From Hysterium pulicare CBS 123377 (taxonomy: Eukaryota; Ascomycota; Dothideomycetes; Hysteriales; Hysteriaceae), in NCBI GenBank assembly GCA_000467715.1, contig AJFK01000206.1, forward strand, positions 88,799-152,798: a DNA stretch of 64,000 nucleotides, read 5' to 3'. Of the stretch, positions 1 through 64,000 are shown one piece after another. Made by a program: the position numbers and the translations under genes. The notes under the pieces are model-generated. The model was not told where the DNA came from. It saw only the letters and a program-made list of their open reading frames with translations, and ran no database searches. Each line of letters opens with the position of its first letter. Within the stretch, counting starts at the first letter, position 1.

Positions 1-214
1 ATGGCCACAATATAAATTCGCAGCCTCACATGGACACCGCCACAACTTGCCCCGCCATTCGGAGCTAGCACAGACCCATTAATTTCTGTGCCTGACTCAA
101 GCGACAGTCCACTGAACCGCATCCCAAACCAGATGAGTCTTTCTCTCTCACCCGTTGCATAAATTCCACTCCTCTCAATTTACCACCGAGCTTTGATTTC
201 GAATAGCTGCTATC

Positions 215-2107
215 ATGTTGGACATGTGAGTAGTATAGAACTCCATTGGCACTGCGAACAATTTCTGACCATGGCGGGGCACACAGAAACGACTTCATCG
301 CCGAGCGCGGCGGCGACCCAGAAAAGATTCGAGCCAGCCAGCGCAAGAGATACGCGAAAGTAGAGGCTGTAGACGAGATCATCAAGGACTTCGAAGACCA
401 CAGACAAACCCAATATGCCGCCACACAAATTGGTTCTCAAATGAACGCCATCCAGAAAGAAATCGGAGCTAAGAAGAAGGCGAAACAGAATGCAGACGAT
501 CTGATGAAACAACGGGTGGAGCTCATGGAGCAGAAGAAGAAGAAAGAGGAGGAGGCACAGGAGAAATTGGTGAAGCTGATGATCAAGGTGAAGAGTGTGG
601 GGAATTATGTGCACGAGAAGGTGCCCGTTAGTGATGATGAGGCCAATAATGAGATTATGAAGAAGTGGGCGCCGGAGGGGAAAGAAGTGAAGCCATTGGA
701 AGGAGGGTTACCACATCATGGGGTCTTGACGAGGCTGGATGGCTTCGATTCGGAGCGTGGAGTTAAGATTGTGGGGCATAGAGGCTATTGCTTAACGGGA
801 TACGGCCTCTTCCTCAACCTCGCCCTGATCAACTACGGTCTTGAGTTTCTCTTCAACAAGGGATACACGCCAAATCAGCCTCCGTACTTCATGCTCCGGG
901 ATCAGATGGCCAAGACTGCCCAACTCTCTGATTTCGACGATGAGCTATACAAGGTTACCGAGTCGAAGGATAGGCCTGAGACGGATAAATATTTAATTGC
1001 TACCTCGGAGCAGCCTATCAGTGCGCTACATTCGGAAGAGTGGTTGGGGGAGAAGGATCTACCTATCAAATATGCGGGGTACTCGACGAATTTCCGAAAG
1101 GAGGCTGGAAGTCATGGGAAAGATGCTTGGGGTATCTTCCGGATACATCAATTTGAAAAGGTTGAGCAGTTTCTAAGTATGTGGTTCTTCCTCTCCTGTA
1201 TGCGGATCTTGGCTGATTGGTATGTCTAGTCACAAAACCGGAAGAGTCGTGGCAGGCGTTTGAGGACATGATCGCAACTTCGGAGGGTAGGTCTCGCTCG
1301 TTGATACTGTGGTCTTGAACTTCGACTGATGTTTGCTTCAGAGTTCTACCAGAGCCTCGGACTCTCGTATCAAATCGTTGGAATTGCGAGTGGAGCACTG
1401 AGTATGTTACCTGTTGACATTCGACATGGTGCCGGATGTTAATGTTGTCTAGATAACGCCGCCTCAAGAAAGTGCGATCTAGAAGCTTGGTAAGCTTTAC
1501 CTGCGCATTTGCAGCATCTGTTCAATTTTCTTACTCCGATGTAGGTTCCCAGTGACAGGAGGCGGCGAATACAAGGAGCTCGTCTCTTGCAGCAATTGCA
1601 CAGACTACCAGACTCGAGAGCTTGAGGTATATTTCGTCCTTTGTAAACTTAAAGATCAAAAGAGCACAGCTAAAATCTCTTAGATACGATTTGGCGTGAA
1701 GAAGCAAACGTCAACCCGCAAAGATTACGTTCACGCTCTCAATGGCACATGTATGTATAACCAACAACCCCTTTCTGTTTTTAGTGAGTCATACTGACTC
1801 TCCACTTGCAGTGTGTGCAACAGAACGAACACGTACGTTTCCACCCGGTCCCCTACCGGAATCTATTAGATTCCCTTACTTGGCATGCACTAATTCCGAG
1901 CTACAGTATGTTGTCTGCTTGAAAACTACCAGACACCAGAAGGCATAAACGTACCGAAGGTACTTCAGAAGGTAGATTTTCTCTACTAACCATACTCTCT
2001 GTAAATTTCTTCTGACATGTCGAAAGTATATCCCTGGTCAACCCGAATTCCTTCCCTTCGTGAAAGAATGGAAACAAGAGAAGGCGTTGCCTGATAGAAC
2101 GAAATAA
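215..2107 (+). CDS. SES1: Seryl-tRNA synthetase, cytosolic
   Basis: Charges tRNA-Ser with serine in the cytosol. Ten exons: 215-225, 287-1176, 1230-1286, 1342-1401, 1453-1489, 1545-1626, 1684-1750, 1812-1832, 1907-1971, 2027-2107; every phase joins and gives 456 aa, normal for fungal SerRS. The first exon is only 11 nt (MLD plus part of I) and splices to give MLDINDFIAERGGDPEKIR, the usual SerRS N-terminus, which fixes the start. A long helical, Lys/Glu-rich arm (about residues 40-110) is the tRNA-binding coiled coil. Class II motif 2 is FRKEAGSHGKDAWGIFR and motif 3 lies around NGTLCATERTLCCLLENYQ, which crosses the 21-nt exon 8. The protein ends with a basic EWKQEKALPDRTK. It converges on the F-box-like gene at 2560. 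Confidence 0.96.
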
Positions 2108-2559
2108 GCGGAATATAGAATGGACTAGCCTTCAAGATTTCACGAAACGAAAAAAAGGGTCTTAAGTGTTATTAGATGCCCTTATGAGATCGACATGACT
2201 TGGTTTGATGAAGGGGAATATGGGCATGTAGGACTTCGGGAAAGGCAGGCTCAGTACTTGGTAGATATCGCCCCTATCCAAAACATTCAAAAGCGCTACC
2301 AGCTTTTCCTCTAAAAACCTGTTCGCATAAGCATTTGTGTCTGGGTGTTGCTTCTTCTGAGTGATACCGTGCTAGGAGATGTTTGCTAAGAGTGTACGTT
2401 TTAAATGTCGTGAAATATAACCGTATGCAACCAGAGTGAATTCATTAAATGCATATACCTACCGACTCAGTCACGTATCTGCCCTAATCAACATTCACGA
2501 TTAGGGGCTGATTCGCATACGCGTTGCATCTTGGGGTATGTATAATCCAATTTTATCCA
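2108..2559. other. Intergenic, convergent 3' ends
   Basis: Space between the ends of the SerRS gene and the opposing F-box-like gene. I see no ORF or RNA gene; it presumably holds both 3' UTRs. Confidence 0.6.
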
Positions 2560-3435
2560 TCATACTTGCACGAACTGCACTTCCGGCCCCAGTCCCTCGT
2601 CGGTGACAAACGATCTCAGGAAATTCTTTCGACAACGCTCTACTTCCTCTAGCGAACTAAGCCCATGATGACTAGCAAGGATCCGAATCTCCATCTTCTT
2701 CGTCTTGATCTTGACCGGGTTAGGGTCTTCCTCATCATCTGCGACATACCAATTAGTGATGGACTCATCATCACACTCCCCATCCATGAGAATCGTAAGT
2801 TCCTCTAGATTCTCGAAACCCAGCTCAGGAAGACTTTGCAACCACCCCAAAGGTCCCTTTTCCCTCCCCTTTCCAGCGGCCGACGGCCACTCCCTGTGAT
2901 ACGGCGGATGCTCTTCCATGTCGTTGTCGCACAACGGACACACCCTCGCGATCTGCAGAGACCGGATCTTGGGCCGATACTTGCGCGGCGGCAACTCTAC
3001 GTACATACGTGACGGCGTCGCCATGCTCGGATTGGGCGTCGCGACCGTCGCCCCTTCAACGACGGTTCCGGAACCTCGTCGCATGCTGGGACCCCAGGAC
3101 TCCTCGACTCGCACGCGAAACGTGTTCACTTCGTAGAACAGCGGGACGAGATATTTCATCAGGACCCGGTTGCCGAGGAAGTCGTCGCGGTCCCATTCGT
3201 CGGCCGGTGCGAGGAAGTGCAGCAGTGGGTGGATGTAGTAGTGGGATATGGGGGAGTCGGGGCTTGAGATTCCCTTTGGGGATGTGACGAAGTGGCGGAG
3301 GATGCTCTCGAGGAGTTCGGGGGTTAGGTCTAGAAGGGGGAATATGTGTGGGTTGCGGGGAATGGGGGGTTTAGGAGATGGGATGGTAGATGGATGAGTG
3401 GGTGGAGTGGGGCTGCTTTCTTTGCTGGTTGGCAT
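2560..3435 (-). CDS. F-box-like hypothetical protein
   Basis: Single-exon ORF of 291 aa from an ATG. A Pro/Ser/Thr-rich N-terminus of about 30 residues leads into FPLLDLTPELLESILRHF, which resembles the first helices of a fungal F-box. A conserved-looking stretch VLMKYLVPLFYEVNTFRVRVEESWGPS follows, the pattern of the large fungal families that carry an F-box-like head and an unannotated C-terminal domain. A CPLCDNDMEEH segment has a Cys pair, too little to call a zinc site. F-box proteins usually recruit substrates to SCF ubiquitin ligases; whether this one does cannot be told from sequence. It converges on the SerRS gene. Confidence 0.6.
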   Translation of the reverse strand: MPTSKESSPTPPTHPSTIPSPKPPIPRNPHIFPLLDLTPELLESILRHFVTSPKGISSPDSPISHYYIHPLLHFLAPADEWDRDDFLGNRVLMKYLVPLFYEVNTFRVRVEESWGPSMRRGSGTVVEGATVATPNPSMATPSRMYVELPPRKYRPKIRSLQIARVCPLCDNDMEEHPPYHREWPSAAGKGREKGPLGWLQSLPELGFENLEELTILMDGECDDESITNWYVADDEEDPNPVKIKTKKMEIRILASHHGLSSLEEVERCRKNFLRSFVTDEGLGPEVQFVQV

Positions 3436-4254
3436 TTTTGGTGGCGATGTTGTCTGGTGTTTGATTTCTGGTGATACGCGGGTTTCTTCTCCGGTGTTGG
3501 GGTACTCTTTTCCCCTGGTAATTTGTTACCTTGGAGACTTTTTCCTTCTACGATATACCTACCGAGAACGGATGTGATGAAGTGTTTGTTGATGAGTAGT
3601 CTCCAATCTCGTGCGTATCTTAGTTTGGTAGGACACAGAAGGAGAAAGGGGACAGTAAATGTAAGATCATGACACGCTATCATTTGGGATCATGACACTT
3701 TATAAAGTGTCACTTAGGGGCCATCATGTTATCGGGATTGTTTCAAGTGAACGCTAGTTTCATATTGACAACGTGGCAGTTTATTTGTTACTCTCAGCTC
3801 CAACCACCGCAGACCAGAGTAGGTATTTATTGATGGTATGATGGATGCAGGTGGTGTTGAAAGGTGTCAAGCCAGCTGAGTATTTGAAAATGACCGCTAG
3901 TACACAATGGGTTACCGTCAGATCGAAGCTAAACCATTCACGGATCAGTTCATCCACCTCTCAGGCTTTGACGAATATTGCGCCTTGTACCTTTCTATGA
4001 CCTCAAACATATCTCTCTTTGAATTCTTATTTGAATGATTCCGCCTGCTATATCTGTTAGAGCAAAATGTCTCTCCGCTCATTCTAACAGACCTACACCT
4101 CACCGACATAGGTGTACACCTCTGAGGTCTTGAAGTATATGCAACCAAGAACTTGCTCTGAGTAACCAGCCTTCTCTTACGAAGAGCCAAACTTTGCCTT
4201 CCAAGTGCGAATTCTACCAGCACATGCACGCCCCGCCGGCTGCCACAGTCTAGA
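3436..4254. other. Intergenic with a perfect palindrome
   Basis: No supportable gene. It holds the upstream region of the F-box-like gene, a direct repeat of GATCATGACAC (near 3665 and 3689) and the palindrome listed separately. A minus-strand open frame at 3945-4265 starts on a non-ATG codon and resembles nothing I know. Confidence 0.5.
3693..3712. repeat. Perfect 20-bp palindrome
   Basis: The half-site TGACACTTTA is followed directly by its exact reverse complement, centred on a TATA core. It lies about 260 bp upstream of the F-box-like gene's ATG. It could be a dimeric-factor site or a footprint of repeat DNA; function unknown. Confidence 0.7.
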
Positions 4255-5073
4255 ATGCGCCACACCGGTTGCGATGCTGAATCGAACAGGCATCAGCCAC
4301 TCACATTCGAAGCTGGTTCAAGCACCTAAGCAACCACTCCACTTCAATTTCTCGGCTTACCCAAAGAGCTTCGGTTAATGGTGTATGAATGCTTACACCA
4401 AGCTACTAGATGCCCACCAAATTCCGTTGAATATCCTAGATTTGTACTGGTAGAGAAGACCATCGAAACGGCAATTCTTCAGACATGCCGGCTTCTCTAC
4501 TCCGAGGCTTCAACAATCCTTGAACGCATCCAACAATCTATCGCAATACCTCGACTTGCCATACCAGGGGACGCGATAGATGAGGGGTCGTCGATTCGAC
4601 TAGCCGAGGACTTCTTCTATTGTATTGTACGCGAGAATGATCCAAGAAAAGTTTTCTTTCCCCATCTAGCACCACAGATGTGTCGCGCCACCAAATCGAT
4701 AAAGAGCCACTCGAAAATGGAAATAGCACTATGCTTGCTGCCTAATAGCGTCCCACGCATCAGTGATAATCGAAAACGAGAGATTATTCGCTTTGTATCA
4801 GACTTCGCCTTGAGGCTCTTCTATCCTCGTACCGGCTACTTTGCCAAGGACAAAGATCTTGAGCTCAACTTCGCATATTATGGCCTATTCATTAGAAGGC
4901 TGAAGCATGAATTCAAAGTGGCCACTAGGAAAGCAAAGCGTTGGGGTATTGATACTGTGACTGGCGTTGAGGGGACTTCAGCGGTCGATTGGGAAAAGGA
5001 TTGGGGGATTGCTGAATTGGATCGGTTGTTTGGCATTCGGAGAGCTTTCGGGGAGCGGACTAGAGTACCGTAA
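4255..5073 (+). pseudogene. LPKE-RLMVYE family copy 1, interrupted by a stop
   Basis: First of three local copies of a protein family with an F-box/2EXR-like head. An ATG at 4255 opens a frame containing TFEAGSST, then a TAA at 4327-4329, then without any shift the family motif QFLGLPKELRLMVYEC and an open frame to 5073. The rest carries the shared TAILQTCRLLYSEA block and the shared C-terminus GVEGTSAVDWEKDWGIAEL. Either a nonsense mutation has broken the copy, or translation starts at the ATG inside the motif (4378, 231 aa) and loses its first half, or an unseen upstream exon splices in near 4330. I favour decay, because copy 3 is also damaged at the N-terminus. The family's function is unknown to me. 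Confidence 0.6.
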
Positions 5074-5756
5074 TAGGGTCTCGATCAAGGAGATATCGCA
5101 ATTTGCTGGAAGCATACAAAATTGTAAGAAACGTGTCCTCTGAACCCTTTATCCTTAGATCTAGAGCAATAAGTCATCTTCAGAAGACCTTCATGAAATG
5201 TGCATATTGAATTTGTGAGAATGTATAGGCATGTCTGAAGTAGTTCTGAAACGCTCTGCTGGGCTTTCCAACAATGATTGAATACTTGCGGTGAATCTCC
5301 ACCGCTGATTTGGAGCGGTGTAGTGAGTGAAACATTCCGGTTTTCCTCACTCAAGGACATCAGGTGAACCGTGAGAGCATTCACTTAGCGAGGGACAACC
5401 CTAACGCACTCTGCCTGTATTCCTATCGACAACACCAGGGTAGAAGTACCCGCATTCAGCTCAGCTCTACTAAGTTTCGATTCCTGCTACGTCGAGTTGA
5501 CCCATCATTCTCTCATGATATTGGCAGCTTCATGCCAGTGTAGTGAACGATAATTTTCTCTTCATTCATTCAAGGTATGATACTCGCAAACTTCAGGTCA
5601 CGTCAGCTAAGACTCGATAGGTGCCTACTCATACCCAACGCACTCCTACTATGCTGATATCGAATTAGTAGAGTTGCCGTCCTTCTCTTCTACTTGACCA
5701 ATTTCAACACCCTATCACTCTGGGCTTGCCGATCACTCCCTCCACGTTTATTCGGC
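5074..5756. other. Intergenic
   Basis: Separates copies 1 and 2 of the LPKE-RLMVYE family. No gene seen. The frame of copy 2 is open upstream of its first ATG but only from non-ATG codons. Confidence 0.5.
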
Positions 5757-6596
5757 ATGGTGGAAAATTTGAAGCTACAACTCAAGCCCTTTCTCCGGTA
5801 TCTTCAGAAGATCTGCTCTCATATGAAAATACGCAAAGCAAAGTCGTCGGGCCAGCCAATGCGATTCGACTTCCTCCGCCTGCCGAAAGAGATTCGTCTC
5901 ATGGTGTATGAGCGCTTACCGCGGAAGACTGTCCATGTCAAGTTGCACGCATACGTGGAATGGAAGGACCGCGTGCGGGTCGTGCTAATCCTAGTTCGAC
6001 AACATCTGGACACATCAATCCTACAAACTTGCCGGCTCATCCACGATGAAGCACTGCCCATCATGGGGTCAATCAACGAAAGTCTCAATTCCCCAACTCG
6101 ACTGATCTCCGCAATCGACCGAGTTGACCGCGGAGACTGGATGGTTAGGATGGCTCCACTATTCCACGAATATGCGCTACGCTATTCAAGGGGCTTTTCC
6201 ACACAGCCAGGATATGAATCACTTTTCTGTCAACAGGTCCACGATGCTATCAGGCGCCACCCTCAAGTGGAGGTTGGACTATACATCGCTCCAATCACGG
6301 AGAAGGAACGATGCCTTTCTAGCAACTTGTCATACGTAGCCCTGAGAGTAAGAAACGTTATTTCTCGTGTTTTGCATGACAACGGCAGTCTTGAGGATAT
6401 GAAACTACAAAACATCACAATTGCTATCCAAGGCCTTGACATTTCGAAATTTGGCGAGCATGATTTGCGTTTCATGGAATTGAAAGGGTTGAGGAGACTA
6501 GGCGTCACAGTTGTGGGCGTGGAAGGAACTCCGAAGGTGAATTGGGAAGAGGATTGGGGTGTGGCTGACTTGGGATCACTGGGATGGGATGCCTGA
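5757..6596 (+). CDS. LPKE-RLMVYE family protein, copy 2 (most intact)
   Basis: Single-exon frame of 279 aa from the first in-frame ATG at 5757. Family landmarks in order: FDFLRLPKEIRLMVYERLPR (about residues 39-58), TSILQTCRLIHDEALPIM, a variable helical middle with KLQNITIAIQGLDISKFGEHD, and the C-terminus VVGVEGTPKVNWEEDWGVADL followed by GSLGWDA. The head resembles the fungal 2EXR/F-box-like motif (LPxEIRxMVYE), found in very large families in filamentous ascomycetes with no known biochemical role. The first 35 residues are uncertain: a neighbouring frame there reads KFEATTQALSPVSSEDLLS, echoing TFEAGSS of copy 1, so even this copy may have a shifted N-terminus. Confidence 0.6.
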   Translation: MVENLKLQLKPFLRYLQKICSHMKIRKAKSSGQPMRFDFLRLPKEIRLMVYERLPRKTVHVKLHAYVEWKDRVRVVLILVRQHLDTSILQTCRLIHDEALPIMGSINESLNSPTRLISAIDRVDRGDWMVRMAPLFHEYALRYSRGFSTQPGYESLFCQQVHDAIRRHPQVEVGLYIAPITEKERCLSSNLSYVALRVRNVISRVLHDNGSLEDMKLQNITIAIQGLDISKFGEHDLRFMELKGLRRLGVTVVGVEGTPKVNWEEDWGVADLGSLGWDA

Positions 6597-7254
6597 CATT
6601 GATCGATTGAAGAAAGACCGTGGAGATACTCGATGTTTGACATGAACTCTCAGTCGTCTTCTCTGTTTCACCATCAAATCCAGGCTAGAAGCGATGGACG
6701 CATCATACTGCGCCATTGTAGCCATTGTCCCAAAAGATTCGAGGGACGATCTAAGTATTTTGCTCCGAAAACTCACGGAATAGATTAAAACTACTTTGTT
6801 GGCTCGGAATTGCACCTTCTGCGATTGCCTAGAGTTCTTAACCCGGATTGGGCAAACAAGGGAGTTTTAATTGGCGTTGATGGATTAGTATCTACGTCGC
6901 GGAAAGAAATATATGCTGAGTGAACAATCACAAACCATAGGACCCCCGTTGAGGCTCACAGCCCAAGCTCGTGGATCTGAAGGCATGTAGATGATATTTA
7001 CCTTCATTCCTATAGATCCCGCTTCCAAAAGAGCCCATCTCACCCTATGCATGATGTCGTCCTTCGGCGGTCGGAGGTGGCAAGGATGTTCGCAGCTTGC
7101 CCCTCCAGGCTCCCACCTCCACTGTGAAGAATCGGGGTAAATACTGTACTTCTCGCGGGCACATATTACCCTCGACACTTCTGGACCTAAGCAGTCTTAT
7201 ATCGTGAAATGAGATATCACGGATTTATAAGAATACTCACCCTCGGTTCTCAAC
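6597..7254. other. Intergenic
   Basis: Between family copy 2 and the broken methyltransferase. Only short open frames on either strand, none supportable. Confidence 0.5.
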
Positions 7255-8644
7255 ATGGCGTCACTGGTTGAGTTGGCTCATAAGATCCTTGTCAATGCTG
7301 AGTTAAATGACAAGTCCTTGAGCCACAAACCTACGAATGAGAACGACGCGGACTCAAGCTCATATGAACAGCCAGCCCAGAAACTACGTCTAGAAACAGA
7401 AAAGGCCAGAGTCGAGCTTATCGATGCGACTCAGAAGTTGAAGTGGCAGGTTTAAGGTCCCGAAAACTCTCTGTTTGAGATGCTATAGAGCGAACGTAAT
7501 AGAGGGTCTTATTTTCAGGTTGCTGGTTCTGTGCTAAACTAGGGAATAGGTCACAGATATTCTCTTACTCAACTCAATTTACAAGCTCAGACTTCCTCAC
7601 TACGTACCACTCGAAGGATCCCTTCCATACGGCACAAACGCACGATCTAGTGGATCGATGAACGTATCCTCATTCGACTTTACCGCTACGCAATGGGAAA
7701 CAACATTTTTACCGAGCCAGAACCTGGCCACGTTTCGCACACGCCCCATTTCGGCCATGCTCGTCACAGACTCAGATGTCTTTGATTCCATGGGTATGAT
7801 CCTAGAGGAAATGGGGTCTGGAACTACCAGGGCCTTGGAAGCATTAGTCAGATTCCCCAATTCAGAGGAGCCGCATCAGACGGGGTACAACATCGCCAAC
7901 GACACCGATCTCCCGTTATACCAGTTCATGGCCGAGAATCCAGATCGGGCGCGTCGTTTTGGTGCAGGCATGAGATTCTTCACAAAGGGTAACAACTATG
8001 ATGTCAAATATCTCCTCCAGTCTTTCCCGTGGCATGCTTATGATCGATCTGACTTCGCCGTGGTTGATGTCGGCGGAGGACAGGGGGCTGTAAGCATTAA
8101 GATTGCAGCTGCCACAAAACACATGCGATTCATTGTTCAAGACTTGGAAGGCACCGTCGAGGTGGGCAGGGCACTGCTTCCCTCGGAGCTGAAAGGCAGA
8201 GTGGACTTCATGAAGCACGATTTCTTTCAAGAACAAGTCGTTAAGCATGCCGATGTCTACTTCTTCAGGTGGATTTGCCACAACTGGAGTGACAAATACT
8301 GCATTGAGATCTTGCGCAATCTCGTACCATCCTTGAAAGCTGGAGCTAGGGTTTTGATATATGAACATCTGTTGGAAGATGGCCCAGGTACTAGATTGAG
8401 TGAGAAAGGAACGAGGTGAGATACAGCCCCCTCTGCAGGATGTTCTTGGTTTCTTTCAGAAAGACAAGCTAAGTTCTGTAGATATCTAGATTTGACGTTG
8501 CTGAGCGTTTGCAACAGCTGTGTGCGGACAGAGTCTGGCTGGCGGAACTTGTTTGCAGTGGTTGACACCAGGTTTGACTTCAGAGGCGCCAAGCGAGTTC
8601 CAGGAAGCTCAATGAGTCTGATTGAAGCTGTATGGAAGGGATAA
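7255..8644 (+). pseudogene. Broken SAM-dependent O-methyltransferase
   Basis: Clear remnant of a fungal class-II-like O-methyltransferase of the secondary-metabolism type. The N-terminus MASLVELAHKILVNAELND to ELIDATQKLKWQV (7255-7452) runs into TAA at 7453, and the frame continues GPENSLFEML before a second stop at 7486. Matching blocks then hop frames: PHYVPLEGSLPYGT, IDERILIRLYRYAMGNNIF with TEPEPGHVSHT, then ISAMLVTDSDVFDSMGMILE and the rest, implying shifts before about 7577, near 7650 and near 7740. The catalytic half is well kept: FAVVDVGGGQGAVSI (SAM site), FIVQDL, FFRWICHNWSDKY with the catalytic-type His. The last intron (8416-8481) still splices into LDLTLLSVCNS and ends GSSMSLIEAVWKG at 8642-8644. 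Too many lesions for splicing alone; it sits next to an intact GMC oxidase. Confidence 0.85.
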
Positions 8645-9359
8645 CTTACCGAGTGGACAGATTGTGGGCATAGCGTACGCCAATCAGTTTACTATCTATT
8701 CGGTTCGATAGAAAATGATTCAGAGACGCCCATGCAGGTGAGGTCTGCTCTAGTCCGATTGTAAGGTTCAGAGTATAATGCATACTGTGGTTGACAGCAT
8801 AGCTCTGACGATGTGATGATGCCATTACTCAGTTGTGTCTGTCAGATGCTAAAACCGAATTTCCTCCGAGGTAGGGCCAGGCGAACGCTAGGATTTCGGG
8901 GGAGTTTATAAGCGGAATATGGAAATCTTTCTAATGAGAAGAGTTGTATTGCTAGGACTGATGATGAAGGCGGAGGGTTTGCAGTGGGTATAAACCAATT
9001 GGTGGTACCTATATCGGGTACCACACCTTGCGGGAGGGCATGATTGGGTGGTTCGTTTACGCTAGCTCACTTTTAAACATTGAGAGCTGCGCCCCTTTGC
9101 CCACTTATCGAATATAAATCCAGCCCGGGAGCTTTTGTAACTCCAAACGCTCACAACAATCGGGAATCTTATCTGACTTCGCCCCTTAAGAAGAAGTTTC
9201 TTCTTCTGCATCTCCCGTTTGTCAGGCTTACTCACTGTCACGTGAGCTTATATAAGACTCTTCAACTCTCCTTAAAGCCCTTAGGACTTCATCTTATTCT
9301 ACATCCAAGTACCATCAAGCTACTATCAAATCCCCTCTCAACCAAGGTTTAAATATACA
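8645..9359. other. Intergenic, promoter of the GMC gene
   Basis: No gene supported. A TATA-like TATATAAG at 9249-9256 lies about 105 bp upstream of the GMC start. A short open frame at 9080-9352 does not start on ATG and looks like leader sequence. Confidence 0.5.
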
Positions 9360-11015
9360 ATGTCCAAATCTACCACCAAAGACATCATCATCGTGGGAGG
9401 CGGCATTGCCGGCTGTGTGCTCGCCTCTCGGTTGCACGAGAAGGACCCTTCTTTAAAAATTCTCTTCATCGAAGCCGGTAAAGACGTTGTCGGACATCCT
9501 CTAACCTCTTCCCCACTTGCTTGCTTCGGCTGCCACTTTTCAGAGCTGGATTGGGCGTACTCGACGGTACCTCAAACCCATCTAGATGGCCGTCCTCGCT
9601 ATGCGGCAGCAGGCAAAGCCCTTTCGGGCGGCAGTGCCGTAAATTACGGCACATGGACCCGTGGAAATGCCGCCGACTACAATGCCTGGGCGAAACTGGT
9701 CGGCGATGATGCATGGAGCTATGAAGGACTTGAGCCCTATTTTCGAAAGACAGAGAACCATTATGACCAGATGGCGAGCTCATTGCAAAATGAGCATGGC
9801 TTTGACGGCCCTATTCACACAGCGTCTATCTCTTCCAGTAGTAGCGCGAGAAGGTATCCTTTGAAGGATCAATTGCGTTCTGCATGGGCACAAATTGGCG
9901 TTAAGGATATCCCTGATGCTAATGCTGGATCTCCACTCGGGCTGGCTGAACTCATAGAGAATTGGCGGGGCGGTCAGCGACAACTCGCTAGTCAAGTGTA
10001 TGACCTTAGTGGAGTTGAGATAATGACCGAAACTGTAGTGAGGCGCGTCATTATCGAAGAGCGTGAGGGTTCTAAAATCGCTACTGGAGTTGAAATGATG
10101 AACGGAAGTACCCTAGCCTCCAAGGAGGTCATCGTCTCTGCCGGCGCATATCGAACACCGCAAGTTCTCATGCTCTCTGGGATTGGGCCTACGACCGAAT
10201 TAGCGAAACATAATATCTCGCAAATAGTCGATTCCCCGGTAGGCCAAAACTTCCACGATCATCTTGCCGTCTGCCAGTGGTGGAAACTTCGCAACCCGGA
10301 ACTGGGACTGTCGATGGGAACCCCCAAATGGATAGACCCTGCATTCTTTGTTGGACTACCATGTGACTGGATTGTAACCCAACAAGTCCCAGCCGAACTG
10401 CTGGAGAAAGCAATACAAGCCGACGGCGATCAAGTCGACGGAATATCTCTTCTGGCACCCGATACCTGCCACACAGAGACCGTCATTGTGTATGCACCCG
10501 CAGGTGCCCAAATAGCAGGCGTCGAGGTGCCGATGGATGGGACATATATCGCATCCGCCGTTCTCGTTATGACTCCCACTTCACGTGGCAGCATTACGCT
10601 TGCCGACACAGACCCGATGACAGCACCAGTTATCAACCCGAATTACTATGCAACAGAAGTGGATCGAGCGCTGATGCGTGCTGGTCTGAGAAGTGTCATG
10701 CAGGTACTTCAAGACACAGCTGAAGGCCGCGATATCGTCGAGTCTGAGCTTGCGCCTAGTGGGCTGGGAAACTTGACCGCAAAATCAACGGATAAGGAAA
10801 TAGATGAGCGGGTCGCTCGTGTTGGGAATACTTTCTATCACGCTGCCGGTTCGGCCTCTATGGGTAAGGTTGTGGATACCAGGCTAAAAGTTAAAGGAGT
10901 TGAGGGGCTAAGGGTTGTTGATGCTAGTGTTATTCCCGTTCCTATCACGGCACATTACCAGTGCGCTGTATATGCTTTGGCCGAAAAGGCGGCTGATATA
11001 ATATCTGGTATTTAA
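9360..11015 (+). CDS. GMC-family FAD-dependent oxidoreductase
   Basis: Intronless ORF, 551 aa, within the family's usual 530-620. The N-terminal dinucleotide fold DIIIVGGGIAGCVLASRL (residues 6-23) binds FAD; LFIEAGK supplies the ribose-binding acid. The GMC signature region is around GKALSGGSAVNYGTWTRG, and the second signature is SAGAYRTPQVLMLSGIGP. At the C-terminus, FYHAAGSASMGKVVDTRLKV contributes the first active-site His and VIPVPITAHYQCAVYALAE the second. The family oxidises alcohols (glucose, choline, aryl alcohols, hydroxymethyl groups) with O2 or other acceptors; the substrate cannot be read here. No signal peptide is visible, so it is probably intracellular. Its neighbour is the broken O-methyltransferase, the kind of partner seen in metabolite clusters. 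It is too short and divergent for a peroxisomal methanol oxidase. Confidence 0.93.
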   Translation: MSKSTTKDIIIVGGGIAGCVLASRLHEKDPSLKILFIEAGKDVVGHPLTSSPLACFGCHFSELDWAYSTVPQTHLDGRPRYAAAGKALSGGSAVNYGTWTRGNAADYNAWAKLVGDDAWSYEGLEPYFRKTENHYDQMASSLQNEHGFDGPIHTASISSSSSARRYPLKDQLRSAWAQIGVKDIPDANAGSPLGLAELIENWRGGQRQLASQVYDLSGVEIMTETVVRRVIIEEREGSKIATGVEMMNGSTLASKEVIVSAGAYRTPQVLMLSGIGPTTELAKHNISQIVDSPVGQNFHDHLAVCQWWKLRNPELGLSMGTPKWIDPAFFVGLPCDWIVTQQVPAELLEKAIQADGDQVDGISLLAPDTCHTETVIVYAPAGAQIAGVEVPMDGTYIASAVLVMTPTSRGSITLADTDPMTAPVINPNYYATEVDRALMRAGLRSVMQVLQDTAEGRDIVESELAPSGLGNLTAKSTDKEIDERVARVGNTFYHAAGSASMGKVVDTRLKVKGVEGLRVVDASVIPVPITAHYQCAVYALAEKAADIISGI

Positions 11016-11543
11016 TTGGGGGAGGGAGGGGGAGGGCTTAGGTCACGATTATTGATCAAATAATGCAAATGAGGAACTTCAAGTTTTAACAAATCCCGTC
11101 TCTAGCCGTGCACCAAATTATTCATAATGGCACGCCCTTTCAGTTAGAACATGGTCACAAATATCTTAACATGTGAGTGGTGATTTTTTTCGTATCATTA
11201 ACTAACATTGTGTCGGAATATTCTAGTCCTTCAAGCAAACATCAGCAGCAAACATTGATGATGGGCTATATCAGCCACCCAATATCCTTCATCAAAGAAT
11301 CATAGCTTTACGTTCAACACATTGTGCATTTGTGAATTGGAGATGGCTGCACTTTCAAGTTTATCCAAACCCCGAATTGATATTCGACACTTGAGTATAG
11401 GGTGTTTCATTCACTGCAAATGGCTATGTCCTCTTTCATCATATAATGATTTCCGTTGCCTATAAAATCTGCTTACGCTCCCCTTTAAACCTCATTTCCC
11501 TACCCACTCAAACCAACAACTTCCTCGCCAACTTTCTGCAACC
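11016..11543. other. Intergenic
   Basis: Between the GMC gene and family copy 3. A/T-rich stretches, no gene seen. Confidence 0.5.
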
Positions 11544-12324
11544 ATGGCAGATAATACAAATCCACCATCGGGCCCGATTGTCGTACAGCCGACAGATTCT
11601 TGCTCCAACTTGCAGTTCCTCCCGCTCCTTGCTTTGACTTCCTCCACCTACCAAAGAACTTAGGCTTATGGTATACGACCGGTTGCCGTACTCTGTCAAA
11701 CACAAAGTCCCCGAGTGGGTCTATCAATCAAATTTGGACCCAGTTCCTGTAGCTTTCTTCGTAGAGAGCCGTCTCGAGTTGTCTCTTTTACAGACCTGCC
11801 GCGTTATTTATGACGAAGCTGGTCCCATCATACGACGTATGGACAAGGTTATTCCAAAGTCTCGGTTCTTTCTGCCACTTCTTGAAGATGAGAAATTTAA
11901 CGAACGCGCCCGGTTCTATATGAAGTATGTAAGGTTCATTGGTCATTATACATTGAAACGAGAATTCCGCCTTGCCGGTGCGAAACTACAACCTCTTTTC
12001 GATGCGGCGAAGGAAGCAGGAAGGCTGGACGTGGCTATTTATGTGCCGAATCGAATTAAGGACAAACAATCTACTCTTGGATTGCTACGGCGGCTGGTCG
12101 ACTGTCTCGAAGGGTACCGAATTGAAGAAATTGGTGTGAAGCTTTCAATTCATATCCAGAATCTAGAGATTAAAGGTGTGAAAGGTAACTTCAGTTACTC
12201 ACTTTTGGCGACAAATCAAGTAGAATCCTTTGGTTCCACATTTAGAGTTGCTAAGGAAATCTCGGTAGTGGACTGGGAAGCATACTGGGGAGTGGCTGAC
12301 TTGGAATCAGTGGGATGGGACTGA
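11544..12324 (+). pseudogene. LPKE-RLMVYE family copy 3, frameshifted
   Basis: Third local copy. An ATG at 11544 opens MADNTNPPSGPIVVQPTDS but runs to a stop at 11655-11657. The head motif FDFLHLPK is read in a second frame at 11633, and RLMVYDRLPYSVKHKVPE is in the third frame from 11668, so two shifts fall within about 50 bp; the second lies inside the LPKE-RL motif and looks like a single lost base. From 11668 the frame is open for 218 aa with the family blocks LSLLQTCRVIYDEA and VVDWEAYWGVADLESVGWD. Initiation at 11668 would give a headless protein. I read it as a recent pseudogene; a sequencing error at one of the two positions is possible. Confidence 0.7.
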
Positions 12325-12791
12325 AGATGGTATGGCGAGCGTGCAAGATGAAAAGTGAAGGACTTGACTGGCGCAAGGCGTTGGGCCACAAGACTACTAG
12401 GACTTAGCCGCTTTCTACTTGAGAGACTTGGCTCACTGAATCATTTAGTGTGCAGTATATTTAGTGAATTCAAATGTACCTACATTCACTGACAGTAACT
12501 CCTCTCTACTTAACCATTCTTCAATTGCCTGTCTTCTGTTTATGCCACACAACAACCACGGAGAAGTTTTCTTCTACCACATGGAAAATGGGCCTGCACC
12601 TGGTTTCAGCTTCAGTAAGTCTCGAAGGTTTACTTCTCTTTCCATGCTAACTCTCTGGATAGAACAGCCGCATATATCCAGACTAACGCACCCTGAAGAA
12701 GATCTTAACAAAATATCCTTCTATATAATACATGTAGGAAAAGAGAACCTGGAATTTTGCAAATCATGACACCCGCTGTGACCCTAAAAGC
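12325..12791. other. Intergenic, convergent
   Basis: Between family copy 3 and the opposing F-box/LRR gene. No supportable gene. Confidence 0.5.
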
Positions 12792-14164
12792 TCAAGTGTC
12801 GGAATTGGACTGGTCGGAGGTATTAGTAGTATCAGTATCGGAAATATCAGAGGGATCGGAAGGCTCAGATGTATCAAAGTTCCCGGAATACTTCTCAACC
12901 ACCAAGTCATCCTCGACTTCTTTCAATTTCTGCTCCATGTTTTCCCCAGGCTGAATATCAACATCCCCGCGGTGACCGTGCAGTCCGAAAGTGGGAAAGA
13001 TAATAATGAGAGCGCCTCCACCCTCCAGTAGCCGGTGAAAAGTCAGATGTGTGAGGACTTTGCATGTACGAACAGTTCGTATCATTTCCGCCCAAGTAAT
13101 CAAATCGTTGTTGAGGCACACGTGTCTCAAACTCAGTACGGTCAAGGCATTACTCCTCTTCTCGATGACTTTTTGCAGTAAATGATTTCGAAATTCAACT
13201 CTGTCTAGCTTGAGTTTGGTCAGGTGAGAAAGTCTTAGAGCCGACATATAATCTAGTTGATAGCGCGAATCTGCGAAGGAGCTGAATCTGATGTGCAATT
13301 CTTCTAGCTTTGGCATCAATTTCAGAAATTCGAGTAGGGTGTCGTCGCGGGTATCCCCTGTGTATCTTGTTAGGGTGGTAATAGCTAATGAGTGTTGAAA
13401 GATTTAATTAATTGATTGATTGAATAGAAAGAAAGAGAGAGAGAGAGAGATGTAGATTCACGACGGGGCAGGCTTGGACAACCAGCTAAGCTGGTTCTAA
13501 TAACGAACCTATCATTGCTTGAACATGACTTACAAGTATCGGCGGAGCAGCACCAGATATTTAAGCGACGCATCCGACAAAGAAACTTTCGTCTAGCTTT
13601 ATGCATATCTAGCACATCGCGGAGAGTTTCGGGACTGATGCCCACCTCGGAGCCAAATCTGCCCCCCTGGACCTCAAACTCGGTGAGACGCAATTGGATC
13701 ACGGATGCAACCTTGAAAAGGACGCTAGCTGTGCCGGCCAAGGAAAGTCGCCCGTCAGCGCGGGCTTTGATGATAATAGACTTGAGGTTGGGTAATTTCG
13801 GAAGCGTAAGGGCGAGCATTGCTGACTCGCCCGCCATTTCGCCGATGTGACGGCCTGAAGAAAGATCAATGGTCCTGAAAATCAAGCGTTCGACTAGCGG
13901 CGCAAAGACTGGATGACGAGATACTGCCATGAGTCTTTCCAGCGAGTCATCGGTAAGATATACATAAAGTTGATTGAATACCGACTCAAATACCGGGCCA
14001 AGACTGTTGCAGATAGTTTTGCAGGTAAGCATAAGGTTCAGGAGTCCCGAAGAGATAAGACGGTTGTCAATGGGATTATAAGCAGATCCCCGTTCTTCAA
14101 CCAGCTGTTCAGCAATTTGCCATAAGATTTCGACCGGTGTATCGAGAATCGAGCGTTGAGTCAT
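12792..14164 (-). CDS. F-box/LRR-like protein, paralogue A
   Basis: Two exons on the minus strand, 14164-13534 and 13357-12792, giving 398 aa. The intron has a GTAAGT donor and a CAG acceptor, and the joined frame reads SADTWDTRDDTLLEFLKLMPKLEELHI. The start is placed at the second Met because the paralogue at 31249 begins at the matching point (MDRPTIPDTPVEVLWQI versus MTQRSILDTPVEILWQI). Order of parts: an F-box-like head with LLNLMLTCKTI, a DSLERLMAVSRHPVFAPLVERL block, then short leucine-rich segments such as LSHLTKLKLDRVEF and ALTVLSLRHVCLNN. The last 40 residues are acidic and Ser/Thr/Asp-rich (SEPSDPSDISDTDTTNTSD), a tail the paralogue lacks. Substrate recruitment to SCF ligases is the family expectation, not shown here. 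Confidence 0.75.
13432..13450. repeat. (GA)n microsatellite in an intron
   Basis: About nine GA/AG units after a GAAA-rich run, inside the single intron (13358-13533) of F-box/LRR paralogue A. Likely length-variable. Confidence 0.85.
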
Positions 14165-14750
14165 GTTCAAGTCTGGGCCGCACAGCAAGCCTGTAACGAC
14201 TCTTCTCGACTGGATGAATACACAATTGAACTTGATGTTATGATTGTAGAGGTGTATCGGATCCTCAGAAGACGTTGGAGTTAAAACAAGACGGATTTCT
14301 CTTAATTCGAGTTAGAGCTGAGAACAAAATCTCATGGGTCCATCTTACCTCGAGGCCGGGAAACCATACGAAATTCCCTTCCTTGTTGATATTGTCGAGA
14401 GGCGAAGACGGGAAGGTCCGAGTTAAAAGTACAATCTCGGCTTAGTATTATTCCGGCCGGGCAGTGTCACACATCAGGCACCCGTAGGCAGCCGCACAAT
14501 AGCGGCCACAAGAACAGTCGGCAAGGAACAATGTCGCACACATATCCTTCATGGCTTCGCACCCGAAATAAGGTGGATAGGTTTCGCTTGGCATTGAGCA
14601 GAGGAGGTCAAAGACCTGGACCTCGGAACCTGATCACGCTTACCGTTAGCTGCCTAGCGCCACCCTTTCCATCTCCACACCTCACATAGGGAACCACACA
14701 TCCATCCTATCTCTTTTAACAGTCCCCTCAAGCCAAAATCAACCACTATA
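14165..14750. other. Intergenic, divergent promoters
   Basis: Lies between the starts of F-box/LRR paralogue A (minus) and the regulator-like gene (plus). I looked for a missing Zn2Cys6 exon for the downstream gene and found no CxxCxxxxxxC pattern in any forward frame. Confidence 0.5.
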
Positions 14751-16414
14751 ATGTTCTCATTTGAGCCCCCATCTAAACGCCGCCGACTCGATGATGGCCC
14801 TCCGCAAGTGCAGCATACGCCCAAGGATGCAGACACTTCCTTCAACTTCATGCTCGACGGCAGCGGCGCAGAATCCGTCTCTCCACTCACGAGCTGGAGT
14901 CTTGATGCCTTTCCGCTTCTGCAGGATCCCGCTTATCTAGCTTCACAGGAAGAGTTTCGGACGTTGCTGTTCTCGACGGCGCAGAGTGCGGCGCCCACGA
15001 GGAGGGCGAGTCCTGTTGGTAGTGCTGAGGTAGGGGATGTGGGCCTTGGTGATGGAGGTGGGGTTAGGATTGGGAGTGGGAGTAGCAGATTGCCTAAGGA
15101 TCACATGAGGCAGGTCCTGGGGAAGGGGAGGAGATTGGAGTATTTCAAAGGGTATGTGGGACAGGTTGCGCCGTGGGTAAGTGAGAGCAGTGGTCACGTG
15201 ACACATGCTCAAAGCTGGAGTGCAAATGATGGGAACTTAGACTAATTCCATGACGTAGCTGGACATGTTCGACTGTCGTCGGGTTTTCGGAATCCAACTA
15301 CCTGCTCATGCTCGAAAATGTCCCCCGCTCCTCTACGCTATTCTTGCGCTGTCCGCGCGACAAGTCGAACAAAAAGAAGGCAAACAGGATTCATTCGACA
15401 GCTTGGAGCTGTACCAGGAGGCAATACGGCTCCTTACACCACTTCTTCAAGTCCGAGATCCAGATGTGATTCCAATATGCGTCATCCTATGTTGCATGGA
15501 GATGATGTCTGCAAGTGAACAAGATTGGCGGAAGCATCTTGAAGGATGCGCGGCCCTCTTCGACTCTTTTGGCGTCAACGGCTTCAGTGATCCATTATTA
15601 CGAGGGGTGTTTTGGTGCTACGCTCGAATGGGTCAGTACTTCGTATCCTATTTTGAAGAACGGAAAGGGTCACTAACCCGATTAAGATCTTTGTGGTGCA
15701 TTGATGTCCGATGGTACACAGAGTACACTGATAGAGCCGTCTAAATGGCTGCCTCTAGGAGCGCCCGAAGATGAGGCGCGGCAGCTATTCCACCACTCGA
15801 ACTCGGCTGATATGCATGCCAACTACGCCGTATATCTTTGTGCTCGAACGTGCGAGCTCATCTCGGATAGGACCAAGTATGTTGAGCTTGGAGAGGAAAA
15901 TGGCTGCACAGCCGATGTTTTCTTGGACAGGTGGAAGAGGCTCTGGGAAGAACTCCAATGCTGGCAGAGCGATCGGCCAAAGGAGCTGGTACCAGTGCAA
16001 ACTATCGAGTCCAAGCCGTTTCCGTACATACTTTTCGTACACTGGGCGGCAATATCTTCGAACCAGCTCCATCACACGTCTTGTATTCTTCTTCTCAACA
16101 TGATTCCAAAGTCAATGGTTGCGGAATTCGGACGTTCAGATCTTACTTTGGCACATGCGCGAAGGATTTGCGGAATCTCCTTGACGAATCCTCATGAAGG
16201 ATGTTTAAACAATGCCATACAGCCGTTGTGGATTGCAGGTCGGTTGTTCAGCCACAGATCTGAGCATGCCTTACTGGTCAAGCTCATAAAAGGTATCGAG
16301 AATTTGACGGGATGGGCAATGAGCTGGCGACTCCGAGACCTCGAGCGTACATGGGGCTACAAGATTCGGAGGGTCCGCGCAGGTGTAGTGGATGAACTGA
16401 CATCCACAGCCTAA
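14751..16414 (+). CDS. Fungal_trans_2-type regulator-like protein without zinc cluster
   Basis: Three exons, 14751-15176, 15259-15631 and 15687-16414, giving 508 aa. The N-terminus FEPPSKRRRLDDGPP has a basic, NLS-like patch, followed by a Ser/Gly-rich linker. From YVGQVAPW|LDMFDCRRVFGIQLP onward the protein matches the middle-homology region of ARCA-like regulators (Fungal_trans_2): PPLLYAILALSARQVEQ, LYQEAIRLLTPLLQ, CVILCCMEMMS, HLEGCAALFDSFG, FWCYARMDLCGAL, SNQLHHTSCILLLNMIP and LTGWAMSWRLRDLERTWGY. It lacks the N-terminal Zn2Cys6 DNA-binding domain. Intron 1 falls between PW and LDM, the same place as in the opposing gene at 16451. It is either a truncated paralogue or a partner that does not bind DNA itself. 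Confidence 0.8.
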
Positions 16415-16450
16415 GCCGTCGTCGTGGGCTCGGTAGCTACCGGGACATGA

Positions 16451-18737
16451 TTATCCGTAACCATAAGCAGCCCAGCTATCTTGTAATGTAGACAACGCAT
16501 CTCTAATGTCGAATGCCGTCAGTATTCTGATACGCTCAAATGCATCGAGCAGCGTCCGTTGTTGAGATTCGTGAGTCATCCGCCGAGCTGCCACAAGTAA
16601 AGATGCAATCAAGCATGGATCCCAGTTCTCGCGGCGGTCATTATTCAGTGCAATGCCGCACAATCTCTCCGCATGCCATAATGGTGAGATGCAGGATGGG
16701 CCGCCTGTAATTCGTAATGTCCTTGGCTTGTGAAGCAGAAGAATAAGCATCGCTGTATGGTACAGTTGATTGCCAGATATACCAGCTCCATTTGTGAAGA
16801 CAATTGTCGGGAAAGCACTGTCATCCGGTGGTTCGAGCTCCACTGCGGGCTGAAATTCTTCCGGGCGCGACTTAAACCACACTTCGAGCTCCCGGAGAAG
16901 CGCACTCCATCTGTCGACTAGATTCCCTCCAGCTGGCGGGGCTGTTGTAGCATAGGCAACATTGACAGCAAAGATACAAAGGAACAGCGCCTTTTGCGCA
17001 TATTGGAACAATCTTTCGGTGATTTCGTTCATCGATTGCTCATGACTAATATCGTGTATTGAGCTTCGTGTGGACTCTTCTCCGAACAAGGCTGCGCTTA
17101 GCTCTGGAATGGACCAAAAGTTAGCTGATACTCAATCGATGTTCGATCTCGCCACGCCCATCATACAATTTACAAAGAACATTTGCTCACCTAGTCTTGC
17201 TACAAGACAGTAAGTCGACGTCTGCAATCGAGACTGACATGAAGATATAGTCAGCCAGATATTATACGGAATGGCTGAACTGATTGCTGAGTGATCTTGC
17301 CACGCCCCTGATATGTCTGGCAAGAATCGTTGCAACATCCGAAGTAACGCTAAGACCGTTCTGATCAATGTGTCTTCCGCCAGCACCTCTTCGGTCTTTG
17401 AAAGCTGCAAGAAATGTTGGGCCTCGGCGCCGTTCGAGCTCCCAGTAGTCAAAGCATCAAGCGAGTCCGCGGAGAGAGCTAGCAATGCTAAGCGCACGGC
17501 TCTAGATTCCATGGCCAATTGTGGTATCTTAATCCCAAATTCCTGCTTCATGTCGTACATATCCAGCTATCATAATGTCAATTAAGAAAACCAGTTTCAG
17601 GGCGAGATGTACTGACCCATGGAGCTATTTCATATCGGTAGTGCCTGAGGAGATGAAGGCCGCGTTCGCCCGAAAGACTTTCTCTTTCTCGGTCTAAATA
17701 CCGGTCATCCGCGTTTGAAATTAAGGAAGAACCAGTCCATCGCATACCACGTGGCGACGTTTCTGATGTATCCTGAACATTCCGCCTTGAGTGAGGGGAC
17801 GCTTGCGTTTCCTCGCCTCTCAGTAGAGGTGGGTCAATGATCGATGAAGCTACATCACTAGTAGTATGGTTCCTATTTCCCAGAGCAAGTAAGCCATCCA
17901 ACGCAGACTCGTAGCGGTCGCCATCCATCATTGAGATACTGCCGTCCGTAGGTTCTATGCGAACGTTTTGCTGGGCATTTTGGACGTCATACGGTGCCCA
18001 TAGGTCCAGATCGAGGATGTTTCTGCGATCTTCGATACCCAAAGTCTCTTCTAAGCTTAGTTCTAGGTGCCCATTCTCAGGCAAAACATCTTGATTGGAG
18101 GGTACTTCTTGGAGAGGATGCATTTGATTGGGTGCTTGGGCCATGTCTTGACCAACATGGCTGCTGTTCGCTACGAAAGTTGTGTCTGATTGAGGAGATG
18201 GAAGTGTCTGTATTTCTGAAGATTCTGCCCCCTCCAAATGCTCCTCTTGGAGCTCATCTCGACTGAGGTCATCGTCATTAGACGATGAGGGAACCTCCGT
18301 ATTCTGCCCGTTGATTACATCCCGACGAGGTGCCTCGTTGATGAACTATGATATTCATGAGTAACTGATGCAAATGGGCATTTAGACACCACCAATCATT
18401 TCGCCAATAGCGATAGCACACAAACTGCAACTTACACTAAGATTGATGTATTGCGGTGTCCGTGCCGACGATGATGGCTCGGATGTAAGAACAGTGTACG
18501 TGTTCCTCTCGAGGAAAGTCAGACCGGAGGCATACTTGCATTCGAAGTCCTTGGAGATGCAATTGCGGCATCTTGGTTTGCTTTCATCGCCTACCGTTGT
18601 CATTGATGAGTCGTCTGATCCTGGAGACTCTGCATGCTCCACTTACACTTCCGCCTTCTAGCACGACACTTGAGACACCCTGTCCTGGCTCGCTTCTTGC
18701 GCGTTACAGGAGGCTCGCCGGTATTCTGCTCAAGCAT
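16451..18737 (-). CDS. Zn2Cys6 transcription factor (Fungal_trans_2, ARCA-like)
   Basis: Five exons on the minus strand: 18737-18647, 18590-18436, 18345-17617, 17566-17191, 17103-16451; all phases agree and give 667 aa. The start MLEQNTGEPPVTRKKRARTG leads into a canonical binuclear cluster with cysteines at about 21, 24, 31, 38, 41 and 48; its codons are split by intron 1, so no single frame shows it. A long acidic, Ser-rich linker follows, then the Fungal_trans_2 region beginning HYRYEIAPW|LDMYDMKQEFGIKIP and ending TAFDIRDALSTLQDSWAAY. Such proteins bind CGG-type sites and control catabolic or metabolite genes. Its stop lies 36 bp from the stop of the related gene at 14751, so the transcripts probably overlap. 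It points away from the sugar genes but is their nearest regulator. Confidence 0.88.
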
Positions 18738-19136
18738 AGATGTGTGGAATCGAGAGATGAATGTCGAGGTCCAGAAGTTGCGCCAAGCTTTCTGCGCTTC
18801 TCGCTGCCAATTCTGACGGGGTTAAGGGTGGAGATGGGCGCCGAGTGCCGAGGTTGTGCCATGGAGTGGTGTGATTGGTGGAGGTTGTAGCACAGAGATT
18901 CTTATTAATATTTTGGACTTCATAATTTGCGAGTCTCAACGTTGTTCTCGAAGATACGTCCAATCATCCGTACTGTCAAGTCCAAATAAGGGCTAGTCAT
19001 TCATGAATGCTTCTATCAGGCGCACAATTCACTGGGTTATGGCTTTGCAATCAATTGGTATCGTAAGATAAATAATGTTTTACTTTTACATTAAAGATAC
19101 TATAGACGGCATTGAACTCTCGCCGGATTCCCAGGC
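18738..19136. other. Intergenic
   Basis: Upstream region of the Zn2Cys6 gene and downstream region of the aldose reductase gene. No gene seen. Confidence 0.5.
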
Positions 19137-20231
19137 CTAAGCGAAGATCCTCAATGGCTTGTGCAGATAGAATCCAGGGTCATTGAATCTTAACCCCTTG
19201 TCCAGAGCACTGATCGCTTCAATCTCTTCTTTCTTTAGCTCAAAGTCCGTAACCTCCAAGTTCTGCTGTAGTCTGTTGACGTTGTTTGATTTCGGGATAA
19301 CTGCAATGTTCCTCTGCGTCGCCCACCTCAACAGCACCTGAGCGGGAGTCTTCCCTACGCGCTCCGCGGCCTTCTTCACGACATCCTGGTCAAATAGAAG
19401 CGTAAGATTCTGCGCTCGCTTTCGGAACGCGGGTGGCAGCTCCAAGAACGATTGTGGGCCAAATGAGGAGTACGCGGTAACGATGATGTTGTTCTCTTGC
19501 GCAAGCTCAACGAGTTCGGGCTGTACTAGGTAAGGATGGTGCTCAATTTGGAGAGATGAGATGGGGTGGCGGGCGTAGCGTTCGATGTCGTAGATGGTCT
19601 GGCCTTGGGCATTCGAGATACCAATGGATTTAGCGATGCCTGAATCGACGACTTCCTCGAGGGTTTGCCAGGTTTCTTGGAGGGGAACCTTGGCCGTGCG
19701 AATCTCCTTTTGCTCGGCATCCAGCCACCATCCCTAAAGTCATGGTTGTAAGACTATGTTCTCCCATATGAAGACAATCATAATGGACTTACTGGGTATC
19801 TCAGCTTCTCTGGCTCAATGTACTCCAGCGCGACGGGGAAGTGAATCAGGTACAGATCGATATAACCCAGTCCCCAAGCCTCGTTCTGAGACTTCGCGAA
19901 TTGCAGTGCATGCTCTCGTTTGTGGTAGTTGTTCCAAAGCTTTGTGGTTACAAAGACGTCTTCACGCTTGACGAGACCTTCGTCAATAGCACGCTTGATA
20001 CCCTGACCGGCCTCTTTTTCATTCTGGTAGTCATACGCTCCATCGAAGAGACGGTAGCCGACTTTGATAGCCTGTGAGCGGCAATTAGGTATACCATCTA
20101 GAATGTTTAGATGACGGGAGACGTACATTATAAACAGTGTCCGCAGCTTGATCGGCAGGAACCTTCCACAGACCGAAGCCTACGAGGGGCATCTTGTGCC
20201 CCGAGGCCAAAGTTACAGTGTCGACGACCAT
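19137..20231 (-). CDS. XYL1: NAD(P)H-dependent aldose (D-xylose) reductase
   Basis: Reduces D-xylose and L-arabinose to the pentitols; cytosolic aldo-keto reductase. Three exons, 20231-20127, 20071-19793, 19733-19137, giving 326 aa, the usual length. The start [20 protein letters not shown] matches the family. The catalytic tetrad is visible: Asp45 and Tyr50 in [16 protein letters not shown], Lys79 in VTTKLW, His112 in [23 protein letters not shown] and the cofactor loop [10 protein letters not shown] near the C-terminus are typical of xylose reductases, as is LRFNDPGFY. Tandem on the same strand is the LAD-like gene, so reductase and polyol dehydrogenase are neighbours. Substrate specificity between xylose and other aldoses is inferred from family resemblance. 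Confidence 0.92.
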
Positions 20232-20936
20232 TTTGATTACAAGAGAGAAACTTGAAGTCAATAAAAGGTGGACAGTCCTTGATGTAGAGGGATGTAATTC
20301 CGGGTCGAAGAGCGTTTGGGTGGCAGCACGAGAAAGAATTTGGACAAGCCAAACAAAAAACAATCACGTCTGTAGAACCGAAAATCCACCTAGCTCAAGC
20401 AAAATCACATCATAGAGGGGCAGCATCATTTCTCCGTGACTTTTGCCTCCCCCCTCAAATTGTGGATATCGTTCCCGATGCGGAAAATTTAGACGCTTCA
20501 CGTTGAGCCTCGGGAGAGCCAAATGCGGTCATTCCCCTTGGTCCTTCTGCAAGACGCAAATTCTAACGAGGAGATAGATGTCGTATTGGAACTAGAAGTC
20601 TGATCTTAGTATTAACAGTTTCATAAAGAGAACTCTTGAGAATTGTCAGTCGTCGCGTCTTTCTTTATACTAAAATATTCGAGATTTCTGTCCTCGCACA
20701 ATCGGCCGAATTAGAGCCGAGAGCGACAAGCAACGCGTTGAAGAGTTCACAAATTCTTTCGCCATCTGTCGTGCTATCAGCATGAAAGATGCATTCATCA
20801 GATAATGGATTTGTCTTTGCATCACTTTGGAATATCGAAGCAGTTTGGAACATCGAAGTATGAGCGGTACTACGCCGTCTCAACCTCGTTCTGGAATGCA
20901 TCGACTCCAAGACTACATTCGAAAATCGATAAATCT
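20232..20936. other. Intergenic, promoter of the aldose reductase gene
   Basis: Between the LAD-like gene's stop and the reductase start, both on the minus strand. Only short frames; no gene supported. I could not identify a regulator site with confidence. Confidence 0.5.
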
Positions 20937-22358
20937 TCATAATGTTGCATCTACATCATCAACTATCTGTACTTTGATGCTACCTTTGGTGATATCCGAG
21001 CACAGTTGAAGAGCCTCGAGTCCTTTCTCTAGCGGAAATTCATGGGAGACGAGCTTCTTCAGATCGAGGATGCCTCCGCTAAGACATTGTATACCAGCAG
21101 GCCAAGTATCGCGGTAGCGGTTGATGAATTTCAGGTCAATCTACATGTTATTTGTCAGCTTACGTCTTTGCAACGCGACTGTCAGATGGCTTACCTCTGC
21201 CAAAGAAATATGCATGAATGGTAGGTTATTCATGATCGCTCTTCCAACCCCAATTACCATGACGGTCCCGCCTCTCCGCACCGCGTATGCAGCAGTACAT
21301 ACACTGCTCTCAACTCCTGTACATTCTAATACTGTCCTTGGTGCAAAATACTCGTCTTCATCGGCATCTACGCTAAACAGCTTACGAATCGCCTTTGCAT
21401 TTCCTTCTGCATCCAAAGTTCGATTGATTTGATACGCGTGACAACTCGGAACGAAGTCTTTCGCAAACGCTAGACGCTGAGGCTCTAGATCCGTAATAAC
21501 GAGCGGATGCGCACCTGAAGCACGTGCTGCAGCCAGCGCAATGAGACCGATTGGGCCTGCACCGCAAATTAAGGCGCCATGCCCGAGGTTCAATCCCGCT
21601 CTTTCAATGCCATGCATGACAACAGACAACGGCTCGAGGAGCGCTCCTTCCGCATAACTGACATTATCAGGAAGCTTATGTAGCCATTTCGCAGGATGTA
21701 TCTTGTATCTTTGTAATGTACCGTGGTATGGATAGACTCCAGCGAATTGAACGTCTTCGCACAGGTTATATCGACCGTCTCTGCAAAGAAAGCAATTGTT
21801 GCAGGGTACGCCAGGCTCGATCGCCACTCTATCACCTAGATCACGATTATTCAGTACTGAGCGATGGAATCAAGATGCGTGAATTCGTAGCGCATACCTG
21901 GCTTCAGATTTGTTACGCCTTCTCCACATCTCAACACAACGCCAGCAGCTTCATGTCCCAGTATACAGTCGCCCTCTACAACGAGCGAACCAATGGAGCC
22001 GGTTTTCCAGAAATGTATGTCAGACCTAGATAGTTATATCAGATACCAAGACTCAGTATACAATGCATAGCTTAACGCACCCGCATATGCCCGTCGTCTT
22101 GATATGTACGAGTGCTTCTCCCCGTTTTGGAGCGTACACTGGAGCGTCGACCTGTTTTATATGGTGATCGGCCGTGACTTGTATAGAAGGATTTGGCAAC
22201 GGGGGTGAGAGTGTGGAGGGAGGGACAGTCTTTGTCTTCAGGAGAGGTGCAGGTTCCAGGCTGTCTGCAGCGCTGTCAAGTAAAGCAGGAGGTGCCATAA
22301 TGGCTGGATTGTGTGAAGTATGGGAGCCTTCGCGAGACGATTCCTTAGATATTGTCAT
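20937..22358 (-). CDS. LAD1: L-arabinitol 4-dehydrogenase-like polyol dehydrogenase
   Basis: Zinc-dependent medium-chain dehydrogenase that oxidises a pentitol or hexitol to a ketose with NAD+. Four exons, 22358-22081, 22025-21898, 21835-21195, 21140-20937, giving 416 aa. Catalytic-zinc region: TTGICG|SDIHFWKTGSIG and ILGHEAAG; structural-zinc cysteines: EPGVPCNNCFLCRDGRYNLC. The cofactor fold is ICGAGPIGLIALAAARASG, with an acidic residue after the second strand (VITDLEP) that fits NAD+. ECTGVESSVCTAAYAVRRGG and VMVIGVG resemble LAD rather than xylitol dehydrogenase. The N-terminus is longer than usual (about 90 residues before GICGSD, against about 45), so a later Met at 22298 may be the true start. 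It is divergent from the transketolase gene across a 524-bp shared promoter. Confidence 0.85.
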
Positions 22359-22882
22359 GCTGTTCCCATGTGCTCTCGGAGAATCTTGATACGGCAAAGG
22401 ATGTCCCGGGACGAACCGCTCGAGCATGCACGTGTAGGCGGCATGGTGGCGTGGCGAGATGGAAGGGCGTTCCTGGATGGTTAGTAGAGGGATGGGTGGA
22501 TGATGGTCGGCAATTGAGGTCCCCCGAACTGGTGTTGGAGATGATGTTCTTGGCGAGTCATTGAACATCCCGAAAAGGAAGGCATAGGCACCACCAGCAT
22601 CGTCAATCGACCCTCTCAACCCTGTGGAACTCCACACTCGCCACACCAAACCTTGAGAGATCCAATTGCCTACAATTACCGTTTCCGGCCAACCGCACGC
22701 CTCTCCCTTAAGCAGTCCATGATCAAACCGTTGAAGGATAACGTGAGGGGCCATTTTCGGGCATCCCGGAAAACAGTACATGTTATAGATTCTGCGGTCT
22801 CTGTGAGTTATGTAGCCAAAGACTGCATTGTATTTGGATTGCTTTTCATCAATTCATCTGCTTATAATCCTAATATCTGACA
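22359..22882. promoter_or_regulatory. Shared divergent promoter, LAD-like / DHAS-type genes
   Basis: 524 bp between the two opposing start codons. No credible gene inside; the minus-strand frame continuing upstream of the LAD start is an open extension. The head-to-head layout suggests joint control; I did not identify specific sites. Confidence 0.5.
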
Positions 22883-25181
22883 ATGGCGCCAGGTCTCACA
22901 CTTCCCAATGGCGTATCTACAGATGCTTCCCCAGCAGTCAAAGGAAAGACGGCACTGAGCGAGATCGTCAAAGAGGATGTATCCTCTTCACAGCCGAGAT
23001 CCTCATCGAAGGAGCACGACATTGTACTCCGAACCTTTCGGTTGCTGATTGCGGATTTGTGTCAGCAATTCAATGGCGGACATCCAGGGTATGAAGTTAT
23101 GAAAACTACGTTTCTAGCATTGTCTCTAATACTTCACAGTGGAGCCATTGGCATGGCAGCAATCGGCGTTGCTTTGTGGAAATACGTGATGCGATATGCA
23201 CCGCATACCCCTAATTACTTTAACCGAGACCGCTTCGTTCTCTCCAATGGCCATACTTGTCTGTTCCAGTACACCTTCCTCCATCTCACGGGTTATAAAG
23301 CTATGACTCTTGATCAGCTCAAGTCATACCATTCCGAACGAGTAGACGCGCTATGCCCAGGACACCCTGAAATCGAGCATGAGGGTATCGAAGTCACGAC
23401 CGGGCCACTTGGACAAGGTGTTGCGAACGCAGTAGGCCTTGCAATTGCCACTAAAAACCTTTCAGCAAACTTCAACAAACCGGGATTCAACGTAGTCAAT
23501 AATCATACTTGGTGTATGATTGGAGATGCATGCCTCCAAGAGGGAGTTGCGCTGGAAGCAATCTCCTTTGCTGGACATTTGAAACTCAACAACCTTACTA
23601 TCATCTACGATAACAACCAAGTTACTTGCGATGGGTCTGTTGATTTGACTAATACTGAAGATGTCGACGCCAAAATGCGGGCTTGCGGCTGGGAGGTCAT
23701 TGATATTGAGGATGGGTGCTTCGATGTCGAAGGAATAATTGCGGCATTAGAACAAGCGCGACAATCTGGAGACCAGCCCACTTTCATTAATGTGAAAACG
23801 GTCATTGGACTTGGAAGCGCGGTAGCTGGAGAAGCTGCTGCTCACGGGGCTGCTTTTGGAGCTAAGGATGTGGGAGAGATGAAACGGGCTTATGGATTTA
23901 ATCCGGACGAGCAGTTTGTGGTCGGTGAAACTGTGAGAGACTTCTTCAAGGATCTACCAGCACGAGGGGAAGAGTTAGTGGTACAATGGAAGACGCTCGT
24001 CGATGACTATGCCCACCAGTATCCTGAGCTAGGAGCAGAATTTCGAGCACGTGTTCGTGGTGAACTGCCATCCAACTGGAAGGAGTTGATTCCGAAGTCA
24101 TTCCCGGAAAAGCCGACAGCAACGCGAGCATCTTCTGGTCTAGTATTCAATCCTATTGCTAAGGATGTCAAATCGTTTATGGTTGGAACCGCGGATCTCT
24201 CTCCCTCGGTCAACATGATCTGGCCCGGCAAGATCGACTTCCAACACGTAAGTAGTCAATCCCAAGCGATTTTCCTCTGCTTACATCGAAACTGTATAGG
24301 CCGATCTCAAGACGACTTGCGGCACTACTGGAAACTACTCTGGGAGATACATACACTATGGTGTTCGTGAGCATGCCATGTGCGCCATATCGAACGGTCT
24401 TGCGGCCTTCTCGCGAAACACCTTTATCCCTGTCACCTCATCCTTCTTCATGTTCTACCTGTACGCCGCTCCCGCCGTACGCATGGGTGCTCTCCAACAG
24501 CTTCAAGTCATTCACGCGGCTACTCACGACTCCATTGGCATGGGAGAAGATGGCCCGACTCACCAGCCCATTGAGCTCGCCAATTTGTACCGAGCAATGC
24601 CGAACCTCCTTTACATCCGACCTGGAGATAGTGAAGAGACGGCTGGTGCTTGGACTGTAGCCATTGAAGCTAAAAACACGCCAACTATCATATCCACTTC
24701 GCGACAGGTTCTCCCTCAACTCACACAAACAAAGCGGGAGGGCGTTGCGAAAGGAGCATACATCCTCCAGGAGGTCGATGACTCTGCCCCCGCAGATATT
24801 ACCATACTAGGTGTCGGGGCCGAACTTTCATTCGCATTGGCTGTTGCTGATGAATTGAAGAAGACAAAGAGCGTACGAGCACGCCTTGTCAGCTTTCCAT
24901 GTCAGCGACTCTTCGAAAGGCAGTCAAAAGAGTATAAACGTGGGGTTTTGCAGCGGCATAAGGGCGTACCTGCTGTGGTGATCGAGCCATATGCACCCAA
25001 TGGATGGGAGAGGTACGCGGATGCTGCAGTGTGCATTACGCGCTTTGGGCACAGTTTGCCAGGCAAGGCTGCTTACAAGTACTTTGGGTTTGACATCGAT
25101 ACGTTGACATCCAAGATTGGTGGATATCTAGAAAGTGTGCGGGCTGATCCTGACTTGCAGCATGAGTTTGTTGAGCTGTAG
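22883..25181 (+). CDS. Transketolase of the dihydroxyacetone synthase type
   Basis: Thiamine-diphosphate enzyme. Three exons, 22883-23088, 23140-24247, 24300-25181, giving 731 aa, longer than ordinary transketolase (about 680) and close to DHA synthases. Landmarks: FNGGHPGGAIGMAAIGVALW, SNGHTCLFQY, TGPLGQGVANAVGLA, and the ThDP site MIGDACLQEGVALEAISFAG with the Ala of DHA synthases where transketolase has GDG. The conserved catalytic Glu is in HYGVREHAMCAISNGLAAF. DHA synthase transfers a C2 unit from xylulose 5-phosphate to formaldehyde, giving glyceraldehyde 3-phosphate and dihydroxyacetone. The C-terminus HEFVEL is not a peroxisomal PTS1, unlike the methylotrophic yeast enzyme, so it is probably cytosolic. 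The downstream neighbour is dihydroxyacetone kinase on the same strand. Confidence 0.87.
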
Positions 25182-25807
25182 CTGATGATCAGGATTGGAT
25201 TTTCTCATAGTTTTCATTTGCTAGTATTATCTACGTTAGAAGGCTTACTGGATTACAATATACCATATATAACATACACCATGTTGAGTTGCACGTATCA
25301 ATTCCTAGTAAGTTATGCGAAAGAAGTTGTACAACCGCTTCTGGAGGATAGCTCGCGAGGAAGAAATCCAAAGTGGCTTATTGGCAAATTCCAAAAGCTG
25401 ATTCTAGGCACTAGCCTCGCTGAAAGTGTCGTACGAGATTCTCTCTCCACTCTAAGAAATGTTTGTGCCGCCGCCGGAGCTCGTGATCATAATGACGAAG
25501 ACGTAGAAGCCTTTCCCAATTCGGAGATGTTAAGCACCACTTCACGATCCGACGAACGACGAATCTCAACGACGACTAACGAAGATTTAGGCTTCCAAAT
25601 TTGATGGGGTATATGGTAAATAGAATGTGAGAGGGCGAGCAACACTTTGCGTTGGCTCTACCTTTATTCCGAGTTGTGAGACAGTGAATCGGCCTCTCCA
25701 AAAGTTCGAGTGAGTACCCACGCATATAAACATTCAAGTAATACTTTCTAAACTCCCTTGCCCAGTTTGAGGTCGATAGGTCTCTTTATAGTAGCCATCT
25801 CACAACA
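25182..25807. other. Intergenic
   Basis: Between the transketolase stop and the kinase start. A 139-codon frame from an ATG at 25185 begins 3 nt after the transketolase stop; it has no family resemblance and is best taken as 3' UTR. Confidence 0.5.
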
Positions 25808-27639
25808 ATGCGAACCAAACACTTCGTGAACGACCCCAGCCACCTCGTTAAAACATCTCTACACTCCCTTTCCATCACCAATCCCTCCGTCCAAATAGAC
25901 CACAACAACAAGATCGTCTATCGACGGGATTCCAAGCAAAGCAACCATGTCCACATCATCTCCGGCGGCGGCTCAGGCCACGAACCGTCATTCGGAGCCT
26001 TCGTTGGAAAAGGCCTCTTGACAGCATCAGTAGCCGGCACGATCTTCGCATCGCCATCTTCGCGCCAGATCCTAGCAGCCATCGAGAGATTCCAATCGGA
26101 GCAAGGCCTTCTCGTCACTGTCATGAATTACACGGGAGACGTCCTGAACTTCGGTGTCGCGGTGGAAAAGGCACGAGCTCGAACTCCTGGCCTCCCGATT
26201 CGAATGCTCGTTGTTGGAGACGATGTTGGAGTGCCTGCGTCGCAGTCGGGGAAGGTTGGGAGGAGAGGTATTGCGGGCACTGTGCTTGTTCATAAGATCA
26301 CCGGTGCTGCCGCGGCTGCTGGCCGCTCCCTTGACGACGTGTTCAAGATTGGTCAGCTCGTCAGCCAGAATCTCGTCAGTATAGGAGCGAGCTTGGATAA
26401 GGTCCATATTCCGGGGCAAAGTGCACATGAGGAAGCTGGCGGGTTAGGGGGTGATGAAATTGAGCTTGGCATGGGTATTCACAATGAACGAGGAAGTGGG
26501 AGGCGGAAGGGGGAGCAAGCGCAACTTCCAGCTCTTATACGAGAGATGTTGGATACGATGCTGCGTGGTCGGAGCATTGAGAAGGCAGTCATGCTGGTGA
26601 ATAATCTCGGTGGAGTGAGCGTTTTGGAACTCGGTGCCGTTGTCTCGGAAGCGACAGCGCAACTGCAAGCGGATTACCTGATCGTTCCCCGCAGGACATA
26701 CGCTGGAACTTTCATGTCTAGTCTAGATGGTGCAGGCTTCTCGATCAGCATTCTTGACCTCTCGAGCACGGGGGAAGAACAAGACATACTCGACCTCCTT
26801 GACGCACCGAGCGAAGCATTGGGATGGAACGCCCCCATTTCAACAAGCACTTGGGAAACTCGATACATGAGTGAGACGGAGAGCAAGACGGTGAATGGGA
26901 TACATACGGTGACAAGCCCAACACTAGAAGCCGCCGCTCAAGTCAAAACAGCTCTGAAACATCTCATACCAGCATTGAATTCCGCCATCGCCGCAGAACC
27001 GGAAGTGACTAAGTTTGATAACATCGTCGGAGACGGAGACTGTGGCACGACAATGAAGCGAGGAGCTGAAGGTAAGTAATCTCCCGCATTCGATCGACCA
27101 TGCGATATACATCTAACCGACACTCCTCAGGCATACTAGAAGCAATTTCCACTCAACCCGCATCATCGATTCCCCACCTCCTGGAAATAATCACTTCGAC
27201 TATCGAAACAACCATGGACGGTACATCCGGCGCTCTCTACTCCATCTTCCTAAACGCACTCACTGGCTTCGCAAAACGGAGAGATGCCGACATAGCCGTG
27301 AACTACGATATCGCATTTTGGACCGCAGCTCTCCAATCTGCATCCTCGACGCTATCTCAGTATACGCCAGCGAAGGTCGGCGATCGCACTCTCATGGATG
27401 CTTTAGTCCCTTTCATCGAGACGTTGGAGAGGACGGCAAAAGTGGGCAAGGCTGCCAGTGCTGCGGTAGATGGTGCGGAGAGAACGAAGGATATGAAGGC
27501 GAGTCTTGGGAGAGCGGTATATGTGGGCGGTGAAAACGAGTGGAGGGGGAAGATTCCTGACCCGGGTGCTTGGGGGTTGGCTTGCTTTTTCAAGGGGTTG
27601 GCTGGAGATATGGGGGAGAATGGGGAGCTAATGGATTGA
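25808..27639 (+). CDS. DAK1: Dihydroxyacetone kinase (DhaK-DhaL fusion)
   Basis: ATP-dependent phosphorylation of dihydroxyacetone (and glyceraldehyde) to the phosphate; cytosolic. Two exons, 25808-27071 and 27131-27639, giving 590 aa, normal for fungal Dak. DhaK domain, about residues 1-340: HIISGGGSGHEPSFGAFVGKG, VMNYTGDVLNFG, VVGDDVGVP, GTVLVHKITGAAAAAG, and ELGMGIHNERG near residue 225, whose His is expected to hold the substrate. DhaL domain, about residues 385-590: IVGDGDCGTTMKRGAEGI (Mg-ATP Asp residues) and MDGTSGALYSIFLNALTGFA. The intron splits the GDGDCG...GAEG block just after the Mg-binding motif. Standing beside a DHA-releasing transketolase, it would complete conversion of DHA to DHAP. 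Confidence 0.94.
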
Positions 27640-28821
27640 GTAGAAGCTATGAATCAGGAGATTTTCCCCAAGCATCGTGTTCATTCTTTCTTCTGAATGA
27701 TGCAGGAGTGTATAACTCCTATCTTCTTGTAGCTAATAGTTACGGTTCTTCGGTAACGTTCGATGTTGGATAGATGAAATGAAGTCTCTTCAAATTGTCC
27801 AAACTTTCACTCAATTATACAAGATGAATGGTGAACTCCGCTAGAAAACTTACGATACATAAACAACGAGTACTGTTGTCGACTGCTTCTGGCTCATCTG
27901 CTGGCAGACCACGTGACTTTATGTTGTAAGTAATAGCCCCGTCCAACTTGAAGATTGCTCTATGTGTCTAACAACTATTACATGTCGCGTTTTCTTGAGT
28001 AGGTGATGCAGACCCCTCTGTTTGTAGAAGTCGAGCAGTCGGAAATCGATGGGATCTCCCCGCTCTACCGTGCGTCGTGACATGGAATTCGAAACACCAC
28101 GTGGATGAACACGGATCAGCAAGAGTGGGGAAGAAGACTAGACGACTGCTATAGTATGTTTATTAACTAGGTGCGTTACGAGTCTTTAGGCATGGTTGGC
28201 GACGAGATGAAAAACTCAGGGTTAGAAAACAGCGCTAAGCCGGGGAAACGTCGGATGAGAGGGCGGTAAAGTCTTCCATATCCGGCAGATGTAGGCTCCT
28301 GAAACTTCAGTGAGCGCCAGCAGAGCCTGGAATATGTGATAGTATCTGATAGCCGCCTTTACCCCGTTCGATTTTGGCGTGATTGTACCTGTAACCCCAA
28401 CTTCAGAACGGCGCCGATCGGGCAACTTTTAGTTGCAAAGCCGTTTTCCACCCACCTGATCTACTTCCTCTACGGCGGCATCGATGAGTTCTTGTGATTT
28501 CCTTTTTCGTAGACTGCCGGATTTGACGATACCTGTTGCATGCATCGTCGTCCATGCCTCACGTTGTCTGGGGATCGTGCCGTTCTCCACACCGGGGACT
28601 CCACCGAATAAACCCAGTCTAGCGACTCGGTGCACGCAAACATGTTCCGGGATATGATTCGGGTCCAAGCATGGGCGAACTTCTCCACATGCTACTTAAA
28701 GTATTGAGCGACCCAGCATTCTGGGACACCTTTCATTTGCCTCTGACATTGCCTGTCGAAACGATATTTTGCCTCTGGTTGGGGATCCACTGGGGATAAA
28801 ACTCCAATACTTCTACATACC
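27640..28821. other. Intergenic, 1.2 kb; possible decayed minus-strand gene
   Basis: Between the kinase gene and the first transporter. Minus-strand frames at 27919-28122, 28222-28425 and 28429-28688 read protein-like stretches (for example EKFAHAWTRIISRNMFACTE) but shift frame and lack a continuous start-to-stop path. I do not recognise them. They may be relics or chance. Confidence 0.3.
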
Positions 28822-30628
28822 ATGGATAGAAGCGCTTCTGTGACGTCGGCTGATGTCCGGACACAAGTCGCATACAAGAACAGATGGAGGAATTTGTTGC
28901 ATAACCCGAAGCTTCTTGTCATTGCATTCTTCGCGTCGTACGTTGCATGCATCTGATTCAACCCTCTCAATTGCATTGCTGATAGCGATTGACTAGTTTC
29001 GGTGGTTTCGAATATGGCTATCAACAAGGTGTGCTGGGCCAATCTCTCGTCATGTACCGCTTCACAAACAACTTCCCTTCCGTCGTCGAATCATCCAGCG
29101 CAACAGGTTGGTTGACCTCTGTTCTGCAACTCGGCGGCATCATCGGCTCGCTCTCAGCCGGTGTCTTCGGCGAGGTCTTCTCGAGAAAGTACACCATGTT
29201 CTCCGCATGCTGCTGGGTCGTTCTCGGTAGCTACCTCTACTGCGGTGCTTCCTACCACAAGCCCCAACTCCTCTATGCCGGCCGCTTCTTCACCGGCTTG
29301 GGCGTCGGCACGTTCTCTGGTGTGGGACCTCTCTACAACGCCGAACTCTCGTCTCCGGAGCTCCGTGGTCTTCTGGTCTCCTTCTATCAATTCGCTACGA
29401 TTCTCGGCATCATGCTCTCCTTCTGGATCGGCTACGGAAGTAATCATCTCGGTGGCACTGGCGTCACGCAGTCCGATCTGGCATGGCGACTCCCTTCCAT
29501 CATTCAAGGCATCCCAGCCGCCATATTGGCCCTGGGAATCTGGTGGCTACCATTTTCTCCACGCTGGTTGGTAAAGAAGGGCCGGGACGAGAAGGCGTTA
29601 CAAACGCTGAGCTATTTGCGGAAACTGCCGATTGAGCACGAACTGATCCAGATCGAGTACAAAGAGATAAAAGCCGAGTGTCTATTCGAAGAACGCGCCT
29701 TCGCAAAAGCCTTCCCGCAACTCGCCGCCAAGGAGCAGCAGAACGTCTGGATCCGCGAGTTCGCGCAATACTACAACATCGTGCGCACGTGGGACAACTT
29801 CAAGCGCGTCTCCACCGCCTGGCTCGTCATGTTCTTCCAGCAATGGTCCGGCATCGACGCCATCATCTACTACGCCTCCAACGTCTTCGTGAGTCTGGGC
29901 TTAACGGGCGGCACGCAAGCTCTACTAGCTACAGGCGTCACGGGAGTCGTTTTCTTCGTCAGCACGCTGCCTGCTATGGCTGTCATCGATAAGGTTGGTC
30001 GCAAACCCATGTTACTAGTCGGCTCGGCCGTCATGTGGGCATCAATGATCATCGCCGGTATCGTGGTCGCCAAATTCCGACATGACTGGGCTGCACACGC
30101 CAATGCGGGCTGGACAGCTGTCGCCTTTATTTGGATCTATGTGGGCGCTTTTGGGGCGACTTGGGGTCCTGCATCCTGGACACTCGTTTCAGAGATATTC
30201 CCTCTCTCCATTCGAGCAAAAGGCGCTTCCATTGGCGCGTCTAGTAACTGGGTACGTGCTTCTCCCTTCGCTACTTTTTTGCTCAATATACTAACGAACC
30301 ACCCCAGGTCAACAACTTCGCCGTCGCCTTCTTCGTGCCCCCCATGTTCGCCGCCTGGGCCTGGGGCACCTACATCTTCTTCTCCGTCTTCCTCGCCGCC
30401 GGCATCGTATGGGTGTACTTCTGCCTCCCCGAGACCAAGGGCGCGACGCTGGAGGAAATGGACCGCGTCTTCAAGAGCAGGACGGGCGAGGCGGATGCGA
30501 TTTTGCTGGCGGAAGCGAGGAGGGATATCGGGCTTTCGATGGTGCTGGAGGCGGATGCGCTTAAGGCTATTGAGCATGGGGAGCAGTTGGGTGAGAAACA
30601 CACGAATCATGTTGAGAGGGCTGTGTAG
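28822..30628 (+). CDS. MFS sugar transporter 1
   Basis: Plasma-membrane sugar porter. Three exons, 28822-28937, 28997-30251, 30308-30628, giving 563 aa. The first exon supplies MDRSASVTS and the start of helix 1, joining as IAFFAS|FGGFEYGYQQGVLGQ. Sugar-porter signatures: GRFFTGLGVGTFSGVGPLYNAELSSPELRG, PFSPRWLVKKGR after helix 6, QQWSGIDAIIYYA in helix 7, DKVGRKPMLLVGSA, EIFPLSIRAKG and PETKGATLEEMDRVF after helix 12. The long cytosolic loop, about residues 235-280, is Glu/Lys-rich. The substrate is not determined by sequence; location next to aldopentose and polyol enzymes suggests a pentose or polyol. Spacing and orientation continue the transketolase-kinase run. Confidence 0.9.
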
Positions 30629-31248
30629 GTGGATGGGATGGGTGGGGGTGAAGAGGTGGGAGTGATGTGGCTGCGGGAATGGGTGGTTTGATAAGGGCGA
30701 TATATTGTGGGTTGAGCGTCCTACCCTAAAGTGAAGGGAACCGCAAGAGAAACCTAAGTAAACACCGTTCAAAGGTGACTCTTTCATAGTATATTGAAAT
30801 CCAACCATAAATAAGAACTTTAATTATAATCACCTGCTTACACGTGCTTGAGCTTTGCCAATCTCTTCTTCGATGCCCCTTCTTTCACCTATCTCGAATT
30901 TCCTCCACACTTGGGGATAATCATAATTGCGGGGTTAGAAAGGACTCTGATTGTGTAAATGGATGGTAACTGCGATATATTGAAGTTTGAAGTGCTGGCG
31001 TGGATGAACTGATGGGAGACCGTAACATTGGTTAAGTGTTACATCACTTTTTGGATGTTCTGTGAGATAGCATGTATCTCATTCATATCCTACTGAAGCT
31101 CTCAAAGCATGATACTTTCATAATGAAATTATGGCTACTCATCGAGACAAGCCAGTTCATGACAATACAATGAATTCCCAATTTGTCCCGCAGAAGTCTT
31201 CCCCAACCCTTACAGATAATCACCAATCGTCCCAACATGTTCGCCAAT
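30629..31248. other. Intergenic, convergent
   Basis: Between the ends of transporter 1 and F-box/LRR paralogue B. No gene seen. Confidence 0.5.
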
Positions 31249-32428
31249 TCAAGCGGATGCGAGGTCATTGGCAACGTTTCTAAGCTTCTCCGCCATATTG
31301 TCGTTTCTCCTGATAACAACCTGCCTCAAAGCGCGACCGGAACACCGAAACTGGATGTCTCTTCCTTTCTCGGAGACACGATAGAGAGTCAGTTCGCGAA
31401 GCTTGCCGGACTGAAGGGTTCGAATCACATCGACCCATGTTTTGGTCCGCTTGCCGCTTAGCTGGACATTCCTTAATGCCACCGTACGTAAATGATCCAT
31501 GTGGCGTTGGAGGAAAGCATTCAGCCCGTTCTCGGTGAATTCAACTCCATCGAGTCTGAGTTTAGTAAGGTTGGGGAAGGACAAGGAATCCATGCCGTTC
31601 AGCATACCAGACGAGTGTCTGAAAGAATCAACGCCGATGCTCAAGTCTTCTAGCAGTGGCATCACGTTAAGAAATTCACGCAGCGCGCGGGTGGTCATTC
31701 GCGGAGCTACATAACTGTTTAGCATGCTGCTAAGAACATCTGTTCGGGTGCGACTCACGAGTTGGCCTGAAGTTAATCCAGATGTGCAAGCGCCGCATTT
31801 GGTCGAGGAAGTTGCCGTTTTTCTCATGTAACTTCACGGCGTTGCGCAGACAAAATACACTAATGCCGATGTTGGATCCATACTGGCCTCCCCGAATTAC
31901 GAAATCCGTGAGCCGATGTTGTGTCAATGCTACAACCTCCAGAATGGCCCCGGTGACGTATCCGGTTGAGTTAGGCGTGTCATAGAAACGTCCGTCCTTG
32001 TGGGCATCAATTGTGACAGACTTGAGCTTCGGAAATCCTTGCACTGCAGCATGCAACTTTGCTGAAGCCCCAGGCATAGGCTTCTGTTTACTGAGATCAG
32101 GACGAGTGTTGATGACCAGTCGTTCAACCGTTGCCGCGTATTTTGGATGGCGAGACAGTCTCACGAGAGACTCGAGAGAGCCGTCATTTATCCAAGGGCC
32201 GTCATGCGTCAGAGAAACGTGACATTGACGAAAAGACACGAGTCGAAGTTTCCAGAAAATTGTTTTGCACGTAAGCATGAAGTTGAGAATGTTTGAGGAG
32301 AGAATCGAATTGTCGGTTTCGACGTGATCAGTTTGGACTTCATCAGATTGGTCATCGTCTTGAAGTAGTTCCTCAATGATCTGCCAAAGAACCTCAACTG
32401 GCGTATCGGGAATCGTAGGACGATCCAT
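31249..32428 (-). CDS. F-box/LRR-like protein, paralogue B
   Basis: Two exons, 32428-31759 and 31706-31249, giving 375 aa. The donor is GTGAGT; the acceptor TAG at 31709-31707 removes an in-frame stop of the unspliced frame and joins at PPRMTTRALREFLNVMPLLEDLSI, exactly the place of the intron in paralogue A. Parts: F-box-like head TIPDTPVEVLWQIIEELL, an acidic insert, NFMLTCKTIFWKL, GSLESLVRLSRHPKYAATVERL, GGQYGSNIGISVFCLRNAVKLHEKNG, then leucine-rich segments FPNLTKLRLDGVEFTENGL and HLRTVALRNVQLSG. It lacks the acidic Ser/Thr tail of paralogue A. It sits between two sugar transporters but has no evident metabolic link. Confidence 0.77.
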
Positions 32429-32968
32429 GTTGAATTGAGCCTTCAGTGTTCACGGCTGAGTAATTCTGCTCCACATCATTAACTTTCATATTGACACTGA
32501 AGCGATAAAACTTACCTGAGATATCTTCAGAACATAACCACAATCCAACTCCCACTCTCCACTGGTGATTGTGAGGGTTAAGAAGTGAGGGTCTGAAAGA
32601 TGTAAAGATAGAAACCAGGCAACAGCAAGTGAAGAAGGATTCATGATTTCGGCATGACGTCGTTCCGTCTCTCGACAGTACGATCAAGCACGGTCGGAGG
32701 TGAAATGTAAAGGAAGGTGAATGTAAGTGAGGGTGGAAAGAAATTAGGGTATGCCATTCTTCCGGTGCTCCGGTGACATGATGGAAATCAGTGTGGAAGA
32801 GATTATTAGGAGGATACTTGAATGAGAGAGATTCTGTAAATGAAGTGGAATTGAATTCATGTATTCGAATTGACGCGTCTCAAACATCCGCGCTAACAGC
32901 CTCAATAAGACTCACCATCTACATCATCAACTAATCATCTCATCCTGCACTCATCCCATCAACCTAAC
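32429..32968. other. Intergenic
   Basis: Upstream of F-box/LRR paralogue B and downstream of transporter 2, both on the minus strand. No gene supported. Confidence 0.5.
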
Positions 32969-35026
32969 CTAAATCTTCCCCCCACCCTCAACATGCGTCA
33001 CACTCCTCTTCCGTTCCTGATTCTGCGCAATCTCCCCCAAACTCATCCCCCTCGCCTTCTCATCAACATCCTGGAAGCTAACCTGCGGCCTAAACTTCTT
33101 ACTCAGCCACGCCTTATCCACGATGCCATACAACTCATCGACTTGTTCGAGCGACAAGCCTTTAGTCTCGTAGATCATGAAGTAGACGAACGCGATACAG
33201 ACGAAGCAGAAGGAACCCCACACGAAGAAGACTTTGGATTGCAGGTTTGCATGATCGGCGTCGACCATGTAGGGGGTGCTGTATGCGATGGCCTATATGG
33301 AATCAGGTCAGCGAGATGCTTGGTTGGATGGTGTGGAGGTGGAGGTTCCAGACAGTAGAGAACGATAGTGGGAAGAGAGGGAAGAAACAAGACTTACCCA
33401 GTTCAAGAGCCAGTTACTAGCTGTGGTCATACTCAGACACTTCGCTCTGACTTTCAAAGGAAACATTTCACCAGTCACGACCCAAGCAACAGGGCCCCAA
33501 CTGCTAGCGAAGAAGAAGATGTAGATACAGACGAAAGCGATAGCAGCGCGCTGTGCAGGTAGCTCGGTCGTACCAGTGACTGTTCCTGTGATCGCAACAA
33601 TGTATTGGCAGACGCACATTCCAATAGCACCGAGGAGTAGCAGATTGCGGCGGCCAAGCTTCTCGACCATGTAGAGGCCGGGGAAGGTGGAGGCGACGTT
33701 AATGGCATTGGTGATGACGCTGATGGTAAAGGGATTTTGAAAACCGGCATTTTTGAAGTATTGGGTTCCGTAGTAGACTATGAATCCGCGAATCAGCTCT
33801 GGCACCTATATGATGAATCGCAAGAGACTTACAGATAAAGTTTACACCTGTAAGCTGTTGCAGAGCTTGCAGTAAGCAGCCAGTCAACAAACGTTTGCCA
33901 ATCGTGCCTTTGAAACAGTCTAAGTACGATGCCTTGCCGAGGCTCATTTCGTAGGTGTGGTTGGCCGACACCTCGCTGAGTTCTTCAACGACAGCTGGGT
34001 GGTCTACGGGCAGACGACGTAGTCTGCCTAACGATTGTGCAGCCTACATGTATCAATTAGCCTCGAGTTACAAGAGCTTTTGTAATTGAGTTGCCTACTT
34101 GCTCATAGCGATCCATCTTGATAAGATAGCGAGGAGTTTCTGGAAGGAAGAGAAGACTGCGAATATCGTTAGATCAAGGCATAGGGTACACGGAATGGAT
34201 TTACTTACCCCATAACAAGAATTAGAGACCAGGCAAACTGCACGGCGACAGGGATACGGTAAGATCCCGAATCATTGCGGTCCTTAGTGGAATTATTCAC
34301 AATGGCAGCCAGCAAAAGACCAATTGTGATAGCAAGCTGGTATGCACCGACAACAGTTCCTCGAATCCATCTTGGAGCCGTTTCGGATTGGTACATGGGA
34401 ACTAGAGACGCGCGTTAGCTACCCCGAATCAGGAGGGAGATGTTCGGGAGAACTCCGGGTAATAGTCCTAGGAGAAATTAAGCAGGCCCACTTACTAAGT
34501 GCCGAAACGAGACCAACACCGAGCCCAGCAAAGAAACGGCCGGCGATGAACAATGGCTGTGCAGTCGAAGCTGTCTGAAGAATAACGCCGAGGTTGAAGA
34601 CGAGACCGGCAGATACCATCAATCCAATACGACGTCCAAGCAAGTCACCCATGGGAGCCGCGAACAGCGCACCAAAGAATGTACCAGCCGAGAGAATGGA
34701 GACGATGAGAGAGTCTTGGGAAGCTGTAATCTCGCCATTGTTTCCAGGCGTTGCGAACTGTGCGAGCCAGTAGGGCATAGCCAATATGCCAGAAATGGTA
34801 CCAGTATCATATCTAAAGATGCGCCGTCAGCTTTGGATATTCGCACAATTGCACAGTTGGGGATACCGACCCATAAAGTACACCACCGAATGCTACAAAG
34901 AGACCGATGAGGATGGCAGGCCTGGACTTGTCAGCTCATCTGTGCATGAAGTTAAAGGTGTCGAATTGCTCACCATGCTGCGCCAGGCACATCATCTGGC
35001 TTCTTCAGGGCGAACTGTCTAGGCAT
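32969..35026 (-). CDS. MFS hexose-type transporter 2
   Basis: Eight exons on the minus strand: 35026-34974, 34921-34871, 34812-34496, 34401-34209, 34156-34099, 34043-33833, 33777-33398, 33292-32969; phases agree, 528 aa. The start is MPRQFALKKPDDVPGAAW. Signatures of fungal monosaccharide transporters: FVAFGGVLYGYDTGTISGIL in helix 1, GDLLGRRIGLM, GRFFAGLGVGLVSALIPMYQ, PETPRYLIKMDRYEQ, QALQQLTGVNFIFYYGTQYF in helix 7, EKLGRRNLLLLGA, TGEMFPLKVRAKCLSM, NWLLNWAIAYSTPYM and YETKGLSLEQVDELYG after helix 12. This is the HXT/MstA-like branch, usually proton-linked uptake of glucose or related sugars. The very fragmented exon structure contrasts with transporter 1, so the two are not recent duplicates. 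Confidence 0.9.
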
Positions 35027-36117
35027 TGTAGTATGATGTTCGTTACGATTCCTTGAATGCGTCGATTGAAGAATAAAGGTCTAATGTGCCTGAATGAACG
35101 CGCTTCAAGTTAGGGTCCCCATGCTCTTTATATAAAACCCCTTGACCGGTGTCCCATACATGCCGATCTTGTGGATCCTTATTGTGGATACCCTGGGGTG
35201 ACATGCACCAAAGCGCGTGGTCATCCGTTCGACGAATCTAATTCCCTGGAGATTGAAACGCCAAGCGATGCAACAAACCTCGGAGTACGCTGACAATAAT
35301 GGATCGATAGTGGAGTGTGAGACCATTGCGTGATTAGCTAGCAAAACGTTTTACCCCAGATCAAAGACTCTTGTCAATTGAACCACCTACGTCGGCGAAG
35401 AGAAACCTTGGATAGAACATAACTCTTGGTAGAGATATGATTGACCAGTAAGAAACGGCAAAATGTCTTCTAGAAAACTTCTAGTGGAAAAAATTGGTGG
35501 ACCCGAATTAGAGGCGAACAGCCAAGAGCGCTGGGCGCGGGTTGGACTTCTATTTTGGATAAGACAAAGAACGTAGGCCAAAACCGGAGACTCTTAAAGT
35601 GTGAATGTAACAGTGGAAGAGAGCAATAATCGCATTAATTCCCTTGCCGTAGCACATGAAAGATAGAACAAGAACACCGCGATATCAACAAGCTGCACCT
35701 AATTAAGATAGTAGACCACACTCGCGACCCTTGCTCTCAACAACAACATACGGAGCATACCGAAGACCATCATTTCTCGAACTGTAAGGTGGGTCGTTAG
35801 CAAAATTTCAACGCGCCGAGAATCAGGCCGCGGCGTTGGGCAAGCATGCGACTGTGCGCATTTCCAAGGCGATGCATCGGGACATCCGAAGCCAAGAAAC
35901 ACGATCAGAAACTTTCGTTGTTTCGTGGGAAGTGGAGAGATCTGGAGGAGAGGCGGAGTAAAGATCCCAAGGTTGAGATGTCAGTCAACGCCACGATTTC
36001 ATTGTTCACGTGCATTGAGAAACTAGCCTCTTCTTGGCAGTTTGCAACGACAAAAATATTCATCATCAATTATGCGACCAACACCGTGGTGTCTAAGGAA
36101 AGAACCCCAAATCCTCG
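35027..36117. other. Intergenic, 1.1 kb
   Basis: Promoter side of transporter 2 and 3' side of NOP2. Open frames are short and unrecognised. It marks the boundary between the sugar block and the housekeeping block. Confidence 0.5.
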
Positions 36118-38244
36118 TTACTTGACTGGCTTGTTACTCGATCCCTTTGACTTCCCTGGTCTGCCTTCCGTACCGTTGGCTACGCCATTCAACTTTTCTT
36201 TCGGCGCCTTGGCCTTCTTGTCCTTCTTCTCGGCATCAACACCATTCAACTTGGCCGGCTGCGCCTCCTTCTCAACACCATTCTGGGCCTTGTCCTGTTT
36301 GTTTCTGCCAACGGCTCTCGGGTCTTTGCCTTTCCGCCTCAGCTGTGCTTTCCTGGCACGCTCGATGTACATCTCATCCTCCTCATCATCCCAACCACCA
36401 AAGTCATCGTCCTCCGTAGCATCTTCCACCACAGGAGTCCTGTCCACGAACTCCTCTTGTTTTGGAAGGTTCTGATTCCCGTTCGTGGCGCCATTTACAC
36501 CGACAGCGTTGAGAGGCGTAGGTCCGAATTTTTTGAGTTTCGCGACGAAGAAACCGTCGACGTTGTAAGCATGCGGATAGTACCTCCTCGTCATCTTTAG
36601 CGAAGGATGGAAGATCTTGCCCATGTAGCGAGTGAAACCTTCTTTTCCAAACGTGAGACCCGTCTCAACGAGTTTGACGTTCGGTCGCTTGTTGAGGGCA
36701 TACTGTATGACCTGTTCATTTTCCTCCACCGTGACAGAACAAGTAGAATAGACTATGTATCCACCAGTTTTACTTGAATGATCGACCGAATCGATAGCCG
36801 CCAGAATCAACTGTTTCTGCAGATGTGGCAATCGCATGAAATCCTGCTCGGTTTTGTTCGTTTTGACGCTCGCATCCTTTCCGATAACGCCAGTCCCGGA
36901 GCAAGGAGCATCCAATAAGATGCGATCAAAACCACCCATGACTTTGGGAAACTCGAGTGCAGAGTAATTGCACACGATTGTGTTTCTGACACCAAGACGG
37001 TGGATGTTTCCGATCAGACCTTTTGCACGAGATTTGTTGCTATCATTGGCAAATATGCAGCCCGTGTTCTTCATCAAGGCGGCAATGTGCGTCGTTTTAC
37101 CACCAGGAGCAGCTGTCATATCAAGTACTCTCTCGTTCTCTTGTGGCGCGAGCGCCATGACTGGAAGAAAGGACGAAGCCGCTTGCAGGATGTAGTGACC
37201 AGCTAGATACTCCGGCGTAGCACCAAGCGGTACTTGCGATTCAAAAATCTGCAATCCAACTTTGGACCATTTCCCTATCGGTTCGAGCTGCACGCCTCGG
37301 TTGATGAGAGTCTGTGCGAGTTCTCGGCGATGTGTTCGGAGGGTATTTGTGCGAATAACCATGGGACGCGGCGTTTCGTTTGCTTCGAAGAATGCGAATG
37401 CTTCGCGTGGTGGAAAGAGGTTAAAGAGTTTATCAGCCAAGAAAGGGGAGTATCCGTAGTATGCGCATATATCTTTCAGCAGTTGAGCAGTATACTCTGC
37501 TCTTGATCTTCCGTCTTCCGATAGGTTTTTGAAATCATCTAACACTCGTATCGTATCCGTAATGCGTGTTCGTAGAAGCTGTAGATCCTGCCCCAGTAAC
37601 GACGGCCCAGTAGGGGCATCATCCTCATCTCCATCACCCAAAATCTTAGGCTTATCTCCAGCAATGTTCGTCTGCAAAGCAGCTTCCTCCAGTTCAGCCT
37701 GTGCCTCTGCCTCTTCAATCGCTTTCTGCATATCCAACCTTCTCGACAGGCCTTCGATATTTGCAGCCGTGAGTTTCTCCTCTGCATCATCCTCATCTTC
37801 ATCTTCAGACCACATCCCTGTTTTTTTGACTTCTTCATCCGAATCTACAACATCCGAATCCGAGTCCGAGAACTCATCGTCCAATTCCTCATCTTCAGAT
37901 GCACTCCCAAGAGCATCCAGACCACCGACATTGACTCCATCAAGCCCATCTTCCATGATATCAGGATCATCAATGCCGTCTGCATCGTCGAATTCGTCGT
38001 TGCTGGACAAGGAAATTTCTTCCTCAACAGGTGGAGGTACTATTTTCTTCACTGGCTTTCCTTTAACCCTGGTTTTTGTTATAGTTATCTTTCCATTTTC
38101 AACGGCGGCCTTCTTATCTGTCCTCCTCTTCTTCCCTCGCTCCTCAATAGCTGCAGCGGGTGCATCTTTTCGTTTCCTGGTGACGAGAGATTCGTCCAAT
38201 GGACCGGGCGGACCCTGCTTCTTCATGCGACGGCCGACACCCAT
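36118..38244 (-). CDS. NOP2: Nop2-type 25S rRNA cytosine-C5 methyltransferase
   Basis: Nucleolar enzyme that methylates a cytosine in 25S rRNA and is needed for large-subunit assembly. Intronless, 708 aa. Lys/Arg-rich N-terminus MGVGRRMKKQGPPGP with several KKRR-like stretches, then an acidic Asp/Glu/Ser tract (about residues 70-170) typical of nucleolar proteins. A Nop2-specific lead-in RSRAEYTAQLLKDICAYYGY precedes the SAM fold: VLDMTAAPGGKTTHIAAL, DSNKSRAKGLIGNIHRLG, and DAPCSGTGVIGKD with one active-site Cys near residue 448. VYSTCSVTVEENEQV holds the catalytic Cys near residue 500. The C-terminus is again Lys-rich. It is divergent from GET5 across 333 bp. Confidence 0.96.
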   Translation of the reverse strand: MGVGRRMKKQGPPGPLDESLVTRKRKDAPAAAIEERGKKRRTDKKAAVENGKITITKTRVKGKPVKKIVPPPVEEEISLSSNDEFDDADGIDDPDIMEDGLDGVNVGGLDALGSASEDEELDDEFSDSDSDVVDSDEEVKKTGMWSEDEDEDDAEEKLTAANIEGLSRRLDMQKAIEEAEAQAELEEAALQTNIAGDKPKILGDGDEDDAPTGPSLLGQDLQLLRTRITDTIRVLDDFKNLSEDGRSRAEYTAQLLKDICAYYGYSPFLADKLFNLFPPREAFAFFEANETPRPMVIRTNTLRTHRRELAQTLINRGVQLEPIGKWSKVGLQIFESQVPLGATPEYLAGHYILQAASSFLPVMALAPQENERVLDMTAAPGGKTTHIAALMKNTGCIFANDSNKSRAKGLIGNIHRLGVRNTIVCNYSALEFPKVMGGFDRILLDAPCSGTGVIGKDASVKTNKTEQDFMRLPHLQKQLILAAIDSVDHSSKTGGYIVYSTCSVTVEENEQVIQYALNKRPNVKLVETGLTFGKEGFTRYMGKIFHPSLKMTRRYYPHAYNVDGFFVAKLKKFGPTPLNAVGVNGATNGNQNLPKQEEFVDRTPVVEDATEDDDFGGWDDEEDEMYIERARKAQLRRKGKDPRAVGRNKQDKAQNGVEKEAQPAKLNGVDAEKKDKKAKAPKEKLNGVANGTEGRPGKSKGSSNKPVK

Positions 38245-38577
38245 TTTGAAAAGAAACTCGAGTCAGAGTAAGGTATTCAGAGTATCAAATTGTGAGAAGG
38301 TAATTCTGATGGTGCATCGAAATTTGGTCCAGAAAATTTCCCAAAGTTCGGCAGTCCCACGTTCACCGCCTTCGGAGAAACTTGCTCCGCTTTCCGAAGG
38401 AAACTCCCCTCCACCAAATTGTCATCACCAACTACTCAATCTGGAAGTGTCATTTACACGAGCGCTCTTCTACATAGCGACCTTTGCATATCCAGCTTCG
38501 CACAGTTGAGTTTAAATACGCCCTGTCTACTCGAGACACTCGAAAAACATAACAACGGCCACGTCAAACCGGCCAGA
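38245..38577. promoter_or_regulatory. Shared divergent promoter, NOP2 / GET5
   Basis: 333 bp between opposing start codons. It must hold both 5' UTRs and core promoters. No specific factor site is claimed. Confidence 0.55.
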
Positions 38578-39325
38578 ATGTCCGAACTCACCTTCTCCAA
38601 ACAATTCCTCACAACTCTCGACTCCCGCCCCATAAAGCTCTCAAGCGACCACATCTCAGATCCGAAGACCTATCCCGCACAATCAGCCGTATGCATTCTT
38701 TTCTCCATCACTCTCTCCTCGAATCTCCACAACTAATAACTGCCAGTACACGCTCCCCAAACTCCCAACACCACCGCACCCTGCCCGCCCCAAAAAGTCC
38801 ACCACCTCCTCCAGCTCCGCACCAACAAGCTCCAATGATGGCGCAAGCATATCCATAACCCTCAAACCCATGCGCTCGACCTCTCAAACTATAACCCTAG
38901 ACAGCATAACGCCCAGCACAACAAGCATATACGATCTAAAAACGCAATACGGCTCCAAAACAAACACCGACGTCTCGAAGATCAAAGTGCTGTATAAGAA
39001 GAAACCAGCCGCGGATTCAAAGACTGTTGCGGAATTGGTGGGTGACGAGGACACGTCTTCGGGAGTTGAGTTTAGTGTTATGGTGATGGGCGGGGGTGGG
39101 GGTGTAGTAGGAGCTGCGTCATCGCCGGTGGCAACGCCGCCTGTTGAGGTGCCGAAGGAAAAGTTTGAGGAGGGGATGGGTGGGTCGGTTGCGCAGGGGC
39201 CTAGTGGGAAGGAGGTTCTGAAGACGGAGGAGTTTTGGGATGATCTTAAGGGTTTCCTTGTGCAGAGATTGAGAGATGAGGCTGAAGGCGAGAGATTGGT
39301 TGGGTTGTTTAGAGGGGCTGTGTGA
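38578..39325 (+). CDS. GET5: Get5/Mdy2-like ubiquitin-like protein of the GET pathway
   Basis: Adaptor linking Get4 to Sgt2 in the insertion of tail-anchored proteins into the ER. Two exons, 38578-38688 and 38747-39325, 229 aa. The N-terminal LTFSKQFLTTLDSRPIKLSS, then HISDPKTYPAQSAYTLPKLP, matches the Get5 N-domain pattern of filamentous fungi. The central ubiquitin-like fold spans about residues 75-145: ISITLKPMRSTSQTITLDSI, STTSIYDLKTQYGSKT and VLYKKKPAADSKTVAELVG. The C-terminal FWDDLKGFLVQRLRDEAEGERLVGLF is the predicted homodimerisation helix pair. The linker is Pro/Ser/Gly-rich. The first exon is missed when only long single frames are read, because the internal Met at 38870 looks like a start. 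Confidence 0.88.
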
Positions 39326-39729
39326 AGGATTGTGAGGCTATTACGGTGAGGGTATATGGTATTGGGGATCAGAACTAGGCGCCGAAAGGGAATATACTTG
39401 TGGATGGGAGGAGGCTCAGTAGCAATAAATGATACCAACATGCATACCAAAACCATTGGTAAGAATTTTACCATATTCTATCCCACATGGCGAACGCACA
39501 AACATCTTGATGATGTAATAAGGTAGTTTGGTAATAAAGGAAACAGCAATATAATCCTCACTACCCATCTCTCGGAATCCCGTATACCCAGTCAAAAAGG
39601 TGCTGGCGACTGCCCCAATTCATGATTTCATTGCAATAAGAGAATTCCCGCCCTGTTCATTCTTACTGGTCCCAGTCTTGCCCCACCTGCATTTGTCGGT
39701 AAGGGCATCGTCGCTTGGAGGAAGGGAGC
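39326..39729. other. Intergenic, convergent 3' ends
   Basis: Between GET5 and the cofilin gene. No gene seen. Confidence 0.5.
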
Positions 39730-40465
39730 TTAGCGGCCTTTGGACACTCGCGAAATGATGTTATCGAACTCGATATCGTCGGCATCGTTGGCTTGGATAT
39801 CAGCCGCAAGACCGTTGAGGGCACGCTTGATAGCCTCCTTGGACGACGAGTACATCATACGGGGCTACAAAAACACCGTTAGCAGCGACAAACAAAACAC
39901 ACCAAGACTGAATTCCACATACATATTGCGGCGCATCATCCGGGCACCAAGCAATAAAAGTAATCTTCGATCGCCTCCCCTCGCCACTCTCCAAATCATA
40001 CTCGACATCGAACACCGCATACCGGCCACCGATGCCCTCCTTGCCGCGTCGGTCCTTGGACTTTGCGTTCAGCAGCTTCTCGCGGAAGACGCTGAAATCG
40101 GCTTCTTTCGACGTCTCTTCGACGACGATCTCTTTCCAGTCGTCGCTGATCTTGTAGATGATCCATTTGATGTCTTTGCCTAGCTTGAGCTCGTTGAAGG
40201 CGCTGATGCATTCGGGCGCTACGGAGACACTGTTGTGGAGGATTTGTTAGTCTTTTGTTCTTGTGGAGTGAGCGAGGTGAACACTGTGTATCGGGATTTG
40301 GGTGTAGGGTCGAAGGTGGGAACGCAAATGGTGTTTGCTGCCAGTCGGCAGTTGTTTGGGGTGCGTGAGTGTGTGATCATGGAAATGCACATACCCGGAT
40401 TGAGCCTTGATGCAATAGCGTTAGCACAGTCGCTCGTGTTCTCAAGATAGCATACCACTCACCAT
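39730..40465 (-). CDS. COF1: Cofilin / actin-depolymerising factor
   Basis: Severs and depolymerises actin filaments in the cytosol, at actin patches and hyphal tips. Four exons on the minus strand: 40465-40463 (ATG alone), 40405-40395 (11 nt), 40229-39923, 39864-39730. Joined they give 151 aa starting MAQSGVSVAPECISAFNELKLG, the standard fungal cofilin N-terminus. ADF-homology landmarks: KWIIYKISDDWKEIVVEE, RYAVFDVEYDLESGEGRRSK, ITFIAWCPDDAPQ, then YPRMMYSSSKEAIKRALNGL with the long actin-binding helix. The C-terminus is DDIEFDNIISRVSKGR. The two tiny exons hide the gene's start from simple ORF scans; each has GT-AG borders (GTGAGT...AAG, GTATGT...CAG). Confidence 0.95.
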
Positions 40466-41139
40466 GATTGTTTATCGGTTGTGTTGGAGAAAGGGTGAGC
40501 GAAAGGATGGAGTAGGCAACCCTTTATCAGTTCACTGTTGACTGTCAGCGTCGTAAGCGGGTGTGGCTGTAGATGTGCCGAGAATTGGAGCCTTCGAGAT
40601 AACAGCGGTCACTCACATAATACGGCTGTCCGAAATGTTGTTGCCTGTCAAAGGGTTCAATTCAGGTTGACAGGTGTAGGTGTAGGTGTATGGGATGGTG
40701 TAGTGTTGTTGATGAGGCTGAGGATTAGGTTGGAGGGGCACAAATTTGAATTGGTGGGGTCACCGCAACGAGAATCGCGGCAACCGCCACAGCAACTATC
40801 ACCAGCCATAATCTAATTGGCCTAAGGCATCAAGAACCTTGTCATATCAACACCCTATATTTGTTTATGAATTTTGTTTTGATTTGCTTTTACATCTTCC
40901 ATCTTCCCAGACGCTATGTAGACATGATATTGTACACACAAAATGCCAAAATGAACCGCTCAAGAAAAGAGTTTAGGTAGGAAGACAAGGGAGAAGTGCA
41001 GAGTGGAGTGCAAAACCAGCTCAATATCATGTACAAAATCTTAAACGTCGAGAATGACTTGGGGTAGATAAAAAGGGTATACAAGTGCGCGAAGCGGAGG
41101 AGATGGAGGGGTATTAAGGTAGTATGCCGCGCTTTTTGT
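40466..41139. other. Intergenic, cofilin upstream region
   Basis: Upstream of cofilin and downstream of HSP60. Contains a short GGTGTA-type tandem repeat near 40675-40692. No gene seen. Confidence 0.5.
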
Positions 41140-43023
<1,884 letters not shown>

Positions 43024-43456
43024 TGTGATTATATAGATTACGAGAGGAATAAAGACTCAAATCTGGCTCCTAGACTCCAGTCAAAAGTACAAATTGAGAG
43101 GAAGTGGTGGGTATGGATGGAGAATTGGGGATTGGAGATGAGGATTCGATTGGTGATGGTGACGGCCCTTAGAAAAATCTTCGGAGACGGGGGAAGAAAT
43201 TTCCAGAATTTCTTGGCGTTTGCCCCTTGGCCAAGGTCAGTACCTCATCACCAAAACATCATCACCAGCAGTCTTCGTAACTTTAATCTTCAAGATAATC
43301 TATAATGCATTGAAAAGGACTTCTTATATGCATGAATTTCACTAATATTAGTTATGAGCATTCGCAAAATGCATCTATTGAGTTTCTTAATTCAACTCGA
43401 TAATGGGTATTCATATTATCATCTTCCCATTCATTCCTCTACTCTGTAATCATCTT
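43024..43456. other. Intergenic, HSP60 promoter
   Basis: 433 bp upstream of HSP60 (minus) and downstream of the Gly/Gln-rich gene (minus). Contains the heat-shock element listed next. Confidence 0.6.
43195..43209. promoter_or_regulatory. Heat-shock element upstream of HSP60
   Basis: Three contiguous alternating 5-bp units, aGAAa tTTCc aGAAt, form a perfect minimal Hsf1 site. It lies about 172-186 bp upstream of the HSP60 ATG. A near-match fourth unit follows, out of register by one base. Location and gene identity make Hsf1 control likely. Confidence 0.8.
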
Positions 43457-44884
43457 TCATTCTTCATCAGGCTGTTGGACCACCTTCTTTCTCAGAATGA
43501 ACAATTTTCCCTTAGACTTCTTAGTACCGACACCGAACAACACCCACTTTGCTTGCATGAGCATCCCCCCTCTCTTGTTTTGCTCGTCAATAATAGCCGT
43601 GTAGACATCCTCATAACCGTTCGCAAGAACAAGGATCTCTCCACGTGGGCCAGTCGAAAACGTTTGCAGGATCAGAGGGCTCGCCTGAGAGTTTGGATCG
43701 ATCCTCGTCTGGGTTGCCCGAGTAACAATCAGAGTACCTTCAGCATCTTTCCAACCTTTCTCCGCTTTCCTGGCCTTGCCGGCGGTGATCGCATCTTTCA
43801 TATGATTCAACGCGTCTGGTGCCGAGTTCTGGAATGTCAAGTAAAGAAAGTACTTGGCGTGTCCGTCTTTTGGATCACGGAGAGTAATAGGTCCAGAAAC
43901 TGCGGTATTTGGTGGAGGCCAACGATTATCTCCACCTGGAAGACCACCTCCGCCTCCACCAGTTGGAGCCTTTGGAGCCTTTGGGGTCTGACCAGATGCT
44001 CGAAAATGTGGAGGGGCATGCATTCCCGGGCCGACCTGTGGCTCTCCGGTTTCCGAAGGCTCATAACCCGAGTTGGACTGATCATCGTAGGTAGCGGTCG
44101 ATACTGCAGGTTCGGGTGCGTGCGCTTGTCCCTGATGCGGTGCCGCTAGATTAACATTACCCCAGCCCTGCAGAGGATTCCCTTGGTGATTGTTCCATTG
44201 CGGTTCCGCTGGAGGTTGGCCCTGGTTGCCCGTGGGGTTAAACCATGCTAGAGGATCATCCTCAGCGTCATTCGCTACGCCACCGCCGCCACCGCCAAAC
44301 GCCGGAGCGGGAGGGTTGAAGGCTCCTAACCCTCCAGGAAATCCGGGTCCTATTCCTCCCATACCTTGAAAGTTTTGGCCAGCGTTTACCGCGAATGGAT
44401 TAGGTGGTATAGTTCCGAAACCTCCAGGATTTCCCGGCCCCATTCCGACCATACCTTGGAAGGCTGTGCTAGTGGTTTCCCCAAATGGAGGAAGCGGTTG
44501 AGTAGGTCCTCCTCCGAATGCAGCGGCAAATGGGTTATGTGTGTGACCATGACCTCCCATACCCTGGAGACCAGGTCCCGCTTGCTGTTGCTGTTGTCCA
44601 CCTCCTTGCCCGAACTTATCCACAAAAGTCTTCAAATACTGCGGTAATTTATTGTAGTTTATCTTACCCTTTTTGATCTCTTTCAACAACTGCTCAGGCG
44701 CGAGCTGCCCTGGAGTCAAGTTCCGTTGCATGCTGCGGCGCAGACTATCGAACTCGATAGCTCCGCTTTGAAGTTGTTCGAAAGTTGCTCGTTTTTCAGC
44801 ATTGTGCTCCGCGCAATGTTGCTTGAAGCTTTTTCCTTGGGTGAGGAGCTGGGCCGCTGAGAGGGGCTTCTCTTTCGGCGCCAT
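43457..44884 (-). CDS. Gly/Gln/Pro-rich hypothetical protein
   Basis: Single-exon ORF of 475 aa from MAPKEKPLSAAQLLTQGKSF. A helical N-terminal part (about residues 1-95, with AEKRATFEQLQSGAIEFDSL and LKEIKKGKINYNKLPQYLKT) is followed by a low-complexity middle with GQGGGQQQQQAGPG and repeats around NPFA, FQGMGGIGPGFPGG and PPFG. The folded-looking C-terminus, from about residue 335 (PITLRDPKDGHAKYFLYLTF), includes ANGYEDVYTAIIDEQNKRGG and ends KLFILRKKVVQQPDEE. I recognise no family. The disordered middle with GMGG and NPFA elements suggests a scaffold or condensate-type protein, which is speculation. Confidence 0.75.
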   Translation of the reverse strand: MAPKEKPLSAAQLLTQGKSFKQHCAEHNAEKRATFEQLQSGAIEFDSLRRSMQRNLTPGQLAPEQLLKEIKKGKINYNKLPQYLKTFVDKFGQGGGQQQQQAGPGLQGMGGHGHTHNPFAAAFGGGPTQPLPPFGETTSTAFQGMVGMGPGNPGGFGTIPPNPFAVNAGQNFQGMGGIGPGFPGGLGAFNPPAPAFGGGGGGVANDAEDDPLAWFNPTGNQGQPPAEPQWNNHQGNPLQGWGNVNLAAPHQGQAHAPEPAVSTATYDDQSNSGYEPSETGEPQVGPGMHAPPHFRASGQTPKAPKAPTGGGGGGLPGGDNRWPPPNTAVSGPITLRDPKDGHAKYFLYLTFQNSAPDALNHMKDAITAGKARKAEKGWKDAEGTLIVTRATQTRIDPNSQASPLILQTFSTGPRGEILVLANGYEDVYTAIIDEQNKRGGMLMQAKWVLFGVGTKKSKGKLFILRKKVVQQPDEE

Positions 44885-45367
44885 GTTGTTAAGGTCCGCG
44901 TTTGATGGTCAGGGGTCTTGGATTCAAAATGGAGAGTATGAGGATGTTGTAAAGACATAGACATGGCTTGCATGAAGACATATAGCGGTGAGATTGCTTG
45001 TACGACCCCAAATGGTTGGCAGACCTTAACCCTGAAGTGTGACTGGAATCGTGAATGAAAGCACGGGAAAGCTGGCAAGCTCCAATTCACAAACCTCACA
45101 CAGGGGCCGTGGAAGTTGGTACTGTCTAGACATTCACTCCAGTCCATTTGCGCAATGGGATACGTATCAAATCACGTTCACCACCCGAATCCATTCATTC
45201 AATCAATCAAGTATTCCATTTCTGAATCAACTACCTAAAGAAAAGGAATTATCTCATCCTAAAGGATTTCAGAAATCCCTAATTACCCTAAACCCGTATC
45301 ACGAGAAACCAGAAACTCCGAAATCCCAAACCCATAACCCGTCTCAGCCCGCTCACCGGCTGTGCCC
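44885..45367. other. Intergenic
   Basis: Upstream of the Gly/Gln-rich gene and downstream of the large gene at 45368, both on the minus strand. No gene supported. Confidence 0.5.
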
Positions 45368-47518
45368 TTACTCTCCAGAGCCGGCCCCATCCTCGCGGCG
45401 GACCTGCTCCAAAAGCCAGTCCAGGTTCCTCCCAGCCTGCGCCAATTGCTGGTCGCGGAACTCCTGATCCTCGAGACGTGGGTCCGGGACCAGAGAGTCG
45501 GTTCCAGCGTAGTACGCACCCGGGTATTGCGAATAGGATGCGGTGCTGTAGGCGTTGCCGACTGGGGCAGTAGTATGGAAGGCGTCATTACCCCTGAAAT
45601 CATCACCCTGGCCGAATGAAGCGAGATGATCGAAAGAACCAGTGCTAGTGAAGGAATTGCCATGATCGAGGGAGCTCGAGTAGGCAGGGGGCTCCAAGAA
45701 GGCGTCTTGCCAATAGGTGTTTCCCATACCCATGGCGTTGCTGTTATCGAAGATGTTCATCTCTGCTGGGTATGATGGACCAACAGGGGCTTCATGAACC
45801 GCTGGAAGGCCGCTTGAGTCAGCTTGCTCAGTCGATTGAGGCAGGTAGGTGTATTCGGTCATCTCGCCCATATCGTAGGTTCCAGTGTATTGAGGTGGAA
45901 GGTGGTAATTGTCCATGGGGCCAAAGTCATCATGTCCAGCATACGTGTCAGAAGAGTGAAGGTAGTTGTCAGCAAGAGCCAAGTCATCGTATCCGTACGT
46001 GTCAGAAGCGTTGAAGAGGTTGTTCATATGAGCTGAGTCATCGTATCCAGCATATTCAGGGAGAAAGTCGCCAGTGATGCTTGTATCGATCATGCCATGA
46101 CCTGGTAGACCAAACTCATCGTACTGATTGAAACCAGAAACGTCTTCATCCATCGTAATACCGAGGCCGTGCGGACCATCTGCGACATCATCCTCGTGTT
46201 CCTGATGATCGTGATCATCATTATCCTCACCTTCGCTCATATAGTCGCTGAAGATCTCGTCCCAAGTATCCTGCGTCAAATCGGGAGTATTCCAAGGCGT
46301 ACTCTGGAGGTACCAGCCTTCGTTGCTCGCATCCCTGTCACCCCAGCCTCGATTGATCTGGCGAAGTTGGTGGGAATCTACTCTGATGGTGACGTGGCGA
46401 ATAGGTCGGCGCAGAGGCTCGCGAACTTCTCCTGGTGGTGGAGATGGGAAATTGAGGTACAAGTGGCCGTATTCTTGATTCTCTTGGTGTTCTTCAACCT
46501 CATCTTCGTCCTTGGGTTCCTCCTTGATCTTTGTCTTGATGGCCGTTGAAGTTGTGGGAGCCATTGAAGCCATAGGAGCCTTTGAAGCTACGGGAGTCTT
46601 TGAAGCCACGGGAGTCTTTGAAGCCATGGAAGCCATTGGAGCCATTGGAGCCATTGGAGCCATAGGAGCCATAGGAGCCACGGGAGTGGTTGGAGTGTGC
46701 GGCTCGGGAGTGGTTTCAGCAAGAGAACTACCGGCAACACTGGGAGGGCTGCTAGCCAGAGGAGACGAGGCGGTGGTATTGCGTCGACGACGAGAAGGAG
46801 GAGTGCTTGGATCGGGAGAGGAAGCTTCATCATCCTTGCCGCGGCCACGTTTGCGAGATCTGCCTGTGGAACTAATGCTGCTACCACGGGCTCTAGAACT
46901 TGGACCGACACTGCGTCCACGAGATCCGGCAGCTGAGCCGATACTGTGACCGCGAGATCTCTTGGAAGACTTGAGAGAGCCGGGATTTGGTGATGGCGTA
47001 CCAACTCCAGAAGCGGATCCAGCATTAAGAGGTAATCCACCAAGAGGAGGAGTTGCAGTGTTGAAATCGAAGTCAGCCTCAGTAGGAGATGCAGCATCCT
47101 CGGAACCCCCATCACTACTCAACGAGCCAAGAGCTTGAGAATCATTCTTCTTCGAACCCTTGCGGCACCAACTCATCTTAAAAGGCGGTGGAACAGGCAA
47201 CCCCTCGTTGACCCGTTTAGTTCTGAGCTTCCAGATCGCCTGTTGAAGCGCGCCTCCAGAGCAGTTCTGGTCGATATAAGCGGCTGCTTCGTTCCACGGG
47301 ACCTTGTCGCCCTTTTCGGTGATCGCGTAGATGATGCCAAGCATGGCGCGTTGCCAGTCTTCCTCGTTCCATTTCATGAGCTTTGGACGTGGATCGCGCT
47401 GCTTGCGCTGTTTCTTGCCGTCTGGATTCGACTGCGGGCTCTCTGCGTAGTCTGAGTCGCTGTCCGCTTCGGAAGGCTCCACCGCCTTCGCCTTCTGGCG
47501 CTTCCGGTCTTCACCCAT
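45368..47518 (-). CDS. Large low-complexity protein with SANT-like N-terminal segment
   Basis: 716 aa from MGEDRKRQKAKAVEPSEADS. I chose this start because the longer frame (to 47713) crosses what looks like a 5'-UTR intron: GTAAGT near 47594 and a CAG just before the ATG. The one folded-looking segment, about residues 45-110, contains PKLMKWNEEDWQRAMLGIIY and YIDQNCSGGALQQAIWKLRTKR, reminiscent of fungal Myb/SANT-like DNA-binding domains. A basic Arg/Ser linker (SRGRSVGPSSRARG) follows, then an MAPMAPMAP repeat, an acidic stretch, and several degenerate copies of a Tyr/Asp motif such as YGYDDLALADNYLHSSDTY. A nuclear, chromatin-associated role is a guess from these parts. Confidence 0.72.
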   Translation of the reverse strand: MGEDRKRQKAKAVEPSEADSDSDYAESPQSNPDGKKQRKQRDPRPKLMKWNEEDWQRAMLGIIYAITEKGDKVPWNEAAAYIDQNCSGGALQQAIWKLRTKRVNEGLPVPPPFKMSWCRKGSKKNDSQALGSLSSDGGSEDAASPTEADFDFNTATPPLGGLPLNAGSASGVGTPSPNPGSLKSSKRSRGHSIGSAAGSRGRSVGPSSRARGSSISSTGRSRKRGRGKDDEASSPDPSTPPSRRRRNTTASSPLASSPPSVAGSSLAETTPEPHTPTTPVAPMAPMAPMAPMAPMASMASKTPVASKTPVASKAPMASMAPTTSTAIKTKIKEEPKDEDEVEEHQENQEYGHLYLNFPSPPPGEVREPLRRPIRHVTIRVDSHQLRQINRGWGDRDASNEGWYLQSTPWNTPDLTQDTWDEIFSDYMSEGEDNDDHDHQEHEDDVADGPHGLGITMDEDVSGFNQYDEFGLPGHGMIDTSITGDFLPEYAGYDDSAHMNNLFNASDTYGYDDLALADNYLHSSDTYAGHDDFGPMDNYHLPPQYTGTYDMGEMTEYTYLPQSTEQADSSGLPAVHEAPVGPSYPAEMNIFDNSNAMGMGNTYWQDAFLEPPAYSSSLDHGNSFTSTGSFDHLASFGQGDDFRGNDAFHTTAPVGNAYSTASYSQYPGAYYAGTDSLVPDPRLEDQEFRDQQLAQAGRNLDWLLEQVRREDGAGSGE
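46559..46686. repeat. Coding minisatellite, GGAGCCATT-type units
   Basis: About a dozen 9-bp units (GGAGCCATT, GGAGCCATA, GAAGCCACG variants) inside the large gene, read on the minus strand as MAPMAPMAPMASMASKTPVA. The unit length keeps frame, so copy number can vary without breaking the protein. Confidence 0.9.
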
Positions 47519-48446
47519 TGTTGCTGAAGTGGGAGTGGTTAGTAGAGGCAGGTGAGAGGGCAAGGATGCCGCAAGCGTGGAGGGATACTTACGAGTTGGC
47601 GATTGGTGGGTGGAGGTTGAAAGAAGGAAGTTCGAAAGGCCGTCGCGACGTTTATATACGTTTCGCGCTAACGGAACGCTAGCGGGAGTTCCATGACGCC
47701 TGATTGGCGCCAAATTGGAGGAAAGCTTGCTGTGCAGCGCGGAGGACTAGCGGGGCATGGTTCGATAGAAGAAAAGCGGTCTAGCGCGCCGAAGGAGAGT
47801 TCGAACGAGGTTTGGGCCCTACAAGGCGGTGTAGAAGGCCTGCAAGATAAGAATGATCTGTGGGAAAGGGAATAAGGGGAGATCAATGATTTGAGAGTGT
47901 TCCGCAAGTGCTGCAAACCTAGGGAGATGCTGCGATAGCCTGAGAAAGGGGGTAAGGATTAGGGAGCGCCCTCCTTGTGGATGAACCCCTATACTGGAAA
48001 TCAAGACGGCTGCACGATACATTTGAGCTCTGGGAGCAGGATCAAATCAAGTTGGCCGCTTTGTGAGCGCACTGTAGAAGCTGCATGGAAAGAGGCTGCG
48101 TTGAAGCTGTAGGACTATGCTATCAGGAGTATTCACTTCTATCACTGCTTATCTGATGCAGCGCTGAGTGCAGGAAGCATCTCAGAAGCTCTGGACAGTG
48201 CCTTCAAAGTCTGAGAGCTGCTTACGACGATGTATCACGTATCTCACTGAATAAAGCCACTTTCGGCACTACAGGAAAAGCAACAGGCTTTTGGAATGCT
48301 AATTCACGGGTTTCCATTCATGCTCGATGCGCTACTTATACAAAAGTCCGTCTCAAACCATTCCCAAAAGCCATGCCTTGATATTCCCACAGTTATGAAG
48401 ACGCACAATCAAAAGTCTCCAGAATGCCCTCCTCCATTCTCTCTGT
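47519..48446. other. Intergenic
   Basis: Promoter and probable 5'-UTR intron of the large gene, then the 3' side of the small membrane-protein gene. No further gene seen. Confidence 0.5.
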
Positions 48447-49011
48447 CTAAGAAGGCGCATATGGCGGTGGTGTGGCTGTGGCTGTTTCCTCCTCTGCGCC
48501 TTGGATGATGATGACTCGGGCGCCGCGAGGAATGGCATTGGCGAGTTGGTAGATGTCGACAGAGGACGAGGCCGAGGCGGCGGCAATGTTTTGGTGGATG
48601 ATAGGGCTCCGAGCTCTTGGCCTTGGGGTTCTTGTAGAGGGTGGATAGGTGCGTGGAGGGTTGGGAGCTCTAAGAGGGTTCGCCTCAAGAGCGCGAGCAA
48701 AAGCCTGTTCCGCATTGCGTTGCTGTGTAAGAAGGCGGTCATGATCTTCACGGAGGATGATCATGTCTTGTTGGAGGAGGTAAAAGAAGAACGTGAGAGC
48801 GATCAACGCCACTGTGAGAGCGAGGAGTAAGAGAGCAAGCACCAGAGGATGCAGGAGGAAACTGCTGAGAGCGTAGGCGCGCGAGGTAAGATGTGCATCG
48901 AGTCTAGTGATCTGTTTCACGATCTGGAGGAAGTTAGTTCATGTTAGTATAGAGTACGTAGAGAGTAGAGCTTACCTGAGCAAGTGGGGAGTTGGGCATT
49001 TTGACGGCCAT
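48447..49011 (-). CDS. Small single-pass membrane protein with following helix, copy 1
   Basis: Two exons, 49011-48976 and 48923-48447, giving 170 aa; the intron has GTAAGC, a CTAAC branch site and CAG. The first exon provides MAVKMPNSPLAQ, joined to IVKQITRLDAHLTSRAYALS. One strong hydrophobic segment, about residues 33-60 (LVLALLLLALTVALIALTFF), is followed directly by a charged helix (DMIILREDHDRLLTQQRNAEQ) that could form a coiled coil. Then come a Pro/Arg-rich linker and a conserved-looking SSVDIYQLANAIPRGARVII. No family recognised. The same order of parts appears in the next gene (49383), suggesting an old tandem duplication. Confidence 0.75.
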
Positions 49012-49382
49012 GGTAGAGGAACGGTTGAGGGAAAGATGATGTTGTGGTTGGGTAATGGGCGGGCACAGAGAATAAGGGCACGTAACGTGGTTCAGTGACG
49101 GAGTTTGGAACGTTCACCGCTGTTTGTTAGGCACTGCCCCAAGGAAGTCAGCGGAGTGCGCTTTACCAATTGATTTTGACGATAACAAAGGGAATCTCAA
49201 ATTTTGCTCATAGGAAAGGTCAGTTAAACCGGCACATTATCGAGACCTCACGCTATTAGGAGAATGTATTCATTATAAGCAAACTAGAGACTCTACAGTT
49301 ATCCAGCAGCTTCATTCACTGATTAGAGACCTTCTCCCATTATCTCTCATCTCCCAATTTGCCTCGCGTAGACTTCCTACAA
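49012..49382. other. Intergenic
   Basis: Between the two membrane-protein genes, both on the minus strand. No gene seen. Confidence 0.5.
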
Positions 49383-50333
49383 CTAAACCCCATCACTATC
49401 GCTATCAGACTCCCTCAGAGTCTCTCTCACCGCATTTGCAAGCATCTCGTGTACATCTCCAACCCTGAACTCGCCCTGTAGAACCAGCTCACGATGGGCC
49501 ACAAGCTCATCGGGTGCAGCGTACACATTTGCAACAATCTGACCTTCAGGTGGGATCTCCATCACGAATATTCTACTGCCACTTTCGAGTTGTTTCTCCA
49601 GTTTCTTCAGAAATACGGTGCTGTTGACGATTGTAGTTGTCATAGATAGAGGCCATCTTGTAGACGAGGTAGACGAAGGAGTTGCGGTGGTTTGAGGGAT
49701 GGTGGATTTGGCTGACGAAGATTGGGACTCAGGAGCGTGAGTTGTGTTGAACTGGGATGCGGCAGATTCGGGGTCAGCAGGTGGACTTGTGGGAGGCTGC
49801 TGAGAAGTCGCTGGCTCCTGAGGATCAGAGTCGGATGCAGGAGGTTGAGCTGTAGAAGCTCGCAAAGCAGAGGAGTGGATAGATATGAGTGAATAGAGCT
49901 GGAGCAGGCTCCCCAGCGTAGTTTTGTACTTGTCATTGTTGATTCTGAGCTTGCGATTCTTGCCCTTGAGTCTAGTGTTCTGAATATGAAGCCGACAATA
50001 CATGTTCTTGATTTTGTCGTCGAAATTTCCGAGGTGAGCATTTTCGGCCTTGAGCTTGATGCATTCTTGGTTCAATTGGTATACGATGAAAGCGAGGGAA
50101 CAAACCAGGACTAGGACGATGAGGGTGTCGGCGACCAAAGCTGCAAGCGTAAGCTCCTCGAAGAAAGGGATACAGCGCCTAACCCAGTCGTGCAGCCTGA
50201 GGATGCAGCTCCATGAATCAGTGAGTGGTGCAGAGCAAATGATGAGTTGCTGATAGCCTTGCGATCCATTAAACATGGGTCGTGGTCGACTTGTCCAGCA
50301 AGGGCCGGGTGGGTTGGTGGAAGAACCGTTCAT
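49383..50333 (-). CDS. Single-pass membrane protein with following helix, copy 2
   Basis: Intronless ORF, 316 aa. The N-terminus MNGSSTNPPGPCWTSRPRPM is Pro/Ser-rich. One membrane segment lies at about residues 62-86 (LAALVADTLIVLVLVCSLAF), then a Lys/Asn-rich helical stretch (LNQECIKLKAENAHL to RLKGKNRKLRINNDKYKTTL) with coiled-coil character, then a long Ser/Pro/Thr/Ala linker. The C-terminal domain, STVFLKKLEKQLESGSRIFV followed by MEIPPEGQIVANVYAAPDEL, resembles in pattern the VDIYQLANAIPRGARVIIIQ end of the neighbour at 48447. The last residues ESDSDSDGV are acidic. Function unknown. Confidence 0.75.
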   Translation of the reverse strand: MNGSSTNPPGPCWTSRPRPMFNGSQGYQQLIICSAPLTDSWSCILRLHDWVRRCIPFFEELTLAALVADTLIVLVLVCSLAFIVYQLNQECIKLKAENAHLGNFDDKIKNMYCRLHIQNTRLKGKNRKLRINNDKYKTTLGSLLQLYSLISIHSSALRASTAQPPASDSDPQEPATSQQPPTSPPADPESAASQFNTTHAPESQSSSAKSTIPQTTATPSSTSSTRWPLSMTTTIVNSTVFLKKLEKQLESGSRIFVMEIPPEGQIVANVYAAPDELVAHRELVLQGEFRVGDVHEMLANAVRETLRESDSDSDGV

Positions 50334-50689
50334 GTTGTTTGTGGATGGGAGCGGAGTGTGGTGGGGAATACTCTTCTAAATGCTTTCGACTGAGAGTGAA
50401 ATTGCGATGGAGCAAATGTGATGATGTAATCCACCCCAAACAGAGTGAAAACATTTACAGTTTGCTGTAAGAGGAAGCAGTGATTGGGTTGAGAAAGGTT
50501 GATATACTAACTGCATTGCGCCGGCTTTGCTAACCCTAGAGTCTGGCTCCTAGCATACTTTAATCACTATAGAATTCGAGACTATCAGGAAGATGGAAAG
50601 CTAAGAGGCTCTCACGGACGCAAACTAGATTTCTGTTGGCTCCCATAGCTCAATCCTGCCATGTACACGGCGAGCAAAGGAGTAGAGCA

Positions 50690-50850
50690 GGTTATATAGA
50701 GCTGTAAAAACCCGTAATACTATCTCTTACCACCGTTTACTTATCTAAGTTGACTTATACATAACGATATATTTCAAACTCTAGTTATATAGAGTTGAGA
50801 TTAAGTATAGCTTTTACTCCCTATTAAGTAGCATACGCTAAAGCACGACG
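50690..50850. other. AT-rich patch with a short hairpin
   Basis: Visibly richer in A/T and TA steps than its surroundings. Contains the inverted pair AACTCTA/TAGAGTT (50777-50783 and 50790-50796). The composition is compatible with repeat-induced point mutation of an old repeat, but the stretch is too short to prove it. Confidence 0.45.
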
Positions 50851-51522
50851 AGAACAAGAGAGCAGACGGCTGCTGCATTCAATGCGGCGAAAGCAATTCA
50901 CGTGGTGTAGCATATCTCAAATGTGATATGCGGAAAGGGGCATTCGAAAAGGGAAGAGTGCAATGGAAGCTTGCAGTACTGTTTGGACAATATAGAATTG
51001 CAGATCATGCGAAAGGAGGGAATAGGGTAAATAGAGAGAAAAGGGGACTTAGCTAGGCTTGGTTGCCGGGGATGCTGGCCAGAGTGATGGTCGCTGGCTT
51101 CACCCCCGCCAAGTAAATATTGTTCTCTGTTTTCTTCATACCACCAACCATCATATCCCTACAGAGCAGATTTCCCGCCGCGAATAACTACTTATAACGT
51201 CCTCAGCTACCTAAAACAAGCCTAAATCACTGTTAGTAACTTGAAGCTCCTTCCTTACTATCCGAAACCAGGAATCTCAAGCTGACCCGGGCGTGCAACG
51301 CGTGTAGATCTGCCAAAGTCCTTGAAGGCGCCACCGCAAGCTCCACAATGGGATCCGTTTTCTCCGCTGAAAGGTATATAGTTGGAATACTTTACTGTTC
51401 TGGATGTCCCTGACTAGTTCCTGAGTAGTGGTCACAAGGAAGAGAGCGTTATTGACGGTACAAAACTCTAAACCCCCTTTCTACCATACCTAGACCTGAA
51501 ATCGAGGCCTTGGGATGCTAAT

Positions 51523-51780
51523 ATGCTTGTAGAATCTCCTAAATTCTCTTCGGGCAGCATCACATACTCCAACTTGCCGAATAATCACCCTCAGCGCTGC
51601 CCCCCGAGCCTCTTCCATCCCACTCGGCGCACTCTAGAAAACACACCTGACAAGAAGTTCAAACTAAAGGATTTCGAGGGAGACTGGGGATATAGGGCCA
51701 TGGCCCAGGAGAAACAGCATTGGGAGAAGTTGGGGAAGGGGGTTATAAAGAGGGAGAGGGCATTACGGAAAGGGACTTGA
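51523..51780 (+). other. Short ORF of uncertain status
   Basis: 85 codons from an ATG; the second half is Lys/Glu-rich (KKFKLKDFEGDWGYRAMAQE) and looks protein-like. No family recognised and no clear upstream exon. It could be the last exon of a lost gene. Confidence 0.25.
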
Positions 51781-52639
51781 GCTTTGGGAGACGGATGAAA
51801 GAGAGTTGGCGTCGCTGAGACTTTCCGCAGCGTTTCGCATACTTCTATTCTGTTTTGGCACGGTTATACAGAGGCCTTTTGGCTGTACAGGCATTCTAGG
51901 GGGAGTTCTGGCTTCTTTTCGCAGTGTTCCGGGGTTGTAGGGTATTTTGGGCGTGTTTTTACCCCTTTTCGCCCGTAATTCAGGCAGTTTCCGACCTCTA
52001 TAGTTGAGCTGTTGATGAAGTGAATTATATATGTCGTTCAATCAAGCTCGCATAGCTCTGCAGCCAGTTTCATGGGTCCCTGCCGCTCCCTTCCATGTTT
52101 AGATTGGTGGCAGGAACGACCCCACGAGTTTTCTGCCAGAACACCAACCTGGCACTTTTGGACTCGACAGAACACCTCGAAACCCTCCAAGAAGCCACCA
52201 GTACAGGCTTCAATGGAACCAACGCCCTCCTAGAAGCTACTTAAGGAGCGCTCCAGCAGCAATGCCTGTTCTATGCGGCTATTACTTGGCGCTGTGCAGC
52301 TTCGCGGAAGTTGTGTGCCACGATCGAAGCTATCCAGCTGTATACGCAACAAATAAGGAGCGTGTTGCGTTGTGAAGCTCATTACTGAGACTTTCACCAC
52401 ATGCGTACTTGGCCTGGCATTTGGTGATGCAGACATCGTCCATTTCACAGAGCTGCCCTCGTCGCAATTCGGCAACCCCCCCAGCTCCACAACAGCAGCA
52501 CGGCAGCAGCAATCGAGAGAGAAAGAACAGGTAAGTCCATCTACGCGGGCTTCTTGTTCCAAAGAGCTGCAGCTAATTCGGACTTCTGGTTAGGAAGAAC
52601 CTTGTTCGAAGCAGCGCCTTCATAGCTTCTCGGGGTTAC

Positions 52640-52875
52640 TTCTCAGGGCTGTTGCGGACTCTGAACACCCAGCTCGCCCGCAGCCTACAGCCCCACGGAT
52701 AATAGACAACTCGGCAGCTCAACAGCAAGAGCAAGAGTTGTTTGAAACCTTGCTCGAACCTGCGACTTGGGAAGAGCCCGCGCCTTTCGCCGTACCAGGT
52801 CCGCCGATCTTCGAAGCCCCCCTCAATTCCAAGGAATACTGGGCGAGCGGGTGGCTGCACAACACAGCCGCCTGA
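52640..52875 (+). pseudogene. Possible coding relic, Gln/Glu/Pro-rich
   Basis: An open frame without a start reads RIIDNSAAQQQEQELFETLL, then EPATWEEPAPFAVPGPPIFE, before a stop at 52873. Composition is protein-like and the frame lacks stops over about 75 codons. The preceding frame (52372-52593) ends in a stop. No family recognised; offered as a relic only. Confidence 0.3.
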
Positions 52876-55800
52876 CGATAGAAGGACAATAACAGGATAC
52901 AACGGCAGAGACTGCCGCACGGATGGCCTGGAGAGCCTAGACCTGCGCCACACATAAGGGTTATCCTACTTCTAAGGAGTAGGGCACCGAGGCGCAATCG
53001 CATGTGGCAAAGCGGCGAAACCGCCAGGGGAGCATGGCCGAATCCGCCGCGCTGCACCTTTGGTTGAAGATGGCGGACACATACTTGATGGACAAGGACT
53101 GCTTGTGCTTCCTACTGCTCCCGAAATGTGAAGCTTCGGCCGATACGACAGAAGCTGCTGGGTTTGATGGCGGGCTTCTGGCATAACGATGCGACGCCTC
53201 GACTCCTCATGAAGCAGCACAGCAAGGACCTTTGGGAATGCATCAAGCTCCGGCGGGGTGATACTCGACAATGTGGAACAACATCCCTACATGAGAGTCC
53301 ACGGGAGAATAAATAATACTTTGTTGGCGATGAAGAAATTGTATCTTCAAGGCGCGGATTCCCAAAAGTTGTCGCTGCACCGGGACGCCACTAAAGCACT
53401 TCCTCACAATAAGCATCACTACCTTCCCCGTTGGTAAACAATATTCGAGGACTTGGGTTGGGACAAGAGGCAGCGCAGGTCTGTCAGGTTCAAATGAGCT
53501 TTCTGCGGCAGTATCTTGAGCGTGAGCATGAAGACATTGATGATGTCTGCAGTGTTGGAAACCAAGTTGTCAATGGTCCTTTCCGTCCACAGCCCTACGA
53601 CCTTTTCAAATTGAAGGGTAGAGACAGGACATCCGGTGCCGCGATGGACCTCTGCGAATTTCTCGATAGTTGGTTGGATATAGTGAGACTGTGCTTGAGG
53701 AGTGCAGCATTCAACAGAAGCCAAACTCTCAATGATTCCAGCGGCGCTGAGAGTCCCCTATCGATGCTATTCGAATCTTTATCTCGGCTAGCCCACCTCT
53801 CCTGGCGTTGAAGAGTGGCAGCAGCTCATTGGATGCCAAGGTGCGCCTTCATCGAATGGCAATTAGATTTGCAGAAGCAGGACTCCACTACTGGTAAATA
53901 CGAATGCGGATATGTATGGGCGCCGTCTGCAGATTTGCTGTCGCGTATCTTGGCATACAGTTTCAAAAGGTTCTCATGCATCATTTTCTCGCCATCGGCA
54001 TGGAAGCGACATAGCGACAACCGCGATGCTGTGTTTCCGAACAACCATTATCGTCGTCTGTTCCACCGAACGAGAAATGAATTGGATCCGGATGCGTTCT
54101 TCCAATGGCATCCACACTGGGTGAAGACGTATCTCCAATCTCCATCGCTCCTGGATACCTTGGATACGTGCTCATATCCATATGTTTTTTCTGTTATCCT
54201 GTCATTTCTGGCTTCTCTCTCTTTCGCGTATCAAGATTTCCGTTATCTCCAGTCGTTTTTCATCTTAAGTCATATTTATTGCTCGTCTTTCTTATGCTTG
54301 ACCAAGACATGTCTTCATGGCCACTCTTTGGGGTGGCAAACTCCTGGAAATTCCCTGGATTCCCCTTCCGGATCTGGACCTTGGACTTTGGACTGCTCAG
54401 GATCAACTGCGCTGGATTTCTGCTTCCTGGAATCTGGACTATGTTGGATCGTAGTGGAGCTCTCCGGTACGTTCCCCAAGCGACGGAGATGATCAATGCT
54501 AACTGCCATGTCAGTGATCTGTTGTGGCTTTAATTCTTACCTAAGTTGAACGAAACTCCTTGACCGTTTTGTCTTGAAGATTTCTGAGGGGCTGTTCATC
54601 AATGATCCTCATGTTCGCCTCATACGGCTCTTTTGAGATTAGTCATGGCGCGGAGAATCTCGAGATGCATACAGCAGCCAGCACGCTGAAGCCGATAACC
54701 CCACTGGACCATCGAGCAGTTGGTTGACCTCCTGCCGACTCTTGCATGGACATATCAAGCCAACAAGTTAACAGCCCACAACTCATCTACCTGCTGGTCT
54801 AAAGACCTATCGCAAGTTACCGTTCTTGGAGCGTTTGATCGAATCCAGGGCATGCTCAGCCATCAGTGCCAGTGCCTGGTATGACCGAGAGGAACTTATA
54901 CTCGCACCATATCATCGATCCTTTCAGCCGTCCTGCCAATGGTGTCTTCGTCGATAAATTGTATAGAGTCTTCGACTTGCCTGCCAGCTTATGGTTCGAA
55001 GTCATATCCTGGACTAGAGTCGCAACGATTGTCGTTCCTAGAAAAGCCTTTGAGACACTTATCCGTATGAGTCGGCACGCATGCTATCATCGAGTTCGGC
55101 CGACTTAGATATCCAGTAACCCACCCAGCCCCTTGTCACCTCGGAGCGCGAAGCAGTCTTCTCCAGCTATCTCGCCTGTTTCTAATTGGCCTTGGATTTC
55201 TGTTTCGTGTGTGCATGCCTTTTGCGGAGATCTGGGTATACTCGGAGATCATCTTGCTGAAACCTCACTCGATGCCGAAGTTTTTTTGGTGTTTCCTCGT
55301 GCTCGCTGGTCCCGACAGGTCTATGGCATTGCTCTAGGAGCACCACTTTATTATACCCGACTCTGTTACAGCTTCCTGCTTGTTGGTGGTCATTCGCACC
55401 GAGCGGGGTTCTGCTGGTATTGACAGTACGTGTCTTGCAGCCTTATTCACGGGACGTCTATCGCGGTCGCTTCGAAGTATTTCAAGTTTTGTGCGGACTT
55501 GGAGACGACAGCCGAAGATCCTATGCACGTCGCATTGTCTCTTCGTAGTTGATGGCGCTCGCGTTAGACTTGTACGGAACCTTCTGCGGAACATGGAGAA
55601 GAGTCGGCGGTCGTCCCTGGCGAGGTCAGTCTAAGAAGAGAGAATCTGCTCAAGCTGTTAGCTTCTGCTCGAGTTTGGACTGATTTCTCGCACCCACAAG
55701 TTGGCTCGGTGGTTCTCCGGGATCGTAAGTTCAAGCAGAACTCGCGGTTCATCGCCGAGGGCCAATATTGTTGACATTGCTGCTATACCTTCCATGGCGT

Positions 55801-57754
55801 TCCATATCGCGACAAAAGTTGTATCTTCGACGTACGCTTTGGTCGGGTTGCTGTCATTGTGGACGTCATTCGAACAGCTCATTCTTTTTGTGATGTGTTG
55901 CCATGCTGGTAATCTGATCGAGATACCCGTGAAAGGACGATGGTATGGCTTGCGGGAAACGATGCCGGAGAATCTTTTCGCTATGTTTGTGCAATACGCG
56001 TCCAGTAGCTGTTTGTCGTCCGTCGCTCGTGGAAACTCTCAGTAGAGACCGCACTGCGGGAGAATGGCATGGTGTCAGCTACCTTTGCCGTTGCTGTTAT
56101 CGAACTTGGTGCTACGAGGAGGTATTGCCTACCAGCCCTGCCGTGCGACGGAGTCCTCGCGAGCGTGGTATTCCCTGAATACTTGATCTCCTTCCTCCGC
56201 CATGCGCCAGGTGGTATTGTGCTGCCTTGGACGTTGTACTGCTCTGATGAACTTCGAGTAGTTGCTGGCTGATCGGGGTGGGACTTTTGTCATGTGCTGC
56301 AGTAAGCTGGTTACGCATGGTCGGTGGACAGCAATCTGAACTACTTCAAAAAATGAAGTTTCTGCCAATGAGAGGACAAACGCGACGATCGTGGTAGCCT
56401 CAACATGCATGCATGGAGTTTGTTGTGGGGACAGCTGCACGTCAGCCGGCGATCTGCCTCATCAACACCATGACCAAGACGCGGATGCGGGCGCGAGCGC
56501 TGGTGCTTCTCCACCATGCAGGTACCCGCAACACAACCGTATTACCGGGATTCCCATTAGTCCGAAGAGTTGAAAGCCATGGCAAGCGCGATAAACACCT
56601 CACAGCCCTCATCGCCAATGCATGGCGTAGATCAGGGGACATATCGGCAGCTCGTCCATACTGCGTGAAGCGTCATGTTGCGCAGCGCCCAGTAATCGAG
56701 AGATCTACGTGCGGGCTTTCATGGAACGCAGGGTCTAAGGATCACAGCAATGTCTACAATGGTGTGATGTGAAGACAGACCTGGAGCTCTACAATGCCCT
56801 TCGATCGGGTGCGCAAAAAAGGAACCCTAGCTGTGCACTCATCTCACGAACTTCCTCACGCTTTTTGCTTGGCTACGGCAACTTTCCCAAGTGATGACCA
56901 TCTCACTCGTAGTATGAGATAGCATCCTGTTTTGTCGGAGCTGCCGTTCTATTTGCAGAGGACAGCAAACATCTCCCATCACACAAATTGAAAGGGTGGA
57001 GAAGCTCTTGGATGCCTTCCAATTCTCATGATTGAATAAAAGTTGTAGAAGCATCTCGCACCTTGCAGACGCTGAATCCATGAGCTTCATTCATGTCATC
57101 CACCTTAACACATTGAGTTGCGCTGCTATGCTCGCCGTCCATCTCTATGTGCGTGCGAAGAAAAGGCAACTTCCCCTCCACGCGGGTGGTTGTGGCTATA
57201 CCAAATACCTGCTTGCTCGCTGGATCCCCCTGGGAAAGTGTACATGCCTCGCCACCAAAAGGTCCGGAGGAACACGATTTGCATCATAATAGCCACTGTA
57301 GACTGCGTAAAGGCAACTAATTGCCTACCGCCCCTGGATATCTGGATTGTGTGTCGATGATTGCCATATCCCAGGACTTGCCCTATCGAACACCACTGCT
57401 ACTAACTATGTTGACGTGCATGGGAGAGCAAGATTATCTCTCCCCCGCATGGCCTGCGTAGCTGGAAGCCCTGCCCCATGCCGCTGCCTACTCGTTGCTA
57501 AGTGACCTTAAGCATCCGTACCTCGCCCACGCAGTCTTGGCCGCATCCGCCTTAGTCACACCACCCACATACACACACATACGTCAGATTTCAGTTTCAA
57601 ACTCACCTATAAATATCTAATATTTTGCTCGAACTTTCGTCCGGGGCCCTTGCCCTGGTGGTGTGGGCCCCGGACACTTGCTTTTCCGCGTTGCTGCATT
57701 TCGTCGTTCGCTTCGTTCAACTGAGTAGGTACTACGCTAATGAATGTGTGACAG

Positions 57755-57840
57755 GTTCGAGCTAGGGTTCGAGCTAGCCTCCCCGCCTTTTTTTGGCCTT
57801 TTTTTTTTAAATTTTTTATTACTTTTCCTAATAGGGAAAT
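57755..57840. repeat. Short direct repeat and homopolymer segment
   Basis: Two adjacent copies of GGTTCGAGCTAG, followed by T-runs of 7 and about 10 and an AAATTTTTT stretch. This looks like the edge of a repeat element. No terminal repeats or target duplication could be defined. Confidence 0.4.
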
Positions 57841-58588
57841 AGGGATTAGCAGGACTTTAGGCTTCGTTTTTGGGGTTTGTGGGTGAGTTTTGTGGTTCTG
57901 GAGGTGGATTTGATGGGGTTTGGGGAACTGGGGCGTCAATGGAGTCCGCGGAGGACATTGAGTGCTCTAGGAACCTTATTAGACGGATTCAGAGACATTA
58001 AAGGCACTTTAGCTTTCTCATTAGGCCTATAATGAGGTATGTGGGTTAGATTTACTAAAACAGCAGCTATGTAAGAGTCTCGGCATTGAGAATCTGCCAA
58101 CGCCATGGAGTCTTGAGTCTAGCAGTACTTAGATACTGGAATTCTCAAGATTTTCAGGGCATTTGAAAAAGGCCTATTCCTTAGGAAGTCTGCCAGTTCC
58201 AGAGATTTTCACACACCCAAAGGTAAGTCGAAGTGGTATTAAAGCCTTAAATTGCTAGTAAGTGGACTTTAATGCTTCTCATACGTTACTATTTGCGGCA
58301 GTTAGCCACATCGGAAAATCCGAGAGATCCACATATTATTAGATCGGCAACGGTAGCAACATTTTCCTCCAGACGTTCAAGGCCGAGATCGAAAAACACT
58401 CTTAGTTCTTGGGCTATGATCCTTATTCTCAAGTCCTCGGACTAAGAAACTATTGCTGCTGCTCCTTTGTTTGGACAAGGCTACAGAATCGGCTCTTCAA
58501 GAGCTTTTGATCAATGGGAACACTAACTCTCAAGACTGATCACAGCCTGTAGTTATCGCTCTCGCGGAAGGACAATTAAAACCCTTAG

Positions 58589-58610
58589 CCTCAAGTTTCG
58601 CAACTTGAGG
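58589..58610. repeat. Perfect hairpin, 9-bp stem and 4-nt loop
   Basis: CCTCAAGTT, loop TCGC, then AACTTGAGG. A further CCTCAAGTTG follows about 35 bp downstream. No flanking gene to terminate; possibly a repeat remnant. Confidence 0.6.
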
Positions 58611-59798
58611 ATCCCAAGCTTTCGCAGTACACGCCTCAAGTTGCCCGGTCCTATGTACGCTTCTCCGGGAGCCCCCATCTATGTAAACATCGACATTAGC
58701 ATGCTCTTGGGCGCCCCTTTTCAAACGCGCATTACTAATCCGACGCCCATCTCAAGTATCCAAACAGTCCTCAATACCATCTTATTCTTCTCCTTCTTCT
58801 CCCTGGACGCAGGTATCGGCAGGCCTCCCAATCTTGACCATTCGGCTTTGTTCCGAACAAGCGCCTAAAACAACCTGGGTGCCCGCGGAGGAAATTGTTT
58901 TCTAAGAGCGTCCGCGGTTCGAACATCGCAGGTGGCGGACTTGGAAACAGCAATTCCCCGAGCTGTACGCACGAAAGCGAAATCTGAAGATCCATCATCA
59001 ACATGTATGATGCTGCTTCTTGTACCATCGGCGGTGCTGGAATTACCCCGGTCTGGAGCGAAGGGATAATACCGCAGCACGGTCAAAGAAACTTCGGAGA
59101 AGGTTTCAATGCTCTCAAGCTATCGCTGACGGAATGGTATTGAGCCCCGCTGCCACCGTTGGAGATGGATTGCATGAAGGGCGGCGTTTAGCTCAACTTC
59201 CGGGGATCGTCTCTAAGGTAGCTCCAGCGTGCCCTCGGGCGAGATCGAATTCGAGGCGACGCGGTCGATGGTACTAAGGATATCCAAGTGCCGCTATCTA
59301 TTCAGGAGCTAATAGAGAATACGGCGATGGCGCTGTGTTGAGACAGCGTGGCAGTTACTCGCGGGTCATTGGGGCTTGGCAGGGATCTTCGACTTGAACA
59401 CAGTGAAGGGTCGGAGGGGTCAAATGCAATTCTCCTCAAAGGCGCGAACGTCATCGGGGAATTTGTTTTTCCTGTGCCGTGAAGGTGTGGGAGTTTGTCG
59501 AATTTGGTGGTTATCGTCGTCCTCGACCCTCAGCCTCAGCGACGACGCCTCCGAGATCATTCAAACTCACAGCTTCGGCCTCTGCTGCGCGGGCTAGTAA
59601 CCTCTCCTGTTGCATCTCACGTCCGCCCAACACTCAAACCATTCCCGCGTACCCTTCAATTCCTCACCGACCTGCGCGACGAAGCCTGTTCAACGTCAAA
59701 CAAACCGTTGACGCTCCCGTCATATAGCAACCCAAGCCGATCGATTGGACCAACCGGACACGCGAAGGTAGTCATCGGTAAAACAATTGCATGAAATC

Positions 59799-60672
59799 AT
59801 GGATCACGGTGAGGAGTCGAATGTGATAGACATCCCTTGGGATTATCCTTTGGAGGCGCTGGGCACAAATTTGCCGTCTGCGAATGAAGGTGATGGACTT
59901 AGAAACACTGTAAGCTACATTGAGCATCACTGACAGTGTTTTTCTTTCAATATTGAACAGAGAGTTAACGTGCTCGGTGATCTTCAGGAGCAGCAATCAT
60001 CTGCCGACCATCGCCCAGTAAGCCGAATGTTGAGTTCTATTACTATTAGCTAAATTATTGTCGCTGTAGACTACAGACCATGTGCCACTTGAAGATCTTC
60101 TCAGGGAACTCATCCGCCGCGAACTCCAGACCAAGATCGACATGTATGACAGTTTGCGTAATTATGAGCAACAAATAATGCGCCTTTGCTATGCAATTTC
60201 CCTGCGGCATAGGGAGCTAATGGCAGCTCGTGACAAGGCTATACAAGTAGAAAAAGAATGCAAAAAAGTCCTTGCTAATGCAAGGGACAAGCATGGGTGG
60301 GAGCAAGACGATGCGGCCGAGGACCTGGAGGCCGCTAAAGGGGAGTCCATGACGGCTACTAAAGTTCTTAAGAAGCTGGACGCTGCTCTCCAGCGTAAGA
60401 TCAGAGTATTGGCCGTTCGCACTAATCGACGTAAAATGGTACAAGATGAAGTAGAGAGCGCCCAAAAAAGGCTGTACGATCTACCGAATCCTTTTGTCGA
60501 CACAGTCCAGAACGCCAGAACGTCTAAATTCTACCCGCGGTACCTCGTTGAATGGTGGTTCGAACGGACTGATGAAGATCTTGCCATATTCAGATGTCCT
60601 TCAATGGAGGCTCTGGAGGAAAGGGCTATCCTTGAGAAGAGATTGGAGGGTTCGGTCCTAATGCTTCTGTAA
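59799..60672 (+). CDS. Orphan coiled-coil protein, three exons
   Basis: Three exons, 59799-59909, 59961-60017 and 60070-60672, all phase 0, giving 256 aa from MDHGEESNVIDIPWDYPLEA. Both introns have GTAAGC donors with CAG/TAG acceptors, and the joins read GLRNT|RVNVLGDLQEQQSS and ADHRP|TTDHVPLEDLLREL. The third exon is mostly long charged helices: IDMYDSLRNYEQQIMRLCYA, then RDKAIQVEKECKKVLANARD and VLKKLDAALQRKIRVLAVRT, which fit a coiled coil. The C-terminus YPRYLVEWWFERTDEDLAIF ends VLMLL. No family recognised. It stands alone at the edge of the gene-poor block. The clean splicing argues for a functioning gene rather than a chance frame. Confidence 0.68.
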
Positions 60673-61939
60673 ACTGCTCATTACTTCCAAAGAGCCGTTA
60701 CCCATCCTGCCTTAAGCTCGGCATTGTGGTTCTTCACCTCTCCGAATTACACTGAGCTGGAAATAGCTTCCAGATCCCTTCAATCATTTCGTGTACTGCA
60801 TAATGAATATCCCTGTATGTTTGCATTATTGGAGTTTTTGCTGTCCCTTCGGAGTTTGTACATAGGAACACTCGGTCTCCTTCAACCCCTTGCTATGGCT
60901 TTAGAGTTCTACTCCCTTCAATCTCTAGCCTTTATTTCCCCTTTTCCTTACCTCTTCTTCCTGCCATAGCTATTTTGTATATCTAGAAAACTCTCTAAAT
61001 GATTAAAAATCTTTATTTAATTTACTTACTCTTTATATACTAGCTTAACATATTGTAGATCCTTTATCCTACTCTCACCGCGTCCACCTCTCCTTGTATC
61101 CTGAACCAAAGGCCGTTCCAGCTCAGTAGCGCTCTGAGATTCCGCTACATCTCCGTATACACTACCGAACCGAGCCCCCTTCCACACTCGATCTTTCCTA
61201 ATAGGGTTCATACTGTGCCGAGATGTCAGCCACGTGTGATACGTCCTGCATTTCTTGGTTCTGGGCCACTCCCGCGTATCCGCGATCGTTATGCCGGCCT
61301 AACTCATACAAGTAAGGCGGGAAGCATGTTCGGCAAAACGCTTGGGTCTGAGCTTAATTCGATTGCTTAGGCGAACGTCCGCACATTTGCAATAGGACGA
61401 TCAAATAGTCTGGATGCATGGAACGTCTAGAAAGCCGCGTGTTCTACGAGACCCGCCTAGAACAAGAAATGGCTTACACAAGAGCAGCTGAAAAAGGGAG
61501 TGCAACAGGCGGCAGAATGCAGTTCAATCCGCCTACGTGCTACATTGATATACATGCAGGTGCCATACATACAGCCTCAGTCCAGCACCGTGCTCAACTC
61601 ATAGAATGATCCTCACATTAGCGCAGCTGCAATGCAGGGACACTCGCTTCTAGAGACCTAGTAGAGTCGGATATGGACTCGGCTAAATGGTGGCTGAACA
61701 TTGGCTGGCGCAACCTCATTCTCTGCAGGAGAATCGATACTGGCAACTTCTGGACTCTCGGAGTACCCGAAGAGTTCCTTCGCATTCTTTGCTGGTGCAT
61801 ATCGCAGTCGCAAATTCCAACTTTCCCGACAAAGTATAAATGTGCATTTCCCATACCCTTCGAACTCGCCATTATAGACTTTCAAATCGCATTCACCACT
61901 CACCCCAAGTTCCACTACTTGAGTCAAGCACAAGCAACA
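60673..61939. other. Intergenic, 1.3 kb
   Basis: Holds a T-rich stretch (60730-61060). Short frames at 61418-61609 (63 codons) and 60724-60969 are unsupported. No gene called. Confidence 0.5.
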
Positions 61940-62539
61940 ATGGTCGTGGAGAAAGGCGATAAGATCTTCCTATCCGCGCTCTCAACCGGTGAGCGAACAG
62001 TCGTATGGCAGCAGAATCTAAAGCAGAAGTCTGGAGTTTACGCCGTAACCACGTTCGAAAACAAATCCAAAGGTACTTGATCAACACCCGTTACAAGCGT
62101 AGATCATACGAGACCAACTGCTAACCTAGTCACTCACCGCGAAGGCTCCGAAAAAGGCTTACTATTCATCGAAAAGTGGAGGCTTGACGAGTTCAAGGCC
62201 AAGAAAGAGAACAATGAGCCGGAATTTACGTTTATTGTGAATGATGATTTCCAGTTCGGGCAGAACGGGCCAAAAACACCGACGGTTCGTTGGCTGGTTT
62301 ACCAAAACAAAGACTATAAGATTTTTCAGGTAAAGCTGTTTCTAGACCCCGTCTCTTTTTTATCCTCGTGTCACTCTTCGACTGATGCCGGTATGTTGTA
62401 GCACCGCTTCATTGAAAACCTTTATGCAAATCTCGGGAATTCTCTGAATGGAGTATTGGATACGGCTGGGTTTGAATGGGCGAAGGCAGGACCCGATGCA
62501 ATGCGGGGTCTAGTTGGTGATAGATTGCGGAACTTTTAA
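61940..62539 (+). CDS. Orphan small protein, three exons
   Basis: Three exons, 61940-62072, 62130-62329 and 62402-62539, giving 156 aa from MVVEKGDKIFLSALSTGERT. Intron 1 has a GTACTT donor and the strong CTAAC...CTAG acceptor region; intron 2 is GTAAAG...TAG. Joins read NKSKV|THREGSEKGLLFI and YKIFQ|HRFIENLYANLG. The sequence alternates short polar and hydrophobic segments (LLFIEKWRLDEFKAKKENN, EFTFIVNDDFQFGQNGPKTP, VRWLVYQNKDYKIFQ), suggesting a small beta-rich fold, ending with helices LGNSLNGVLDTAGFEWAK. No signal peptide or membrane segment. Function unknown. Confidence 0.72.
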
Positions 62540-63250
62540 TAAATGGATGGGCATCTTGTTAAAGCAGCCAAACACGAATCACCCCGACTTGATGGTTCCT
62601 GGAAACATCGATGTGCCCATGGATTAAACATAATTCCTTGCGAAATGTAACAGGTAAGGGTAAAAGTAATCCTCATTCATCATCGTTGGCCGGTTCGTCG
62701 AGTATATAGATGGACTAGATGGAGAGTCCGCTTGAATACGGGTGTATCATTTCGCCGCCCCGGTACCCTTCTTCTCTGAGTCCATAAAAGTCCTTAGTAG
62801 GTCGATCCTTCTCGTTCGTTTAGTCATTCCAAGGTGACCCAAAGTTGGAGAGCCATAGCCTGCCTCTCAGCGCGTGTCATCTTCTGTAGAAGACTTGATC
62901 AATGTTTCGTAAATAGTCTAGGTACAAGACGATATCCTAGTCGACGGTCCTACTTTCTCTATTTGATCCACAACGTAAGCGAGATCATACTTACCAAAGA
63001 AGGTACTCTTCAATTTTCATCCTGTTATTCAAAGTTAGGAATCCCTCCGTACAGGCCACCGTCGCCGACCCAATAAGATGCCTTGATCGATTCAGATCCG
63101 GTTAATTGTTAGATTTCCGGCCTTCTAAGATCGTGGGAGCTAATATCGTATTAGTGCCAAGAATTGCCATTGTCAATTGGCGGCCTGCCCTCGAGACTTA
63201 CGAGATAGTAAGTAGCATTGTTGACATGGCTTCAATCAATCTATCCCATA
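62540..63250. other. Intergenic, convergent
   Basis: Between the orphan gene ending at 62539 and the minus-strand gene at 63251. No supportable gene. Confidence 0.5.
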
Positions 63251-63970
63251 TTACTTCCAGCCCTGACAAGTAGGAATGCTTGAAACATATTGGTCGGAAT
63301 ATTCCGCCCCAGTGATACTCGATTCTCGAGTGTGCCAGCCTGCCATGTCGTGACCCCAGATTTTGGGGGCCGAGTCCTCTCGTGCCAAGCGGAAAAGGTG
63401 TAAAGGTGCCATTTCAGCAAACAAGCTCTGATACTGACAAATGTTTAGATTGGAAGATCGAAGTTGGTCCCAAAGGTAGGCATATATGCTATCCGTCTTA
63501 GCGGCAAAATTTGTATTTTCAGAGGCAAAAGATGCAATGTATCCGTCGAGATTGTGACGAAACTGTAAGTCATTGATGCTCGAACGCGGTTCGTAGGGGG
63601 TGACAAGGTCTATATCAAAGTATGGATGCCCTGCTCTAAAAGTTATTTGTGGGAGTGGCCCTTCAGAATCAAGCCAATCATAGGCAGAGTAATCAACTTT
63701 CTCAAAACCCTGCAATTCGTAATCAATCAGGTCTGGCTTAAGCCCCCACAGAATCTCCGTATTGATATCCTCCGACGAATAAGTGGGCTGGTTGAACGTG
63801 GAACTGATTGACGAACTGGCCTTGAACTCGATCCGGCGGAAAAGCTCCATTTCTTTGTTGTTCTTCTCAAGCGCTTTTTGTCTCGCATCTTTCCGCTTAA
63901 TCTCGAGTTCCTCCTCAAGACGAACTCGCTTCTCTGCACGCTCTTTGAGCTCTTTTTCAATGTCTGTCAT
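63251..63970 (-). CDS. Coiled-coil hypothetical protein, possibly partial at its 5' end
   Basis: 239 aa from the ATG at 63970, MTDIEKELKERAEKRVRLEE, beginning with about 45 residues of charged helix (EELEIKRKDARQKALEKNNK). The remainder is a mixed, Tyr/Asp-rich region: YELQGFEKVDYSAYDWLDSE, ITFRAGHPYFDIDLVTPYEP, YIASFASENTNFAAKTDSIY. It ends MAGWHTRESSITGAEYSDQY followed by VSSIPTCQGWK. The frame stays open upstream of this ATG to the window edge through a 12-bp repeat reading SEAR-SEAR-SE, so the true start may lie outside. No family recognised. Confidence 0.6.
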   Translation of the reverse strand: MTDIEKELKERAEKRVRLEEELEIKRKDARQKALEKNNKEMELFRRIEFKASSSISSTFNQPTYSSEDINTEILWGLKPDLIDYELQGFEKVDYSAYDWLDSEGPLPQITFRAGHPYFDIDLVTPYEPRSSINDLQFRHNLDGYIASFASENTNFAAKTDSIYAYLWDQLRSSNLNICQYQSLFAEMAPLHLFRLAREDSAPKIWGHDMAGWHTRESSITGAEYSDQYVSSIPTCQGWK

Positions 63971-64000
63971 CTCGCTTCTTGCCTCGCTTCTTGCCTCGCT
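63971..64000. repeat. 12-bp tandem repeat at the window edge
   Basis: Two and a half copies of CTCGCTTCTTGC, running out of the window. On the minus strand it encodes SEAR tetrapeptides in frame with the gene below. Confidence 0.85.

Follow-up and report, generated by a model that had tools for sequence, protein, structure and literature searches.

Gene content and order of the block

The region 16451-35026 of the window, namely the entire 64,000-nucleotide stretch of Hysterium pulicare DNA analysed here, carries a block of enzymes, sugar porters and a regulator (Table 1). Stop-to-stop open reading frames (ORFs) in this region match the Pfam families Aldo_ket_red, ADH_zinc_N/ADH_N, Transketolase_N, Transket_pyr, the transketolase C-terminal domain, Dak1 and Dak2, in addition to two matches to Sugar_tr. 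Seven spliced models were made by hand from the sequence; they are free of internal stops, and their introns measure 50-105 bases. These domain matches and models recovered every gene named in the original prediction, which had listed a reductase, an L-arabinitol 4-dehydrogenase (LAD)-like enzyme, a transketolase, a dihydroxyacetone (DHA) kinase, two transporters and a Zn2Cys6 regulator. The regulator, however, had been placed at the end of the cluster, and is now located at the block's left edge. A second regulator-like gene, TF2, which was absent from that list, lies tail-to-tail with it.

Table 1. Coordinates of the modelled features, with the evidence and the proposed roles
Feature	Position	Strand	Evidence and proposed role
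TF2, regulator-like, 508 aa	14751..16414	+	exons 14751-15176, 15259-15631, 15687-16414; PF11951
Zn2Cys6 regulator, 674 aa, 5 exons	16451..18737	-	spliced model; Zn_clus, Fungal_trans_2
Aldo-keto reductase, xylose-reductase type, 326 aa, 3 exons	19137..20231	-	model; PDB matches; proposed aldose to polyol (NADPH)
L-arabinitol 4-dehydrogenase-like zinc dehydrogenase, 396 aa, 4 exons	20937..22298	-	model; 3m6i; proposed polyol to ketose (NAD)
Intergenic region, 584 bases, separating the divergently oriented dehydrogenase and transketolase genes; candidate shared promoter	22299..22882	.	model coordinates
Transketolase, 731 aa, 3 exons	22883..25181	+	model; domains; proposed C2 transfer releasing dihydroxyacetone
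ATP-dependent DHA kinase, Dak1 + Dak2, 590 aa, 2 exons	25808..27639	+	model; TIGR02361
Sugar porter ST1, 563 aa, 3 exons	28822..30628	+	model; TIGR00879
Sugar porter ST2, 528 aa, 8 exons	32969..35026	-	model; TIGR00879

In these models, seven genes from TF2 to ST1 lie in a row, separated by gaps of 36-1182 bases and uninterrupted by unrelated genes. Between ST1 and ST2 sits an F-box-like gene (about 31258-32434), which makes the membership of ST2 in the block less secure. The codon GC3 of the block genes ranges from 0.44 to 0.70. By chance, ~0.002 adjacent transketolase-kinase pairs would be expected per genome, an estimate based on assumed rather than measured inputs (3 transketolases, 4 kinases and 11,000 genes).

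Families and specificity residues of the encoded proteins

The aldo-keto reductase is most similar to the aldose/xylose reductases 5zci and 1jez in the PDB, and retains Asp45, Tyr50, Lys79, His112, Trp22 and Asn312. Pentose reductases have been described to carry a Trp after the LxxGxxxPxxGxG motif together with the coenzyme motif IPKS, whereas the glycerol dehydrogenase GldB has a Phe at that position and LPKS (PMC8020424). The enzyme of the block possesses Trp22 at this position and IPKS (IPKSN in the model), which assigns it to the pentose-reductase type (XyrA/LarA/XyrB) and rules out both an identity as GldB and a glycerol route via GldB.

The best PDB match of the dehydrogenase is the L-arabinitol 4-dehydrogenase 3m6i, with 338.6 bits, compared to 288.7 bits for the sorbitol dehydrogenase 1pl6; it shares 53% identity with N. 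crassa LAD, and the earlier label “LAD-like” thus holds at the family level. The zinc ligands are retained. The residues aligned to the LadA specificity positions M70 and Y318 (PMC2731777) are Leu87 and Asn336, respectively, which also replace F59 and F297, the Phe pair of sorbitol/xylitol dehydrogenases. Moreover, the RYCNTW segment of LAD reads RYRDTW here. These changes are not specifically indicative of apiitol. As the frame is open upstream, the true start could lie further upstream.

The transketolase shares 46% identity (292/640) with yeast transketolase and 44% (281/633) with the next-best PDB match 1r9j, compared to 54% (342/629) between the latter two, all over aligned stretches. It scores 673.9 against TIGR00232, just below the cut-off of 682.25, and retains 19 of the 23 mapped yeast Tkl1 positions. 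Judged from these comparisons, it appears to be an outlier with no close match to yeast Tkl1. The residues taken to bind sugar phosphates are kept, as fits an enzyme using glyceraldehyde 3-phosphate. Its segment FFMFYLYAAPA presumably resembles that of dihydroxyacetone synthase (DHAS), and no DHAS is named among its 49 PDB matches. A pattern search for transketolase relatives in IMG/VR gave no match, and the accessible portion of a T. reesei report (PMC2483294) makes no mention of transketolase.

The kinase combines Dak1 and Dak2 in one chain and keeps the covalent-binding His225, in line with an ATP-dependent DHA kinase. It scores 659.6 bits against the NCBIfam glycerone kinase equivalog TIGR02361 (cut-off 574.95), so that DHA is the expected substrate. 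A bacterial operon of transketolase and DHA kinase was considered as a precedent and rejected: among the 80 bacterial loci with a DHA kinase that were retained out of at least 589 relatives, several of them short (one, for example, of 3070 bases), none has a transketolase match, and a bacterial model for a kinase-last route was therefore not found. Both sugar porters exceed the TIGR00879 cut-off of 237.8 bits, with 329.5 bits for ST1 and 445.3 bits for ST2.

Pfam scans of the window covered 48 ORFs, comprising 40 of the 54 that reach 150 residues and eight shorter ones. They revealed no apiosidase-type hydrolase, sugar-phosphate isomerase, FGGY kinase or short-chain dehydrogenase, though small exons or the 14 other ORFs could hide one of the latter two. 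On this coverage, the result agrees with the prediction that the window lacks xylulokinase, xylitol dehydrogenase and L-xylulose reductase. A single GMC oxidoreductase was reported (9360-11012); it matches formate oxidase best, with 212 bits, other alcohol oxidases with 202 bits and yeast alcohol oxidase 1 with just 108 bits, the last of which does not favour a methanol oxidase. Despite the top score, it was not accepted as a formate oxidase either, as a His replaces the formate oxidase Arg, a residue that differs in the variant chains 5zu3 and 5zu2; the gene is left unassigned.

The Zn2Cys6 regulator scores 31.7 bits against Zn_clus and 28.5 bits against Fungal_trans_2, with a cut-off of 21 for each. 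TF2 matches Fungal_trans_2 (PF11951) with 60.9 bits and shares 26% identity with the regulator over 442 aligned columns. The TF2 protein has no zinc-cluster motif, and no half motif was found in the plus-strand frames of 13201-14760; by its position only, TF2 may belong to the cluster. The six promoters of the block share no clear motif. None of the longer word classes tested exceeds shuffles, and one 9-mer occurs in three promoters against 0.47 expected. By raw count, CGG-N13-CCG occurs 11 times in the window, and three of the six promoters contain it (regulator, dehydrogenase/transketolase and ST2). A search with the XlnR and AraR consensus sequences gave zero AraR-type sites across the six promoters; XlnR-type sites occur once each in the regulator and kinase promoters and are missing from the other four (window rate 0.33 per kb). 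The reductase and dehydrogenase/transketolase promoters thus contain neither type, which is weak evidence, as only ~0.4 XlnR-type sites would be expected there.

Carbon flow and candidate pathways

Family and motif tests support the original prediction of a sugar/polyol cluster that combines aldose reductase and polyol dehydrogenase with transketolase and DHA kinase, whereas its linking idea, the routing of pentoses through DHA, fails on carbon bookkeeping. A transketolase removing C1-C2 from a linear 2-ketopentose leaves glyceraldehyde, not DHA, which rules out the release of DHA from a linear pentose. For DHA to arise, the acceptor would thus have to be formaldehyde, or the donor a branched sugar such as apulose, and among the polyol-derived 2-ketoses considered, apulose alone leaves DHA after C2 loss.

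Based on this chemistry and the gene content, we tentatively suggest that the cluster might be a fungal route that breaks down a branched pentose, D-apiose being the likeliest candidate. The sugar porters would import D-apiose, which the aldo-keto reductase would reduce to D-apiitol with NADPH, and the LAD-like enzyme, using NAD, would convert apiitol to D-apulose by oxidation at the sole secondary hydroxyl. The transketolase would move C1-C2 of apulose to glyceraldehyde 3-phosphate, yielding xylulose 5-phosphate and leaving dihydroxyacetone, which the kinase would convert to dihydroxyacetone phosphate (DHAP), from which triose-phosphate isomerase would regenerate glyceraldehyde 3-phosphate. 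Overall, apiose, ATP, NADPH and NAD would give xylulose 5-phosphate, without a sugar kinase ahead of cleavage. This specific kinase-last pathway, with triose phosphate as a recycled carrier, is possible but doubtful; while the enzyme families, the order of the genes and the conserved catalytic residues are read from the sequence, we infer all its substrates, its step order and the control by the adjacent regulators. The apiose route employs all four enzymes with none missing and does not need xylulokinase, which the linear-pentose schemes cannot achieve with these genes. The difference of the dehydrogenase from arabinitol and sorbitol dehydrogenases at both specificity positions, together with the distance of the transketolase from Tkl1, lends weak support. 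Further points in favour are the match of the kinase to the DHA kinase equivalog, the xylose-reductase type of the reductase, the sugar-phosphate residues kept by the transketolase and, as a precedent, the apiose cluster of E. coli described below. Points against D-apiose are the 80 kept bacterial loci without a transketolase, the promoters without a clear common motif, the fact that no apiose-releasing enzyme was seen, and the overlap with the E. coli cluster in the transketolase family alone. In the literature searched, we found no description of apiose use by a fungus.

A serious rival to apiose, albeit an unlikely one, is formaldehyde assimilation of the xylulose monophosphate type, in which the transketolase would be a DHAS that transfers the C2 unit of xylulose 5-phosphate to formaldehyde, and DHAP would then arise through the kinase. 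The adjoining sugar genes would either provide xylulose 5-phosphate or lie there by chance, with methanol from pectin as the natural C1 source. DHAS and DHA kinase form the textbook pair, and the outlying position of the transketolase relative to Tkl1 is consistent with this proposal. DHAS orthologues are known from many ascomycetes, including Pezizomycotina and species without alcohol oxidase (PMC3866509), and the block transketolase may therefore simply be one; in addition, A. niger models list the transketolase TktC as EC 2.2.1.3 (PMC9781776) and include a DHAS reaction (PMC8756645). However, neither the transketolase, which ends in VEL without a PTS1, nor the kinase carries a PTS1 or PTS2, whereas the DHAS of O. 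polymorpha is peroxisomal via PTS1 (PMC6052537). Moreover, the block has no methanol oxidase, the GMC oxidoreductase that lies outside it matches yeast alcohol oxidase 1 less well than formate oxidase, and formaldehyde assimilation leaves the reductase, the dehydrogenase and the sugar porters without a role. It is improbable that the genes are neighbours without a common pathway, with a sugar/polyol module placed beside a transketolase-kinase one by chance or through loose co-regulation. The lack of a common promoter motif beyond the 9-mer, the F-box-like gene breaking the right part and the spread of GC3 would fit such an arrangement, but the uninterrupted row from TF2 to ST1 argues against it.

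We also regard as rather improbable a kinase-free route in which xylose or arabinose is converted via a polyol to D-xylulose, and the transketolase uses unphosphorylated xylulose and frees D-glyceraldehyde, with the DHA kinase acting as a triokinase. Unphosphorylated xylulose is a poor transketolase substrate, which counts against this route, and as fungi have xylulokinase, the gain from it would be unclear. The resemblance of the reductase to pentose reductases speaks for it, as do the acceptance of xylitol by LADs (PMC2731777) and the role assigned to a DAK in A. niger galactose catabolism, where it phosphorylates D-glyceraldehyde (PMC9781776); on the other side stand the missing LadA specificity residues and, more weakly, the absence of AraR-type sites from the six promoters and of XlnR-type sites from the reductase and dehydrogenase/transketolase promoters. 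The scheme corresponds to the original idea with its product corrected. A tetritol route is very unlikely. It would lead from erythrose or threose via erythritol to erythrulose, with the DAK-family enzyme as an erythrulose kinase and the transketolase as a link to the pentose phosphate pathway. The erythritol cluster of Yarrowia indeed has a dehydrogenase, a regulator and the DAK-like erythrulose kinase EYK1, but it also includes sugar-phosphate isomerases (PMC5992420), of which none is present among the ORFs scanned here. Furthermore, the kinase exceeds the glycerone kinase cut-off of TIGR02361, which may speak against an erythrulose kinase, and erythrose 4-phosphate would be reachable without a transketolase.

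Rhamnogalacturonan II, a pectic polysaccharide, contains apiose (PMC5468973), and the role of DHAS genes in ascomycetes without methanol oxidase is an open question, named for Dekkera bruxellensis (PMC3866509). If the apiose reading is true, the four enzymes would address both fungal apiose use and this role, and the kinase-last route would provide a function for DHAS-like transketolases of fungi unable to use methanol for growth. If formaldehyde is instead the acceptor, a filamentous fungus would have C1 assimilation coupled to a sugar module through this cluster.

Comparison with known systems

In the apiose cluster of E. coli, two oxidoreductases replace the isomerase and are followed by kinase and transketolase steps; strains with this cluster can grow on apiose (PMC13001218). 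The cluster of strain SE15 (NC_013654, 572041-582988) resembles the present block in that oxidoreductases take the place of an isomerase, and in its kinase, its transketolase for a branched ketose, the substrate type proposed here as well, and its dedicated transport and regulator. However, the transketolase is the only family in common, and it consists of two subunits, AptA and AptB, compared to one chain here; the block enzyme shares 31% identity with AptA over 243 aligned columns and 21% with AptB (E 0.01). The oxidoreductases of SE15 are short-chain dehydrogenases, unrelated to the reductase and dehydrogenase here. AplK of SE15 is an FGGY kinase, which rules it out as a DAK-family enzyme, and acts ahead of cleavage so that DHAP leaves, whereas the kinase here belongs to the DAK family and no AplK match was found; we thus placed the kinase after cleavage in the fungal scheme. 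A kinase-last D-apiose pathway would accordingly differ in enzyme family from the bacterial one at all steps except the transketolase.

The xylulose monophosphate pathway of methylotrophic yeasts likewise combines a transketolase divergent from Tkl1 with an ATP-dependent DHA kinase, but the present block differs in having no PTS1 and no alcohol oxidase-like best match, and its genes are embedded among sugar/polyol genes. The fungal pentose catabolic pathway (XyrA/LarA, LadA, LXR, XdhA and XkiA) shares the pentose-reductase-type aldo-keto reductase and the LAD-like dehydrogenase, whereas the specificity residues differ, and the later enzymes, of which none was found in the scanned ORFs, give way to a transketolase and a DHA kinase. 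Similarly, a regulator (EUF1), a polyol dehydrogenase (EYD1) and a DAK-family kinase (EYK1) are clustered in Yarrowia lipolytica for erythritol (PMC5992420), with isomerases there, compared to the transketolase and aldose reductase here.

Organization of the sugar/polyol gene block

All hand-spliced models of the block are free of internal stops, and these intact models, together with the family matches, confirm the sugar/polyol gene block recognized in the original prediction. Short introns, Zn2Cys6 and F-box-like genes point to a eukaryotic, filamentous-fungus character of the window. The genes of the LAD-like dehydrogenase (LAD) and the transketolase (TK) are divergently oriented, 584 bases apart, whereas TF2 lies tail-to-tail with the Zn2Cys6 regulator, with 36 bases between the stops. 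Both regulators contain the same Fungal_trans_2 domain and share 26% identity over 442 columns; no zinc cluster for TF2 was found in the protein or in ~1.5 kb upstream on the same strand. We infer that TF2 could be a paralogue devoid of a DNA-binding domain that modulates the neighboring activator.

No clear common motif was found across the six promoters. One 9-mer occurs in three of them, against 0.47 expected, and CGG-N13-CCG, counted without a control, is also present in three. The promoters of the aldo-keto reductase (AKR) and of LAD/TK have no XlnR-type sites, a weak result as only ~0.4 would be expected at the window rate.

Two F-box-like paralogues (36-40% identity) on the same strand bracket the block from TF2 to the sugar porter ST1, with no DNA-level repeat reported between the two flanks. 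The three short proteins share 27-33% identity, and one of them has a sub-threshold 2EXR match. The single-exon GMC oxidoreductase has formate oxidase as its top PDB match (212 bits), with a His at the arginine position that differs in formate oxidase variant chains.

Genes and other features of the block and its flanks
Feature	Position	Strand	Remarks
Local family, three short proteins	4330-5070, 5658-6593, 11638-12321	+	
O-methyltransferase domain	7550-8416	+	Methyltransf_2, 83.5 bits
GMC oxidoreductase	9360-11012	+	
F-box-like	~12876-14170	-	
TF2	14751-16414	+	hand-spliced model
Zn2Cys6 regulator	16451-18737	-	hand-spliced model
AKR, aldo-keto reductase	19137-20231	-	hand-spliced model
LAD-like dehydrogenase	20937-22298	-	hand-spliced model
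TK, transketolase	22883-25181	+	hand-spliced model
DAK, dihydroxyacetone (DHA) kinase	25808-27639	+	hand-spliced model
ST1, sugar porter	28822-30628	+	hand-spliced model
F-box-like	~31258-32434	-	between ST1 and ST2
ST2, sugar porter	32969-35026	-	hand-spliced model
Housekeeping right flank	36121-42660		RsmB/F-type RNA methyltransferase, Get5, TCP-1/cpn60 chaperonin
Long ORF	45368-47746	-	no Pfam match
18-base tandem repeat in long ORF	46542-46686		~7 copies, 9-base sub-period

Sequence features of the encoded proteins

In the PDB, AKR scores best with an aldose reductase (5zci, 340.6 bits), followed by the xylose reductase of C. tenuis (1jez, 331.4 bits). It shares 52% identity with the latter over the aligned stretch, and the mapped Asp45, Tyr50, Lys79, His112, Trp22 and Asn312 are present. 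Trp22 corresponds to the Trp that distinguishes pentose reductases from GldB glycerol dehydrogenases (PMC8020424). DAK scores above the glycerone kinase family cut-off. ST1 and ST2 both belong to the sugar porter family and share 30% identity; each scores best in the PDB with a plant sugar transport protein, and neither family nor PDB matches point to a substrate.

LAD shares 53% identity with N. crassa L-arabinitol 4-dehydrogenase and 43% with human sorbitol dehydrogenase, and the zinc ligands Cys72, His97, Glu98 and Glu183 are conserved. In A. niger LadA, M70 and Y318 lie near the substrate, both being Phe in xylitol dehydrogenase XdhA and sorbitol dehydrogenase, and LadB and LadC form further related groups (Rutten et al., PMC2731777). 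The aligned positions in LAD are Leu87 and Asn336, and RYRDTW replaces RYCNTW adjoining the specificity position. As these residues differ from LadA, XdhA and sorbitol dehydrogenase, the sequence argues for an enzyme that is not plain LadA and would act on a different substrate, without pointing to which one.

TK is 46% identical to yeast transketolase (Tkl1) and 44% to 1r9j, whereas those two share 54%. The mapped Tkl1 positions are conserved at 19 of 23. The exceptions, I189V, N444M, V446Y and S447L, include three substitutions between Phe442 and Tyr448, beside the cofactor ring. Altogether, the sugar/polyol cluster is real; its dehydrogenase is unusual, and its transketolase is no close match to Tkl1.

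Carbon flow and candidate substrates

Transketolase removes C1-C2 of a 2-ketose. In a donor/remainder table compiled manually from known structures, the remainder is D-glyceraldehyde for D-xylulose, L-glyceraldehyde for L-xylulose, erythrose for fructose and glycolaldehyde for erythrulose. Among the cases considered, DHA arises in two ways only: as the product with formaldehyde as C2 acceptor, or as the remainder of the branched donor apulose. The original prediction, in which pentoses pass through DHA, is thus partly supported: the cluster enzymes are present, but linear 2-ketopentoses leave glyceraldehyde, and the route therefore needs formaldehyde, apulose, or DAK acting as a D-glyceraldehyde triokinase. 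D-glyceraldehyde phosphorylation is assigned to a DAK in an A. niger sugar model (PMC9781776).

From sequence and chemistry, we tentatively propose apiose as the most economical substrate, a possible though doubtful assignment. D-apiitol has a single secondary hydroxyl, adjoining a CH2OH. A LAD-type enzyme would oxidise this hydroxyl to give apulose, from which TK, with glyceraldehyde 3-phosphate, would form DHA and xylulose 5-phosphate; DAK and then triose-phosphate isomerase would recycle DHA to glyceraldehyde 3-phosphate. Such a scheme would give every enzyme a role and make a sugar kinase unnecessary. Two results weigh against this reading: no clear motif is common to the six promoters, and no apiosidase was found among the 48 ORFs scanned, large intron-rich parts of 49-64 kb being without any Pfam match and effectively unread.

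Formaldehyde assimilation by a dihydroxyacetone synthase (DHAS)-type TK and DAK is a serious rival, though somewhat less likely than apiose. DHAS and DHA kinase are a known pairing, but TK and DAK lack PTS1 and PTS2, the best match of the sole GMC oxidoreductase reported is not a yeast-type alcohol oxidase, and four of the seven genes have no role in this process. Fungal DAS orthologues are reported to track the species tree, a pattern that equally fits TK as an ordinary inherited DHAS (PMC3866509).

Comparison with the bacterial apiose pathway

The closest counterpart of the proposed apiose route is the bacterial pathway for this sugar. In Escherichia, two oxidoreductases are hypothesised by the authors to replace the isomerase, and carriers grow on apiose (PMC13001218). 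In the apiose genes of E. coli SE15, both oxidoreductases are short-chain dehydrogenases, the transporter is of the ABC type and the transketolase consists of two parts (AptA and AptB). Against the apiose reading, the kinase encoded there is FGGY, where a DAK-family apulose kinase had been expected. Also against it, none of 80 bacterial DHA kinase loci among the matches listed has a transketolase match (E 1e-8) within the available flank, so that those listed offer no kinase-last bacterial precedent. TK aligns with AptA at 31% identity over 243 columns (E 2e-25) and with AptB at 21% (E 0.01). Because only the transketolase family is common to both gene sets, the cluster is not a member of the bacterial apiose pathway, though by analogy it could work alike.
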